A DNA stretch of 64,000 nucleotides from Deroplatys truncata. Its lineage: Eukaryota > Arthropoda > Insecta > Mantodea > Mantidae. This document shows positions 1 through 64,000 of this stretch, in pieces (position 1 is the stretch's first letter; each line of letters opens with the position of its first letter). The position numbers were made by a program, and so were the translations under genes. Where the stretch lies: the NCBI GenBank assembly GCA_030765065.1, contig CM060990.1:286157341-286221340 (forward strand), given 5' to 3'. The notes below the pieces were generated by a model. The model ran no database searches. It had not been told where the DNA came from and worked only from the letters and a program-made list of their open reading frames with translations.

Positions 1-58
1 TTGTGGTTACCGGGAAAAATGCGTGTCAGTTGGATAATCTCATGTCCTGCAGGTATGT

Positions 59-131
59 TGCCATGGTAGTTCAGTGGTTAGAGCAGTCGGACGGATATCG
101 GGGGATCCATGGTTCAAATCCCTGCTATGCC
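59..131 (+). repeat. tRNA-like sequence (SINE head or tRNA pseudogene)
   Basis: An A-box-like stretch (TAGTTCAGTGG) is followed about 40 bases later by a good B-box match (GGTTCAAATCC), the spacing of an internal pol III promoter. The acceptor and T stems do not pair well, so a working tRNA is unlikely. A tRNA-derived SINE or tRNA pseudogene fits better. Confidence 0.45.
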
Positions 132-251
132 ATTGAACTTTTCAGTCCTCTGATTCTACATCTCCAACCTTGTCCTATATACATGTCAGTGTGGAAGAAC
201 AATTAGTTCTGTGGAATAGTTATTTCTCGATTATATTATTATAGGAGCACC

Positions 252-798
252 CAAGTAAATAAACATGTTTTAGTTATTATCGACTCGTTTAGTAAGTACG
301 TTTGGTTGATTCCAAAGCGCGAAACGAACGCTCAAAACACTATCCATGGGTTGAAGAACGTATTGCCACCTTTTGGCGTTCCAAAGATAATATGGGATAA
401 TGCTATTTACTTTAAAGCTCGTCTTTGAAAACATTTTGTTTTAACTCAGGTATTCAGCACCTTCCTTAAACGTGAGGGAGGGTAAATAAGAACTTGAAGG
501 CTGCGTTAACAACATACCATCGCCGCAGTCATATATCCTGGGACTGGAATTAACAGTGGCTTCAGTTTACTTTTAATTCAGCTAAATATGAAGCTCATGG
601 TCAATGTCTCTTTCAACCCATGATGTCTTTTCGCCCCAAATTGTCTTTAGCAAATTTCTGTAACATCCGAGATATCTTGCCAGATAAAGTTACTACAAAG
701 GGTATTAGGAGATATGGGATAGGGTTAAAAGAAATTTAAAATTTAGCAGGCTGAGAAACCAAGAGAATTATAATAGGGCTATGCGAGGTCATTCGTGA
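252..798 (+). pseudogene. Decayed Ty3/gypsy integrase fragment
   Basis: Conceptual translation shows an rve integrase core: a strand with VLVIIDSFSKYVWLIPKR (about 267-321), then PFGVPKIIWDNA (about 376-411). These carry the first and second catalytic Asp regions. A stop follows at about 426. In other frames the C-terminal part continues (a SAKYEAHG-like stretch near 580-600, then IWDRVKRNLKFSRLRNQENY near 711-770), ending at a stop at 796-798. Order and motifs match the gypsy pol integrase. At least two frame changes and stops make it dead. No LTR or reverse transcriptase was found next to it, so it is a solo fragment. Confidence 0.75.
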
Positions 799-2297
799 TG
801 AGCAGGCAGAGGGGTTTTAGTAAGTAAACCAAGTTAGGAACGCACCGAGGGTTGGTGGCGAGAGTAGGAAGCGCTTGAGACCTTGCAGTGTTCTTTGTAA
901 ATAAATATGATTTACAATTTGAAGGCAGCACAGCCTACATCGATAGCGATAGAGCAGATCCGAACTAAGCAATATTAAAAGGAAAAATCTTATTTCTTAT
1001 ATTCACATGACTTTCTCTATACTCTGTCGCTTATTAGTGGGTATATAAATTATTCTTACGAAAGTTTATTTTCCTATGTACTTCATTTTAATCGAGATAA
1101 TCCTTTCCGGAAACAGCTGCATTACGCAGTTCGTTATAGAAACAAAGGGAACAGCTATAGTCAAATGTTTTAGAACTGGACGCTATTTGCTGGCCTTAAA
1201 GTTCCATACTGTTTCCATGACATCGCGAGAAACACCGAAAATCGACAGGGCTTGAAAATAATGGCTATGTTTTAGACAATTTTAACCATTAATAATGCAT
1301 ATCTCGGAAATGACTGACAAAAACAGATTATTTGAAATGAATTGTGTTCTTTAAAGACATCTACATTTTTTGTGTAGTACGTGTTTGTCTACCGTTAAAC
1401 GTGTACCAGTTATGCAAGATTACTTATATAAATTTCCTTCCGAATGAAGAGATGTTCACAAGCTATTCCCAGAAAATTCAAGATATACATTTTATTTTTC
1501 ATGTAAATGTCTTTTATATATGATATTTTATTCAAAATCGCTAGAGCTACTTTTTATATAAAAATTCGAAAAATGTTCCACGTGAAAGGTAGTTTAGGGT
1601 GGGTGATTTTCTTGAAAATCTTCGTGTTGTATCTTTCGAAGGTACTGAAATCAAATACCAAGATTGCTATTTATCCGACATTTCGTTTTTGAGGTAAGCT
1701 GTTTACACACACTCTCACACACGAACCTTTTACTAAAACTGATGTTTGGATTCAGGGGACCTCAAAACACGTATTTCCGGTGAAATCGAATTTGTGGGTG
1801 AAATGCAAACCTTCTCTGCCTACTTTGAACGTATCAGAGAAAGTAAAAACGCTATGTATGTTTGGCTACTCATAGTGTGTAATAAAGTTACCTCATCATT
1901 TAATTAAGGCATTATATACAAATGTTTGAGTTGCATGGTCTTTTCTTTTAAATCGAAAGCTGTACATTTTTTAAAGCAATACCCGCTCTTAGCGCATGAC
2001 ACTGATCCTCGTAAACTTCTGATGAATACTTTGGAGCTGAGGACGTTGAAAGTCCAGTTTCCTCATTGTTTCTTTCTGATAATGTTACCATGTTCCTTGA
2101 GTTTCGTTGTATTACAGGTTGTTTAACATGATATTTTAAACGTCTTTTGAGCTGTAAGGTATATCAGGTGTTTTTGCCATTTGTGCTGAAGTGTCCCATG
2201 TCAAATTCCGCTGCAAACTATGTTGATTGTGATGATTTTGTATGCATGAACTCTTTTTTACTTTAGTCATATTGCAACAGTAATACGCTGTTCTATA
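799..2297. other. No recognisable gene
   Basis: AT-rich sequence with only short chance ORFs. I see no domain, tRNA or clear repeat here. Confidence 0.6.
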
Positions 2298-2299
2298 TA

Positions 2300-2598
2300 C
2301 AGGTAAATCACCTAAAACTTGCACCCTAAATATTTCGGACATGGAAAGTCCTATTGATGTGCAGTTTTCACAGCGTTGATTGATAGTCAAGGGCTCGTAC
2401 ATTTAACCTATAAACAGATTTTAATAATAATGAGAAAGTGTATCTTTTGAGCAAACATACAGTTTTTTAAATGGAACAATGCCTCGTTACATCAACAGGA
2501 TAAAGGCAGCGTAAATTAGAATGTCAGTGGCGTTTGTTGCAAGATTATAGTGCAAGTGGTTTACGAGAAATCTTATTTTGAAACTTTTACGCACCGAC
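2300..2598 (+). repeat. Left terminal inverted repeat of the Tc1/mariner copy
   Basis: Reverse-complement match to 3874-4175, including shared blocks such as CACCTAAAACTTGCACC near the tip and TTTACGAGAAATC near the inner edge. Confidence 0.85.
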
Positions 2599-2754
2599 AC
2601 TTATACAACATGTGGTAGCACAAACTAAAGAAAAACAAAAGGGAATTACAATACTTCTGTGGATTCTTACAAGTAAAGAGAACATAGCCCTTCAAAGGTT
2701 GTGTTCAAAATGACCACCGGATACACGCTTCCAGTCTGCTATGGAAAGACTGCT

Positions 2755-3734
2755 GCACACGTTCTAGCATTCAGCGGAAATTTCAGAGCAGGCAGCAGTA
2801 ATACGTCGTTTCATATCGTCTGGTGTAGTTGGTACATCCTTGTATACAGCGTCTTTCAGCCTTCCCCACAGAAAAAAGTCTAAAGGGGTCAGATCCGGTG
2901 AACGGGCCGGCCAAGGTGCAGGTCCTCTTCGTCCAATCCAACGATTTGGAAACAATCTGTTAAGACAAGCTGTAGTACTTCGTGCACATGGGCTGGACAG
3001 CCATCATGTTGGTACCACAGCTTCCTCCTAGTCTGCAAAGGAACGTCTTCTAGCATCTGTGGCAGATAGTCTGTCAGGAGGCTGCGATACTTGTGCGAGT
3101 TCGTTGTTCCTTCTCTGAACAAAGTGCCTATCAGCTGATGGTTCACTATCCCACACCACACGTTTAAACTCCATGGTCGCTGACGTTCCACTTGACGAAG
3201 CCAACGGGGATTGTCAACACACCAATAGTGCATGTTTCTGCGGTTTACCTGGCCATGATTAGTAAATTTTGCCACGTCACTAAACAAGATAGATGATGAA
3301 TCTGGAGAATCATGTCTTAAAGCCCATGTACAAAAGTTAACACGATTCTCAAAATCGTTTCCATTCAGCTCTTGATGGAGAGAGATGTAATAGGGATGGA
3401 ACCTATGTCGATGGAGAAAGCGCAGTACAGTTGCCTAACTTATGCCACTTCCACGTACGATTGTGAGGGAACTAATTTGCGGATCTACTGCAACGGCAGC
3501 CAAAACATTAATTTCTGCCTCTTCTCCAGTCACTTGTTTGTTTCTGTTACGTTTTGTAGGTGTTACAGTACCACTTTTAACGTAATTGGTTGAAGAGGTT
3601 GATAAATAATTGCCGAGATGGTTGACATCTATTGGGATACGTTTCCGCATTCACCGTACAGGAGTGAACTGCATTCTTCCTACACTCTCCATACACCATA
3701 GCATGTCGGCTTTTTCTGCATTAGTAAACCCCAT
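2755..3734 (-). pseudogene. Tc1/mariner transposase, frameshifted
   Basis: Read on the minus strand from an ATG at 3732-3734. An N-terminal helix-turn-helix region contains VTPTKRNRNKQVTGEEAEIN and a following helix. The DDE region shows WCGIV, then LWYQHDGCPAH (second Asp) and, in another frame, RSPDLTPLDFFLWG with the third Asp about 36 residues on. The C-terminus with TTPDDMKRRITAAC ends near 2764. At least three frame changes separate these blocks, so the enzyme is dead. The family cuts and pastes DNA at TA sites. The position between matching inverted repeats confirms ownership. Confidence 0.8.
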
Positions 3735-3873
3735 TTTCCACTCACGACTTCCTGGTTGAACTGTCACAAACTAACTGACCAGAAATTCGCAATGCAATAA
3801 ATGAACAGAAAACACAATGCAAACAAACATAACAACATCGTACTTAGCAACTAAGCAGGTTTAATGGGACAAA

Positions 3874-4175
3874 CAATATTCGGGGTGGAAACTTTTCAAA
3901 ATACGATTTCTCGTAAATCACTTGCACTAGAATCCTGCAACAAAGACCAAGGACATTCTAATTTATCCTACATTTATTCTGTTGATGTAACTAGGCATTG
4001 TTCCATTTAAAAATTATATGTTTGCTCAAAAATACACTTTTTCAGTGTTACTAAAATCTGCTCATAGGCTAAATGTACGAGCCCCTGATTACCAATCAAA
4101 GCTGTTAAAACTGCACATCAAGAGCACTTTCCATTTCCGAAATATTTGCGGTGCAAGTTTTAGGTGATCACTCTG
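3874..4175 (-). repeat. Right terminal inverted repeat of the Tc1/mariner copy
   Basis: Partner of 2300-2598; ends at CTCTG next to the TA target duplication. Confidence 0.85.
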
Positions 4176-4177
4176 TA

Positions 4178-7100
4178 TTGTAGCTACCCATAGTAAAGTT
4201 CCAACCGCGGTCCGGGGATTGCGTTAGAATTCAAGTGTCGAAAGATGTTGAAATATAGGAAGCACTGGCTTGTAGGGCACAGGATCGCTTGTTCAGCTCA
4301 TGGATAAGTATATATTGGCCACAAATCTAGTTCATCCTTCTTCTACACGCCACGTCGCTGAAACTATGCTCGTCAGGGCCCCGGTGCTCCTACATAACTA
4401 GTTAACGTTTAATAGTGTTACAGCAAGTCCAACCAGAGATTTCTAGATAAGAGATATTTGGTTATGTCTAAGTTCTTGCACGAACGACAGCTCTACCGTT
4501 GGGCCTCAACGCTATGTTAAAGTGTCCAAGAATATAGTCACTAATTGTAATACAAACCTGGGGTCTCATTTAACTCCCTATGGTACTCCCATCCCGGCAC
4601 TAATCCGCCCTACGTTTTGAGCATACCCCCTAGTTTTAAGTCACCCCCGGGGCCAACAGCCCCAGGGACGCTACAATATACATCGAATAAATGGAACAGT
4701 CGTAACGAAACCGTCTAGCGCCTGTTGCGTTTGGGAGGAGTGTCCTTCACAATACCTAACGTTATCTATACTCCGTGCGGTAACACGATTGCGTGATGAT
4801 GAAGTATATGTTAGGTTTCATCCCATTAGCAAGAAAAGGGGGAAAATATACGACCAAGCTCGCACCACAGTATGTGGTAATTAAAACATTGTCTCAGTCT
4901 CTATGTTAGTACAGGATAAACGGACACAGAAGTCCATTTCAGCACATATTTCTGAATTGAAGAAGTAAATTTTTAAGTGTGATGTTCTGCAAATTTTAAT
5001 GTGTAAATTTAACTGATCTAAAACGTTTATTGTAAGCACTATGTCTTCGTGCGAGATTAACTTCGCGAATAAAATAAATTAAGAACCTCAGTGTCATTAG
5101 AATCCTTTCTGGTCTGGAATGGAGACACACCACGCAATTGCAAGAACTGTTTTTCAATGTTTCGGTGGCAAGAAGTACATAGCAAGAATCTTCTATAAGT
5201 TTTTTGAATGAAGCATGAAATAAGAAGACTAATTCTTTCTGAATATTAAGGATCCCGACAAACATAAATATTAATCAGAAGCAAGGATCAATAAGAGAAG
5301 CGACTCCTAGAAAATAAATTGGTACAATGTGTTTTCCCCAACGAGGGGGAGACTGTAGCGGTATTAAGAACCACGCCAATTTTGGGTTGTATGGATAGTG
5401 ATACAACGTGGAAGGGGGAAACGCCAGTCGTCTCTCCCCTCCGCCGCTACGCCCCGCTTCTCCTTTGCCTCTCAGACTTGCTGCTGACCTGCGTGAGCTG
5501 AACACGAAGAGAACGATTAGCAGGGGGGCCTCTTCCACCTTCCCGCGCATTCGCTGCTTGTCGAGCTGTCTGCTAGTGACGTCATGTGAAAAGTAGCTGG
5601 AATCGCTATTCCCATGTGGAAGCTCAGGGTTTACGATATATTCAAATCCTGTCATGCTTTCTGACATGATATGGTCACCTCAAAAAATGTATTTGAAACA
5701 AAACTCTCATTCCGTAACATATAAAATAAAAAAATAATACAGAGGAAGAAACAAAACTATGCCATATCTCTATCTTACAGCTTGTCTTGTTAACACATTT
5801 TTTTTTTTGCTTTAAATTTTTCAACATTTAAGTTATAATTGCAATGCATTTCTTACAAAAGATAGCAAGTATTATTGCCTTTTAAACACGTAATGAACGA
5901 ATAGAGGAGAGGGAGACAAGGGGAGAAGAAAAACTATATTATATTAAAAATCATATAGAACCTTCAGGCCATGCATTATTTCTGCAATTTTACTTTCCCT
6001 CCTATTTACTTATAGTAAGTAGAGGAAGTATTATATTCTACCCAAAATTTCGATACCGAGATTTCATTGGAAATACATGTTTTGAGACTCTTGAATCTAA
6101 AAACCACGTTTTTAGAAAAAGGTTGTGCGTGCGTGTGAACAGCATAACTCAAAACGAAAAGTCGGTTAAATACAATACTTGGAATTTAACTCCAGTATCT
6201 TCCAAGGATGCGACATAATTTTTTTAAGAAGATTCCGTATCACGAACTACCCTTTACATGGGAAATTATCCAATTACTTTTATGTTCTCAAAAATGACTA
6301 ATATCATTTTGATTAAAGTGCATATGCTTAAAACATTTGCATGGCAAATAAAATGTATATTTTCAATTTCCTGTAATTAACCTGTGAAAACTTCATTTGA
6401 ATGGCTTGTATGATTTGGTAAAGGTTAAAAGATTAAAAAATTATTTTAAAAAGAACTAGATCTCGTTAAAGCACACACTTTATGCTAAATAAATATTGTT
6501 ATGGCGTTAACCATGTGCAAGATATTCTGTGTTATTTGTCTGAATGTTCAAATACTTAAACTTTTTTAAGTAGTAAGTCGCTATTCGGCTTTTTTTCCTC
6601 GTGGTCATGCAAAGAGCATGGAATTTCAAAGCCATCACATAGCGTCACGCTTTATAATTTGACTATCGGTTTAGCTTACTGGATCCTTCTTATACATACA
6701 ACTAAAAGTGTAATTAAAGTTCATCTCGCTTAACAAGTAGATAGAATAATAAACTTCTTTATGAATATTTTGTAGAAGAGTGAGCAAAGAAAGTCATGTG
6801 AATGTAGAAAATCCGAGTTTTATAATTACAATATATATTGTGCATATTTTCACACTTTAAACAGCTATAAATCATTTTAGTTATATATTTTATGCGTTTT
6901 CAGAGATGACCACAGTGATAAAAGTAAACTATAGAAAATCCTTATTTGAGGTTGTAAAATAATGTAATTTTATTGCAGATTACACTTTCTAGTTGAATAC
7001 CATCACAATGTTATATCATTACAATGATATTCCTCGGCATGGACCGAGTGTATATTTCCCTTAAAATGGCAAAGAAAATGTTTTTCTTATTTCGGATTTT

Positions 7101-7344
7101 AAAAGAGCACTTGCATAGGTATGCAAAAGGGTCATCAGCCTTTAGTCCACGTTATACCTGAATTTCCACATGATTTGGTATTTAAGGCGGTATATTACCC
7201 TAAGGCAAAGCGAAAGTTATTAGATTTCGCCTTCTTTTATCTTTCTGTTGAAGTTCTTGAAAGTTTTGGAGACGTTGTGTCCGAGTCCTTGTACATTTGA
7301 AACAGCACGAACAGATGTCTAAAGCGTGCCACATTACCCTATTA
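4178..7344. other. No recognisable gene; includes a GC-richer stretch at 5310-5600
   Basis: Mostly AT-rich. A GC-rich interval around 5310-5600 is open in overlapping frames on both strands, but neither translation shows a domain or plausible composition, so I do not call a gene. A second GC-richer patch at 4560-4680 is also unidentified and may be an old repeat. Confidence 0.5.
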
Positions 7345-9186
7345 CTGTCCGTGAGGTTTAAGTTGTCGTGTCCCTTTTAGACAGAGAAAGGAATACTCAC
7401 CATCTCGCTCTCGCTCTATGGTGACGCAGGCAAAGCTGATACACCAGCCAAACAAGCATCAGTGGCGGGATGCCCCTCCTCCTCTCCGACCGGTTGTTGT
7501 TCATTCTCCGATTCACCATCAGAGACTTCAAACGAATATTCGTACTCATCTTCCGATTTCGATTCTTCTAAATTTATGACTAATCTGTCCGTAATTTCAT
7601 CTACCAGACCGTCTTTCTCCCAGTAAAACTGTTCAGTGCTTTGTACATGCTCACACGCCCTTTTCCAGTTGTCTGGAGTCACTTTTGTAATCGCATTATC
7701 AAACAACGCTTTTACATCACCACTTTTAAATGAAATATTATGTTTGGCAACATCGTTCTTGACTTGCGCCCATATGTTCTATAGCGTTAAAATCACAGTG
7801 ATAAGGTGGCAACCGTACTATGGTATGTCCATGCATTTCTGCTAGTGTATCTATTTCATAAACTTTGAAATTGTCTTTTTTCAATTTAATTAGCTCATAT
7901 AGCACTGGTTTTGTCGCTCGGGGATCAAACTCAATATTTCTATTACGGAGCCATTCCTGCATATGGGATTTGAGTGAAGATGAAGTGGGTGCTTTATTAA
8001 TTTCTATGGAATGATAAGGGGCATTGTCCATAACGATGACACTATTAGAAGGAATGTTAAGTAGCAGTTTATTAACAAACCAATCCTTGAAAATACTGTT
8101 ATCCATTTCTTCATGGTAGTCTTTACTGGATTTTGACTTAAAAGTTAGCAAGGCATTAGGAATGAACCCTGTTGAACATCCAGCATGTACAACTATAAAT
8201 CGCTGTCCTTTGCCTATTGGTGTTTTAAGAGGGAAATCATTTTCATCACCGTCACACTTCCACACCTTATTTCTCGTATGGTTTATATTTACCCACGTTT
8301 CGTCAAGGTACACTATAGACCTACCAGTAGCCCTCAGTTCCTTCATTCGTCTTAAAAACTTAAATCGTTTAGAAACAATATCCATTCGTTCCATTAAAAA
8401 ACGTCTTCCTTGCGAATTTTTGCTATAACTGAAATTAAGCTTTCTAAGAATTTTTCTTACCGACCACACGCTTCCTTTCAGTAAGTCTTGAACTTTTAAA
8501 GCCTCATAAATGGCCTGCAAACTAGGCAGAAAGTCCGTACGATATAGCGAATAGATTGCTCGCTTAATAGCAGCTGTCGTGAATGAGTCTATTTCTGTTT
8601 TTTGCGATCTCCTATTCGAGCGCTTCTTGCCTGGAGTTTGCAATCTACCGCCACTAGCTTCAGTATTTTTGTGTTCTTTTAAAATTCGCTGGACGGAACG
8701 AGCAGAAATACCTGTAGCAGCAGCAGTTCTCTCAACTATACTAGTCACTGAAATAGTCGGCTTTCCACATTTCAACGCGTCACATTCATCACTGAAGAAA
8801 CTGTGAACTTTGACTACCATTTCCCTACCATCTGATTTTAGAACTTTCCCTCGAGACCCAATTTGAAACAATACAAATACAACCAAAACTACTAGAAAAT
8901 AATTCAACATTATATCCATATGCTGTAACACTGAAAACATCTTGCGTATCGTGTAAAACACAAAACACAAAACACCAAACTCACAGTTTCGCAGCTCATA
9001 CGCCACTGTAACCTTCAGTCAGCATACAATAGAAGCGGGAGGGATACGAGCTTCTGCGGGTCTGGAATTTCCACAAATCGCAAGAAAGAAGTGGTTGCTG
9101 TTCCACCCCCTGTTCTAGACAAGGACAGCACTCTGTGTGAGACAAAGACAGTAGAAAACCTGCCAAGTTAAACCTCACAGAGTTTT
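7345..9186 (-). mobile_element. IS630-Tc1-mariner element, DD82E type
   Basis: A short inverted repeat reads GTGAGGTTTAAGTTG near 7351-7365 and the inverse CCAAGTTAAACCTCAC near 9163-9178, flanking a minus-strand transposase. The exact ends and target duplication are blurred. The transposase spacing (two Asp, then Glu after 82 residues) matches the DD82E group of the IS630-Tc1-mariner superfamily. Confidence 0.65.
7416..9006 (-). pseudogene. DD82E transposase with one frameshift near the third catalytic residue
   Basis: The first frame runs 422 codons (9006 to 7738). It holds a helix-turn-helix region (about residues 90-112, ending SARSVQRILKEH), then the DDE domain: YLDETWV (Asp 235), VMDNAPYHS (Asp 327) and LPPYHCDFNAIE (Glu 410), so 82 residues separate the last two. 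Right after this Glu the frame breaks near 7760-7775, and the rest continues in another frame (7706 to 7416) through an acidic tail. The first ~50 residues are hydrophobic and unlike the family, and may be intron or leader; the conserved part begins near SRGKVLKSDGRE. Only one clear break is seen, so inactivation looks fairly recent. Confidence 0.75.
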
Positions 9187-9576
9187 TTTTCTAGGTGCAT
9201 TTGATTGCAAGTGTTCACGCACTATTTCTAAAACAGCATATTCCCTATTTTCTGGGGAAAAACCATTCTTAAATAACGCCTATATAATTATTTCGAGGAA
9301 TCGCAGAACAACTCTTTAAATAATATTTTTCTGTAATGCGCTGTACTGACCAATCATGAGCAACAATTTTGTACCCCACAGGTGCAAACGTTGTTTGGTG
9401 AGCATTGTTGCTCACTAAATAAGAATGCTCTTTCCGATTACTTAGAAGTTAGTTCTAGTTGTGGATGGATTTGGAAATACAAGTGTGGTGTGCATTCGTG
9501 TTCAAAATGAATATTAAAAAACGTTAACTGTGCTGTTGCGTAATGTTCTAATATTAGGAACTAAAACTGCTTGAAT

Positions 9577-9786
9577 TATGTATCATAGATTTCCTAAAAT
9601 GATAAACTAAGGCGCATGTGGGTGTCTCGCTGTAAACGGAGTGATAAATTCAACACTGATAATGCTCGAGTCTGTTCAGTATATTTTCGGCCTCAGGACT
9701 ATGAATGGGACTTAAAAAAATGAATTACTTGGCTTACCTCGACGGAAAAGTTTACGTGGTGATGCAGTGCCGTGTCTGTCTCCCGA
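9577..9786 (+). pseudogene. THAP zinc-finger domain relic
   Basis: Three frame pieces in order resemble a THAP DNA-binding domain: YHRFPK (9581-9598), then MWVSRCKRSDKF and RVCSVYFRPQDYEWDL (about 9616-9714) and, after another shift, ELLGLPRRKSLRGDAVP (about 9722-9775). The Trp of MWV, the Cys of VCS and the late AVP motif are family hallmarks. The final His of the C2CH site reads Tyr here (SVYF instead of SVHF). THAP domains occur in host regulators and P-element-type transposases; the source cannot be told from this fragment. Confidence 0.6.
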
Positions 9787-10339
9787 TGATATGATTCCAT
9801 GGCTTTCATATTTCAAATGTGTTAAGAATATGAAAACACTTAGCGGCATAATTTGCTCTAAATTCCCTGATTTAGACAAAATAGTTTTTTATATATATAC
9901 GTCAGGACCTGCACATTTATTAAGATACGGCATTTGAATACAAAATTAAAAGCTGCAACCGTGGAAAAAAGAAATACAAGGAAATGGCAGCAGTGGGTGG
10001 CATTTATTTCTTCTACAACAGCAGCATGACCAGCGACTTCTAAGTTTAAATCTACTTTTAAGATTAAACAAATAATAATTTGTTACTTTTTATTTTAGTA
10101 ATAGTTTAGATGGTGGTGTTGATAAAATTGGTTTGTAATTAGTAGAATGAGTTGAGAAAAGTTTCCTATGCATTTTCAGTTAAAGTATCTTTCATAACAT
10201 ATGTCATTGCATTATGTTACACTTCCTTAATTACTGCTTAACCGTTTACACACTGGGTATACCAATCCGTGCCTTAAATTGTACGTATTAAAACGGGTTT
10301 AAACCGTTCTCTTTCAATTACTATCCAAAGAGCGCACGT

Positions 10340-10440
10340 GCTCAATCTTCCACATGACGTCACAGGCGCGCAGCCAATGAGAGTGAAATGGCCGGAGTGG
10401 CCTACCTTCCCTATACTCAAGTTACCTTGAACGATTAGAG
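10340..10440 (+). promoter_or_regulatory. Possible host promoter (CRE plus CCAAT)
   Basis: A TGACGTCA cAMP-response-type site near 10356 is followed by a CCAAT box (AGCCAATGAG) near 10373, in a patch of higher GC content than its surroundings. This resembles a TATA-less promoter. No coding first exon is evident downstream; 10440-10530 could be a non-coding exon. Confidence 0.3.
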
Positions 10441-12164
10441 CCTTCGGGCAGCGAACATCTGGACCTTCTCCGAGAAAACAAGGCGTTGTTCTCTCATACC
10501 AAGACCGATATGGGGTTGCCTTGTTATTAAAGTTTGGTAATGTATTTAGTTTTTCTTTACGTACAGATGCAGAACTCTCTCATCTGGATAGTATGCGTTC
10601 TGTACAGTATTGTATAAATTCTTAATTAATGGAACGTAACCGTTGCTCAGATTTGCTTTCACTGACACATAGCGGCCTTAGAGGTTGAATGGAGCATTTT
10701 TATTGCACAAGTTAGCTTTCAGTGTTGCATTAGGTTTTCATTTGTTAGTACCTGAGTTAAATTCATTATTTAGCAAACAAGGATTTGCAAGGAATTAAAT
10801 TCATCATTGTTGAAGTCCCCATTTCAATTTATATGTATTTAAAAGGATTTTATTTTGTGTGGTTTAAGACTTGTAATATGGTGAATGGCCAATGAGTTTA
10901 AAGTTGCAGAGTTACTTTTTTCAGGGTTGAATTGTACAGCCAAATTTATTATTAATAGCTTACGCATTTCAATATATATTTTCAGGTTCTTAAACATCTT
11001 ACTAAACTTGTATCTTTATTTTGTGGATAGTAGTTTTATATCAGTTACTTGCATATTATGTTGGCAGACTTCCCCCAAAAGCCTCTGATAATTCCAGCAC
11101 TTAAGCTTTCCTCATTCACGCGTTACAAAGCTGCTTAAGATCCTACACTTCTTACTTATAGATTACAACGTTACAGACAATGTAGCGCCACAGCATGGAT
11201 GAATAGATGGATGGAATGGGATGGAATTATTATTGTTTTTGTTGCATAATGGGAGACTGATATAATCCTAATGATCAAAATGAGTCATTAAATAACCTAT
11301 TATCGTCTACTTTTTTATTATTATTGTGGTTATTATTAAAGGTATTGAGATCGGAATAATATAGACAGCTGATTGCTAGTGTAACCCTTTGCTCATTTTT
11401 TCGGATGATGTAGGCGTGGTTAGAATAATTAAAAAGGGAAGTAAAAGCGTGATGCTTAGAGAGGACGGAGCTACGAGTTTCATTAACAACCTAAACCGAC
11501 GCATTATTATATCAGTTACTTTTCTACGCACACGTATAAGTGAAATTATGTCTTATCATTGCTTTTCTATTGCATAATTGACAGTAACATATATAGTGTT
11601 CCCTCGGTATTGTCGGGTAAAATGGTGTTTAATGCTTTTCCTTAATGAAGGTATGGTTATTTAAAGGAAATCTGTTATAACACTTCCATTGCTATAAAGC
11701 AGACGAGGGTATTAACGGATTAAAATGAAATCACGTGACCCTCTGTTCCTCTCCACCTTCTAAGGAGGCTCAAGGCTCAGATGGGATGAGTTACTGCTGT
11801 TTAAGAGGTGAATCACATTGCCGAATGTTACTCTCATAAAGTTTCACTTGCAGTGAAGAAGAGCAGGTTATACATTATGACGGCTGTCTAGAGAAATTAA
11901 AGGTATCTGTGCATTTCTAGTAATTAACGTTTGTGACATTTACGCATTCAGTTTAGAAGAACATTTTAAAATGAATAATTTAAATTGAATCAATCAGTCT
12001 TTACAAATCTCTTATTTGCCAAACCAGTCACTATTGATATTCAGTATGTCAGGTTAGTTTTAATAAGAAGTTCTTGGTCTGCAGAAATATACATTTACCA
12101 GCTTCAAATGCATAAATATGGTTGGTACAGATATATTTAAACAGCTCTGTTTGCTTTTATCCAG
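10441..12164. other. No recognisable gene
   Basis: AT-rich sequence with short chance ORFs only. If the promoter and terminal exon on either side are real, this would be intron. Confidence 0.45.
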
Positions 12165-12166
12165 GT

Positions 12167-12376
12167 CTCCGGAGATTTAAATTTAAAATTTCCTCAATAT
12201 TTGGATTCACCTATTTCTCAAAGCAATTCTGTTCTAAGTTGGCCATTTTAAAACACAAAGCTAGAGCACAAATTACAAATGAGAATTTATTCCACCAGCT
12301 CATCAATGAAATGTCTGAGATAACACGAATGTTTGAAAAACTAACGGACTTAATCGATGAAAAAGGATCAGTATGA
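12167..12376 (+). CDS. Possible terminal coding exon of an unrecognised gene
   Basis: A pyrimidine-rich tract and TTTTATCCAG at 12157-12166 look like a 3' splice site. The open frame that follows ends with an amphipathic helix-like stretch (NENLFHQLINEMSEITRMFE, then a short tail) and a stop at 12374-12376. AT-rich sequence with an AATAAA at 12707-12712 could be the 3' UTR and polyadenylation signal. I do not recognise the protein. A second frame near the exon start also looks protein-like (a FPQYLDSPISQSNS stretch), so this could be a frameshifted relic rather than a live exon. Confidence 0.3.
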   Translation, partial: LRRFKFKISSIFGFTYFSKQFCSKLAILKHKARAQITNENLFHQLINEMSEITRMFEKLTDLIDEKGSV

Positions 12377-12729
12377 CATTATGTTTACAATTACTGTATA
12401 ATGTTGTTAATATCCTCAGTTTTTGTATTTTCAAGATCGATCAACAGTCGAAAATAGTTGTGTTCCAGTTTATAAATCCCTTTTGTTTTGGAAGTTTAAT
12501 CGCTTCTATTCTTGTTGCTGATGAAGTTTTGAACCATTTTGTTATATTTTAACTCCACAGTGCGTTTATATAGCATACTTTACACAAAGGTGTTTTTTCA
12601 AGTTTTATATTTTAATACACTTTTTAACTTTATATTACATTAACCTACAGCAACAAAATGCAAGCATTTATAGTTGTTTGATATTGTAAAGGTATTAAGT
12701 TTTATGAATAAAATTTTAGTGCTTTTTCA

Positions 12730-14149
12730 ATAAGAAGCCAAATCCAAGCAATTGCAGTCAAAGACAACCCCGCCAGCATCCAAGCGTGCCAGCACAACGG
12801 TTATTTTTTATTCCCTGCGCAGCTTTTGGGCCTGACCATGCTATATTCCATTGCTTTCCTTTTTCGGTGCATTTCACTCTGCTTTTTGTGATTTGTCCAT
12901 TATGCAACTTGTTGTGCTTACTTATCTTTCTCTATGTATTCCAGTCACGGTGTTTTTCTCATCTGAGCCACCTTTTACTTCTAAATGCTACTTATTTTTC
13001 TTACTTACAAAGCAGAATCTGCCATTTTTGTGTTCTGATTCACTGTATAGCTTTTTCCATAAATAGCATTTCTGTAAAAAAAGCCCTGTAGCGAATTTTC
13101 AAATAGGGCTGCTCATTTTGAAGCTTAGTATCTTACAGTACTTGAAAGTCAGTCATTTATAAACATGCCCCTTATCACGTTTAAACTTTCCTGTTTTGAT
13201 TGCACGAGTTTGTAACATTTAATTATGTTTGTGTTTAATTACAGTTATTGTTATAAAAGTCACAATAGATGACTGTGAGTTTTTTAAATAAATTACAATT
13301 AAAGGTGAAAAAAGACTATATCCCTCAGACTGACTAGTTTACAATTTTGCTCTGAGTAATACAGTACATACAGGAATGCACTCATAGCTTTCTAATAGGC
13401 ATAAAATAGGGGGAAGTCGTTATAAAGTAAATCTTTTCTCTAGGTATCGCATTACGCCGTATAAATGAAGATGTGCAAAAGGCACCACCTGTTTTTAAAA
13501 TATTAACTGTTATTTGTGTCTCATTATTTTCATTAATATGTGCATTTTGGTGCATAACTTTTGTATGTTTCAGCGCAACTAATAACTGTGCTTTCCTGGG
13601 TAAATTATATAGGTATTGCAGACAAAGGAGACAACAGTAGATCTACCGGTTGTTGAATAGAAATGTCTCACAAATTATTCTCGGCAAAGAATAAAGGCAC
13701 ACCTCCAACAGATATTTTCACAATATACTACTATACAGCCAGAATAATTACATCGGCAATTTATAAGCGTATAACATACCATCAATTCTACCATTAACAT
13801 CACCACCAACACCACTACAGCTCAGCATACCATGTCTCACCTACCATAGGGTCCCTGCCTCCTCAGCCTCCGTTCACACAGGACAGCTGAGAAAGGTTAG
13901 ACATTGGGAATGAACGAACCATGACTCACCTACCATAGACTCCATTTTCATTCAACACAGTTCATTATGGGCAAAAAGTGATACTACAGAGGATTTGTAT
14001 GCCGCCCATTTCCATTTTATACACTCACTGCGCTTATATACGGTCTGTTGGACCTGGACTTGGCGATGTGTGGTCCCCAAATCTTAAGAGACCTAACGGC
14101 AGGAATGCACCTCTTAGCAGACCTCCCAGCAGGATAAAATTCCTCTTGA
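12730..14149. other. No recognisable gene
   Basis: AT-rich. A short phrase (CTCACCTACCATAG) occurs twice between 13830 and 13935, hinting at an old repeat. Overlapping ORFs at 12786-13091 are hydrophobic chance frames. Confidence 0.5.
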
Positions 14150-14213
14150 GTTACTGAGATTCGAACTCAGATTCCTTGACGCAGGCATAACCGCTACTGA
14201 AGCTTTAAGGCAG
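14150..14213 (-). repeat. tRNA-like repeat, minus strand
   Basis: On the minus strand a B-box-like GAGTTCGAATCTC is preceded by a D-arm-like CAGTAGCGGTTA. A cloverleaf is not convincing; a tRNA-derived SINE remnant is likelier. Confidence 0.4.
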
Positions 14214-15016
14214 AAGCTATTATCATCGTCATCATCACCATAATCACCATCCATTAAGATTTTGGTAGAAGTTAAAAACTACCTGATATTTGGGACCGTA
14301 ATCTAAGGCACGAACTTTAAAGAGAGACGCACTTAATTTCGGGTACTCCAAATTAAAATAAAGCCCATAATAGACTTTAATAGCACTTTTAATTGCCAAA
14401 CATTTAGGTCATAGACCATGATTCATTGAATAATTACATCACTGAAATGTTTGTAAAACTCAAATTACATTGCACATTATCGGGTGTCCGTTTCAGCTTT
14501 CAGCTACTTAAAATCTGATTGGTGACGTGTTAAGGCAGCTCGAACAAGTTCACTTAAAAGTTCATCACTTAAAACAGCTCGATGCTTACTGTTAGATGCA
14601 GTGGCGGTCGGCCTATTAGGGCACCGGGGCACGTGATCTACATCTTGCACTATCTTGTGTATTGTTATCGATTTCCTCCAACTTTCATGTTGTTTATAAA
14701 GTCTTGAAATAAAAGCTTTTATTTCCGTTTTAAAATGGAAATGTCATTCAATAAAAGTGAAATCCATGACTGCAGCAGAGGAAAGTGAAATTCGCCACTG
14801 GGCGAGATACTACGTTCTGTGATCGAGCTGCTAATGTTTTAAAATACAGTTTCTACATAGAAGTCACACATAGAAGTGTCCATCAGTGAAGGCAAGGACA
14901 GAAGAGACAGAAAATTCGCACGCATTCCCCACTGTTCGGGTCTGGTTTGGTAACCTTCCTTTATCTCCCTTCCTGTTTGTCCCTTGACGCGCAGAAAGAA
15001 GTACAAATAAAGTGTG
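14214..15016. other. No recognisable gene
   Basis: Non-coding by inspection. CAGTGGCGG at about 14600 resembles a hAT-type transposon tip, but no partner end was found. Confidence 0.4.
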
Positions 15017-15085
15017 CATGGTAGCCGAGCGGTGAAATGCACGTGTATTGTAATTGGAACAACCTGGGTTGGAATCTTTCAGTCG
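15017..15085 (+). repeat. tRNA-Leu/Ser-like repeat
   Basis: TGGTAGCCGAGCGGTGAAATGC resembles the D arm of a Leu or Ser tRNA and is followed by CTGGGTTGGAATC, a B-box-like T arm. Stems are imperfect, so this is probably a SINE head or pseudogene. Confidence 0.4.
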
Positions 15086-15230
15086 CGGCCTGGCTCTTGG
15101 CAGATGCTCACCGCGTGAGTTGGAGAGCTTTTGGTGTGTTACGGAGCCTCTTGTTTTGTTTCGTTGTGTATTGAGTGTCGGCAGTGCAATGGAGCAATAG
15201 AAGGCTATGCGTAAAAATACCATAAAGGCT

Positions 15231-15765
15231 ATGTTTAGTAAGAGTATGCAACGGCCCACCGCTTTTGAAATACACGACTGGATGCACAACAACTTGGAAC
15301 CCACTCTAGAGCTGGTACATACAATTCAGTTGGCGGGAAGAGAAAGTACTGTTTATATCAAGTTTCACCAGTGCAATGTTTATTAAGAAATACCACGTAA
15401 ACAAGAGGGGGCTTTCCAGTTTGCTGTAATGTCCGGAGAAGTGGCGGATGGACAAATTATCGCGGTAGATGGAGATTATGCTTTGCTTCACGTCCACTAT
15501 GTGCCAACGGAAATCAGTAACGACAGAGTTGCTTACGAGTTTCAACATTACGTCAAAATACTGCACATCAATGCTGACGGCTGGTCTGGTCGTCATAGAT
15601 TTCCAGTTTACACTGGTATACGTTTGCTTCATATACAACTTACCAAACCGATACCTACAATGTTAAAGATGGCAGGTTTCGAGGCATACATCACCTACAG
15701 TGGACAACAACAGGCTTGTTCCACTTGCAAGGAAAACACATACTGAAAGCAGATTGTCAGCGCTG
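15231..15765 (+). pseudogene. LINE ORF1 (nucleic-acid-binding protein), 5' part
   Basis: From the ATG at 15231 the frame reads through a stretch like ESTVYIKF, meets an in-frame TAA near 15390, and continues past 15429 with VHYVPTEISNDRV and YTGIRLLHIQLTKPIPTML, the layout of LINE ORF1 proteins before their zinc knuckles. The first half of a CCHC knuckle (CSTCKEN) follows, then a frame break at about 15735. The predicted knuckle His and Cys lie in the next frame just before 15765, where Element 1 is inserted. The insertion therefore cut the zinc-knuckle coding region. Confidence 0.75.
15760..15765 (+). repeat. Left target-site duplication of Element 1
   Basis: GCGCTG here against ACGCTG at 31968-31973 directly after the element: five of six bases match. 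Removing the element and one copy rejoins LINE ORF1 sequence. Confidence 0.75.
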
Positions 15766-15839
15766 AGTAGATATTTATGAGAGAACCAGCCCACAAACAG
15801 ATGCCGACAACTGATAAGATTCTTTGTTCTATGCCGACA

Positions 15840-16380
15840 AGCTCCGCCCCCTCCCTTTGAGGGCTTAGATGCCGCCTGGTCGCATGTCGCTAGCCCCGCC
15901 CTCTCCCTTTGTGGCCTCACATAATGCCGCCCGTGTCTGTGTCGTCAGGTCCTACCCCCTCCCCCATGCGGTCTGGTCGCGTGCCGGTGGCCCCTCCCTC
16001 CCCTTTAAGGTCTGATTGGTTCCCTGTGGATAGGTGGGAGAGTGTGTATTGTTTCCATACGGTAGGTGCGTACCCTCCCACCCCTTTGTGGTCTGATTGG
16101 TTCCCTGTGGATAGGTGGGAGAGTGTGTATTGTTCCTATACGTTGGCTACATACCCGCCCCCTCATTGTGTTTTGACTAAATCCCTCCCGTGTGATTGGT
16201 TCCCTTGCGGATATGTGGGAGAGTGTGTATTGTTCCTATACGCTAGCGACGTCACCCCACTCTCATAGCGTCCTGTCTAAATCCTGCCCGGGTGATTGGT
16301 TGGGATAGGGGAATGGGGTTTTCGGCGTGTGCCGCTCGGGTGTAGGGGAATGGGGTTCTCGCCGCATGGCGCTGCCCTGG
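15840..16380 (+). repeat. GC-rich terminal repeats of Element 1, left
   Basis: Repeated pyrimidine-rich phrases (CCGCCCCCTCCCTTTG-like, several copies) are followed by two to three copies of a ~75-bp unit containing GGTTCCCTGTGGATAGGTGGG. Composition is sharply more GC-rich than the interior. Chance frames open through this array are not considered genes. Related GC-rich sequence lies in the centre of Element 2 (50280-50380). Confidence 0.8.
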
Positions 16381-16385
16381 AAATC

Positions 16386-17250
16386 GATTTGATGAGACAA
16401 TTGTGTCAATCAATTAGGTAATGCGTTATTGAAAAAAGAATCAATGTTTATATACTGCTAAGGCAATTAAACGCTGCTCTTCGATCGATGAATACGATTA
16501 AGTATTTTTTGAATGATTAATGTAAATAAGTGTATATGAATTGACTCGCGCGCAACTGGTCGTCATCGTATATGTGTGCTAGCATATGTATAACTATCAC
16601 GCTCACGGTCTTAACCTCTCTCCGGCAACAGTCCGTCATGTAATGAAAAACCCGGCAGCCGACTTCTGTCTGGTAATAACAAGTTTCACCCCCACTCCAC
16701 GACTGTGTGCGTGACGTCACTAACAAGTCTCGATGTGTAGACTAGCCCGGCTCCATTCTGTCTGCGTCGGTAAATCATGTTAACGATTTGATGAGATAAT
16801 TGTGTCATTCAATTAGGTAATGCGATATTGAAAAAAGAATCAATGTTTATATACTGCTAATGCAATTAATCGCTGCTCTTCGATCGATGATTACGATTAA
16901 GTATTTTTTGATTGATTAATTGTATATGAATTGACTCGCACGCACTTGGACGCCGTCGTATATGTGTGCTAGAGTATGTATAACTATCACGCTCACGGTC
17001 TTAACCTCTCTCCGGCAACAGTCCGTCATGTAATGAAAAACGCGGCAGCCGACTTCTGTCTGGTAATAACAAGTTTCACCCCCCTCCACGACTGTGTGCG
17101 TGACGTCACTAACAAGTCTCGATGTGTAGACTAGCCCGGCTCCATTCTGTCTGCGGCGGTAAATCATGTTAACGATTTGATGAGATAATTGTGTCATTCA
17201 ATTAGGTAATGCGATATTGAAAAAAAGAATCAATGTTTATATACTGCTAA
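16386..17250 (+). repeat. Tandem ~390-bp direct repeats, left arm
   Basis: The unit starts with GATTTGATGAGA at 16386, 16785 and 17174 (two full copies and a partial third). Each full copy contains TGACGTCA and a stretch ending TAAATCATGTTAAC. The mirrored array lies at about 30480-31345 in the right arm. Confidence 0.85.
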
Positions 17251-19518
17251 TGTCCGGCCATCATGTCTCTAAAGGAGTGAGGTTATTAAACGCTACTCGT
17301 CGACCAAATAAGTATTATTGATTGATTAATGTAATTGACTTGCACACCTGGAGCTATCTCCACCATTTTGCACCTACTAATGACATCGCATTTGAAATTA
17401 TACGCGTCTCGTCGATCGATGAAAACAATTAAGTTTTTTTTATTAATTAATTGTATATGAATTGACTCGCGCACCTGGTTGTTCTCGTATATGGAGGTGT
17501 TAAGTTGATTATTACGCGTGTATAACTATTACATCTAATAATACATGTTTAATTCTTCTTTTGAGCGGAGGGCTTATAAAAAATATTACATTGCTTAGAC
17601 GAATTAAAAACCCGACTGAAAAGGACGGTGTAAATATCTAGAGTGAGACGTTAACACTAGAATCCTTCACGAAAAACAACACGAGTGCGACCGCTGTGCA
17701 TCGTCTAATACAATGAAGCTTAAGAAGCTGTTAAACCAGGAACGCTAGGGTTTTTCCCTGGTACCTGCTCTTAATGGCTGGGGTTTTTCACTACATTAAA
17801 CATCTTAAGAGGGTTGAAGAACGCATACTGGTCCTGTATACCCTCATTAGCGGACAATGCCAGCCGTTTCCACTACATTAAACATCTTAATTGGTTTCCT
17901 AAGTGCTCTGAAAACCCCGACCCTCTGGGGAAATAACTTTTAGCGATACAATAGATTTTCTTAATGATTAGTTTAATGGGTACCTCTGTGCAGAAATTTC
18001 ATCACAAACCGTGGAAAAACCAAGCCTAGCCATGTTTTAAGCTTACTACAACAATTTTTTCCCCGATAATTAATATAAATTCTACATGAAGATTATTAAT
18101 GATTAAGTTTTTTAGCTCTTATTTCTTTCAATAAAATATTGCGAATAAAGTATTCAGAATTCAGATGGGGGGAAAGAATTCAACTTTAAGAAATATTACA
18201 TATGTTATTAAAAATAAATAAGCATCTCGCTGATCGGTGAATACTACATAAGTTAATGAAAAATAAAATAAATAGGTTAACATTATAGTTAAATATTATA
18301 ACTTATTAAAAATAAATGATTCGGTTAATATTATAGGTGAATATTACATATGTTATTAAAAAAATAAATACGGTTAACATTATAGTTAAATATTACATAC
18401 GTTATTAAAAATAAATAATGGTCTCGCTGATCGATGAATACAATTAAATATTTTTATTAATTAATTGTATATGAATTGACTTGCGCATTTTGGCTGCTGT
18501 CGTATGTGTTCGGATGTTAAGTTGATTATTACGCGTGTATAACTATTACGACTAATAACATTTGTTTAATTCTAAATAAATAATGAAATATGAAGCCTAT
18601 CCTAAACAAGACGCATTCCATGTTACTCTTCATTTATTCCATTTAAAAAGATTGGCTTATTCTCTTAGTAAACATAGGACGAGAACGTTTTTAAATACCC
18701 CTCCCTTCGAGAGATATTTTTTGAATATTCCAGCAGAGAGATCGAACCATATTTGTTTAAAAGCTTTTTTCTATAGATGAATGAAATATTTGATGAATAA
18801 CATGTGAGAACACAGCGATCTAAGGACTCTACAAAGTTTATTCTTTCAAGGTGAAATTTCATCGAACATCATGTCTGGCAAGTTGTATCACCAATTCATT
18901 TTCATTAAAAAGTTAACTTATTACTTAGTACATTTAACTTATATTTGCGTTCTTGTTTTTAATGTCGGACATTTATTTGTAAATAGCTGAGCATTCTAAA
19001 AGTTAATAGCTAGACAGGTGAATTTTCTGAAATGTGAACAGTTTAGTTAAGTATTCATTTTAGGCAGGCTTATTCTACATTTAATAGCTAACTGCGCGAA
19101 TTCTAAAAAATGTGAATAATTTAGTTAAGTATTCATCTTGTTGAGTAATTATTATTCCAGATATTTAAATACAGGATTTCACAGAGTCAATTATATTCCT
19201 TTTGGAGAAAATACAATTATTTGAATGCCTTATTAACGTTTTTGCTTTAGAATATTACAAAAAGTCTGCTGCGCGAATCATTTGCTCTAACAAAGTAAAT
19301 ATTTACATTATATTAAAACATTTAAATCGAAAAATACAGTACTTAATGAACTTCATTAGTCAATCAGAACCTCAATTATATTTACACATATTATAATTTG
19401 TTATTATTATATTTTACAGAAAAAAGTTAATAATTTTGTATCTTTCAAATAAATGAAATTTTGTTATGCAACACACTCTCTAATAAAGAGTATGTTTTTT
19501 TTTCTCTTCCTAATGCAG
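17251..19518. other. AT-rich non-coding interior of Element 1, left arm
   Basis: Holds short repeated phrases (CACTACATTAAACATCTTA twice near 17790-17890; TTATTAAAAATAAATA several times between 18200 and 18415). It includes blocks shared with Element 2: CCCGATAATTAATATAAATT near 18061 and the 18640-18775 block. A small ORF across that block (18583-18780) is judged non-coding, because the shared sequence has amino-acid-changing differences and a GA expansion in Element 2. Confidence 0.6.
18640..18775 (+). repeat. Block shared with Element 2 (copy 1 of 4)
   Basis: The phrase CTCTTAGTAAACATAGG through TTCGAGAGATATTTTTTGA and CAGCAGAGAGATCGA recurs at about 48358-48490 and inverted at about 51830-51965 in Element 2, and inverted at 28963-29095 in this element. 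It ties the two elements together as relatives. Confidence 0.85.
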
Positions 19519-19886
19519 AAAGTTTGACATCTCAACTTAACACATTGGCTGACGGTAGCATTTACCAGGCCGTTCAAAGACTACAAGATCTTCAGCCAGA
19601 GGAGCCTTATAATATAAAATCCTTAAGAAAAATTCATACGAGATACGGTGCTAGAGTGGTTGCACTTTTAGGTGATAAGCATGTGTTTCTTCCGACAAGA
19701 TATTCAACCCTAACAAACCAACAGTTGGAGGAAATGCCTGGGAAGTTTAAAATGGTATATCATGGAGTAGTACCAGCCGGCAAGCTTAAGACATGTAAAT
19801 TGTCTTTTCTTGCTGTTAAGGTTTGTAGAAATAATTCAGCTATCCTTTCAAAGCTTCATTTAGAGTTACATTCGTTGAGTTTATAA
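19519..19886 (+). CDS. Conserved small-protein exon of Element 1, left arm
   Basis: A long T/C tract and TAATGCAG end at 19518, a strong 3' splice site, so the coding exon begins here. It encodes about 121 residues to the stop at 19884-19886. Visible features: a helical N-part (SQLNTLADGSIYQAVQRLQD), then strand-rich YNIKSLRKIHTRYGARVVAL, DKHVFLPTRYSTL and KFKMVYHGVVPAG. The pattern Y-x-I..T-x-YG..VVAL..VFLP-x-R recalls uncharacterised arthropod mobile-element proteins, and the strand pattern could be an OB-fold single-strand DNA binder; that is inference. The first exon was not found. It is mirrored at 27851-28218, and one change (Leu/Phe in the AGKLKTC/AGKFKTC stretch) was noticed between the arms, so the reading frame is intact in both. 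Confidence 0.6.
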
Positions 19887-20734
19887 ATTCACACTTCACT
19901 AGGATAACATTTGTCTAAAGTATACATCACTGTGTAAAAATAACGCCTAGGATGTAGTCTGGGCGAGGATCTGCAGAAAGAAATTTAATTGTCTATTCAC
20001 TGATTCTTACCTCAAAGCAGATACCTACAGCAAGTTGCAAATAATTTCCAGTAGGATAGCAGTTGTCAAAAGCATGCATCACTGTATTAAAACAAATATG
20101 TGTAAATAATGTTTAGATTGTAGTCTGAGTGATTTCGTGCAGAAAGAAGTTTAATCTAAACAAAAAAAATTATTGAACTATTACTGAAAGAGACTTGAAT
20201 AAATGGGAATCTAGAAGCCAGAACCATCTTAATATTGGACTGTGTGATATGAGGTGTATAAAAAGATTAATAAAAAATGAGGCCTATGTAATATAAACAA
20301 CATTTATTTTTTATAAACATTATCCTATTACATTCCTTCGCAAAAAACCCGAACATATTTCCTAAAGACAAAGATGATAGTCTAGACCTTCTAAACATTC
20401 AGTTATATAATCATTTTCAGCACAGAGGCTAACGCTCGAAGGAATTAAAAGCGAATGAATGAATTCATAACACGCAACTATGTATATATCTCGCGTTAGC
20501 ATAGCGGAGAAGGTATCTCGATCTGTGCATAGCAGAGGGAAAGGATGCTCTCCTGAAACATTAGTCATTTAGACAGAAATTGTTCACAGAGCCGGAGACG
20601 TCAGGATGGATGGAACAGACTCCAAGTTCAAATCTTTAAACGGTAGGGGCACCCCCTTTTTGCCTGTCATGTCTCCTGAACCGCCCTTACAGCTTAACAT
20701 TACGTTACAAAGCTACGTAACCAGATTACCGTCG
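19887..20734. other. Non-coding, Element 1 left arm
   Basis: Contains a short direct repeat (GATTGTAGTCTG-like phrases near 19950 and 20115). About 370 bp present at the matching place in the right arm is missing here near 20157. Confidence 0.5.
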
Positions 20735-21180
20735 GTCAGTCGCTCAGACCTTAGATTTTTTCGTGGTTTTCCCTGTCCTGCAGGCGAATGCCTGATTCCC
20801 GTATGCTACCATGTTTTCATTGTATGTCAATCGCATCTTAACCTATGTGCTTCTAAGGCCCTCTGTTTGGAATACCATCCGCCAGTCGCTCAGACCTTTG
20901 ATTTTTTTCGTGGTTTTCCCTGGTCTGCAGGCGAATGCCTGAGCACCGTATGCTACCATGTTTTCATGTTATATCATTTGCATCTTAACCTATGTGCTTC
21001 TAAGGCCCTCTGTCTGGATTTCTGTAGGCCACTCGCTCAGACCTTTGATTTTTTCGTTGTTTTCCCTGGTCTGCATGCGAATGCCTGTGCTTCTAAGGCA
21101 CTCTGACTGGATTACCGTCGGCCACTCGCTCAGACCTTTGATTTTTTCGCGGTTTTCCCTGGTCTGTAGGCGAATGCCTG
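20735..21180 (+). repeat. Four 146/93-bp tandem repeats, left arm
   Basis: Each unit begins CAGTCGCTCAGACCTT or CACTCGCTCAGACCTT and contains TTTTCCCTGGTCTGCAGGCG. Two long units (about 146 bp) precede short ones (about 93 bp). The right arm (26100-26635) has one extra short unit. A single related unit is in Element 2 at about 52693-52750 and, inverted, at about 47575-47635. The ORFs across the array are repeats, not genes. Confidence 0.85.
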
Positions 21181-21224
21181 CTCAAAAAGATACTTGCCCT
21201 TCCTCGGTTGGCAGCCTCACGAGT

Positions 21225-21420
21225 TAAGCTTCCGAATCTGCGCTATTATACCCGATCAGTACATACATCTTCACAATACTTTACTTACTCTAAGCATCCG
21301 AAACTGTACGGAGACGTCCGAACACCGCTGAAGAATACATTATCGTTGCAATACTTTTCTCACTCACTCTAAGCACGCGAAGCTATACGAAGACCTATGA
21401 ATACAGGAAATCACACATAA
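21225..21420 (+). repeat. Block homologous to the region upstream of Element 2's polymerase
   Basis: TTCCGAATCTG..., ATCTTCACAATACTTTAC and TGTACGGAGACGTCCGAACA match in order the stretch at 53911-54010, which lies 260-360 bp upstream of the polymerase ATG in Element 2. A second, weaker copy follows at about 21340-21410. No polymerase follows here. Confidence 0.75.
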
Positions 21421-21994
21421 ATACCGCTGACCGCCTCTCTAAATACTCGAACATGCAGGAAGACATACGGTCATGTGCTTGTGAGAACCCATAATCAGAT
21501 CGGAATGACAGGCTTTAATGTAGATATTTATTTACAACCATAACAAGAACACATCATATCTAAACAATGTCTTAGACAGGAACATTCTCTTTAAGACACG
21601 TTATGTATGCTATTCGCCTGTTTAGATTCAATGGATATTCCAAACTTTCGTCTCGGAAAAAAATTGAGGGCAATTTAGGGTGCTCTTAAAGTTAAGATAA
21701 TTTTATCGAGGATTCTCTTAAAAAGGAACGTCTGACATGTAACATTTTACCAGATAATGCTGCTTACAATAGCGAGTTCGCGACTTCAGATGAATGTATC
21801 CGACAATCAACTAATTTGTTCACGGTTTTTGCTTGAGAAATCTTATTGGGCGTGAAAGACTGGTAATTTTGCTCAGAGACCTCTATCAGACTTGAGGTTC
21901 TTTTACGTGTCGTAAATCTACGACACGGGACCACCGGCTTTACTTCCCTTCCGAAGGAAGCCATTCTAAGGATTTTTACGCCCGAAAAATCCAT

Positions 21995-22071
21995 CGCCCT
22001 CCTTCGGGCTTGAACCCGCGACCTCGGTGTCTAGAGGCTAGCATGGTAACCACTACACCACGGACGACGAC
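21995..22071 (-). repeat. tRNA-like sequence, left arm (minus strand)
   Basis: On the minus strand TGGTGTAGTGGTTACCATGC is an A-box/D-arm match and GCGGGTTCAAGCCCGA a B-box/T-arm with a near-perfect stem. The acceptor stem does not pair, so it is probably a SINE head; sequence beyond it (down to about 21880) looks like a SINE body. The mirrored copy is at 25200-25280. Confidence 0.6.
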
Positions 22072-22544
22072 ACACACGTAAGGTCATTTGTGTGTAACAC
22101 ACTAACCAATCGAGTGGAATGGCTCAGACGGTAAGTCGGCGACTTGTATTGGGTTCAATCCCACACCCCCTTTGATTCCCAGAGGTTTTATCTTCAAGGT
22201 TTTCCACTCACTAGACGAATGCTGTGAAGGCTCGTTCCACCTCTGAATGTTTCCTCTCATCCTTTCACCTCCATCCTCATTTTTTACTTTTTCATCTTCT
22301 TGGCTGTTTCAGGGTTGAAACTAGCGGAGAGGGGCTCTCGGCATAAGCAGAGCCAGGAAATTTTTTTTATCCGTGAAAGGTAGAGGCCCTGTCCCCTACC
22401 CTTTGACTGTCACACGTCGTCGCCTTGCTAGACAACGTCGTCACACTACGCTACATCGTCACGATACCTAACAACATTCAGAAGGCCCCTGATCATCAAC
22501 ATTCAGGTGACAGAGACGCGGCACGAGTAGGAACGTTCCGAGAT

Positions 22545-24620
22545 CTGGAAACGTTAGGGTCATCCAGCGCGATGCAAGCTGTACAGATCTAAACTATACT
22601 TTAGAAGGTAGATGGTAGAAGCGCGCAATTAGCTGGAACGATCCTAGATCTGGAAACGTTAGGGACATCCAGCGCAATGCAAGCTGTACAGATCTAAACT
22701 TTACTTTAGAAGGTAGATGGTAGAAGCGCGCAACTAGCTGGAACGATCCTAGATCTGGAAACGTTAGGGACATCCAGCGCAATGCAAGCTGTACAGATCT
22801 AAACCAAAAACTAAACTTTACTTTAGAATGTAGATGGTAGAAGCGCGCAACTAGCTGGAACGATCCGAGATTTGGAAACGTTAGGGAGACACAGCGCAAC
22901 GCAAGATGTACAGATCAAAACAAAGAACCAAACTTTACTTTAGAAGCTAGATGGTAGAAGCGCGCAACTAGCTGGATCGATCCTAGATCTGGAAACGTTA
23001 GGGACATCCAGCGCAATACAGGGTGTACAGATCTAAACCTTACTTTAGAAGGTAGATGGTAGAAGCGCGCAACTAGCTGGAACGATCCTAGATATGGAAA
23101 CTTTAGGGACATCCAGCGCAATACAAGCTGTACAGATCTAAACTTTACTTCAGAAGGTAGATGGTAGAAGCGCATAACTAGCTGGAACGATCCTAGATCT
23201 GGAAACGTTAGGGACATTTAGCGCGGTGCACGCTGTACAGATCTAAACTTTACTTTAGAAGGTAGATGGTAGAAGCGCGCAACTGGCTGGAACGATCCTA
23301 GATCTGGAAACGTTAGGGACATCCAGCGCAATGCAGGGTGTACAGATCTAAACTTTACTTTAGAAGGTAGATGATAGAAGCGCGCAACTAGCTGGAACGA
23401 TCCTAGATCTGGAAACGTTAGGGACATCCAGCGCAATGCAAGCTGTACACATCTAAACCAAAAACCAAACTTTACTTTAGAAGGTAGATGGTAGAAGCGC
23501 GCAACTAGCTGAACTATTCTAGATCTGGAAACGTTAGGGACATCCAGCGCAATGCAAGCTGTACAGATCTAAACTTTACTTTAGAGGGTAGATGGTAGAA
23601 GCGCGCAACTAGCTGGAAGGATCCGAGATCTGGAAACGTTAGGGAGACACAGCGCAATGCAAGCTGTACAGCTCAAAACCACAAACCAAACTTTACTTCA
23701 GAAGGTAGATGGTAGAAGCGCGCAACTAGCTGGATCGATCCTAGATCTGGAAGCGTTAGGGACATCCAGCGCATTGTAACCTGTACAGATCTAAACTTTA
23801 CTTTAGAAGGTAGATGATAGAAGCGCGCAACTAGCTGGAACGATCATAGATCTGGAAACGTTAGGGACATCTAGCGCGGTGCACGACGTAGAGATCTAAA
23901 CTTTACTTTAGAAGGTAGATGATAGAAGCGCGCAACTAGTTGGAACGATCATAGATCGGGAAAGGTTAGGGACATACAGCGCGGTGAACGCTGTACAGAT
24001 CTAAACTTTACATTAGAAGGTAGATGGTAGAAGCGCGCAGCTAGCTGGATCGATCCTAGATCTGGAAACGTTAGGGACATCCAGCGCATAGCAAGCTGTA
24101 CAGATCAAAACCAAAAACCAAACTTTACTTTAGAAGGTAGATGGTAGAAGCGCGCAACTAACTGGAACGATCCTAGATCTGGAAACGTTAGGGACATCCA
24201 GCGCAATGCAAGCTGTACAGATCTAAACTTTACTTCAGAAGGTAGATGGTAGAAGCGTGCAACTAGCTGGAACGATCCTAGATCTGGAAACGTTAGGGAC
24301 ATCCAGCGCATTTCAAGCTGTACAGATCTAAACTTTACTTTAGAAGGTAGATGGTAGAAGCGCGCAACTAGCTGGAACGATCCTAGATCTGGAAACGTTA
24401 GGGACATCCAGCGCATTGCAAGCAGTACAGATCTAAACATTACTTTAGAAGGTAGATGGTAGAAGCGCGCAACTAGCTGGAACGATCCTAGATCTGGAAA
24501 CGTTAGAGAGACACAGCGCAATGCAAGCTGTACAGATCTAAACAAACCAACAAACTTTACTTAAGAATGTAGATGGTAGAAGCGCGCACTAACTGGAACG
24601 ATCCGAGATCTGGAAACGTT
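22545..24620 (+). repeat. Central tandem array of Element 1, about 19 copies of a 105-115 bp unit
   Basis: The phrase CTGGAAACGTTAGGGACATC recurs about every 105-115 bp from 22552 to 24500, with GTAGATGGTAGAAGCGCGCA and GCTGTACAGATCTAAAC in each unit. All copies point the same way, so this array is the spacer between the inverted arms and is not palindromic itself. Some units carry a 10-12 bp addition (CAAAAACCAAAC-like). The minus-strand ORFs with LTFPDLGSFQLVARFYHLPS repeats come from the array and are not considered genes. Confidence 0.95.
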
Positions 24621-25199
24621 CCAACACGTGCCGCGTCTCTGTCACCTGCATGTTGATGATTAGGGGCCTTCTGAATGTTGTTAGGTATCGTGACGACGTA
24701 GTAGCGTAGTGTGACAACGTTGTCAAGCAAGGCGACGACGTGTGACAGTCAAAGGGTAGGGGACAGGGCCTCTACCTTTCACGGATAAAAAAAATTCCCT
24801 GGCGGCAGTTGACACAATCTATGGCTCCTCTCGAGGACTACAGACTTACACATCTCTGAGAGGTCCGGGATTCTGGCACCACACACATTCCATGGATGAA
24901 AGTTACAGAGAGAATAAGCTCTGCTTATGCCGAGAGCCCCTCTCCGCTAGTTTCAACCCTGAAACAGCCAAGAAGATGAAAAAGTAAAAAATGAGGATGG
25001 AGGCGAAAGGATGAGAGGAAAAATTCAGAGGTGGAACGAGCCTTCACAGCATTCGTCTAGTGAGTGGAAAACCTTGAAGATAAAACCTCTAGGAATCAGA
25101 GGGGGTGTGGGATTGAACCGAATACAAGTCACCGACTTACCGTCTGAGCCATTCCACTCGATTGGTTAGTGTGTTACACACTAATGACCTTACGTGTGT

Positions 25200-25280
25200 G
25201 TCGTCGTCCGTGGTGTAGTGGTTATCCTGCTAGCCTCTAGACACCGAGGTCGCGGGTTCAAGCCCGAAGGAGGGCGATGG
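25200..25280 (+). repeat. tRNA-like sequence, right arm
   Basis: Mirror of 21995-22071: TGGTGTAGTGGTTATCCTGC then GCGGGTTCAAGCCCGA, followed by SINE-like sequence with a CCCGTGTCGTAGATTTACGA palindromic stretch. Confidence 0.6.
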
Positions 25281-26099
25281 ACTTTTCGGGCGTAAAAATC
25301 CTTAGCATGGCTTCCTTTGGAAGGGAAGTAAAGCCGGTGGTCCCGTGTCGTAGATTTACGACACGTAAAAGAACCCCAAGCCTGATAGAGGTCTCTGAGC
25401 AAAATTACCACTCTTTCACACCCAATAAGATTTCTCAAGCGAAAACCGTGAACAAATTAGTTGATTGTCGGATACATCCATCTGAAGTCGCGAACTCGCT
25501 ATTGTAAGCAGCATTATCTGGTAAAATGTTACATGTCAGACGTTCCTTTTTAAGAGAATCCTCGATAAAATTATCTTAACTTTAAGAGCACACTAAATTG
25601 CCCTCAATTTTTTTTCCGAGACGAAAGTTTGGAATCTCCATTAAATCTAAACAAGCGAATAGCATACATAACGTGTCTTGAAGAGAAAGTTCCTGTCTAA
25701 GACATTGTTTAGATGTGATGTGTTCTTGTTATGGTTGTAAATAAATATCTACATTAAAGCCTGTCATTCTGATCTGATTATGGGTTCTCACAAGCACATG
25801 ACCGTATGTCTTCCTGCATGTTCGAGTATTTAGAGAGGCGGTCAGCGGTATTTATGTGTGATTTCCTGTATTCATAGGTCTTCGTTTAGCTTCGCTTGCT
25901 CAGAGTGAGTGAGCAAAGTATTGCAACGATAATGTATTCTTCGGCGGTGTTCGGACGTCTCCGAACAGTTTCGGATGCTTAGAGTAAGTAAAGCATTGTG
26001 AAGATTTATGTATTGATCGGGTATAATCGCGCAGATTCGGAAGCTTAACTCGTGAGGCTGCCAACCGAGGAAGGGACAAGTATCTTTCTGAGCAGGTAT

Positions 26100-26635
26100 T
26101 CGCCTACAGACCAGGGAAAACCGCGAAAAAATTAAAGGTCTGAGCGAGTGGCCGACGGTAATCCAGTCAGAGTGCCTTAGAAGCACAGGCCTTCGCATGC
26201 AGACCAGGGAAAACAACGAAAACATCAAAGGTCTGAGCGAGTGGCCGACAGTAATCCAGTCAGTGCCTTAGAAGCACAGGCATTCGCATGCAGACCAGGG
26301 AAAACAACGAAAAAATCAAAGGTCTGAGCGAGTGACCGACAGTAATCCAGACAGAGGGCCTTAGAAGCACATAGGTTAAGATGCAAATGATATAACATGA
26401 AAACATGGTAGCATACGGTGCTCAGGCATTCGCCTGCAGACCAGGGAAAACCACGAAAAAAATCAAAGGTCTGAGCGACTGGCGGATGGTAATCCAAACA
26501 GAGGGCCTTAGAAGCACATAGGTTAAGATGCGATTCACATACAATGAAAACATGGTAGCATACGGGAATCAGGCATTCGCCTGCAGGACAGGGAAAACCA
26601 CGAAAAAATCTAAGGTCTGAGCGACTGACCGACGG
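26100..26635 (-). repeat. Five 146/93-bp tandem repeats, right arm
   Basis: Inverse of the 20735-21180 array with an additional short unit, so unit number changed after the palindrome formed. Confidence 0.85.
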
Positions 26636-27210
26636 TAATCTGGTTACGTGGCATTGTAACGTAATGTTAAGCTGTAAGGGCGGTTCAGGAGACATGGCAG
26701 GCAAAAAGGGGGTGCCCCTACCGTTTAAAGATTTGAACTTGGAGTCTGTTCCATCCATCCTGACGTCTCCGGCTCTGTGAACAATTTCTGTCTAAATGAC
26801 TAATGTTTCAGGAGAGCATCCTTTCCCTCTGCTATGCATAGATCGAGATACCTCCTCCGCTATGCTCACGCGAGATATATACATAGTTGCGTGTTATGAA
26901 TTCATTCATTCGCTTTTAATTCCTTCGAGCCTTAGCCTCTGTGATGAAAATGATTATATAACTGAATGTTTAGAAGGTCTAGACTATCACGTTTGTCTTT
27001 AGGAAATATATTCGGGTTTTTTGCGAAGGAGTGTAATAGGATAATGTTTATAAAAAATAAATGTTGTTTATATTACATAGGCCTCGTTTTTTTATTAATC
27101 TTTTTATGCACCTCATATCACACAGTCCAATATTAAGATGGTTCTGGCTTCTAGATTCCCATTTATTCAAGTCTCTTTCAGTAATAGTTCAATAATTTTT
27201 TTTGTTTAGA

Positions 27211-27581
27211 TTTCATGTAGCATCAATGTTTTAAGATATTGCATTCTCCTTTAAACAATTATGAAATTATTTATGAAATCAATGGTATTGGTAGGTATAG
27301 CAGTAATAATGAGTACATAATTTATATATTATTGCTATATTCTACACACGCGAATGTTTTTCCTTGCATGTTCCACGCTGCACGGTGCTGCAATTCTTCA
27401 TTGATTGAGATCACTGGGAGGTGTTGAGAATGTTCCTATCACATTTCTGTTTATGTTGTTTTAAGCTATCTCGTTCTTCCTCTTCATTTACATTTATCTG
27501 GGCATTCTTGTAACACACATTCACATTATTTGCAGCTTGTTGTAGGTATATACTTCGATGCGGAGAATCATTGCAAGGGGT
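27211..27581. repeat. 371-bp segment present only in the right arm
   Basis: The arms match on both sides (TTTTTTGTTTAGAT before, GAAATCACTCAGACTACAATC after). The left arm at about 20157 lacks the segment. It is AT-rich, with no gene and no clear transposon ends, so this is more likely a deletion in the left arm than an insertion, but either is possible. Confidence 0.6.
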
Positions 27582-27850
27582 ATTAAACTTCTTTCTGCAC
27601 GAAATCACTCAGACTACAATCTAAACATTATTTACACATATTTGTTTTAATACAGTGATGCATGCTTTTGACAACTGCTATCCTACTGGAAATTATTTGC
27701 AACTTGCTGTAGGTATCTGCTTTGAGGTAAGAATCAGTGAATAGACTATTAAACTTCTTTCTGCAGATCCTCGCCCAGACTACATCCTAGGCGTTATTTT
27801 TACACAGTGATGTATACTTTAGACAAATGTTATCCTAGTGAAGTGTGAAT

Positions 27851-28218
27851 TTATAAACTCAACGAATGTAACTCTAAATGAAGCTTTGAAAGGATAGCTG
27901 AATTATTTCTACAAACCTTAACAGCAAGAAAAGACAATTTACATGTCTTAAACTTGCCGGCTGGTACTACTCCATGATATACCATTTTAAACTTCCCAGG
28001 CATTTCCTCCAACTGTTGGTTTGTTAGGGTTGAATATCTTGTCGGAAGAAACACATGCTTATCACCTAAAAGTGCAACCACTCTAGCACCGTATCTCGTA
28101 TGAATTTTTCTTAAGGATTTTATATTATAAGGCTCCTCTGGCTGAAGATCTTGTAGTCTTTGAACGGCCTGGTAAATGCTACCGTCAGCCAATGTGTTAA
28201 GTTGAGATGTCAAACTTT
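27851..28218 (-). CDS. Conserved small-protein exon of Element 1, right arm
   Basis: Inverse copy of 19519-19886 with the same splice acceptor (T-rich tract then TAATGCAG on the minus strand) and an intact frame to the stop at 27851. The frame is also open upstream to an ATG at 28285 only because the intron tail happens to be open. The function proposal, a possible OB-fold DNA-binding protein, is inference as for the left copy. Both exons read toward the centre of the element, opposite to the outward reading of the polymerases in Element 2. Confidence 0.6.
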
Positions 28219-28962
28219 CTGCATTAGGAAGAGAAAAAAAAAACATACTCTTTATTAGAGAGTGTGTTGCATAACAAAATTTCATTTATTTGAAAGATAC
28301 AAAATTATTAACTTTTTTCTGTAAAATATAATAATAAAAAATTATAATATGTGTAAATATAATTGAGGTTCTGATTCACTAATGAAGTTCATTAAGTACT
28401 GTATTTTTCGATTTAAATGGTTTAATATAATGTAAATATTTACTTTGTTAGAGCAAATGATTCGCGCAACAGATTTTTTGTAATATTCTAAAGCAAAAAC
28501 GTTAATAAGGTATTCAAAGAATTGTATTTTCTCCAAAAGGAATATAATTGACTCTGTGAAATCCTGTATTTAAATATCTGGAATAATAATTACTCAACAA
28601 GATGAATACTTAACTAAATTGTTCACATTTTTGAGAATTCGCGCAGTTAGCTATTAAATGTAGAATAAGTCTGCCTAAAATGAATACTTAACTTAACTGT
28701 TCACATTTCAGAAAATTCACCTGTCTAGCTATTAACTTTTAGAATGCTCAGCTATTTACAAATAAATGTCCGACATTAAAAACAAGAACGCAAATATAAG
28801 TTAAATGTACTAAGTAATAAGTTAACTTTTTAATGAAAATGAATTGGTGATACAAGTTACCAAACATGATGTTCGATGAAATTTTACGTTGAAAGAATAA
28901 AGTTTGCAGAGTGCTTAGATCGCTGTGTTCTCACATGTTATTCATCAAATATTTCATTCATC

Positions 28963-29095
28963 TATAGAAAAAAGCTTTTAAACAAATATGGTTCGATCTC
29001 TCTGCTGGAATATTCAAAAAATATCTCTCAAAGGGAGGGGTATTTAAAAACGTTCTCGTCCTATGTTTACTAAGAGAATAAGCCAATCTTTTTAA
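28963..29095 (-). repeat. Block shared with Element 2 (copy 2 of 4)
   Basis: Inverse of 18640-18775; the ORFs through it on either strand are not considered genes. Confidence 0.8.
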
Positions 29096-30479
29096 ATGGA
29101 ATAAATGAAGAGTAACATGGAATGCGCCTTGTTTAGGAATGGGCTCCATATTTCATTATTTATTTAGAATTAAACAAATGTTATTAGTCGTAATAGTTAT
29201 ACACGCGTAATAATCAACTTAACATCCGAACACATACGACTGCAGCCAAAATGCGGAAGTCAATTCATATACAATTAATTAATAAAAAATATTTAATTAT
29301 ATTCATCGATCAGCGAGACCATTATTTATTTTTAATAACGTATGTAATATTTAACTATAATGTTAACCTATTTATTTGTTTAATAACATATGTAATATTC
29401 ACCTATAATGTTAACCGAATCATTTATTTTTTAATAACATTTATAATATTTAACTATAATGTTAACCGTATTTATTTTATTTTTTAATAACATATGTAGT
29501 ATTCACCGATCAGCGAGACGCTTATTTATTTTTAATAACGTATGTAATATTTCTTAAAGTTGAATTCTTTCCACCATCTGAATTCTGAATACTTTATTCG
29601 CAATATTTTATTGAAAGAAATAAGAGCTATAAAACTTAATCATTAATAATCTTCATGTAGAATTTATATTAATTATCGGGGAAAAATTGTTGTAGTAAGC
29701 TTAAAACATGGCTAGGCTTGGTTTTTCCACGGTTTGTGATGAAATTTCTGCACAGAGGTACCCATTAAACTAATCATTAAGAAAATCTATTGTATCGCTA
29801 AAAGTTATTTCCCCAGAGGGTCGGGGTTTTCAGAGCACTTAGGAAACCAATTAAGATGTTTAATGTAGTGGAAACGGCTGGCATTGTCCGCTAATGAGGG
29901 TATACAGGACCAGTATGCGTTCTTCAACCCTCTTAAGTTGTTTAATGTAGTGAAAAACCCCAGCCATTAAGAGCAGGTACCAGGGAAAAACCCTAGCGTT
30001 CCTGGTTTAACAGCTTCTTAAGCTTCATTGTATTAGACGATGCACAGCGGTCGCACTCGTGTTGTTTTTCGTGAAGGATTCTAGTGTTAACGTCTCACTC
30101 TAGATATTTACACCGTCCTTTTCAGTCGGGTTTTTAATTCGTCTAAGCAATGTAATATTTTTTATAAGCCCTCCGCTCAAAAGAAGAATTAAACATGTAT
30201 TATTAGATGTAATAGTTATACACGCGTAATAATCAACTTAACACCTCCATATACGAGAACAACCAGGTGCGCGAGTCAATTCATATACAATTAATTAATA
30301 AAAAAACTTAATTGTTTTCATCGATCGACGAGACGCGTATAATTTCAAATGCGATGTCATTAGTAGGTGAAAAATGGTGGAGATAGCTCCAGGTGTGCAA
30401 GTCAATTACATTAATCAATCAATAATACTTAATTGGTCGACGAGTAGCGTTTAATAACCTCACTCCTTTAGAGACATGA

Positions 30480-31345
30480 TTGCCGGACATTAGCAGTATA
30501 TAAACATTGATTCTTTTTTCAATATCGCATTACCTAATTGAATGACACAATTATCTCATCAAATCGTTAACATGATTTACCGCCGCAGACAGAATGGAGC
30601 CGGGCTAGTCTACACATCGAGACTTGTTAGTGACGTCACGCACACAGTCGTGGAGGGGGGTGAAACTTGTTATTACTAGACAGAAGTCGGCTGCCGGGTT
30701 TTTCATTACATGACGGACTGTTGCCGGAGAGAGGTTAAGACCGTGAGCGTGATAGTTATACATACGCTAGCACACATATACGACGGCGTCCAGGTGCGCG
30801 CGAGTCAATTCATATACAATTAATCAATCAAAAAATACTTAATCGTATTCATCGATCGAAGAGCAGCGTTTAATTGCATTAGTAGTATATAAACATTGAT
30901 TCTTTTTTCAATATCGCATTACCTAATTGAATGACACAATTATCTCATCAAATCGTTAACATGATTTACCGACGCAGACAGAATGGAGCCGGGCTAGTCT
31001 ACACATCGAGACTTGTTAGTGACGTCACGCACACAGTCGTGGAGTGGGGGTGAAAATTGTTATTACCAGACAGAAGTCGGCTGCCGGGTTTTTCATTACA
31101 TGACGGACTGTTGCCGGAGAGAGGTTAAGACCGTGATAGTTATACTATGCTAGCACACACATACGATGACGACCAGTTGCGCGCGAGTCAATTCATATAC
31201 CCTTAATTACATTAATCAATCAAAAATACTTAATCATATTCATCGATCGAAGAGCAGCGTTTAATTGCCTTAGCAGTATATAAACATTGATTCTTTTTTC
31301 AATAACGCATTACCTAATTGATTGACACAATTATCTCATCAAATC
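30480..31345 (-). repeat. Tandem ~390-bp direct repeats, right arm
   Basis: Inverse of 16386-17250; each unit contains the TGACGTCA motif. Confidence 0.85.
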
Positions 31346-31349
31346 GATT

Positions 31350-31915
31350 TCCAGGGCAGCGCCACGCGCCGAGAATCCCATTCCCCTACACCCGAGCGGC
31401 ACACGCCGAGAACCCCATTCCCCTACCGCAACCAATCACCCGGGCAGGATTTAGACAGGACGCTATGAGAGTGGGGTGACGTCGTCAGCGTATAGGAACA
31501 ATACACACTCTCCCACATATCCACAAGGGAACCAATCACACGGGAGGGATTTAGACAAGTCACAATGAGGGGGCGGGAATGTAGCCAACGTATAGGAACA
31601 ATACACACTCTCCCACCTATCCACAGGGAACCAATCAGACCACAAAGGTGAGGGAGGGTACGCACCCACCGTATGGAAACAGTACACACTCTCCCACCTA
31701 TCCACAGGGAACCAATCAGACCACAAAGGGGAGGGAGGGGCCACCGGCACGCGCCCAGACCGCATGGGGGGAGGGGGTAGGACCTGACGACACAGACACG
31801 GGCGGCATTAGGTGAGGCCACAAAGGTAGAGGGCGGGGCTAGCGACACGCGACCAGGCGGCATCTAAGCCCTCAAAGGGAGGGGGCGGGGCTTGTCGGCA
31901 TAGAACAAAGAATCT
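31350..31915 (-). repeat. GC-rich terminal repeats of Element 1, right
   Basis: Inverse of 15840-16380, ending with GGCGGGGCTTGTCGGCATAG near the tip. This phrase also occurs at 50367-50386 in the centre of Element 2. Confidence 0.8.
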
Positions 31916-31967
31916 TATCAGTTGTCGGCATCTGCCTGTGGCCTGGTGCTCTCATAATATACCTACT

Positions 31968-31973
31968 ACGCTG
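31968..31973 (+). repeat. Right target-site duplication of Element 1
   Basis: ACGCTG, partner of 15760-15765; LINE ORF1 sequence resumes right after it. Confidence 0.75.
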
Positions 31974-32520
31974 GTTACAGGCAACTGTTCCCTCTCAGTC
32001 ATGACTACGACAACAGCTTATGAGTGACTTTTTTAAACCAGTGTCCGAAACAGACGTGTTCCAGGTGATGTAGTACCTACAGCGGAAGACGTGCCACCGG
32101 ATGTGAGAGAAGTTGCTGTTGTTCTCTCGTCGGTTACGGATGTCGCGGTGCCGACATCGGCAACTTCAGTGACTGGCAATATTGACAACGTGGCAGCAAG
32201 TTAAATCTCATAGTTGAGGCTGTAAATCGGCAATTGCTACCAGAGAAAGAGACGCAGTCACGAGACCCACGGCTTCGTAAAATGGAACCTCCACGACACG
32301 AAGGTAGCACGGTTCTTCAACCATGGTCAGAGGATGTGGACCGCTCCTTGCCGTTGGTGGCTAACAGAATGGATTATTCGGATTTGCCTATCCTGACCCA
32401 GTGACTCCAGATGGTGATTATGAGAATAATGGTAAGAAAGACAAATATTCGCAAAAACACAGTGTGTCCTTATGCCTTACCGAGAGTACAGGACAAACGG
32501 GCGAAAAGAGTGACGGATCA
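31974..32520 (+). pseudogene. LINE ORF1, 3' part
   Basis: Continuation of the interrupted LINE ORF1. It contains a low-complexity frame (EDVPPDVREVAVVLSSVTD at about 32085-32140), typical of the poorly conserved ORF1 tail, then stops and frame changes. No second zinc knuckle could be confirmed. Confidence 0.5.
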
Positions 32521-32580
32521 GTTTAAACTCTCCATTATGTAGATGTCCGGTCTCTTAGTACTGCTTCATTCCCTTTTTCT

Positions 32581-33374
32581 GTGCTGCTTATTTGGGATGA
32601 TCCTCGTTCATCGTTTTCTTATATGACACTTCTTCGCGCCTGTGTTTCTATTAATCTTAATGACATTCGAAATCCGACGAATAAACGTTTACTTGCTGCA
32701 TTTGTTCAACTATACGATGTTGATGTTGGATTTTTACAGCAATTAAATGTGCCCAATCTTGGCTTTCTGTTGTGTAATTATGAACACTTTGCATATTTTG
32801 GCCCGGACGGTCGAAGAACGGCATTGATTTACAGAAAAGGGATGCATGTTACTAATGTCAACCTCCATCCCTATGGACGCCTCATCTCCGCCCTGTACAC
32901 CGATATAGTCCTCAACGTTGAAGTGAACGAAAATCCTTCTTCAAAACAGCTCTTCTCACTGCCCTTTCTAAGGGTTCTAAATATCTCATTGGTGGTTATT
33001 TTAACTGCACTGTTGCCGCCAAAGATCAACGTGGGATACTCATTCTTAGTCCTATGCTCAAGCAAACTGCAACGCAGTTTGACCTTGCGGGTGCCTGGGA
33101 GTCAAAATATGGTTCTCGTGTGGACTTTACGTTTGTACGTGGATTGCCGGCTTCTAGAATTGACAGATTTTATTTTTCTCTTTTTGTCCCAATTTTGTCC
33201 ATACTGTCCATGATATATGAGTTCAACCTCTTGCGTTCAGTGATAATCATGCAGTCGTCTGTCGGACCACTCGGGTTGCACATATTCTCTCTCCTGGGAG
33301 AGTTTACTGGAAGATTCCTGTGTCTATTTTCGCGAAGGAAGATTGTCAACGAGAGTTCCCCTTACTATGGGTGA
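32581..33374 (+). pseudogene. LINE ORF2 APE-type endonuclease domain, inactivated
   Basis: SINLNDIRNPTNKRLLAAF opens the endonuclease fold. Next comes VDVGFLQQLN, where the family has a catalytic Glu after LQ and this copy has Gln. Then RRTALIYRKGMHV, and in the next frame LIGGYFNC, where the family has GGDFN, so the Asp is replaced by Tyr. SRIDRFYFS and SDNHAVVC (catalytic Asp and His kept) follow in shifted frames. The domain normally nicks target DNA to prime reverse transcription. Two catalytic replacements plus frameshifts make it dead. Confidence 0.8.
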
Positions 33375-35680
33375 AGTTGCAACATTCCTTCGTTAACTCC
33401 CACAACAACCCTCTTGGTGGCTTTATAAGGCTAAACCAGCAATTGTTTCTGTTTTTAAACCTGTAGTTATCTAATATGCAAGAAAATTGCGAGAGCTGCT
33501 GGATTTCTATTATGCTATTTTACCGGATCTCGCTTAACCGCAAAGAGCCGGTCGCGATGAATCCAAACGTCTGCATACTATCAAGAAACAAATATCGCTA
33601 AATCAATTGGAAACGTTTTACCTTCGCGATATCTTCTATCGTCGGCACATGACTGCGAAGAAACATTCTCTCTTCCATCTTGCAGGAGATCGCAAGCAAT
33701 GCAATGAGCGTTATATCAGGTACTTTGTCAGGATGGGTGGATAATTTCCGGATCACCTGCTATCATTAGCTGTTTTTGTGAATATTTCAGTGATTTATTT
33801 TTCAAAGGTGAGAATACCGGTGCCGCCTCGTCGCCGCTGCAGCATCCACTACCTTTGCAGATCGCCACCTCTCTTTTGCGACCTATTACCACGGAGGAAC
33901 TTGCTGCAGGTCTGAAGAGTGTGAAGCGAAACACGGCTCCCGAACCGGATGGTATTCCATATACCTGCGATTCCACGTTTTGAGACATCATTGCTACAGA
34001 ATTGAGAACGGCATTAGCATAAGTTCAACGTACCTATGCGATTCCAGAGAAGTTTGTTGAGGGCGTAATTCTGCTGCTCCCGAAGTACTGACGCGCTAGA
34101 ACTGTTGCCGAGTACAGGTCGATTACTTTGCTCAATTGCGACTACAGGTTATTGAAAAAGGTATTAACTTCTAGGCTACGTTTGGTTTATGGGGCAATTC
34201 TCTGTAACGTCCAGACTGTAGTACTAACTGGCAGGAACATCATACAGAACAATAGCTTATTGAGGGACATTACCCTATCATGTTGAAACCGAGAAGTTTC
34301 CAGTGGCTTTGGTTAACCTTGACTTGGAAAACGCTTTTAACAAAGTTAGTCATTCCTACCTTTGGTCGCTAATGCGGCATTTGGGGATTCAAGGAAGGCT
34401 TCTTTCCTCACTACAAAACCTTTATGCTGCGGCGACATCCAGAATACTCTACAACGGATACCTTTCTCCGATAATCCGAATAGAGAGGTTAGTCCGACAG
34501 GATTGGTCCCTGTCTATAGGCTTATTTGCTTTGACTCTCGATACCCTTTTGTAGCAACTGCAATCATCCCTGGGCGGTGTGAAGGTGCATAGTCAGCAAT
34601 TCCAGCTTACAGCATATGCGGATGATATGACGGTATTCATGGCAAATAATGCTGACATAGTCACATTGCAACAGTGTCTTCGAGACTACAGCGCATTTCT
34701 GGAGCAAAACTAAAATTTACAAAGTCGGAGGTTTTACAGTTTGGTCATTGGCGAGAGCCACTTAGCCTCCTAAGCCTTATAAACCACACGAAGGACTTGG
34801 GCGTTGTGTTTACGCGCTGCTTCCGGGAGACTGTGGCACTTAATTGGACTGAAAAACTGACGAAGTTACGTGTTGTCTTAGTAGAACAGCAGACTCGGAC
34901 ACTCAACATTTTTCAACGAGTGTGGATTGTGCACACTTACGTACTCAGTAGGATTTGGTACATTACTCAAGTGCTGCCCGTTACCAAGCAATTTCCTAAA
35001 AGGATTGAATGTATTATTGATTATTTTCTTTGGTCCGGAGCTGTTTATCGGGTCTCTAGGGAACAACTACGGCTTCCTGTTAATAAAGGTGGTTGTGGAC
35101 TGATAACAGCGGATGCAAAATGTTTGGCACTCCTTGGAAAAATTATACTGCGTATTCTGGACGGTGAGTGCCTTCCGCTACAGAAATCTCTTTGGACAAA
35201 ACAACTTCGCCTTCTAGGTAAGCGGCTACCCGAATTTCGGCGGTGGTGGCAGACCTTTGCGAACCTTCCGACTACGACTAATCAAAGGTTAACTTTTAAA
35301 CGGTCTGCCTTCTTTTACAAATATCTCCTGACTCCAGTAGTGTTCTACCCCGAGAACAACGGAACTAATCGCTGAGACGATGGAGCACCATTTGGAACAT
35401 ATTTACGAATCCAAAGATCCCCACCGACTGGAAAGCTGGAGTATACTGGGCTGTCAATGAGGTTATTCTGATAGCTGACAAATTGTGGTGGCATGGCAGA
35501 GCAACATCAAACCTCTGCAATAGGTGTCCTGCGGTGGAAACCTTGCATCACAGACTAGCAGCCTGTGCCGTCGTGCGTTCTATTTGGGACTGGGTATATA
35601 GACGAATCTGTGTGATCTGTAGTGGCGTACAAGTGTCTCCTAGAATACTATTTGACCCTCGAATTCCATCAAGACGATAA
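33375..35680 (+). pseudogene. LINE ORF2 reverse transcriptase and C-terminal region, inactivated
   Basis: The linker region shows HTIKKQISLNQLE and RDIFYRRHMTAKKHS stretches typical of L1-type ORF2. RT motifs follow across frames: EYRSITLLNCDYRLLKK (about 34110-34160), VNLDLENAFNKVSH (from 34313) and AYADDMTVF with the YADD site at 34615-34626. The thumb and later region run in one 233-codon frame (34674-35375) with KRIECIIDYFLWSG. A C-terminal knuckle CNRCPAVETLHHRLAAC lies near 35515-35565. There are several stops and frameshifts, but the polymerase signature itself survives. Confidence 0.85.
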
Positions 35681-35876
35681 GTAGCTGACGGATACCCTTT
35701 CTTGGATAATCTTTGCCACCTGTTTTAGAATAATAGGAGCTGAAGACGTGGGAATTCACGGATCTTTATCCAGAAAGAACGCTGGGAGATGGACAAACGG
35801 ACCCCTCTGTCCTTGGATCTCCCGCATTCATGGAGGTTCTAGTTGCTAAATAAAGAAGGGCCGGTGGTTAAAAAAA

Positions 35877-37089
35877 GAGAGTTATGCAACCTAAATATTA
35901 CTGATTATTACTGTGTGCATCAGTTTCGGATAACACATTTTCATAATAAATGAAAATTACCTACAAAAATATAAAAATAAATAAAAAAGTATAATGTCGA
36001 ACTTCAGGTTTTGCCTCCTTCATTGTAACTGGCGGTTTAGTTATGCCAGGGAATTTCTTTAAAGGCCTAGAAAGTTCACAAGTGGAATGGAGTGAACTCA
36101 CGGAATATTAAAATAAATTAAGAAACAGTTATTTGCAGCTGAAAGCTTTAAAATATGCGGAACTGGAGAGGAAAAGCTGCTTCAAAGAGTAGTTCTTCTC
36201 TCGCCCATATTTCCCCAGAAACACACTTCTGTTATCGTTTTGTCTCGAGTTTCCCATGTCATTGTGAATCACCTGTACAGGTCTTAAAAAACGAATTGAA
36301 CTGGTCAGTTCTTAACTTCCAGGTAATAGTGAACATTGAGTTGTATTTAGTTTCAGTTTTATTTACAGTTCTTTCCCTGATTATCGTAGGGGACTCCGTA
36401 CTGCTCCAGTGAGGATATTGCATTTATGCACCACAGGGGGCGCCCCGGGAGGGAGGAAGAGGTGAGAAGAGACACCGAGCATCCGAAACCAGGAGTGTCG
36501 GCACAGCAATGGCAGGGTCCCTACGGTTTCAAGGTTGAGGCCCCCGGACTGTAGGTCAATTGGACCGAAGGTCCCCACCCCAAACAGAGGGTCTTACACT
36601 CCGCTACGAAGGGGAGGTCCGTTCACCCCCGGCAACCAGCCGAAAGCCGAAGGACGGAGAAAGTTCCACAGAGAGCATCCTTTTCCACTGCCACACCGCA
36701 CTGAAACACCATCGCCGACACTTCCAACCCTGAAACAGACCTAACGGGGTGAAGGATGAATAAAATGATGAACGGAATGGAATAGAAGGACAAAAAATTT
36801 GGGGACTGAAAGAAACTACCCCAGCATTCGCCTGACGACCCGAATATCCCGAATATCCCGACTGAATATCCCGAAAAAGCTCATGCGTGAGATTGAGCGG
36901 TCGCCAGTAATCGATCCCGTGACCTCCCCGAATACGAGTCTCACGCGTTACCGCATCACTAACTCGCTCGGTAATTTGGAATTTTATGTATTAGTAATAT
37001 TGCAGTGAACACTGAGTTATCTGTATTTAGTTTTTTTTCGAGTTTTCGCGTAAAAGTAATATTGCAGTGTTTGATTTCATAGTGAAATT
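35877..37089. other. No gene; host repeats at about 36410-36990
   Basis: 36410-36760 is GC-rich, with the look of an old SINE or other repeat. 36810-36960 has CAGCATTCGCCTGACGACCC and three tandem ATATCCCGA-like phrases. The first of these resembles the GCATTCGCCTG phrase inside Element 1's 146-bp repeats, so that array may derive from a host SINE. The small ORFs here show no domain. Confidence 0.4.
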
Positions 37090-39165
37090 TTGTTCAGTAA
37101 GAATGAAATGCAATATTTACATAGTAAGCATTTGACTTACGAGGACAAAATTTCAGCCAAGCGGTTAGGACCCCCAAGACCAGAACTCTGCATTAAACAC
37201 AAATCTAGCGATAAGAATAGATCTTACACCAGAAACTTCAACAAATCGTTATACGAGAAGTGTAAGTGGATTTGCGGCTGTGCAGCGAATACTGCATTTT
37301 ATTGTTTCTCCCCGTTATTTTCGATGGCGATGATAGTGGTGGACAAAAACAGCGCTAAAATTTGAAACACCTAAGCGAGAAGGTAAAGAAGCATGCACAA
37401 TCTAAAATCCATTTAGACAATGAAATGAATTTAGCATTGCAATCCACATTAGGCAGCAAATTGACGAGGGCTATACACTTGCTATTCGTATACACAACGA
37501 GCAAGTGGACAAGAATAGATATATTTTGTCTCGTATTATTAGTGCCATTAAATTATGTGGTGAATTTGAACTTTCCTTGCGAGGTCATGACTAATCAGAA
37601 GACTCCAGCAACCCGGGTGCATTTCAAGGCCTGTTAAATTACACTGCTAAAATTGAGAGTGTGTTGAAAGACCATTAGAAAGCGGCGTTATTTAAAGGGA
37701 CATCTAAAAGTATTTAGAATGTTTTGTTAACTGCGATGTTTTCTGCCTGTCAAAATGATATAAAAGATGAGGTCAGTAATGTAGATTATTTATCTATGCA
37801 AGCAAATGAATACAAGACAATACCAGTAAAATAAATACATGTATAATTTTTAAATATAAAATTCATGACAAAATCCTGGAAAGATTTTAGGGATTTCTTG
37901 AAATTCATGATAGGAGTGCTATTGGCTTAGCGGAAAATATTTTAGCAGAACTAGAACATGTTGATGTAGATAAATTTTAAAGAAACTCTCTGCCAAACAT
38001 ACGATCGACCTTCAGTTATGAGGTACAAAAAGGGGACGTGGAGTGCTTGATCAGAGAAAAGTATCCCAATGCTAATTATATTCGATTCATTGTTACGCAC
38101 ATCAGGCAAATGTGATCCTACAAAATGGCGCCTCTTCCTTCTTCCAGAGCAGGATATTTTTCGAAGATATTCAATATTTCTCCCTTCCTCTCAAAATCAC
38201 CCAAGAGAATGGATTGTTTCAATCAGTTTGTGCAGAAAAGGATTGCTTCTGCTACCCACACTAGGTGGTATTTTCAACGCGGAACTGGTAACATCATATA
38301 TATGAACACAAAGATAATTTATAGAATATTTTGGGCATATATGAGCTAACCAATTTAATGATAAAAGTGAAATTGTCCAGTCGGTAGTTTTGTGCAAACT
38401 TTGAAGGATCCACAGTTTTTATTTTGCTAGAATTTTACCATAAAATCATGCCACATGTACCCATTTTCCTTGATTCTATCCAGCAAAGAAGCACTGATGC
38501 GTTCAACATAAGAGATTTTCTAGGCAGGTTTTGTGATAGCGTGTCTCCTGTGCGGAAGAACTATGAATGATAAACTGTTTTAGGGGACCTAGCCACAAGA
38601 AAAGATGCGGTGACGCCGTGAATGCGAAAAATAATGATGCTGCTGCTCTCGAAGTCTGTTATTTAATCATCATAAGCATTAAAGAAAGATTTGCGTTATC
38701 CTGGTCATTTGAGGCCTCAAAATTGTTTGCGCTGCACAACTTCAAACAACATAATTTGACATTTCCAGAACAAGACTTCCAAGCCTCTCTCAAGGCATAA
38801 CCTAATGTGAATGCGCAAAAATTGAAAACCGAGTTACAGGTTTTGTATTCTCGAGAAGATCTGCGTGCTGCGGATGGTGCCTGCCCTCTGTTAACCTTCT
38901 TGCAGAACAACTTGTCGCGTGTCTTCTCGGAATGAGTCAGTGTGCTGAAAGTAATCGTTACCCTCCCAATGACAACAGTGGAAAGTAAGCGATGATTTTC
39001 AAGTTGAAAAAATAAAGACTTTCCTGAGAAGTACGACGGGAGCAGAGAGACTCGCAGCTCCGGCTACGCTCTCCCTAGAAAAAGGATGGTATGCAGTATT
39101 CCAGACTACAGTAACAAAGTTTTAGAGTCATTCTCCACAGCTAAAGAAAGGAAGCAGAATTGATG
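37090..39165 (+). pseudogene. Decayed hAT-like transposase (DUF4371 / zinc-finger MYM-type 1-like)
   Basis: Pieces in order: a TTF-type zinc region (SYTRNFNKSLYEKCKWICGC at about 37225-37285), KHLSEKVKKHAQSKIH (from 37365), the DUF4371 core in broken frames (IKDEVSNVDYLS near 37763, YDRPSV near 38000, ATHTRWYFQ near 38250), and the C-terminal dimerisation region (KVIVTLPMTTVESKR near 38950-38990, then a LERKRM-like end). Compared with typical relatives it lacks several stretches, including a catalytic part before 38000. Many stops and frameshifts are present. The likely 3' tip is CCACCACTG near 39279-39287. No clear 5' tip was found. Confidence 0.75.
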
Positions 39166-39289
39166 AACAAGAATCAAATGCTATGCATCATGCAAACATT
39201 TAGGTCTATGTATTTTGCATGCACTGCTAACAATGTTAGACTCAATGTGTGATTCCCTTAACTTGTAATTCCAGGACCACCACTGCTTA

Positions 39290-40433
39290 GATGTAATGAA
39301 TTTGAGTGTTTAATATGACTCACACGAATAGGCTGTGTCAAAATGGAGATAAATACGTTAGTAGATTCTTTAAATTTTGAGCTTTTGTTCAGGTGCTTTC
39401 CAAAACTGAATGGTTGATACCTACTTATTTTAATCTGTTTTAGTCCTTCATCCTCTTTAATCTCCGGCAGCTCCAACACTACAGCACCTACTATAATTGA
39501 CCTTGAAACAGGTCAGAAGTTTTCATTATGTCAGCAAGAAAGAATTTTTAAAAAAGCAAACGAAGGTTTAAGTGCCTTAAGATCATTAAATCTGCCCTTC
39601 ATTTTTTATGCCAGATGGTATAAATGGTTGCATACGTAATCCTCTGTTGCCACTTCAGTTTAAGAAATATTTTATATTTTCTATTTTTTTTCAGAGAAGC
39701 GAAGTGAGCAAATGTTTTGGCCTCAAGAATTTTCTGAAGTAGTCCTACTTTACTCTGGAAGCTGAATCCAGTCTGTGCTAAGTCTGAAATAAGCTTGTTT
39801 TACCTTGCAAGGTTTAGTGATTGCAAATTTAAACAATATCTGTTAAAAAGGCTATATCTAACAACCACTGAGAGTCGTCAAGTTGACGGAAAGATTTGCC
39901 TCTTCTTTAAGAATGCTTTGATAGACTCTACTAATGACAAAAACTTATTGAGAACATTACAGACAGTCACCTTACTAAGCAACACCGCGATACCTCATAA
40001 GGCCACTCATCATCGTTGCCTTTTTCTACTATGCAAAGTTTCAAATGTCTCTGTGCTTTGACACCTGAGAGGATGTAGGTAGCAAATCTCAGAACTACTT
40101 TCATAATATGTTCATATTTATCATATTGTCAGACATGTTGTATGGCTGTATTACTCCAGGAATAACAAAAAGTTTACATGAATTTACTACTTAGTGTCGG
40201 GATTTTTAGGGGCTGTACTAGAGTGGCGAAAGAACTGCTTGCGGCTCTCGAATCGCGGTGGCCACCCCTATTATATCGTAAAAATAAAATGCTAATAAGA
40301 AACAGCATTAAAAATACCCCAAATGTAATTGCAGAAACATATATTTTGCCTTGTGCAGCTTATTTTTATTTCAATCAGGTAGCTGAACATTTGGGAAAAG
40401 CATGGCGGATTCCAAGACAGCCAATCGGAATGA
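39290..40433. other. No recognisable gene
   Basis: AT-rich with chance ORFs. GCGGCTCTCGAATCGCGGTG near 40240 looks like a hAT-type repeat fragment. Confidence 0.45.
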
Positions 40434-40439
40434 AACGGT
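40434..40439 (+). repeat. Left target-site duplication of Element 2
   Basis: AACGGT, exactly repeated at 59901-59906 directly after the element. Confidence 0.95.
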
Positions 40440-40484
40440 AGTAGGGTATATAGGACAGACCTGGGCCACTTTTTGCGTTTATAT

Positions 40485-41350
40485 GCGAAAGGATAGGGAA
40501 AACGAGGGTATATGCGGCGGTTCACGGAGGAAAATGCGTTTATATGGCGAAGATAGGGACTACGAGGATCGATGCTAGGCTAGATAGAGGTTGAAGGAAT
40601 GAGGATGTGCTTTATATGAGAGATACGTGAAATACGAAGAGAAGTGTTAGACTAGATAGGATTTGAGATATGGAATATGCATTTATATGGGAAAGATAGG
40701 GAGAACGTGAACAGATGCTAGGATAGACAGATGCTGAAGCAGGGAGAATATGAACATATATACAGGAGAGATAGGGGATGTGTGGAGAGGTACTAGACTA
40801 TTCAGGGTTTGAAGGGTAGAGTATGGCTTTTTATATGGAGAGACGAGGAAAACGAGGGTATATGCTAGGGTGAGAGAACCTTCAAGGAGGAAAAAATGCG
40901 TTTATATGGGAGAGATAGGGATAACGAGGAGAGTTCTGAGGTAGAGCAGGGACTGAAGGAGGGAGAGATATGCTTTATACGACAGAGATAGGGCATGCGA
41001 GGGGAGGTGCTAGTGCAGTCAGAGGTTAAGGAGTACGGTATACGATTATATGAGGAATATATGGAGAACGGAGGCAGGCGGTATGATAGACAGAAGCGGG
41101 GCTACTTTTGCGTTTATATGGGGAGGGATAGGGAAAACGAGGGTAGATGCGACAGTTCAAGGAGGAAAATACGTTTATAGGGGAGAGATAGGGAATACCA
41201 GGGCTGATGCTGGGCTAGTCAGATGCTAAAGGAGGGAGGGATATGCTTTATACGAGAGAGATAGGGAATACAAGGAAAGATGTTATACTAAACAGGACTT
41301 GAAGGCTAGAATATGACGTTTTATATGAGCGAGATAGCGAACCGAGGAGA
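40485..41350 (+). repeat. Subterminal array of about 12 degenerate ~72-bp repeats, left
   Basis: Units open with GCGTTTATATGGGAGAGATA-like sequence followed by GGGAAAACGAGGGTATATGC and a GAAGGAGGGA-like end. They start near 40476, 40535, 40610, 40680, 40755, 40828, 40899, 40971, 41042, 41111, 41172, 41247 and 41313. Being next to the tip, they may bind the integration or replication machinery; that is inference. Confidence 0.8.
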
Positions 41351-41384
41351 GGTAACCACGTGTCGAGACGTAACACCACGTAAC

Positions 41385-41900
41385 AAAGGAATCACGCTAT
41401 GTAACAAAGGAATCACGCCATGTAACAAAGGAATCACGTTATGTAACAAAGGAATCACGCTATGTAACAAAGGAATCACGCTATGTAACAAAGGAATCAC
41501 GCTATGTAACAAAGGAATCACGCAATGTAACAAAGGAATCACGCTATGTAACAAAGGAATCACGCTATGTAACAAAGGAATCACGCTATGTAACAAAGGA
41601 ATCACGCTATGTAACAAAGGAATCACGCTATGTAACAACATGATCACGCTATGTAACAAAGGAATCACGCTATGTAACAAAGGAATCACGCTATGTAACA
41701 AAGGAATCACGCTATGTAACAAAGGAATCACGCTATGTAACAAAGGAATCACGCTATGTAACAAAGGAATCACGCTATGTAACAAAGGAATCACGCTATG
41801 TAACAAAGGAATCACGCTATGTAACAAAGGAATCACGCTATGTAAGAAGCTCATCACGCTATGTAACAGTCTCATCACGCTATGTAACAACACGTACCAA
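41385..41900 (+). repeat. 21-bp minisatellite, left arm
   Basis: About 24 copies of GGAATCACGCTATGTAACAAA with few variants. Because 21 is a multiple of three, a frame stays open on both strands (repeating GITLCNK one way, LLHSVIP the other). I read this as a minisatellite rather than a gene. Confidence 0.95.
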
Positions 41901-41939
41901 GCATGTAACCAAGTAACAAAACGTAAGAACAACACGTAA

Positions 41940-42397
41940 CCAATCTATTGCTAAGTCAATCTAAACTAATTCATCCTTCATAACTTAGACAATAAGTACG
42001 AGAGCCTAGCCCAGATTAACCCGACCAATCCTAAACGTTCCTCTCAGCATCTATTCTACTCGGTCATCGACTAACCTAATCTGGCTAACCAAAGATAACC
42101 TCAACTTTCTTTTAGTGAAATTGCAATGTTTTATTCAGGCTTTATTATTCGAGAGTTTTAATTGAAAAGTTTACGTCAACATACCTTTATTTTAGTTCCT
42201 TGTAGGCGTCTCTCCCCTTTTTATCTAGGCTTGAGACTAGCACTAGGATCGCTCCTAATGGCAGGGTTACCACCTTCCCTTCCATCTTCTTCTTTCTTTA
42301 TCGGACGTCAGCTAGCTGCATATACAGCACACGGATAACCTTCATTTTTTAAGATTGTAGACTCACGAGAAAATCTTCATATTCGACTTAAATTCTC
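41940..42397. other. 3' flank of the left polymerase gene with polyadenylation signals
   Basis: Mirror of 57929-58385. Three AATAAA signals on the minus strand lie between about 42130 and 42192, 200-270 bp after the polymerase stop. No other gene is seen. Confidence 0.5.
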
Positions 42398-45300
42398 TTA
42401 TACACTACTTGTAATGTTGTAATGTCCATAGGCGTATGTCGTTATTCCGTCCTCAGCAATAATTCTTTTATCGTCGTATGGTGTCAATGTAATTTTATTA
42501 ACTTGTACTGTGGCAAGAGCATGCTGTCGCGACAGGATCAGATTCATGGGCGTTCTGGTAATTTCTCCGGTTTTAAGGCAGTCAGTATAGCTCTCGAACG
42601 TGACGTACTGCTTAATAGCACTACGTTTTATACCTTTAATCTTTTTTATCATTGAACCGTCGATATCTAGGGCATACATTTTAGGTCGTAGCCCTACAAA
42701 GCGTTGAATGATTTTACCATTAGCCTCATCTTTAAATTTCCCAAGTACCTTCTTGTTTAGAGGTGAATAGCATATATGGCTTGTAGGATAATCAGCAGTA
42801 TCTAGGTGCTCAAGAAAACGTAGCTTATCCTGGTACACATCTTCAGTTGTAACACGATGAATGAACGAATCAGTGTCCATATACATAAGCTTCAGGTTTT
42901 CAGCTCCATAATACGGTAACAACACATCATAGTGATACCGGTACATTAATGTCTTGGAGATATCCAACACACTCATACCGATGTATATAGGCTTGTTGAA
43001 CATGATCTGTCGGGAGGCCATATGTACAGCAGCTAGATTATCAGCATATATCGTCCTGTCGATAAACGTTGGCTTTGCAATTAACTTTTCCAGAGTCTTC
43101 TCATTTGTCACCAGTCGTATATCCATACGGTTACGCAGGTTCTCCATAGTTTTTCCGAACATAGCATTGTTGAACAATTTGTAGAGATCCTTCTCAAAAT
43201 CATTTCCAGCTTGTTGTCGTAGTCTGTTGTTAAATTCCACATACGGTTTTAACCATCGAGACTGTTGGAATTGTAGCACACGACGGATTTTTGTTAACCG
43301 TAGTCCATGATCAAGAGCTTGCTTCAAAGCCTTGTAATGCACTACATACTTCTTTCGAGGTCCTAGATGAGGTATCAGTTTCTTTGTAGATGCTTCCAAT
43401 GGTTTCATACACTCTGGCAGGAAAGGTAGATCGTTGTGTAGATCGTGAAGTTCTGCAGGATACTCGATGTCGACTTCTAATATGTAGCCGTAAGGATCAT
43501 CTTCTTGTAGTCTTTCTAAGTCAATTTTTTCAGGCGATACCCACTCAAATCCACCATAAGGGAGAGCGTGACACATTGCCCACCCATATTGGTTATTAGC
43601 GTCGTCATATGTGATAAATTGGGTTGGTCTCGACGGATCAAACTTCTCCATATATGTGTTATTAGCCTCTGCATACCGATGGGAAACTTGACATAAACCT
43701 CCTCTTATACCAGATTCCACCATGAGTAATTGATCATAATCCTGTAACAGTTCCAGCTTAATTCCAGTATACAGTAACATGGCGTCCCATGTAAGACCTG
43801 GAGAGGTAAAATAATGTGCAGGATCAACTTTGTGTGTTTTGAGGGTTTGCTCTCTGAACGTCTCAAAGACATCAGCTAGGAGAAGTACATCCGAAGTTAA
43901 GTAGAGATCGCTGTACTCTCCCAGGTTTCTCACATTAAACAGCTCCCATACATTTTTAGCATGATCGTAGTCAGCATCACTAATTTCTTCTTCATTTAAT
44001 CTATTGTAGAAGGAGTCCTTAGGAGGTAAGCAGGTTTCGTTCAGGGCATCCCATGATGTAACAAAATCATATGGAAATACACCCTTACGGGTCATCAACT
44101 TCAATTTGTCTTCTCCAAAGTACTTTAGCGTTTCAGGATATGAGGTTAGATTTTTTACCAACTTATCCAAGCTTGTACTGAGGAATCGGAAGCTATCCAC
44201 AAATCGAAGCTTTATATCTCCTACATACTTGGTGAATGAGATATAGCTTTCTTCAGAGTTAGGAATTACCTCCACACGTTCACTTGTACAACCCAGCTCC
44301 TTAACAATGAAATGAGAGTCATATCCGCTAAGGTTATGCATGAAGACTGGTATATATTTAGGTGTTTTACAGGCTAAATTACATTCATTATGAAGACTTC
44401 CACGATATTCACCGCTGATGTGATCATGGTCGCGTACTTTATAGTTCTCTTCTGTAAAGGGTTTTCCACACAAGTAGCATGCTGAAGAAGACTCAAAATC
44501 CAACTGCTCTTGATCCGTAAGTTTCAGAGGCTTAGCAGATTTGTATATGTCCTCAATCATTTTTGCAAGAGATGTCAGGTACAGCATAAACTTCTGAGCA
44601 GCATCAGCACCACGATACACATAGGGTTGCTTAGGAAGACCAGTTTCCAGATGTCCAACGTTGGTTGATGGTTTAACGTAAACACAGAAGCTCATTGCTG
44701 TGTGCTCTTGATAAGGGGTTGTATAGGAAGTTTCAGGATTGGGTATACACGTATGGCATGGAGTGAGAATACTTTCAAAGTCTGCGTAGATGACGTAAGG
44801 TAGTTTCAACATCCTTTCAAAATTTTTAAACTGTACGATTGATTTGTCCTTTGTAGGCATAACTACCCTCGCAACACCATGTTGGCTACAGATTGATGTA
44901 TGTTCTTGCAGTTTTTCCAGTCCACTTCGTTCGTATCGATTGTCAAAATGTGTAAAGCACCGCTTACAGGTATATATCACTCCATCATGCTTAGTTTTCT
45001 GTCGTCGAACGAGCTTCTCAAAATTCTTGATATATACATAGTGATGTTTTCCACTACTGTCATTCAATAGTAGCAGGTCGCGATGTTCAGGTAGTTCAAT
45101 ATCAACAACCTTTATCGGGTACACTTCATGCTTCTCATCCAACCCGAAAACGTTAATAGTCATCTTGTTAAGCTTCTCAAATTTAGGTATTTGAGAAAGT
45201 GGAGTAGGGTAAGAAACACAGCTGAAGTCGTACTTATCTTGAAGTTGTTTGTATTTGCTGACGCGTTGAGGCTTGGTGCTCACGAATTTGGCCAATACAG

Positions 45301-46051
45301 AGTACATGAAACATAGCTCATCAGTTAAGTTCTGGATGTTAATGCAGGCTTTTCTTGCTTCAACAGAGGGAGGTAGGGGTATGTAGCTACTTCCTCGCAA
45401 CGGGTTGTACTTGTTAATACGAAGGCGTACCCCTTCCACAGTAAGCAAGGCCCAGCTGCTACCCTTAAGCTGAGACTCATCCATTTCAGTAACCAATTTC
45501 TTGAATTTCACTTCCAGCATAGAGTCCAGATCAGTTTCTAGGAAAACAGCTTGATTTCTGGTTTTAAATGTCTTGTCACAGGTTTCACCAATACTGTTAA
45601 CAAATCGACACTCAGCCAGCAGATTAATTTTAACACTCTTATGAATGCTAAGCTCTTTATGCACAGCCTGGATTATCCGTTGTTTTGCCTCTCGCAGATA
45701 CATATTCAGGTCCTTAGTCGATTCACATCGTATAAAATACGATTTCAAGCGTCCATGGAATGAAGTTTCGTATTCTTTCATATCACAGTCCTCCATTGTT
45801 GACAGCAACTGATGTTTAGTTGTCTCCAATCTTCTTTTCTTCTGAGGGCTGCTTATTTCACATATATCTTCGTGTCGCTGCCCCTTATAACCATCTTTGA
45901 AGGTTACATTACAATGTTTACATTTGAAGAACTTCTTGCAGCTCATCTCATGTCTTCTCTTGTCATAACCTCGGAGGAACTTCTTCCCACATTTTCCGCA
46001 TGCATATCCAGTAGCGCTTGGAATAATATCCTTATACGCTGAGTTATTCAT
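42398..46051 (-). CDS. polB: Protein-primed-type DNA polymerase B, left arm
   Basis: 1217 codons, intact. Type-B polymerase of the organellar/viral group (DNA_pol_B_2) found in Polintons and adintovirus-like elements; expected to copy the element's DNA in the nucleus. Order: two C2H2/C2HC-type zinc fingers (Cys18-Cys38, Cys44-Cys64), a basic KKRR stretch (71-74), Exo I ADFES (423-427), an endonuclease-VII-like zinc patch (CYLCGK at 525-530 with DHDH and HNECN, 541-557), Exo II HNLSGYDSH (572-580), an Exo III-like LTSDVLLLADVF (718-729), motif A TYDDANNQYG (814-823), motif B LFNNAMFGKTMEN (959-971) and motif C YMDTDS (1057-1062). All catalytic motifs are intact. The start ATG lies about 120 bases after the predicted transcription start, and zinc fingers begin at residue 18, so this start is plausible. 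It differs from the right copy at residues 77 (Thr) and 301 (Val). Confidence 0.95.
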   Translation of the reverse strand: MNNSAYKDIIPSATGYACGKCGKKFLRGYDKRRHEMSCKKFFKCKHCNVTFKDGYKGQRHEDICEISSPQKKRRLETTKHQLLSTMEDCDMKEYETSFHGRLKSYFIRCESTKDLNMYLREAKQRIIQAVHKELSIHKSVKINLLAECRFVNSIGETCDKTFKTRNQAVFLETDLDSMLEVKFKKLVTEMDESQLKGSSWALLTVEGVRLRINKYNPLRGSSYIPLPPSVEARKACINIQNLTDELCFMYSVLAKFVSTKPQRVSKYKQLQDKYDFSCVSYPTPLSQIPKFEKLNKMTINVFGLDEKHEVYPIKVVDIELPEHRDLLLLNDSSGKHHYVYIKNFEKLVRRQKTKHDGVIYTCKRCFTHFDNRYERSGLEKLQEHTSICSQHGVARVVMPTKDKSIVQFKNFERMLKLPYVIYADFESILTPCHTCIPNPETSYTTPYQEHTAMSFCVYVKPSTNVGHLETGLPKQPYVYRGADAAQKFMLYLTSLAKMIEDIYKSAKPLKLTDQEQLDFESSSACYLCGKPFTEENYKVRDHDHISGEYRGSLHNECNLACKTPKYIPVFMHNLSGYDSHFIVKELGCTSERVEVIPNSEESYISFTKYVGDIKLRFVDSFRFLSTSLDKLVKNLTSYPETLKYFGEDKLKLMTRKGVFPYDFVTSWDALNETCLPPKDSFYNRLNEEEISDADYDHAKNVWELFNVRNLGEYSDLYLTSDVLLLADVFETFREQTLKTHKVDPAHYFTSPGLTWDAMLLYTGIKLELLQDYDQLLMVESGIRGGLCQVSHRYAEANNTYMEKFDPSRPTQFITYDDANNQYGWAMCHALPYGGFEWVSPEKIDLERLQEDDPYGYILEVDIEYPAELHDLHNDLPFLPECMKPLEASTKKLIPHLGPRKKYVVHYKALKQALDHGLRLTKIRRVLQFQQSRWLKPYVEFNNRLRQQAGNDFEKDLYKLFNNAMFGKTMENLRNRMDIRLVTNEKTLEKLIAKPTFIDRTIYADNLAAVHMASRQIMFNKPIYIGMSVLDISKTLMYRYHYDVLLPYYGAENLKLMYMDTDSFIHRVTTEDVYQDKLRFLEHLDTADYPTSHICYSPLNKKVLGKFKDEANGKIIQRFVGLRPKMYALDIDGSMIKKIKGIKRSAIKQYVTFESYTDCLKTGEITRTPMNLILSRQHALATVQVNKITLTPYDDKRIIAEDGITTYAYGHYNITSSV

Positions 46052-46201
46052 CTTTATTCTTGATGTAATAACGTATTAATCACTGATCAATGAAATGTAC
46101 GCCTTGACACCACTTTAGAAAGCTGATTATTCTTGGAGAGAACACGATGTTAACACCTCAGAGATGATCAACAGAATGAATTTCAATACTCAAGTTCGCT
46201 C

Positions 46202-46209
46202 TATTTATA
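46202..46209 (-). promoter_or_regulatory. TATA box of the left polymerase gene
   Basis: TATAAATA on the minus strand, inside CTATAAATAG, about 150 bases upstream of the ATG at 46051, with an initiator-like TTCATTC some 30 bases downstream. Mirrors 54117-54124. Confidence 0.65.
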
Positions 46210-46849
46210 GAGAAAGCACGAACCTTTTTTAATCAATTATATCCTGATTATTAATACTAAAACGGTGATGAAGCGTGTAAGCTCTTATATATTTCAATTC
46301 GTGTTACACTGATGTTCGAGCGTCTCCGTATAGCTTCGTATGTTTAGAGAGAAAGTGTAAAGTATTGTGAAGATGTTATGTATTGTTCGGCTATAATCGT
46401 ACAGATTCGGAGAGCTTGACTGGTGAAGGTAATGAACGATCCGTCAACCGAGCAGGAGGCAAGCAGCCCCAGTCTAGAGACAGGATGTTTATGACGTCAC
46501 ACCCAGAGACAGGATGTCTGCCAGTATCAAACACGTTTAAACTCGTCTCGTAACTACCTGTATATGCTGTCACATCAACAAGAGAAGTATTCCCACACGC
46601 TCATTCAGTCAGATGTTACATTCAAAGCCTACCACCACCCATTACACCGAAGCTAGCACAATCTCAAAAGCTTAAAAGGAAACCTAGAAGATTTTCCCCC
46701 TTACTTACTTAAATGTGTGTATATACTACATTATTTCATGTTTTCATTCCCTTTTCAATTCTTCCTTTCCATCTTGTTCTAGAAAGACCATTACATTTCA
46801 CTACAATCATGAGAAAAGCAATTTTTCCAGAGTTACAGAGATTCTAAGC

Positions 46850-47300
46850 TTCTAGAATCGAACTCGGTAATACTTTTAATAAATGGGTTTTAGTAATTTA
46901 GCTTCCCCGCATCAGCATCTACCATTTAATCTTTACTCGAACCTGATAGGATTCATAGGCTTGAAGATATATGAAATCACCCCTTCGGGATTCGATCTGA
47001 GTACTTTAAAGTAGTTATCGTCATAATAACGATATTTAGGAACTAGGTACTCTGTTTACGTTTACCTTGACATGTCTATCTAAATTAAATTACGAATTAT
47101 TAAATGTTTACAAGTAAATTTCATTAAATCGGTATTCGAACCCAGAACACCAGGAACAAAATAATTTATAATATTAGCTTGACATGTTAAACAAAGCTGT
47201 ATGCAGTTACATCATCGATCTAAGCGATATATTCTAGTGTACAGAGGAAAATTAAGGAAGTCATTAAAAAATCGGGATTCGAACTAGAGACAACTGATAC
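46850..47300 (-). repeat. Regularly spaced B-box-like modules, left arm
   Basis: Mirror of the right-arm set: GTTCGAATCCC-type motifs on the minus strand near 46860, 47000, 47140 and 47280, about 133-144 bp apart. Confidence 0.5.
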
Positions 47301-48431
47301 AGTAAAAACAGACCTCATTAGTACTCATCATGCTTAAGCATGTTAACTTTCACCATATGACGTCACAGTCGGGGACAGTTTGACTATCGCAGCCATGTCA
47401 GGAAATGCATATTTTAGTCATCTCATATTTTAGAGTCATATACAGAAACCAGGCAAAACCATGAAAAATATGTCAGAGTGAACAACCATCGACAATCGAA
47501 CGAGGGAAACCATCAGATTACTCTAGGAGCATAAAGTGCAACTGAAAGAAAATCGTGATAGCTGAGAAACCACTCCAGCATTCGCGTGCAGACCAGGGGA
47601 AACTATGAAAAAATCAAAGGGCCGAGCGAGTGGCTGATAGAGTGTGCGACCAACAGGAAATCAAGCAAAAGGTCTCTAGAGACAAAAAAGATGCAATTGA
47701 AATGGAATCATGATAGCAAATGCCGCTACAGCATTAGGTAGCAGACCGGCGAAAATCATGAGAAACGTAAGGTCAGAGTAAACAATTGATTGAAATCTAA
47801 CCCCTGAACCCTAGAAATTCACGACAACTGAAAAACGAAACCCAGATGTAGAGGAAATTTTGTACACCCTTGACGAAAAAACCCCGTCCGCTGGGGAAGT
47901 AACCTTTAAGTATACAATTGACGTCGGTCATACCGATAAGGGACGGTTTGAAAGGCTTCCTAATTGCTCTACGCAAGTCACCTGAGCAAACACAGGAAAT
48001 TCCTAAACCAGACAATTACAAGCCTGCTAAAACATTTTTTCCTACAATAAGTAATTTAAATTCTACATGAAGATTATTCCAAAAAGTTTCATATCTCTTA
48101 TTTCCTTCAATAAAATATCGAATATGACTCTAGCACCAGGGAAAAAAATTAAACGGAGGGAAGCGATATTTTCTTTTTACGCTGAAATTATAATTAAATG
48201 CATAGCGTTCTTGCATGAAAACACTGCCCATATAGATTATAGGAATGGACTCTGTTTAAAACATGTATTTTTTCACGCGTGGTGTATAGATTGTCTCAGT
48301 AAGCATTCGTGACTATTACAATTATCGCCAAGTATTATTTTACAAAAAGATCGGCTTATTCTCTTAGTAAACATAGGTTGAAATCGTTTTTAAACAACTC
48401 TCCATTCGAGAGATATTTTTTGATTATTCCA

Positions 48432-48464
<33 letters not shown>

Positions 48465-49880
48465 GAGCCATATTTGTTTAAAAAAGCTTTTTTTTCATTC
48501 GCAGGAAATCTTCGAGAAAATTCGAGGAATTATTCAGTTGTACACCCTTGCTAAAATAGTTTGTATACCCTTTGAAGAATGTTTACCTGGTTGGCAGAGT
48601 CTACCTCTGTCGACAGGCTGTCGCCCGCATGGCATCTTGGGCATTTATACATTAGGGAGACTATTGTGCTTTAAAATGGGATAGCTATGTTTTAAGCTTT
48701 CCACAACAAATTTTTCCCCGATAATTAATATAATTCTACATGAAGAATATTAATGATTTAAGTTTTCAATTAAACGTATACTGTATAGATTCTGTACTTA
48801 AACATTCGATTGTATCTTTGTCATTATTTAAATACTCGCGTACAAGAATTGCTAGCATATCAAAAATTGTAGAAGTTTTTCCACCCTTATTTAATTAAAT
48901 TCATGTATATACTCTATTATTTAGCGATTTTTTCAATAATCATGTACATCATTCGTCAAAAAATCAGCGTACAATACGCATTTTTATACGTTTTAATGTT
49001 CGTTTATTTTTAAAACCGCTGCATTTGCCTCTAATTACGAACAATTAGATTTCAGATTTACTCAGATGTGTAGCTTGTAGAATCGAATTAGAAAATATTT
49101 TAATAAATGTATTGTATTTTTTAGGTTAAACCATCGTTATTTGTATTCAGCGTAAAGATATTCATATATCATTTTTAAATCCCTCTTCTTAAATATAATG
49201 TATCGCAATCCATTTTTAAAATCAAATCATAAATGCGTTTAATGCATATAATAGATGTCTTCATATACCCAATATGGCTGCCATGCACGTTAAACATTCA
49301 ATATGGGCGCGTCAGGCATCTTTTTCATTGAACATGCTTCCGACTCTCTCCGCTAGGTGGAGCGCATGATGCCTGCTACGAGGATGGAGGGGGACAAAAC
49401 AGATTTATTTACGCCTGCATTGAAGATAGCGTACCAGTCGGCCTGAGAGCCTCGTTCAGGGAGGTCGTATAGTTCTCGCAGCCATGTTAATACGCGTCGT
49501 CGTATCGCATGTTCGTTACGTAATTTTTTTTGTTTTTATCTTTCTTAGTCATACATTCATCTAAGAGATATAATATTCGCAAGGATGACAGATGTCCAAA
49601 TATACATAACAAAGAAATTAGTTACGGACATAAATGTAATATCGTATGTTCACCATTTTATTTTAATTACTTTTTTATTTTATTCGAGGGATGAAATTTG
49701 TATTCATGTCACTGGATTCAATCCTAGTCCTCCAGCCCGACTTGGAACAACAATCAATAACGAGCTACAATCCAAGGATATAATCGGTAATAATAAATTT
49801 TTTTTTGATAAAGACCGTCAAATAAAAAGCCCTTTAAACGTATGTATTTCCCCTCACTTCCCCTCTGCCCCCCACCACAC
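47301..49880. other. AT-rich interior of Element 2, left arm, no recognised gene
   Basis: Holds one unit related to Element 1's 146-bp repeat (47575-47635, inverted), blocks shared with Element 1 (47880-47910, 48040-48110, 48690-48760), the (GA)n-containing shared block at 48358-48490, and a pyrimidine-rich end at 49850-49880. Open frames at 47797-48015 (minus), 48067-48312 and 49585 onward (plus) are mirrored because the arms are copies, and show no recognisable domain. Confidence 0.55.
48358..48490 (+). repeat. Block shared with Element 1 (copy 3 of 4), with (GA)n tract
   Basis: As 18640-18775, but the AGCAGAGAGA stretch has expanded to about 14 GA units at 48434-48462. The inverted arm has the matching CT run at 51867-51892. 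Confidence 0.85.
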
Positions 49881-50449
49881 AGTAGATATATTAGGAGAGA
49901 ACACAGCTTCAAAGCCGATGCAACCACTGATAAGTTCCTTTCTTCTATGCCGCCGACTCCCACCCCCGCTTTTTGCTATTCCGACACCGCCATTTACGAT
50001 GAGAACAATAATGCATTGTCCTGTGTCTCTGATTTGCGGTGAAAGAATAGCACACGTGAAAACACTTAACCTTTGTGGTTTCACCCTTAAAAGCTACTGG
50101 AGCATGATACCCCTCCTCTCTGCTCTACTCCCACGCTGGCTTAGACGATTTGAACAATAGTCCATTGTTCTCCAATACCGAGGTCAGCGTTGGAGTAGAG
50201 CAGAGAGGAGGGGGATCGGGTGTCCAGTAGCTTTTAAGGGTGAGGTCACAAGGGAAGGAGAGGAGGAGGGGTGGCCGCAAGCACGTGAGCAGACCACATG
50301 GAGGGAGGGGGCGGGGCTAGTGGCACGTTCGGGCAGGGCGGCAAATAGTAGCGCACAAAGGGAGGGGGCGGGGCTTGTCGGCATAGATCAAAGAAGCTTA
50401 TCAGATGGCGGCAAATCCTCTGTTTCAGAACTCTCCTAATATATCTACT
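49881..50449. mobile_element. 569-bp mini-element at the palindrome centre
   Basis: Opens with AGTAGATATATTAGGAGAG and closes with the exact inverse, the same tip family as Element 1. The interior of each half is homologous but diverged: CTGATAAGTTCC/CTGATAAGCTTC, TCTATGCCGCCGACT/TCTATGCCGACAAGC and CACCCTTAAAAGCTACTGGA in both. The halves meet near 50155-50170 (GAACAATAGTCCATTGTTC). The flanks CACCACAC and GTGTGGTG are inverted copies, not a direct duplication. It is probably a short fold-back derivative of the Element 1 family that sat inside the precursor of Element 2. Confidence 0.75.
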
Positions 50450-53040
50450 GTGTGGTGGGGGGCAGAGGGGAAGTGAGGGGAAATACATACGTTTAAAGGG
50501 CTTTTTATTTGACGGTCTTTATCAAAAAAAAATTTATTATTACCGATTATATCCTTGGATTGTAGCTCGTTATTGATTGTTGTTCCAAGTCGGGCTGGAG
50601 GACTAGGATTGAATCCAGTGACATGAATACAAATTTCATCCCTCGAATAAAATAAAAAAGTAATTAAAATAAAATGGTGAACATACGATATTACATTTAT
50701 GTCCGTAACTAATTTCTTTGTTATGTATATTTGGACATCTGTCATCCTTGCGAATATTATATCTCTTAGATGAATGTATGACTAAGAAAGATAAAAACAA
50801 AAAAAATTACGTAACGAACATGCGATACGACGACGCGTATTAACATGGCTGCGAGAACTATACGACCTCCCTGAACGAGGCTCTCAGGCCGACTGGTACG
50901 CTATCTTCAATGCAGGCGTAAATAAATCTGTTTTGTCCCCCTCCATCCTCGTAGCAGGCATCATGCGCTCCACCTAGCGGAGAGAGTCGGAAGCATGTTC
51001 AATGAAAAAGATGCCTGACGCGCCCATATTGAATGTTTAACGTGCATGGCAGCCATATTGGGTATATGAAGACATCTATTATATGCATTAAACGCATTTA
51101 TGATTTGATTTTAAAAATGGATTGCGATACATTATATTTAAGAAGAGGGATTTAAAAATGATATATGAATATCTTTACGCTGAATACAAATAACGATGGT
51201 TTAACCTAAAAAATACAATACATTTATTAAACTATTTTCTAATTCGATTCTACAAGCTACACATCTGAGTAAATCTGAAATCTAATTGTTCGTAATTAGA
51301 GGCAAATGCAGCGGTTTTAAAAATAAACGAACATTAAAACGTATAAAAATGCGTATTGTACGCTGATTTTTTGACGAATGATGTACATGATTATTGAAAA
51401 AATCGCTAAATAATAGAGTATATACATGAATTTAATTAAATAAGGGTGGAAAAACTTCTACAATTTTTGATATGCTAGCAATTCTTGTACGCGAGTATTT
51501 AAATAATGACAAAGATACAATCGAATGTTTAAGTACAGAATCTATACAGTATACGTTTAATTGAAAACTTAAATCATTAATATTCTTCATGTAGAATTAT
51601 ATTAATTATCGGGGAAAAATTTGTTGTGGAAAGCTTAAAACATAGCTATCCCATTTTAAAGCACAATAGTCTCCCTAATGTATAAATGCCCAAGATGCCA
51701 TGCGGGCGACAGCCTGTCGACAGAGGTAGACTCTGCCAACCAGGTAAACATTCTTCAAAGGGTATACAAACTATTTTAGCAAGGGTGTACAACTGAATAA
51801 TTCCTCGAATTTTCTCGAAGATTTCCTGCGAATGAAAAAAAAGCTTTTTTAAACAAATATGGCTCGATCTCTCTCTCTCTCTCTCTCTCTCTGCTGGAAT
51901 AATCAAAAAATATCTCTCGAATGGAGAGTTGTTTAAAAACGATTTCAACCTATGTTTACTAAGAGAATAAGCCGATCTTTTTGTAAAATAATACTTGGCG
52001 ATAATTGTAATAGTCACGAATGCTTACTGAGACAATCTATACACCACGCGTGAAAAAATACATGTTTTAAACAGAGTCCATTCCTATAATCTATATGGAC
52101 AGTGTTTTCATGCAAGAACGCTATGCATTTAATTATAATTTCAGCGTAAAAAGAAAATATCGCTTCCCTCCGTTTAATTTTTTTCCCTGGTGCTAGAGTC
52201 ATATTCGATATTTTATTGAAGGAAATAAGAGATATGAAACTTTTTGGAATAATCTTCATGTAGAATTTAAATTACTTATTGTAGGAAAAAATGTTTTAGC
52301 AGGCTTGTAATTGTCTGGTTTAGGAATTTCCTGTGTTTGCTCAGGTGACTTGCGTAGAGCAATTAGGAAGCCTTTCAAACCGTCCCTTATCGGTATGACC
52401 GACGTCAATTGTATACTTAAAGGTTACTTCCCCAGCGGACGGGGTTTTTTCGTCAAGGGTGTACAAAATTTCCTCTACATCTGGGTTTCGTTTTTCAGTT
52501 GTCGTGAATTTCTAGGGTTCAGGGGTTAGATTTCAATCAATTGTTTACTCTGACCTTACGTTTCTCATGATTTTCGCCGGTCTGCTACCTAATGCTGTAG
52601 CGGCATTTGCTATCATGATTCCATTTCAATTGCATCTTTTTTGTCTCTAGAGACCTTTTGCTTGATTTCCTGTTGGTCGCACACTCTATCAGCCACTCGC
52701 TCGGCCCTTTGATTTTTTCATAGTTTCCCCTGGTCTGCACGCGAATGCTGGAGTGGTTTCTCAGCTATCACGATTTTCTTTCAGTTGCACTTTATGCTCC
52801 TAGAGTAATCTGATGGTTTCCCTCGTTCGATTGTCGATGGTTGTTCACTCTGACATATTTTTCATGGTTTTGCCTGGTTTCTGTATATGACTCTAAAATA
52901 TGAGATGACTAAAATATGCATTTCCTGACATGGCTGCGATAGTCAAACTGTCCCCGACTGTGACGTCATATGGTGAAAGTTAACATGCTTAAGCATGATG
53001 AGTACTAATGAGGTCTGTTTTTACTGTATCAGTTGTCTCT
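50450..53040. other. AT-rich interior of Element 2, right arm, no recognised gene
   Basis: Mirror of 47301-49880 with the same shared blocks. CACTCGCTCGGCCCTTTGAT at about 52693 begins the unit related to Element 1's 146-bp repeat. Confidence 0.55.
51830..51965 (-). repeat. Block shared with Element 1 (copy 4 of 4), with (CT)n tract
   Basis: Inverse of 48358-48490. Confidence 0.85.
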
Positions 53041-53480
53041 AGTTCGAATCCCGATTTTTTAATGACTTCCTTAATTTTCCTCTGTACACTAGAATATATC
53101 GCTTAGATCGATGATGTAACTGCATACAGCTTTGTTTAACATGTCAAGCTAATATTATAAATTATTTTGTTCCTGGTGTTCTGGGTTCGAATACCGATTT
53201 AATGAAATTTACTTGTAAACATTTAATAATTCGTAATTTAATTTAGATAGACATGTCAAGGTAAACGTAAACAGAGTACCTAGTTCCTAAATATCGTTAT
53301 TATGACGATAACTACTTTAAAGTACTCAGATCGAATCCCGAAGGGGTGATTTCATATATCTTCAAGCCTATGAATCCTATCAGGTTCGAGTAAAGATTAA
53401 ATGGTAGATGCTGATGCGGGGAAGCTAAATTACTAAAACCCATTTATTAAAAGTATTACCGAGTTCGATTCTAGAAGCTT
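53041..53480 (+). repeat. Regularly spaced B-box-like modules, right arm
   Basis: AGTTCGAATCCC at 53041, GGTTCGAATACC at 53184, AGATCGAATCCC at 53328 and GAGTTCGATTCT at 53461 lie 143, 144 and 133 bp apart. The second to fourth fit the pol III B-box shape. A related AATTCGATTCTACAAGC is at 51239. No cloverleaf could be folded by eye. Confidence 0.5.
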
Positions 53481-53910
53481 AGAATCTCTGTAACTCTGGA
53501 AAAATTGCTTTTCTCATGATTGTAGTGAAATGTAATGGTCTTTCTAGAACAAGATGGAAAGGAAGAATTGAAAAGGGAATGAAAACATGAAATAATGTAG
53601 TATATACACACATTTAAGTAAGTAAGGGGGAAAATCTTCTAGGTTTCCTTTTAAGCTTTTGAGATTGTGCTAGCTTCGGTGTAATGGGTGGTGGTAGGCT
53701 TTGAATGTAACATCTGACTGAATGAGCGTGTGGGAATACTTCTCTTGTTGATGTGACAGCATATACAGGTAGTTACGAGACGAGTTTAAACGTGTTTGAT
53801 ACTGGCAGACATCCTGTCTCTGGGTGTGACGTCATAAACATCCTGTCTCTAGACTGGGGCTGCTTGCCTCCTGCTCGGTTGACGGATCGTTCATTACCTT
53901 CACCAGTCAA

Positions 53911-54015
53911 GCTCTCCGAATCTGTACGATTATAGCCGAACAATACATAACATCTTCACAATACTTTACACTTTCTCTCTAAACATACGAAGCTATACGG
54001 AGACGCTCGAACATC
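53911..54015 (+). promoter_or_regulatory. Upstream block of the polymerase gene, conserved in Element 1
   Basis: CTCCGAATCTGTACGATTAT, ATCTTCACAATACTTTAC and ATACGGAGACGCTCGAACAT match 21230-21320 in Element 1. It lies 100-200 bp upstream of the TATA box. Conservation between relatives suggests a regulatory or origin role; that is inference. Confidence 0.45.
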
Positions 54016-54116
54016 AGTGTAACACGAATTGAAATATATAAGAGCTTACACGCTTCATCACCGTTTTAGTATTAATAATCAGGATATAATTGATTAAAAA
54101 AGGTTCGTGCTTTCTC

Positions 54117-54124
54117 TATAAATA
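54117..54124 (+). promoter_or_regulatory. TATA box of the right polymerase gene
   Basis: TATAAATA inside CTATAAATAG; an initiator-like TTCATTC follows about 30 bases later (near 54146) and the ATG is at 54275, giving a 5' leader of roughly 125 bases. Confidence 0.65.
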
Positions 54125-54274
54125 GAGCGAACTTGAGTATTGAAATTCATTCTGTTGATCATCTCTGAGGTGTTAACATCGTGTTCTCTCCAAGAATAAT
54201 CAGCTTTCTAAAGTGGTGTCAAGGCGTACATTTCATTGATCAGTGATTAATACGTTATTACATCAAGAATAAAG

Positions 54275-57200
54275 ATGAATAACTCAGCGTATAAGGATAT
54301 TATTCCAAGCGCTACTGGATATGCATGCGGAAAATGTGGGAAGAAGTTCCTCCGAGGTTATGACAAGAGAAGACATGAGATGAGCTGCAAGAAGTTCTTC
54401 AAATGTAAACATTGTAATGTAACCTTCAAAGATGGTTATAAGGGGCAGCGACACGAAGATATATGTGAAATAAGCAGCCCTCAGAAGAAAAGAAGATTGG
54501 AGCCAACTAAACATCAGTTGCTGTCAACAATGGAGGACTGTGATATGAAAGAATACGAAACTTCATTCCATGGACGCTTGAAATCGTATTTTATACGATG
54601 TGAATCGACTAAGGACCTGAATATGTATCTGCGAGAGGCAAAACAACGGATAATCCAGGCTGTGCATAAAGAGCTTAGCATTCATAAGAGTGTTAAAATT
54701 AATCTGCTGGCTGAGTGTCGATTTGTTAACAGTATTGGTGAAACCTGTGACAAGACATTTAAAACCAGAAATCAAGCTGTTTTCCTAGAAACTGATCTGG
54801 ACTCTATGCTGGAAGTGAAATTCAAGAAATTGGTTACTGAAATGGATGAGTCTCAGCTTAAGGGTAGCAGCTGGGCCTTGCTTACTGTGGAAGGGGTACG
54901 CCTTCGTATTAACAAGTACAACCCGTTGCGAGGAAGTAGCTACATACCCCTACCTCCCTCTGTTGAAGCAAGAAAAGCCTGCATTAACATCCAGAACTTA
55001 ACTGATGAGCTATGTTTCATGTACTCTGTATTGGCCAAATTCGTGAGCACCAAGCCTCAACGCGTCAGCAAATACAAACAACTTCAAGATAAGTACGACT
55101 TCAGCTGTGTTTCTTACCCTACTCCACTTTCTCAAATACCTAAATTTGAGAAGCTTAACAAGATGACTATTAACATTTTCGGGTTGGATGAGAAGCATGA
55201 AGTGTACCCGATAAAGGTTGTTGATATTGAACTACCTGAACATCGCGACCTGCTACTATTGAATGACAGTAGTGGAAAACATCACTATGTATATATCAAG
55301 AATTTTGAGAAGCTCGTTCGACGACAGAAAACTAAGCATGATGGAGTGATATATACCTGTAAGCGGTGCTTTACACATTTTGACAATCGATACGAACGAA
55401 GTGGACTGGAAAAACTGCAAGAACATACATCAATCTGTAGCCAACATGGTGTTGCGAGGGTAGTTATGCCTACAAAGGACAAATCAATCGTACAGTTTAA
55501 AAATTTTGAAAGGATGTTGAAACTACCTTACGTCATCTACGCAGACTTTGAAAGTATTCTCACTCCATGCCATACGTGTATACCCAATCCTGAAACTTCC
55601 TATACAACCCCTTATCAAGAGCACACAGCAATGAGCTTCTGTGTTTACGTTAAACCATCAACCAACGTTGGACATCTGGAAACTGGTCTTCCTAAGCAAC
55701 CCTATGTGTATCGTGGTGCTGATGCTGCTCAGAAGTTTATGCTGTACCTGACATCTCTTGCAAAAATGATTGAGGACATATACAAATCTGCTAAGCCTCT
55801 GAAACTTACGGATCAAGAGCAGTTGGATTTTGAGTCTTCTTCAGCATGCTACTTGTGTGGAAAACCCTTTACAGAAGAGAACTATAAAGTACGCGACCAT
55901 GATCACATCAGCGGTGAATATCGTGGAAGTCTTCATAATGAATGTAATTTAGCCTGTAAAACACCTAAATATATACCAGTCTTCATGCATAACCTTAGCG
56001 GATATGACTCTCATTTCATTGTTAAGGAGCTGGGTTGTACAAGTGAACGTGTGGAGGTAATTCCTAACTCTGAAGAAAGCTATATCTCATTCACCAAGTA
56101 TGTAGGAGATATAAAGCTTCGATTTGTGGATAGCTTCCGATTCCTCAGTACAAGCTTGGATAAGTTGGTAAAAAATCTAACCTCATATCCTGAAACGCTA
56201 AAGTACTTTGGAGAAGACAAATTGAAGTTGATGACCCGTAAGGGTGTATTTCCATATGATTTTGTTACATCATGGGATGCCCTGAACGAAACCTGCTTAC
56301 CTCCTAAGGACTCCTTCTACAATAGATTAAATGAAGAAGAAATTAGTGATGCTGACTACGATCATGCTAAAAATGTATGGGAGCTGTTTAATGTGAGAAA
56401 CCTGGGAGAGTACAGCGATCTCTACTTAACTTCGGATGTACTTCTCCTAGCTGATGTCTTTGAGACGTTCAGAGAGCAAACCCTCAAAACACACAAAGTT
56501 GATCCTGCACATTATTTTACCTCTCCAGGTCTTACATGGGACGCCATGTTACTGTATACTGGAATTAAGCTGGAACTGTTACAGGATTATGATCAATTAC
56601 TCATGGTGGAATCTGGTATAAGAGGAGGTTTATGTCAAGTTTCCCATCGGTATGCAGAGGCTAATAACACATATATGGAGAAGTTTGATCCGTCGAGACC
56701 AACCCAATTTATCACATATGACGACGCTAATAACCAATATGGGTGGGCAATGTGTCACGCTCTCCCTTATGGTGGATTTGAGTGGGTATCGCCTGAAAAA
56801 ATTGACTTAGAAAGACTACAAGAAGATGATCCTTACGGCTACATATTAGAAGTCGACATCGAGTATCCTGCAGAACTTCACGATCTACACAACGATCTAC
56901 CTTTCCTGCCAGAGTGTATGAAACCATTGGAAGCATCTACAAAGAAACTGATACCTCATCTAGGACCTCGAAAGAAGTATGTAGTGCATTACAAGGCTTT
57001 GAAGCAAGCTCTTGATCATGGACTACGGTTAACAAAAATCCGTCGTGTGCTACAATTCCAACAGTCTCGATGGTTAAAACCGTATGTGGAATTTAACAAC
57101 AGACTACGACAACAAGCTGGAAATGATTTTGAGAAGGATCTCTACAAATTGTTCAACAATGCTATGTTCGGAAAAACTATGGAGAACCTGCGTAACCGTA

Positions 57201-57928
57201 TGGATATACGACTGGTGACAAATGAGAAGACTCTGGAAAAGTTAATTGCAAAGCCAACGTTTATCGACAGGACGATATATGCTGATAATCTAGCTGCTGT
57301 ACATATGGCCTCCCGACAGATCATGTTCAACAAGCCTATATACATCGGTATGAGTGTGTTGGATATCTCCAAGACATTAATGTACCGGTATCACTATGAT
57401 GTGTTGTTACCGTATTATGGAGCTGAAAACCTGAAGCTTATGTATATGGACACTGATTCGTTCATTCATCGTGTTACAACTGAAGATGTGTACCAGGATA
57501 AGCTACGTTTTCTTGAGCACCTAGATACTGCTGATTATCCTACAAGCCATATATGCTATTCACCTCTAAACAAGAAGGTACTTGGGAAATTTAAAGATGA
57601 GGCTAATGGTAAAATCATTCAACGCTTTGTAGGGCTACGACCTAAAATGTATGCCCTAGATATCGACGGTTCAATGATAAAAAAGATTAAAGGTATAAAA
57701 CGTAGTGCTATTAAGCAGTACGTCACGTTCGAGAGCTATACTGACTGCCTTAAAACCGGAGAAATTACCAGAACGCCCATGAATCTGATCCTGTCGCGAC
57801 AGCATGCTCTTGCCACAGTACAAGTTAATAAAATTACATTGACACCATACGACGATAAAAGAATTATTGCTGAGGACGGAATAACGACATACGCCTATGG
57901 ACATTACAACATTACAAGTAGTGTATAA
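54275..57928 (+). CDS. polB: Protein-primed-type DNA polymerase B, right arm
   Basis: Intact 1217-codon twin of the left gene, read toward the right tip, with the same zinc fingers, exonuclease motifs, endonuclease-VII-like patch and polymerase motifs A, B and C at the same residues. It has Pro at residue 77 and Ile at 301. The N-terminal ~400 residues before Exo I are long for the polymerase itself; in Polintons this region can include the terminal-protein function that primes copying, but no priming residue can be named here. The palm region also has LGKFKDEANGKIIQRFVGL (1103-1121), a conserved stretch in this family. Both copies being open argues for recent duplication or selection. Confidence 0.95.
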   Translation: MNNSAYKDIIPSATGYACGKCGKKFLRGYDKRRHEMSCKKFFKCKHCNVTFKDGYKGQRHEDICEISSPQKKRRLEPTKHQLLSTMEDCDMKEYETSFHGRLKSYFIRCESTKDLNMYLREAKQRIIQAVHKELSIHKSVKINLLAECRFVNSIGETCDKTFKTRNQAVFLETDLDSMLEVKFKKLVTEMDESQLKGSSWALLTVEGVRLRINKYNPLRGSSYIPLPPSVEARKACINIQNLTDELCFMYSVLAKFVSTKPQRVSKYKQLQDKYDFSCVSYPTPLSQIPKFEKLNKMTINIFGLDEKHEVYPIKVVDIELPEHRDLLLLNDSSGKHHYVYIKNFEKLVRRQKTKHDGVIYTCKRCFTHFDNRYERSGLEKLQEHTSICSQHGVARVVMPTKDKSIVQFKNFERMLKLPYVIYADFESILTPCHTCIPNPETSYTTPYQEHTAMSFCVYVKPSTNVGHLETGLPKQPYVYRGADAAQKFMLYLTSLAKMIEDIYKSAKPLKLTDQEQLDFESSSACYLCGKPFTEENYKVRDHDHISGEYRGSLHNECNLACKTPKYIPVFMHNLSGYDSHFIVKELGCTSERVEVIPNSEESYISFTKYVGDIKLRFVDSFRFLSTSLDKLVKNLTSYPETLKYFGEDKLKLMTRKGVFPYDFVTSWDALNETCLPPKDSFYNRLNEEEISDADYDHAKNVWELFNVRNLGEYSDLYLTSDVLLLADVFETFREQTLKTHKVDPAHYFTSPGLTWDAMLLYTGIKLELLQDYDQLLMVESGIRGGLCQVSHRYAEANNTYMEKFDPSRPTQFITYDDANNQYGWAMCHALPYGGFEWVSPEKIDLERLQEDDPYGYILEVDIEYPAELHDLHNDLPFLPECMKPLEASTKKLIPHLGPRKKYVVHYKALKQALDHGLRLTKIRRVLQFQQSRWLKPYVEFNNRLRQQAGNDFEKDLYKLFNNAMFGKTMENLRNRMDIRLVTNEKTLEKLIAKPTFIDRTIYADNLAAVHMASRQIMFNKPIYIGMSVLDISKTLMYRYHYDVLLPYYGAENLKLMYMDTDSFIHRVTTEDVYQDKLRFLEHLDTADYPTSHICYSPLNKKVLGKFKDEANGKIIQRFVGLRPKMYALDIDGSMIKKIKGIKRSAIKQYVTFESYTDCLKTGEITRTPMNLILSRQHALATVQVNKITLTPYDDKRIIAEDGITTYAYGHYNITSSV

Positions 57929-58134
57929 GAGAATTTAAGTCGAATATGAAGATTTTCTCGTGAGTCTACAATCTTAAAAAATGAAGGTTATCCGTGTGCT
58001 GTATATGCAGCTAGCTGACGTCCGATAAAGAAAGAAGAAGATGGAAGGGAAGGTGGTAACCCTGCCATTAGGAGCGATCCTAGTGCTAGTCTCAAGCCTA
58101 GATAAAAAGGGGAGAGACGCCTACAAGGAACTAA

Positions 58135-58196
58135 AATAAAGGTATGTTGACGTAAACTTTTCAATTAAAACTCTCGAATAATAAAGCCTGAATAAA
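58135..58196 (+). terminator. Polyadenylation signals of the right polymerase gene
   Basis: AATAAA at 58135-58140, 58180-58185 and 58191-58196, 207-268 bp after the stop. Confidence 0.55.
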
Positions 58197-58434
58197 ACAT
58201 TGCAATTTCACTAAAAGAAAGTTGAGGTTATCTTTGGTTAGCCAGATTAGGTTAGTCGATGACCGAGTAGAATAGATGCTGAGAGGAACGTTTAGGATTG
58301 GTCGGGTTAATCTGGGCTAGGCTCTCGTACTTATTGTCTAAGTTATGAAGGATGAATTAGTTTAGATTGACTTAGCAATAGATTGGTTACGTGTTGTTCT
58401 TACGTTTTGTTACTTGGTTACATGCTTGGTACGT

Positions 58435-58965
58435 GTTGTTACATCGCGTGATGAGACTGTTACATAGCGTGATGAGCTTCTTACATAGCGTGATTCCTTT
58501 GTTACATAGCGTGATTCCTTTGTTACATAGCGTGATTCCTTTGTTACATAGCGTGATTCCTTTGTTACATAGCGTGATTCCTTTGTTACATAGCGTGATT
58601 CCTTTGTTACATAGCGTGATTCCTTTGTTACATAGCGTGATCATGTTGTTACATAGCGTGATTCCTTTGTTACATAGCGTGATTCCTTTGTTACATAGCG
58701 TGATTCCTTTGTTACATAGCGTGATTCCTTTGTTACATAGCGTGATTCCTTTGTTACATTGCGTGATTCCTTTGTTACATAGCGTGATTCCTTTGTTACA
58801 TAGCGTGATTCCTTTGTTACATAGCGTGATTCCTTTGTTACATAACGTGTGTTACATAGCGTGATTCCTTTGTTACATAGCGTGATTCCTTTGTTACATA
58901 ACGTGATTCCTTTGTTACATGGCGTGATTCCTTTGTTACATAGCGTGATTCCTTTGTTACGTGGT
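58435..58965 (-). repeat. 21-bp minisatellite, right arm
   Basis: Inverse of 41385-41900 with a similar number of units. A unit truncated near 58848 (CATAACGTGTGTTACATAGC) breaks the open frame here but not in the left arm, so the array has changed since the arms were copied. Confidence 0.95.
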
Positions 58966-58989
58966 GTTACGTCTCGACACGTGGTTACC

Positions 58990-59860
58990 TCTCCTCGGTT
59001 CGCTATCTCGCTCATATAAAACGTCATATTCTAGCCTTCAAGTCCTGTTTAGTATAACATCTTTCCTTGTATTCCCTATCTCTCTCGTATAAAGCATATC
59101 CCTCCCTCCTTTAGCATCTGACTAGCCCAGCATCAGCCCTGGTATTCCCTATCTCTCCCCTATAAACGTATTTTCCTCCTTGAACTGTCGCATCTACCCT
59201 CGTTTTCCCTATCCCTCCCCATATAAACGCAAAAGTAGCCCCGCTTCTGTCTATCATACCGCCTGCCTCCGTTCTCCATATATTCCTCATATAATCGTAT
59301 ACCGTACTCCTTAACCTCTGACTGCACTAGCACCTCCCCTCGCATGCCCTATCTCTGTCGTATAAAGCATATCTCTCCCTCCTTCAGTCCCTGCTCTACC
59401 TCAGAACTCTCCTCGTTATCCCTATCTCTCCCATATAAACGCATTTTTTCCTCCTTGAAGGTTCTCTCACCCTAGCATATACCCTCGTTTTCCTCGTCTC
59501 TCCATATAAAAAGCCATACTCTACCCTTCAAACCCTGAATAGTCTAGTACCTCTCCACACATCCCCTATCTCTCCTGTATATATGTTCATATTCTCCCTG
59601 CTTCAGCATCTGTCTATCCTAGCATCTGTTCACGTTCTCCCTATCTTTCCCATATAAATGCATATTCCATATCTCAAATCCTATCTAGTCTAACACTTCT
59701 CTTCGTATTTCACGTATCTCTCATATAAAGCACATCCTCATTCCTTCAACCTCTATCTAGCCTAGCATCGATCCTCGTAGTCCCTATCTTCGCCATATAA
59801 ACGCATTTTCCTCCGTGAACCGCCGCATATACCCTCGTTTTCCCTATCCTTTCCCATATA
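58990..59860 (-). repeat. Subterminal array of ~72-bp repeats, right
   Basis: Inverse of 40485-41350. Confidence 0.8.
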
Positions 59861-59900
59861 AACGCAAAAAGTGGCCCAGGTCTGTCCTATATACCCTACT

Positions 59901-59906
59901 AACGGT
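59901..59906 (+). repeat. Right target-site duplication of Element 2
   Basis: AACGGT, exact partner of 40434-40439. Confidence 0.95.
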
Positions 59907-62264
59907 CATTGACCGCAATATCCGTATGGAGCAGCGACGTCAGGGTGAGCTCATTTCTTCAGAGTATTTGTTGGCCGTCAGCGTTAGGGTTGAATACATA
60001 TTCGTATTTCCTATATTGATTTAAACATATGTCATTCATAATGTACTTGTGACACTAACACTTAAATTTACACTAACTTCATTATATCCGGGAAGATCTT
60101 AACGGCAGAAGCAAGTCTTCACTTATAGGATCGCCATCGTCACATTTTATTTCCTATATTAGTTTATTCAATTAAAATATTAATTGCACAGTTTTAAATA
60201 AACATTGAATTATCGTTTTACAATTGGTTCAATATATATGGAAAATGTTAAAAATAGAGGCAAATCTTAACACTGATGTGAGGCGATCGTAATTAATCAT
60301 TTTCTGTATTAATTTAAGTTCACACAATTAATTCCATACTTTCAATACCAATTTATAAGTTTCTGCTAACTTCAACGTACTTGGAGAGGGGGAGATACTA
60401 ATATCAGATGGTCTTAACACCCATCAGAGATGATCGTCATTTCTATAGAGAACGCAAGATATTGAGGTTCACTGTGACATATTTCCCTCATTATAGTGCT
60501 CTTGGTTATATTGGATGACATTTTGTCTGCTCACTTGACATCAACACCAGCAACTGTTTCTAAAATATACCCATGGTAAACATATGACTGTAATTGGTGT
60601 TCACTGCAGTTATTTCGTTTGCAACGCAGACATTATCTTGCAGGTGCGTAATCTGTTGAACTTGAAGCAAATACTCCTTGGTTGCGCAGACGCCATTGGC
60701 TTCACGTGTGTGTTGATTTGAATTATTTTAATGTTTACATAAGTGCCCCATGCTTTCTAATTGTCGTTTTATAATAGTATTTTAAATATAATGCGTTACA
60801 ATATTTAGCGCAGAGAAACGGTTTAATCCAAAACTTGTGTTTTAAAACAAGATTTGCAAAATAGTATTCTCTGACTGGCTTAAAATTAGTAATCAACATT
60901 GTAAGGTTGGTAGTACCTACTTCAATTTAATGTACTGTCAGTGATTTTGTATTCTTGGTAACTGCTATTAATTGTATCATCTATAGTAGGATTGGGGAGA
61001 AGCGAGAATGCGTGTGAACTAAGCAGAGTACTCTACCACTTTCGCTGATTATGATAAACATGAAACTGAACGTAAAATAATGCTGCATTAATAACTTTTA
61101 ACAGTCAATTTCACAATACACGACTACCTTCAAAATCAAACGAAATTCATAAGTTAAGAACACTTATTTTATTTGAATTTCTAGCAAGGGGATGTAATGG
61201 CCCTCACCCTGTGAATTTCACTTTTTGTTTATTAATTGCAATTTGCATTAGGCGTTCCTACCAGATTCCTTATCCAATATGAAATGTCACAACTCAATAA
61301 AGTTTACTGCGGGTTCTCTTTGCATTATTCGTGGTACACGCTTTGTCCATCCTAAGATAGCGGTCTATCAGCTGACATGAACTCCATGATCTTTCTCTCT
61401 CCTCTACATACTGGCTTAACGCTTAGTTCCAACTGGGGGCTAAAATACGACCTATTGTTAATAGGTTTTCCTTTACACGCCTGTTGAGTCATTAGATCTT
61501 TTATGCATCCCATAGCTTAAAAACAACAGAATTTGGAATTGCGATATGCATACACTAACGCGGTGAGCAGATATCCATATGAGGAAAGGCAACTCGGCAC
61601 CTTCTACCACATAACCACTTACGCGTCTTATTTACAGAAGGTACAATATCTAGCTGGATTTATTTAAGAGAAGAACAAAATTCTTAGTAAAGCTACAATA
61701 ATTGATGCATCATAAAATGCTTAATGTAAAGTATTTCTTTTCCTTTCCTTCCGTTTTTCCTTCCTTCTCCCTCTTTCTGCACAAGATTTTGACGTAGTGT
61801 TGCAACATGCTACAAATGTTATGTCGAAGTTTACCAGGTGGCCCAACAGCGCCGTATTTCACGTGTGTAGATATCGCTTCGTACGCTAAAAGTGTTGCAA
61901 AACCAAACGGGGCAATTCCAAGCAAACGCAGGTCAGTGGGGAACTGACGTAACAGCATGAGATATCTTCGTTCTGCTCTTCTTGCTTACCAGCGAAGATG
62001 ATTGGCGGATCGCGCTCATTGAGAAACATTTCCCAGGCTTGCACTAGAGTGTACAGTCAGCGATGATCGACAACGACACTGTAAAGCGACCAAAACTCTT
62101 AGAATATTTTCCACTTCGGTTACAGAGACTGTATTTTCGAGGAACAAAAGCAATCTTTAGATTGAAAAATAATCAAAATGTGTTTATTTAACCCATCAGT
62201 ATTCGCTAATAGCCATTTTGTAAATTATGTTTACGCCTTTCTTGTCTAACATTATGGATTATAC
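59907..62264. other. No recognisable gene
   Basis: AT-rich host sequence with chance ORFs only; the 82-codon minus-strand frame at 61710-61958 has no domain. Confidence 0.5.
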
Positions 62265-62528
62265 GCATTTCAGAGTTGAATCAAAACATTACAGCGCCGT
62301 AACAAAAACCATGCAAACGCGAGAGCACGTAATGTGTATTACTGGCATTTGTTCTGTTGTTTCATTATTATTATTTTTTTTTTATTATTATTATTATCAT
62401 CATCATCATCATCATCATCATCATCTACTATACGCATAATAGAGCAAATGAAAACATAAAAGCGCCGTAACGAAAACCATGCAAACACGAGAGCACGTAA
62501 TATGTGTTATTAGCATTTGTTCGCCTTC

Positions 62529-62563
<35 letters not shown>

Positions 62564-62885
62564 CATACTATACGCATAGTAGAGTTAATCAAAGCATTAA
62601 ATCGCCGTAACGAAAACCATGCAAACACGAGAGCATCTAATGTGTTTCACTGGCATTTGTTCGCTTGCTATCATTATTATTATTATAATTTATTATTATA
62701 CACTATACGCATAGTAGAGTAAATTAAACCATTAAAGTGCCGTAACGAAAATCATACAAACACGAAGGCACGTTATGTGTACCACTGGCATTTTTATCTT
62801 ACAATAATAATATTGTTATTATTATTATTATTATTATACGCATAGTAAAGTACTATAAATCAAAACATTAATGTACCAGATCTGC
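62265..62885 (+). repeat. Forward cluster of ~136-167 bp repeats with trinucleotide tracts
   Basis: Four copies plus a decayed fifth of a unit containing GCCGTAACGAAAACCATGCA (near 62296, 62463, 62603, 62739) and ACTATACGCATAGTAGAG. Each unit carries its own ATT or CAT tract (CAT run at 62396-62425; ATT runs near 62350, 62530, 62675, 62815). Confidence 0.9.
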
Positions 62886-63344
62886 GCCATAACTAAAGGT
62901 ATATAGAATAGGAAACAAAATAAAACATACGCAGGTCATAGCTTTATAATGTAAACAACGTTATCGATGCTTTGCTTAACTGCACTATTTTCTTTTACTC
63001 GAAGCGTTTTAAATGCCCTTATTAGAACAAAGAACCTATTATTGTTTCATCACTGATGAGCTTTGGTTTTGCATACATGTCGCTCACGTCCGATAAAGAG
63101 GCATTTAACATTTTGACAGCAGAATGCAGAGAGGAATACTATCGTGCCACACTTATGTAGCACTGTCTTATCAACCGAATGACCATTCATCTTCCTCACA
63201 CCACAGTCCACGACGTCATTAAAGGTTGTTTTACTTCAGACGAAGCAAAAGGATCGGTCATTAAGTTGAGAACACTGGTGATCCGAAGGATGGTGTTGCT
63301 GGTTCAGCAACAAATACAACAAGAACAAAAATAAAATAATAATA
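62886..63344. other. Spacer between inverted repeat clusters
   Basis: About 460 bp of single-copy-looking sequence with no gene, between the forward and reverse clusters. Confidence 0.6.
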
Positions 63345-63580
63345 ATAATAATAATACTGAACAAATGCTAGTGATACACATTATGTGCTCTCGTGTTTGC
63401 ATGGTTTTCGTTACGGTGCTTTAATGTTTTGATTTATTCTACTATGCGTATAGTACGTAACAATAACAATAGTAATAATAAGCAAGCGAACAAATGCCAA
63501 TGATACACATTACGTGCTCTTATGTTTGCGTGGTTCTCATTACGGTGGTTTAAAGCTTTGATTTACGCTACTATGCGTAT

Positions 63581-63631
<51 letters not shown>

Positions 63632-63872
63632 CAAGCGAACCAATGCCAGTGATAGATATTACGTACTCTGTGTTTGAATGGGTTTCATTTGGTTCTTCAA
63701 TGTTTTCATTTACTCTACAATGCGTATAGTGCGTAGTAATAATATTCATAATAATACTACTAATAATAGCAAGCGAACAAACGCCAGTAATGCACATTAC
63801 GTGCTCTCGCTTTTGCATGGTTTTCCTTACGGAAGTTTAATCTTTTGATTTACTCTAGTATGCGTTTAGTGC

Positions 63873-63907
<35 letters not shown>

Positions 63908-64000
63908 CAGTGATACACAGTACGTGCTCTCGTGGTTGCCTGGTTTTCGTTACGGCGCTTTTATGTTTTGATTTACTCTACTATGCGTATAGTACGTAAT
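63345..64000 (-). repeat. Reverse cluster of the same repeats, cut by the window end
   Basis: At least five inverted copies (GCATGGTTTTCGTTACGG-like near 63399, 63529, 63677, 63818, 63939) with AAT tracts (for example 63584-63625 and 63875-63905). Inverse orientation to 62265-62885. Confidence 0.9.

Follow-up and report, generated by a model that had tools for sequence, protein, structure and literature searches.

How does a mobile element come to be almost entirely its own mirror image, and to which family does such an element belong? These questions are raised by an insertion of 19,461 bp (positions 40440-59900; hereafter element A) within the 64-kb stretch of DNA analysed here, probably from an insect genome, which we call the window. 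Its outer limits can be read directly. The hexamer AACGGT stands at 40434-40439 and again at 59901-59906, a perfect 6-bp direct repeat that abuts both ends of the element and bears out the target duplication given in a preliminary description of this DNA. Outside the duplication the host flanks differ, and the mirror symmetry stops at the tips. These start AGTAGG, exact at both ends: the left terminal 22 bp, AGTAGGGTATATAGGACAGACC (40440-40461, forward strand), are the exact reverse complement of the right (59879-59900, reverse strand), and a search of the window allowing up to three mismatches returned these two matches, where 100 shuffles gave an expectation of none. The exact inverted AGTAG tips first described are thus real at a level that chance does not supply. 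In IMG/VR no sequence matches the 22-bp tip exactly.

Between these tips run two arms of about 9.46 kb each – the left at 40440-49899 (forward), the right at 50431-59900 (reverse) – that make up nearly the whole of the 19.46-kb element. Both were delimited by self-BLAST and piecewise alignment, and the inner 19 bases of each belong as well to a small element at the axis, discussed below. The arms had been described as near-identical over some 9.44 kb; we measure 99.63% identity over 9,487 self-BLAST columns, a match that overruns the tips by 10-11 bases, and 99.94% outside the tips of the axial element. Divergence between the arms is greatest in a 21-bp tandem array (about 24 copies at 41380-41890 on the forward strand, about 25 at 58436-58960 on the reverse), where tandem-repeat analysis and alignment point to units gained or lost whole, not to substitutions. 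Once the array stretch (41380-41944 and its mirror) is omitted, five substitutions and five gap positions separate the arms over 8,891 aligned bases. The subterminal part of the left arm (40480-41330, forward strand) holds degenerate repeats around TTTATATG (motif listing, by eye), and the same listing gives 12 TATATG sites within the first 980 bp or so. By eye, the TTTATATG repeats in this first kilobase look iteron-like.

Each arm carries one polB gene, an intact open reading frame of 1,217 amino acids reading outward: copy 1 (42398-46051, reverse strand) toward the left tip and copy 2 (54275-57928, forward strand) toward the right, in the number, length and orientation originally reported. 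Two of their 3,654 bases differ between the copies, and each difference alters an amino acid. An endonuclease VII domain was recognised in copy 1. The Pfam family DNA_pol_B_2 (PF03175) was not listed for the polymerase at a limit of E 10, a limit within which HMMER's own filters nevertheless discard most matches above about 0.1; it is present in the precomputed annotation of two relatives, P0011 (44% identical) and P0026 (41%). Sequence searches of the PDB returned mainly zinc fingers and, in one search, Mediator subunit 15 (E 0.05) and the restriction endonuclease Hpy99I (E 0.14). The structure predicted for residues 100-1217 of copy 2 groups the protein with phi29 polymerase, the protein-primed PolB type; it also lies near the PolBs of adintoviruses and bidnaviruses, and adintovirus PolBs are among the best matches in the viral library. 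At the level of a model, the predicted structure settles the PolB fold.

The relatives of this polymerase among viruses were sought in IMG/VR. With polB alone, one stretch fitted a pattern and none was confirmed. A profile of 21 sequences gave four loci, one of them (L001) near full-length, the match at the other three (L002-L004) being limited to the surroundings of the endonuclease VII domain; a closer polB profile recovered the L001 contig again, and a third profile recovered it once more (as L005) together with a further locus, L006. The L001 polymerase, 38% identical, comes from a viral contig of 17.4 kb. Also encoded there are an rve integrase (Pfam, E 6.4e-8), an A32-like packaging ATPase (E 5.6e-11) and a protein whose capsid match is weak (E 0.028) and falls short of Pfam's cut-off. 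L006, on a 15.1-kb viral contig (region 5405-13279), includes a polB relative of 1,313 amino acids and is 38% identical to P0043, the first sequence of the third profile, a figure that does not refer to the window protein. Pfam recognised no rve integrase among the seven open reading frames of at least 150 amino acids on the L006 contig. That contig also carries a tail-fibre/S74-like protein. The polymerase family is therefore tied to Polinton-like viruses through one contig, L001, and not through many.

Whether A encodes anything besides the polymerase was addressed in two ways. A Pfam scan of all six frames of 46052-49900 gave no family at E≤1 (the stretch from the left tip to polB was covered by the listing of open reading frames instead), and tblastn of ten proteins from the L001 contig against the window gave no match at E≤0.1. 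Neither a packaging ATPase nor a capsid was found by either search. The rve integrase is likewise absent from the Pfam scan, and the L001 integrase has no tblastn match, although a strongly diverged remnant of such a gene could escape both. For a protease, Pfam over 46052-49900 was the sole test and gave none; no transposase family appeared in the same part of the arm. At these thresholds, the statement that A carries PolB only holds.

How, then, should A be classified? In their available sections, descriptions of Polintons/Mavericks (PMC8097293, PMC6431247) give features that A shares: a 6-bp target duplication, inverted ends of the AG/AGT type (intact vertebrate Mavericks often end in (AGT)2, or in (AG)3; PMC8097293), a protein-primed PolB and a size within the usual 15-25 kb. 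A differs from them in its two polB genes, in its arms of about 9.46 kb – terminal repeats of polinton-like viruses span 230-860 nt in the accessible part of PMC12721341 – and in that integrase, ATPase, protease and capsid went undetected at the sensitivity of Pfam and tblastn. Because these genes were not detected and the terminal repeats are not short, we do not file A as a canonical Polinton. The Polinton affinity first proposed is supported in part, by the 6-bp duplication, the AGTAG tips and the phi29/adintovirus-type PolB, though not by the canonical gene set; A is a Polinton-derived or Polinton-like variant. Its architecture was rightly set apart from that of known Polintons, given arms that fill almost all of the element and PolB as the one recognised gene.

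Other systems resemble A in part. Drosophila-associated adintoviruses share the PolB fold, but the three described in PMC8363768 have a predicted ten to twelve proteins, and homologues of integrase, capsid and protease are present in the first of them; of the adintovirus set of PolB, integrase, capsid and maturation protease, A has PolB alone in recognisable form. Bidnaviruses, as outlined in the available text of PMC4061559, likewise house a Polinton-derived PolB within another genome architecture, but are single-stranded DNA viruses with capsid and helicase genes, whereas A is chromosomal and flanked by a 6-bp duplication. Galileo/Foldback elements of Drosophila have very long terminal inverted repeats able to absorb internal sequence; according to what could be consulted of PMC4168063 they belong with a P-superfamily transposase, make 7-8-bp duplications and have no PolB, in contrast to the 6-bp duplication of A and the lack of any transposase family in the searched part of its arm. 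We recognised no palindromic Polinton in literature searches, a weak negative confined to open-licence papers: none occurs in the sections of PMC4642659, PMC6431247 and PMC12721341 available, and a term search of PMC6035795 was empty.

The presence of a small element at the axis goes beyond the original observation, as does that of a second palindrome nearby. The axial mini-element (569 bp, 49881-50449) was recognised from its flanks, from the tip search, from similarity to the second palindrome and from its fold. Its tips are a perfect 19-bp inverted pair, AGTAGATATATTAGGAGAG. Its flanks, CCACCACAC and GTGTGGTGG, are inverted copies, identical to the same base on either side and with no direct 6-bp duplication; had the mini-element inserted in the ordinary way into a pre-existing palindrome, a direct repeat would be the expected trace. 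The identity of the arms continues through the outer 19 bp of the mini-element and then collapses: inside the tips, which are 100% identical, its halves are 58% identical (38-47% in 20 shuffled controls). As single-stranded DNA it is predicted to form a strong imperfect hairpin (z -14.4, a value reached by none of 100 shuffles). The axis of A is thus an inverted repeat with a spacer, perfect pairing standing beside a diverged interior, as in a fold-back dimer.

The second palindrome, element B (15766-31967), also has AGTAG tips and lies about 8.5 kb from A. Self-BLAST and arm alignment delimit a left arm at 15766-22529 (forward strand, tip AGTAGATATTTATGAGAG) and arm alignment a right arm at 24621-31967 (reverse strand, tip AGTAGGTATATTATGAGAG); its axis is an array of about 2.1 kb of 105-bp tandem repeats (22530-24620). 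The flanking hexamers, GCGCTG (15760-15765) and ACGCTG (31968-31973), match at five of six positions. In the outer 4.4 kb of the arms 90 of 4,374 aligned bases differ (about 2%), and over the whole arms identity ranges from 95.4% to 99.6% per 500-column bin, three gaps (372, 91 and 116 bp) interrupting the alignment of the right arm to the left. Judged by this divergence of sequence, B is probably older than A. It has no polB match. The arms share a pair of open reading frames of 141 and 144 amino acids (19461-19886, forward; 27851-28285, reverse), in which Pfam recognised no domain; the longer has no homologue at E≤0.001 among 27 candidates.

The ends of the mini-element resemble those of B (77-79% over 86-148 bases). 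Two further candidate links between A and B were set aside. Homology of their tips beyond AGTAG is suggestive only: when the window's 87 non-self AGTAG sites are scored, the four B-type tips are among the top seven, but a site inside polB, present in both arms, ties with the best of them. Blocks shared outside the mini-element (38-149 columns, 74-92%) occur in mixed order and orientation, and we read them as dispersed repeats, giving them no weight as a sign of shared ancestry. A search for AGTAG...CTACT pairs, in which 15 or more of 20 tip positions and 5 or more of 6 duplicated bases had to agree, recovered A alone, B being missed because its tips differ by an indel. The occurrence of two giant AGTAG palindromes within 64 kb suggests that the group forms palindromes repeatedly, with the proviso that both were spotted as palindromes, so that non-palindromic relatives would escape and the count of two out of two is biased.

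Elsewhere in the window, a reading frame of 422 amino acids (7738-9006, reverse strand) has a DDE_3 transposase domain (Pfam, E 1.8e-8). An inverted repeat of about 290 bp, 86% identical (2307-2597 and 3880-4168), encloses a 132-amino-acid frame (2889-3287, reverse strand) that by eye alone looks like a piece of a transposase. At 34674-35375 a frame resembling, again by eye, a piece of a retroelement has no homologue at E≤0.001 among 625 candidates. The right-hand end (62251-64000) is a further inverted-repeat region, 62251-62835 being 75% identical to 63327-63877, and is composed of repeats of about 130-140 bp and runs of ATT/TAA.

What process could have produced A? We think it probable that fold-back at the nested mini-element turned one end of a Polinton/adintovirus-like element into an inverted dimer, and that A is this dimer, integrated whole. 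A itself displays the duplication at the ends of the palindrome, the identity of the tips, the anatomy of the axis and the open genes. The sequence of events would begin with a PolB element that bore, inward of polB, a small B-type relative able to form a long hairpin. While a free or broken molecule was being replicated or repaired, one of its strands may have folded at the inverted tips of this mini-element, and the fold-back would have primed copying of the entire PolB arm to give a hairpin-capped, and then a palindromic, linear DNA. Protein priming would form part of this mechanism. The remaining half of the element, together with any integrase gene, would have been lost, as the anatomy of the axis suggests. 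Because the dimer bears the same tip at both ends, it could have been inserted as a unit, presumably by the integrase of a relative, with a 6-bp duplication. The few arm differences and the open frames lead us to read the insertion as young, and its two polB genes may still supply polymerase. B would be an older product, the same process recurring in the lineage.

Fold-back at the tips of the mini-element followed by copying fits the observed axis, and it predicts the perfect match of those tips through correction of annealed repeats; such correction to a perfect match was found in fold-back clones of sae2-mutant yeast (PMC10622511, in the part available). Fold-back duplication (PMC10622511) and ODIRA, where short interrupted inverted repeats give rise to an extrachromosomal inverted dimer that integrates later (PMC4689423), are the closest published processes among those found. 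Both centre a palindrome on a short interrupted inverted repeat, but they are chromosomal or plasmid events with neither transposon tips nor target duplication. Several points speak against our proposal: the axes of A and B differ in kind, a mini-element in the one and a tandem array in the other; the pair of palindromes is a biased sample; the likeness of the A and B tips past AGTAG is no more than suggestive; and on L006, the other contig with a member of the wider PolB family, Pfam shows no rve integrase.

The symmetric recombinants of adenovirus (SYREC) and defective genomes with an inverted duplication offer another parallel, in which a protein-primed linear genome gives an inverted dimer with the same terminus twice. 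These are free viral DNA in culture, whereas A is integrated with a target duplication; our literature searches found no paper on them.

A different reading, to which we give a minor share of belief, is that a lineage of giant fold-back Polinton-like elements is normally palindromic, the axial hairpin being akin to a hairpin telomere and inverted dimers the regular form of replication and integration. That both recognised large AGTAG elements are palindromic is in keeping with this (both were spotted through their palindromes), as are the imperfect hairpin at the axis of A and the two open copies of polB. But the mini-element resembles a nested relative of B with AGTAG tips of its own more than a dedicated telomere, the axes of A and B differ, and protein-primed polymerases need no hairpin end. 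Equally tentative is the form of this reading in which inverted dimers are the regular mobile form of the lineage: a PolB half-genome with a protein-primed AGTAG end and a hairpin end would give a palindrome with two identical tips, its integrase acting in trans. A and B would then be two ages of the same cycle, and protein priming would be combined with a hairpin telomere.

Less credible is the idea that a canonical Polinton was reduced to PolB alone as its inverted repeats extended inward, whether by gene conversion or by recruiting internal sequence. Galileo provides the precedent, its terminal repeats recruiting internal non-repeat sequence (PMC4168063, as far as the accessible text goes), but stepwise growth does not predict arms that stop at the inverted tips of a nested element. 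Slightly more doubtful still is that the mini-element underwent aberrant (alternative) transposition between sister copies and so joined two left arms in inverted orientation: the intact AGTAG tips at the axis are what it calls for, but integration should have left a 6-bp stagger where the flanks are in fact identical to the same base on both sides, and fold-back better accounts for tips that pair perfectly while the interior has diverged. Long palindromes are a known type of assembly artefact, arising from hairpin (fold-back) reads or chimeric amplification, but this is very improbable here, with symmetry that ends at transposon tips bounded by a 6-bp duplication and unlike host flanks, arms that bear private substitutions and repeat-array indels, and a second palindrome whose outer arms are about 2% divergent.

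Knowledge of how self-synthesising elements replicate in animals is mostly model-based. The centre of A suggests how a mirror-image element may form and jump as one piece. On the fold-back reading, a young palindrome whose axis junction has survived would record, like a fossil, an intermediate of replication: a linear molecule, free and folded back on itself, that had been copied from one end to the other before it integrated. Should there be further copies, the replication model could be tested on sequence alone, through the arm length and axis of every palindrome. A would also show one route by which PolB-only satellites of Polinton-like viruses originate.
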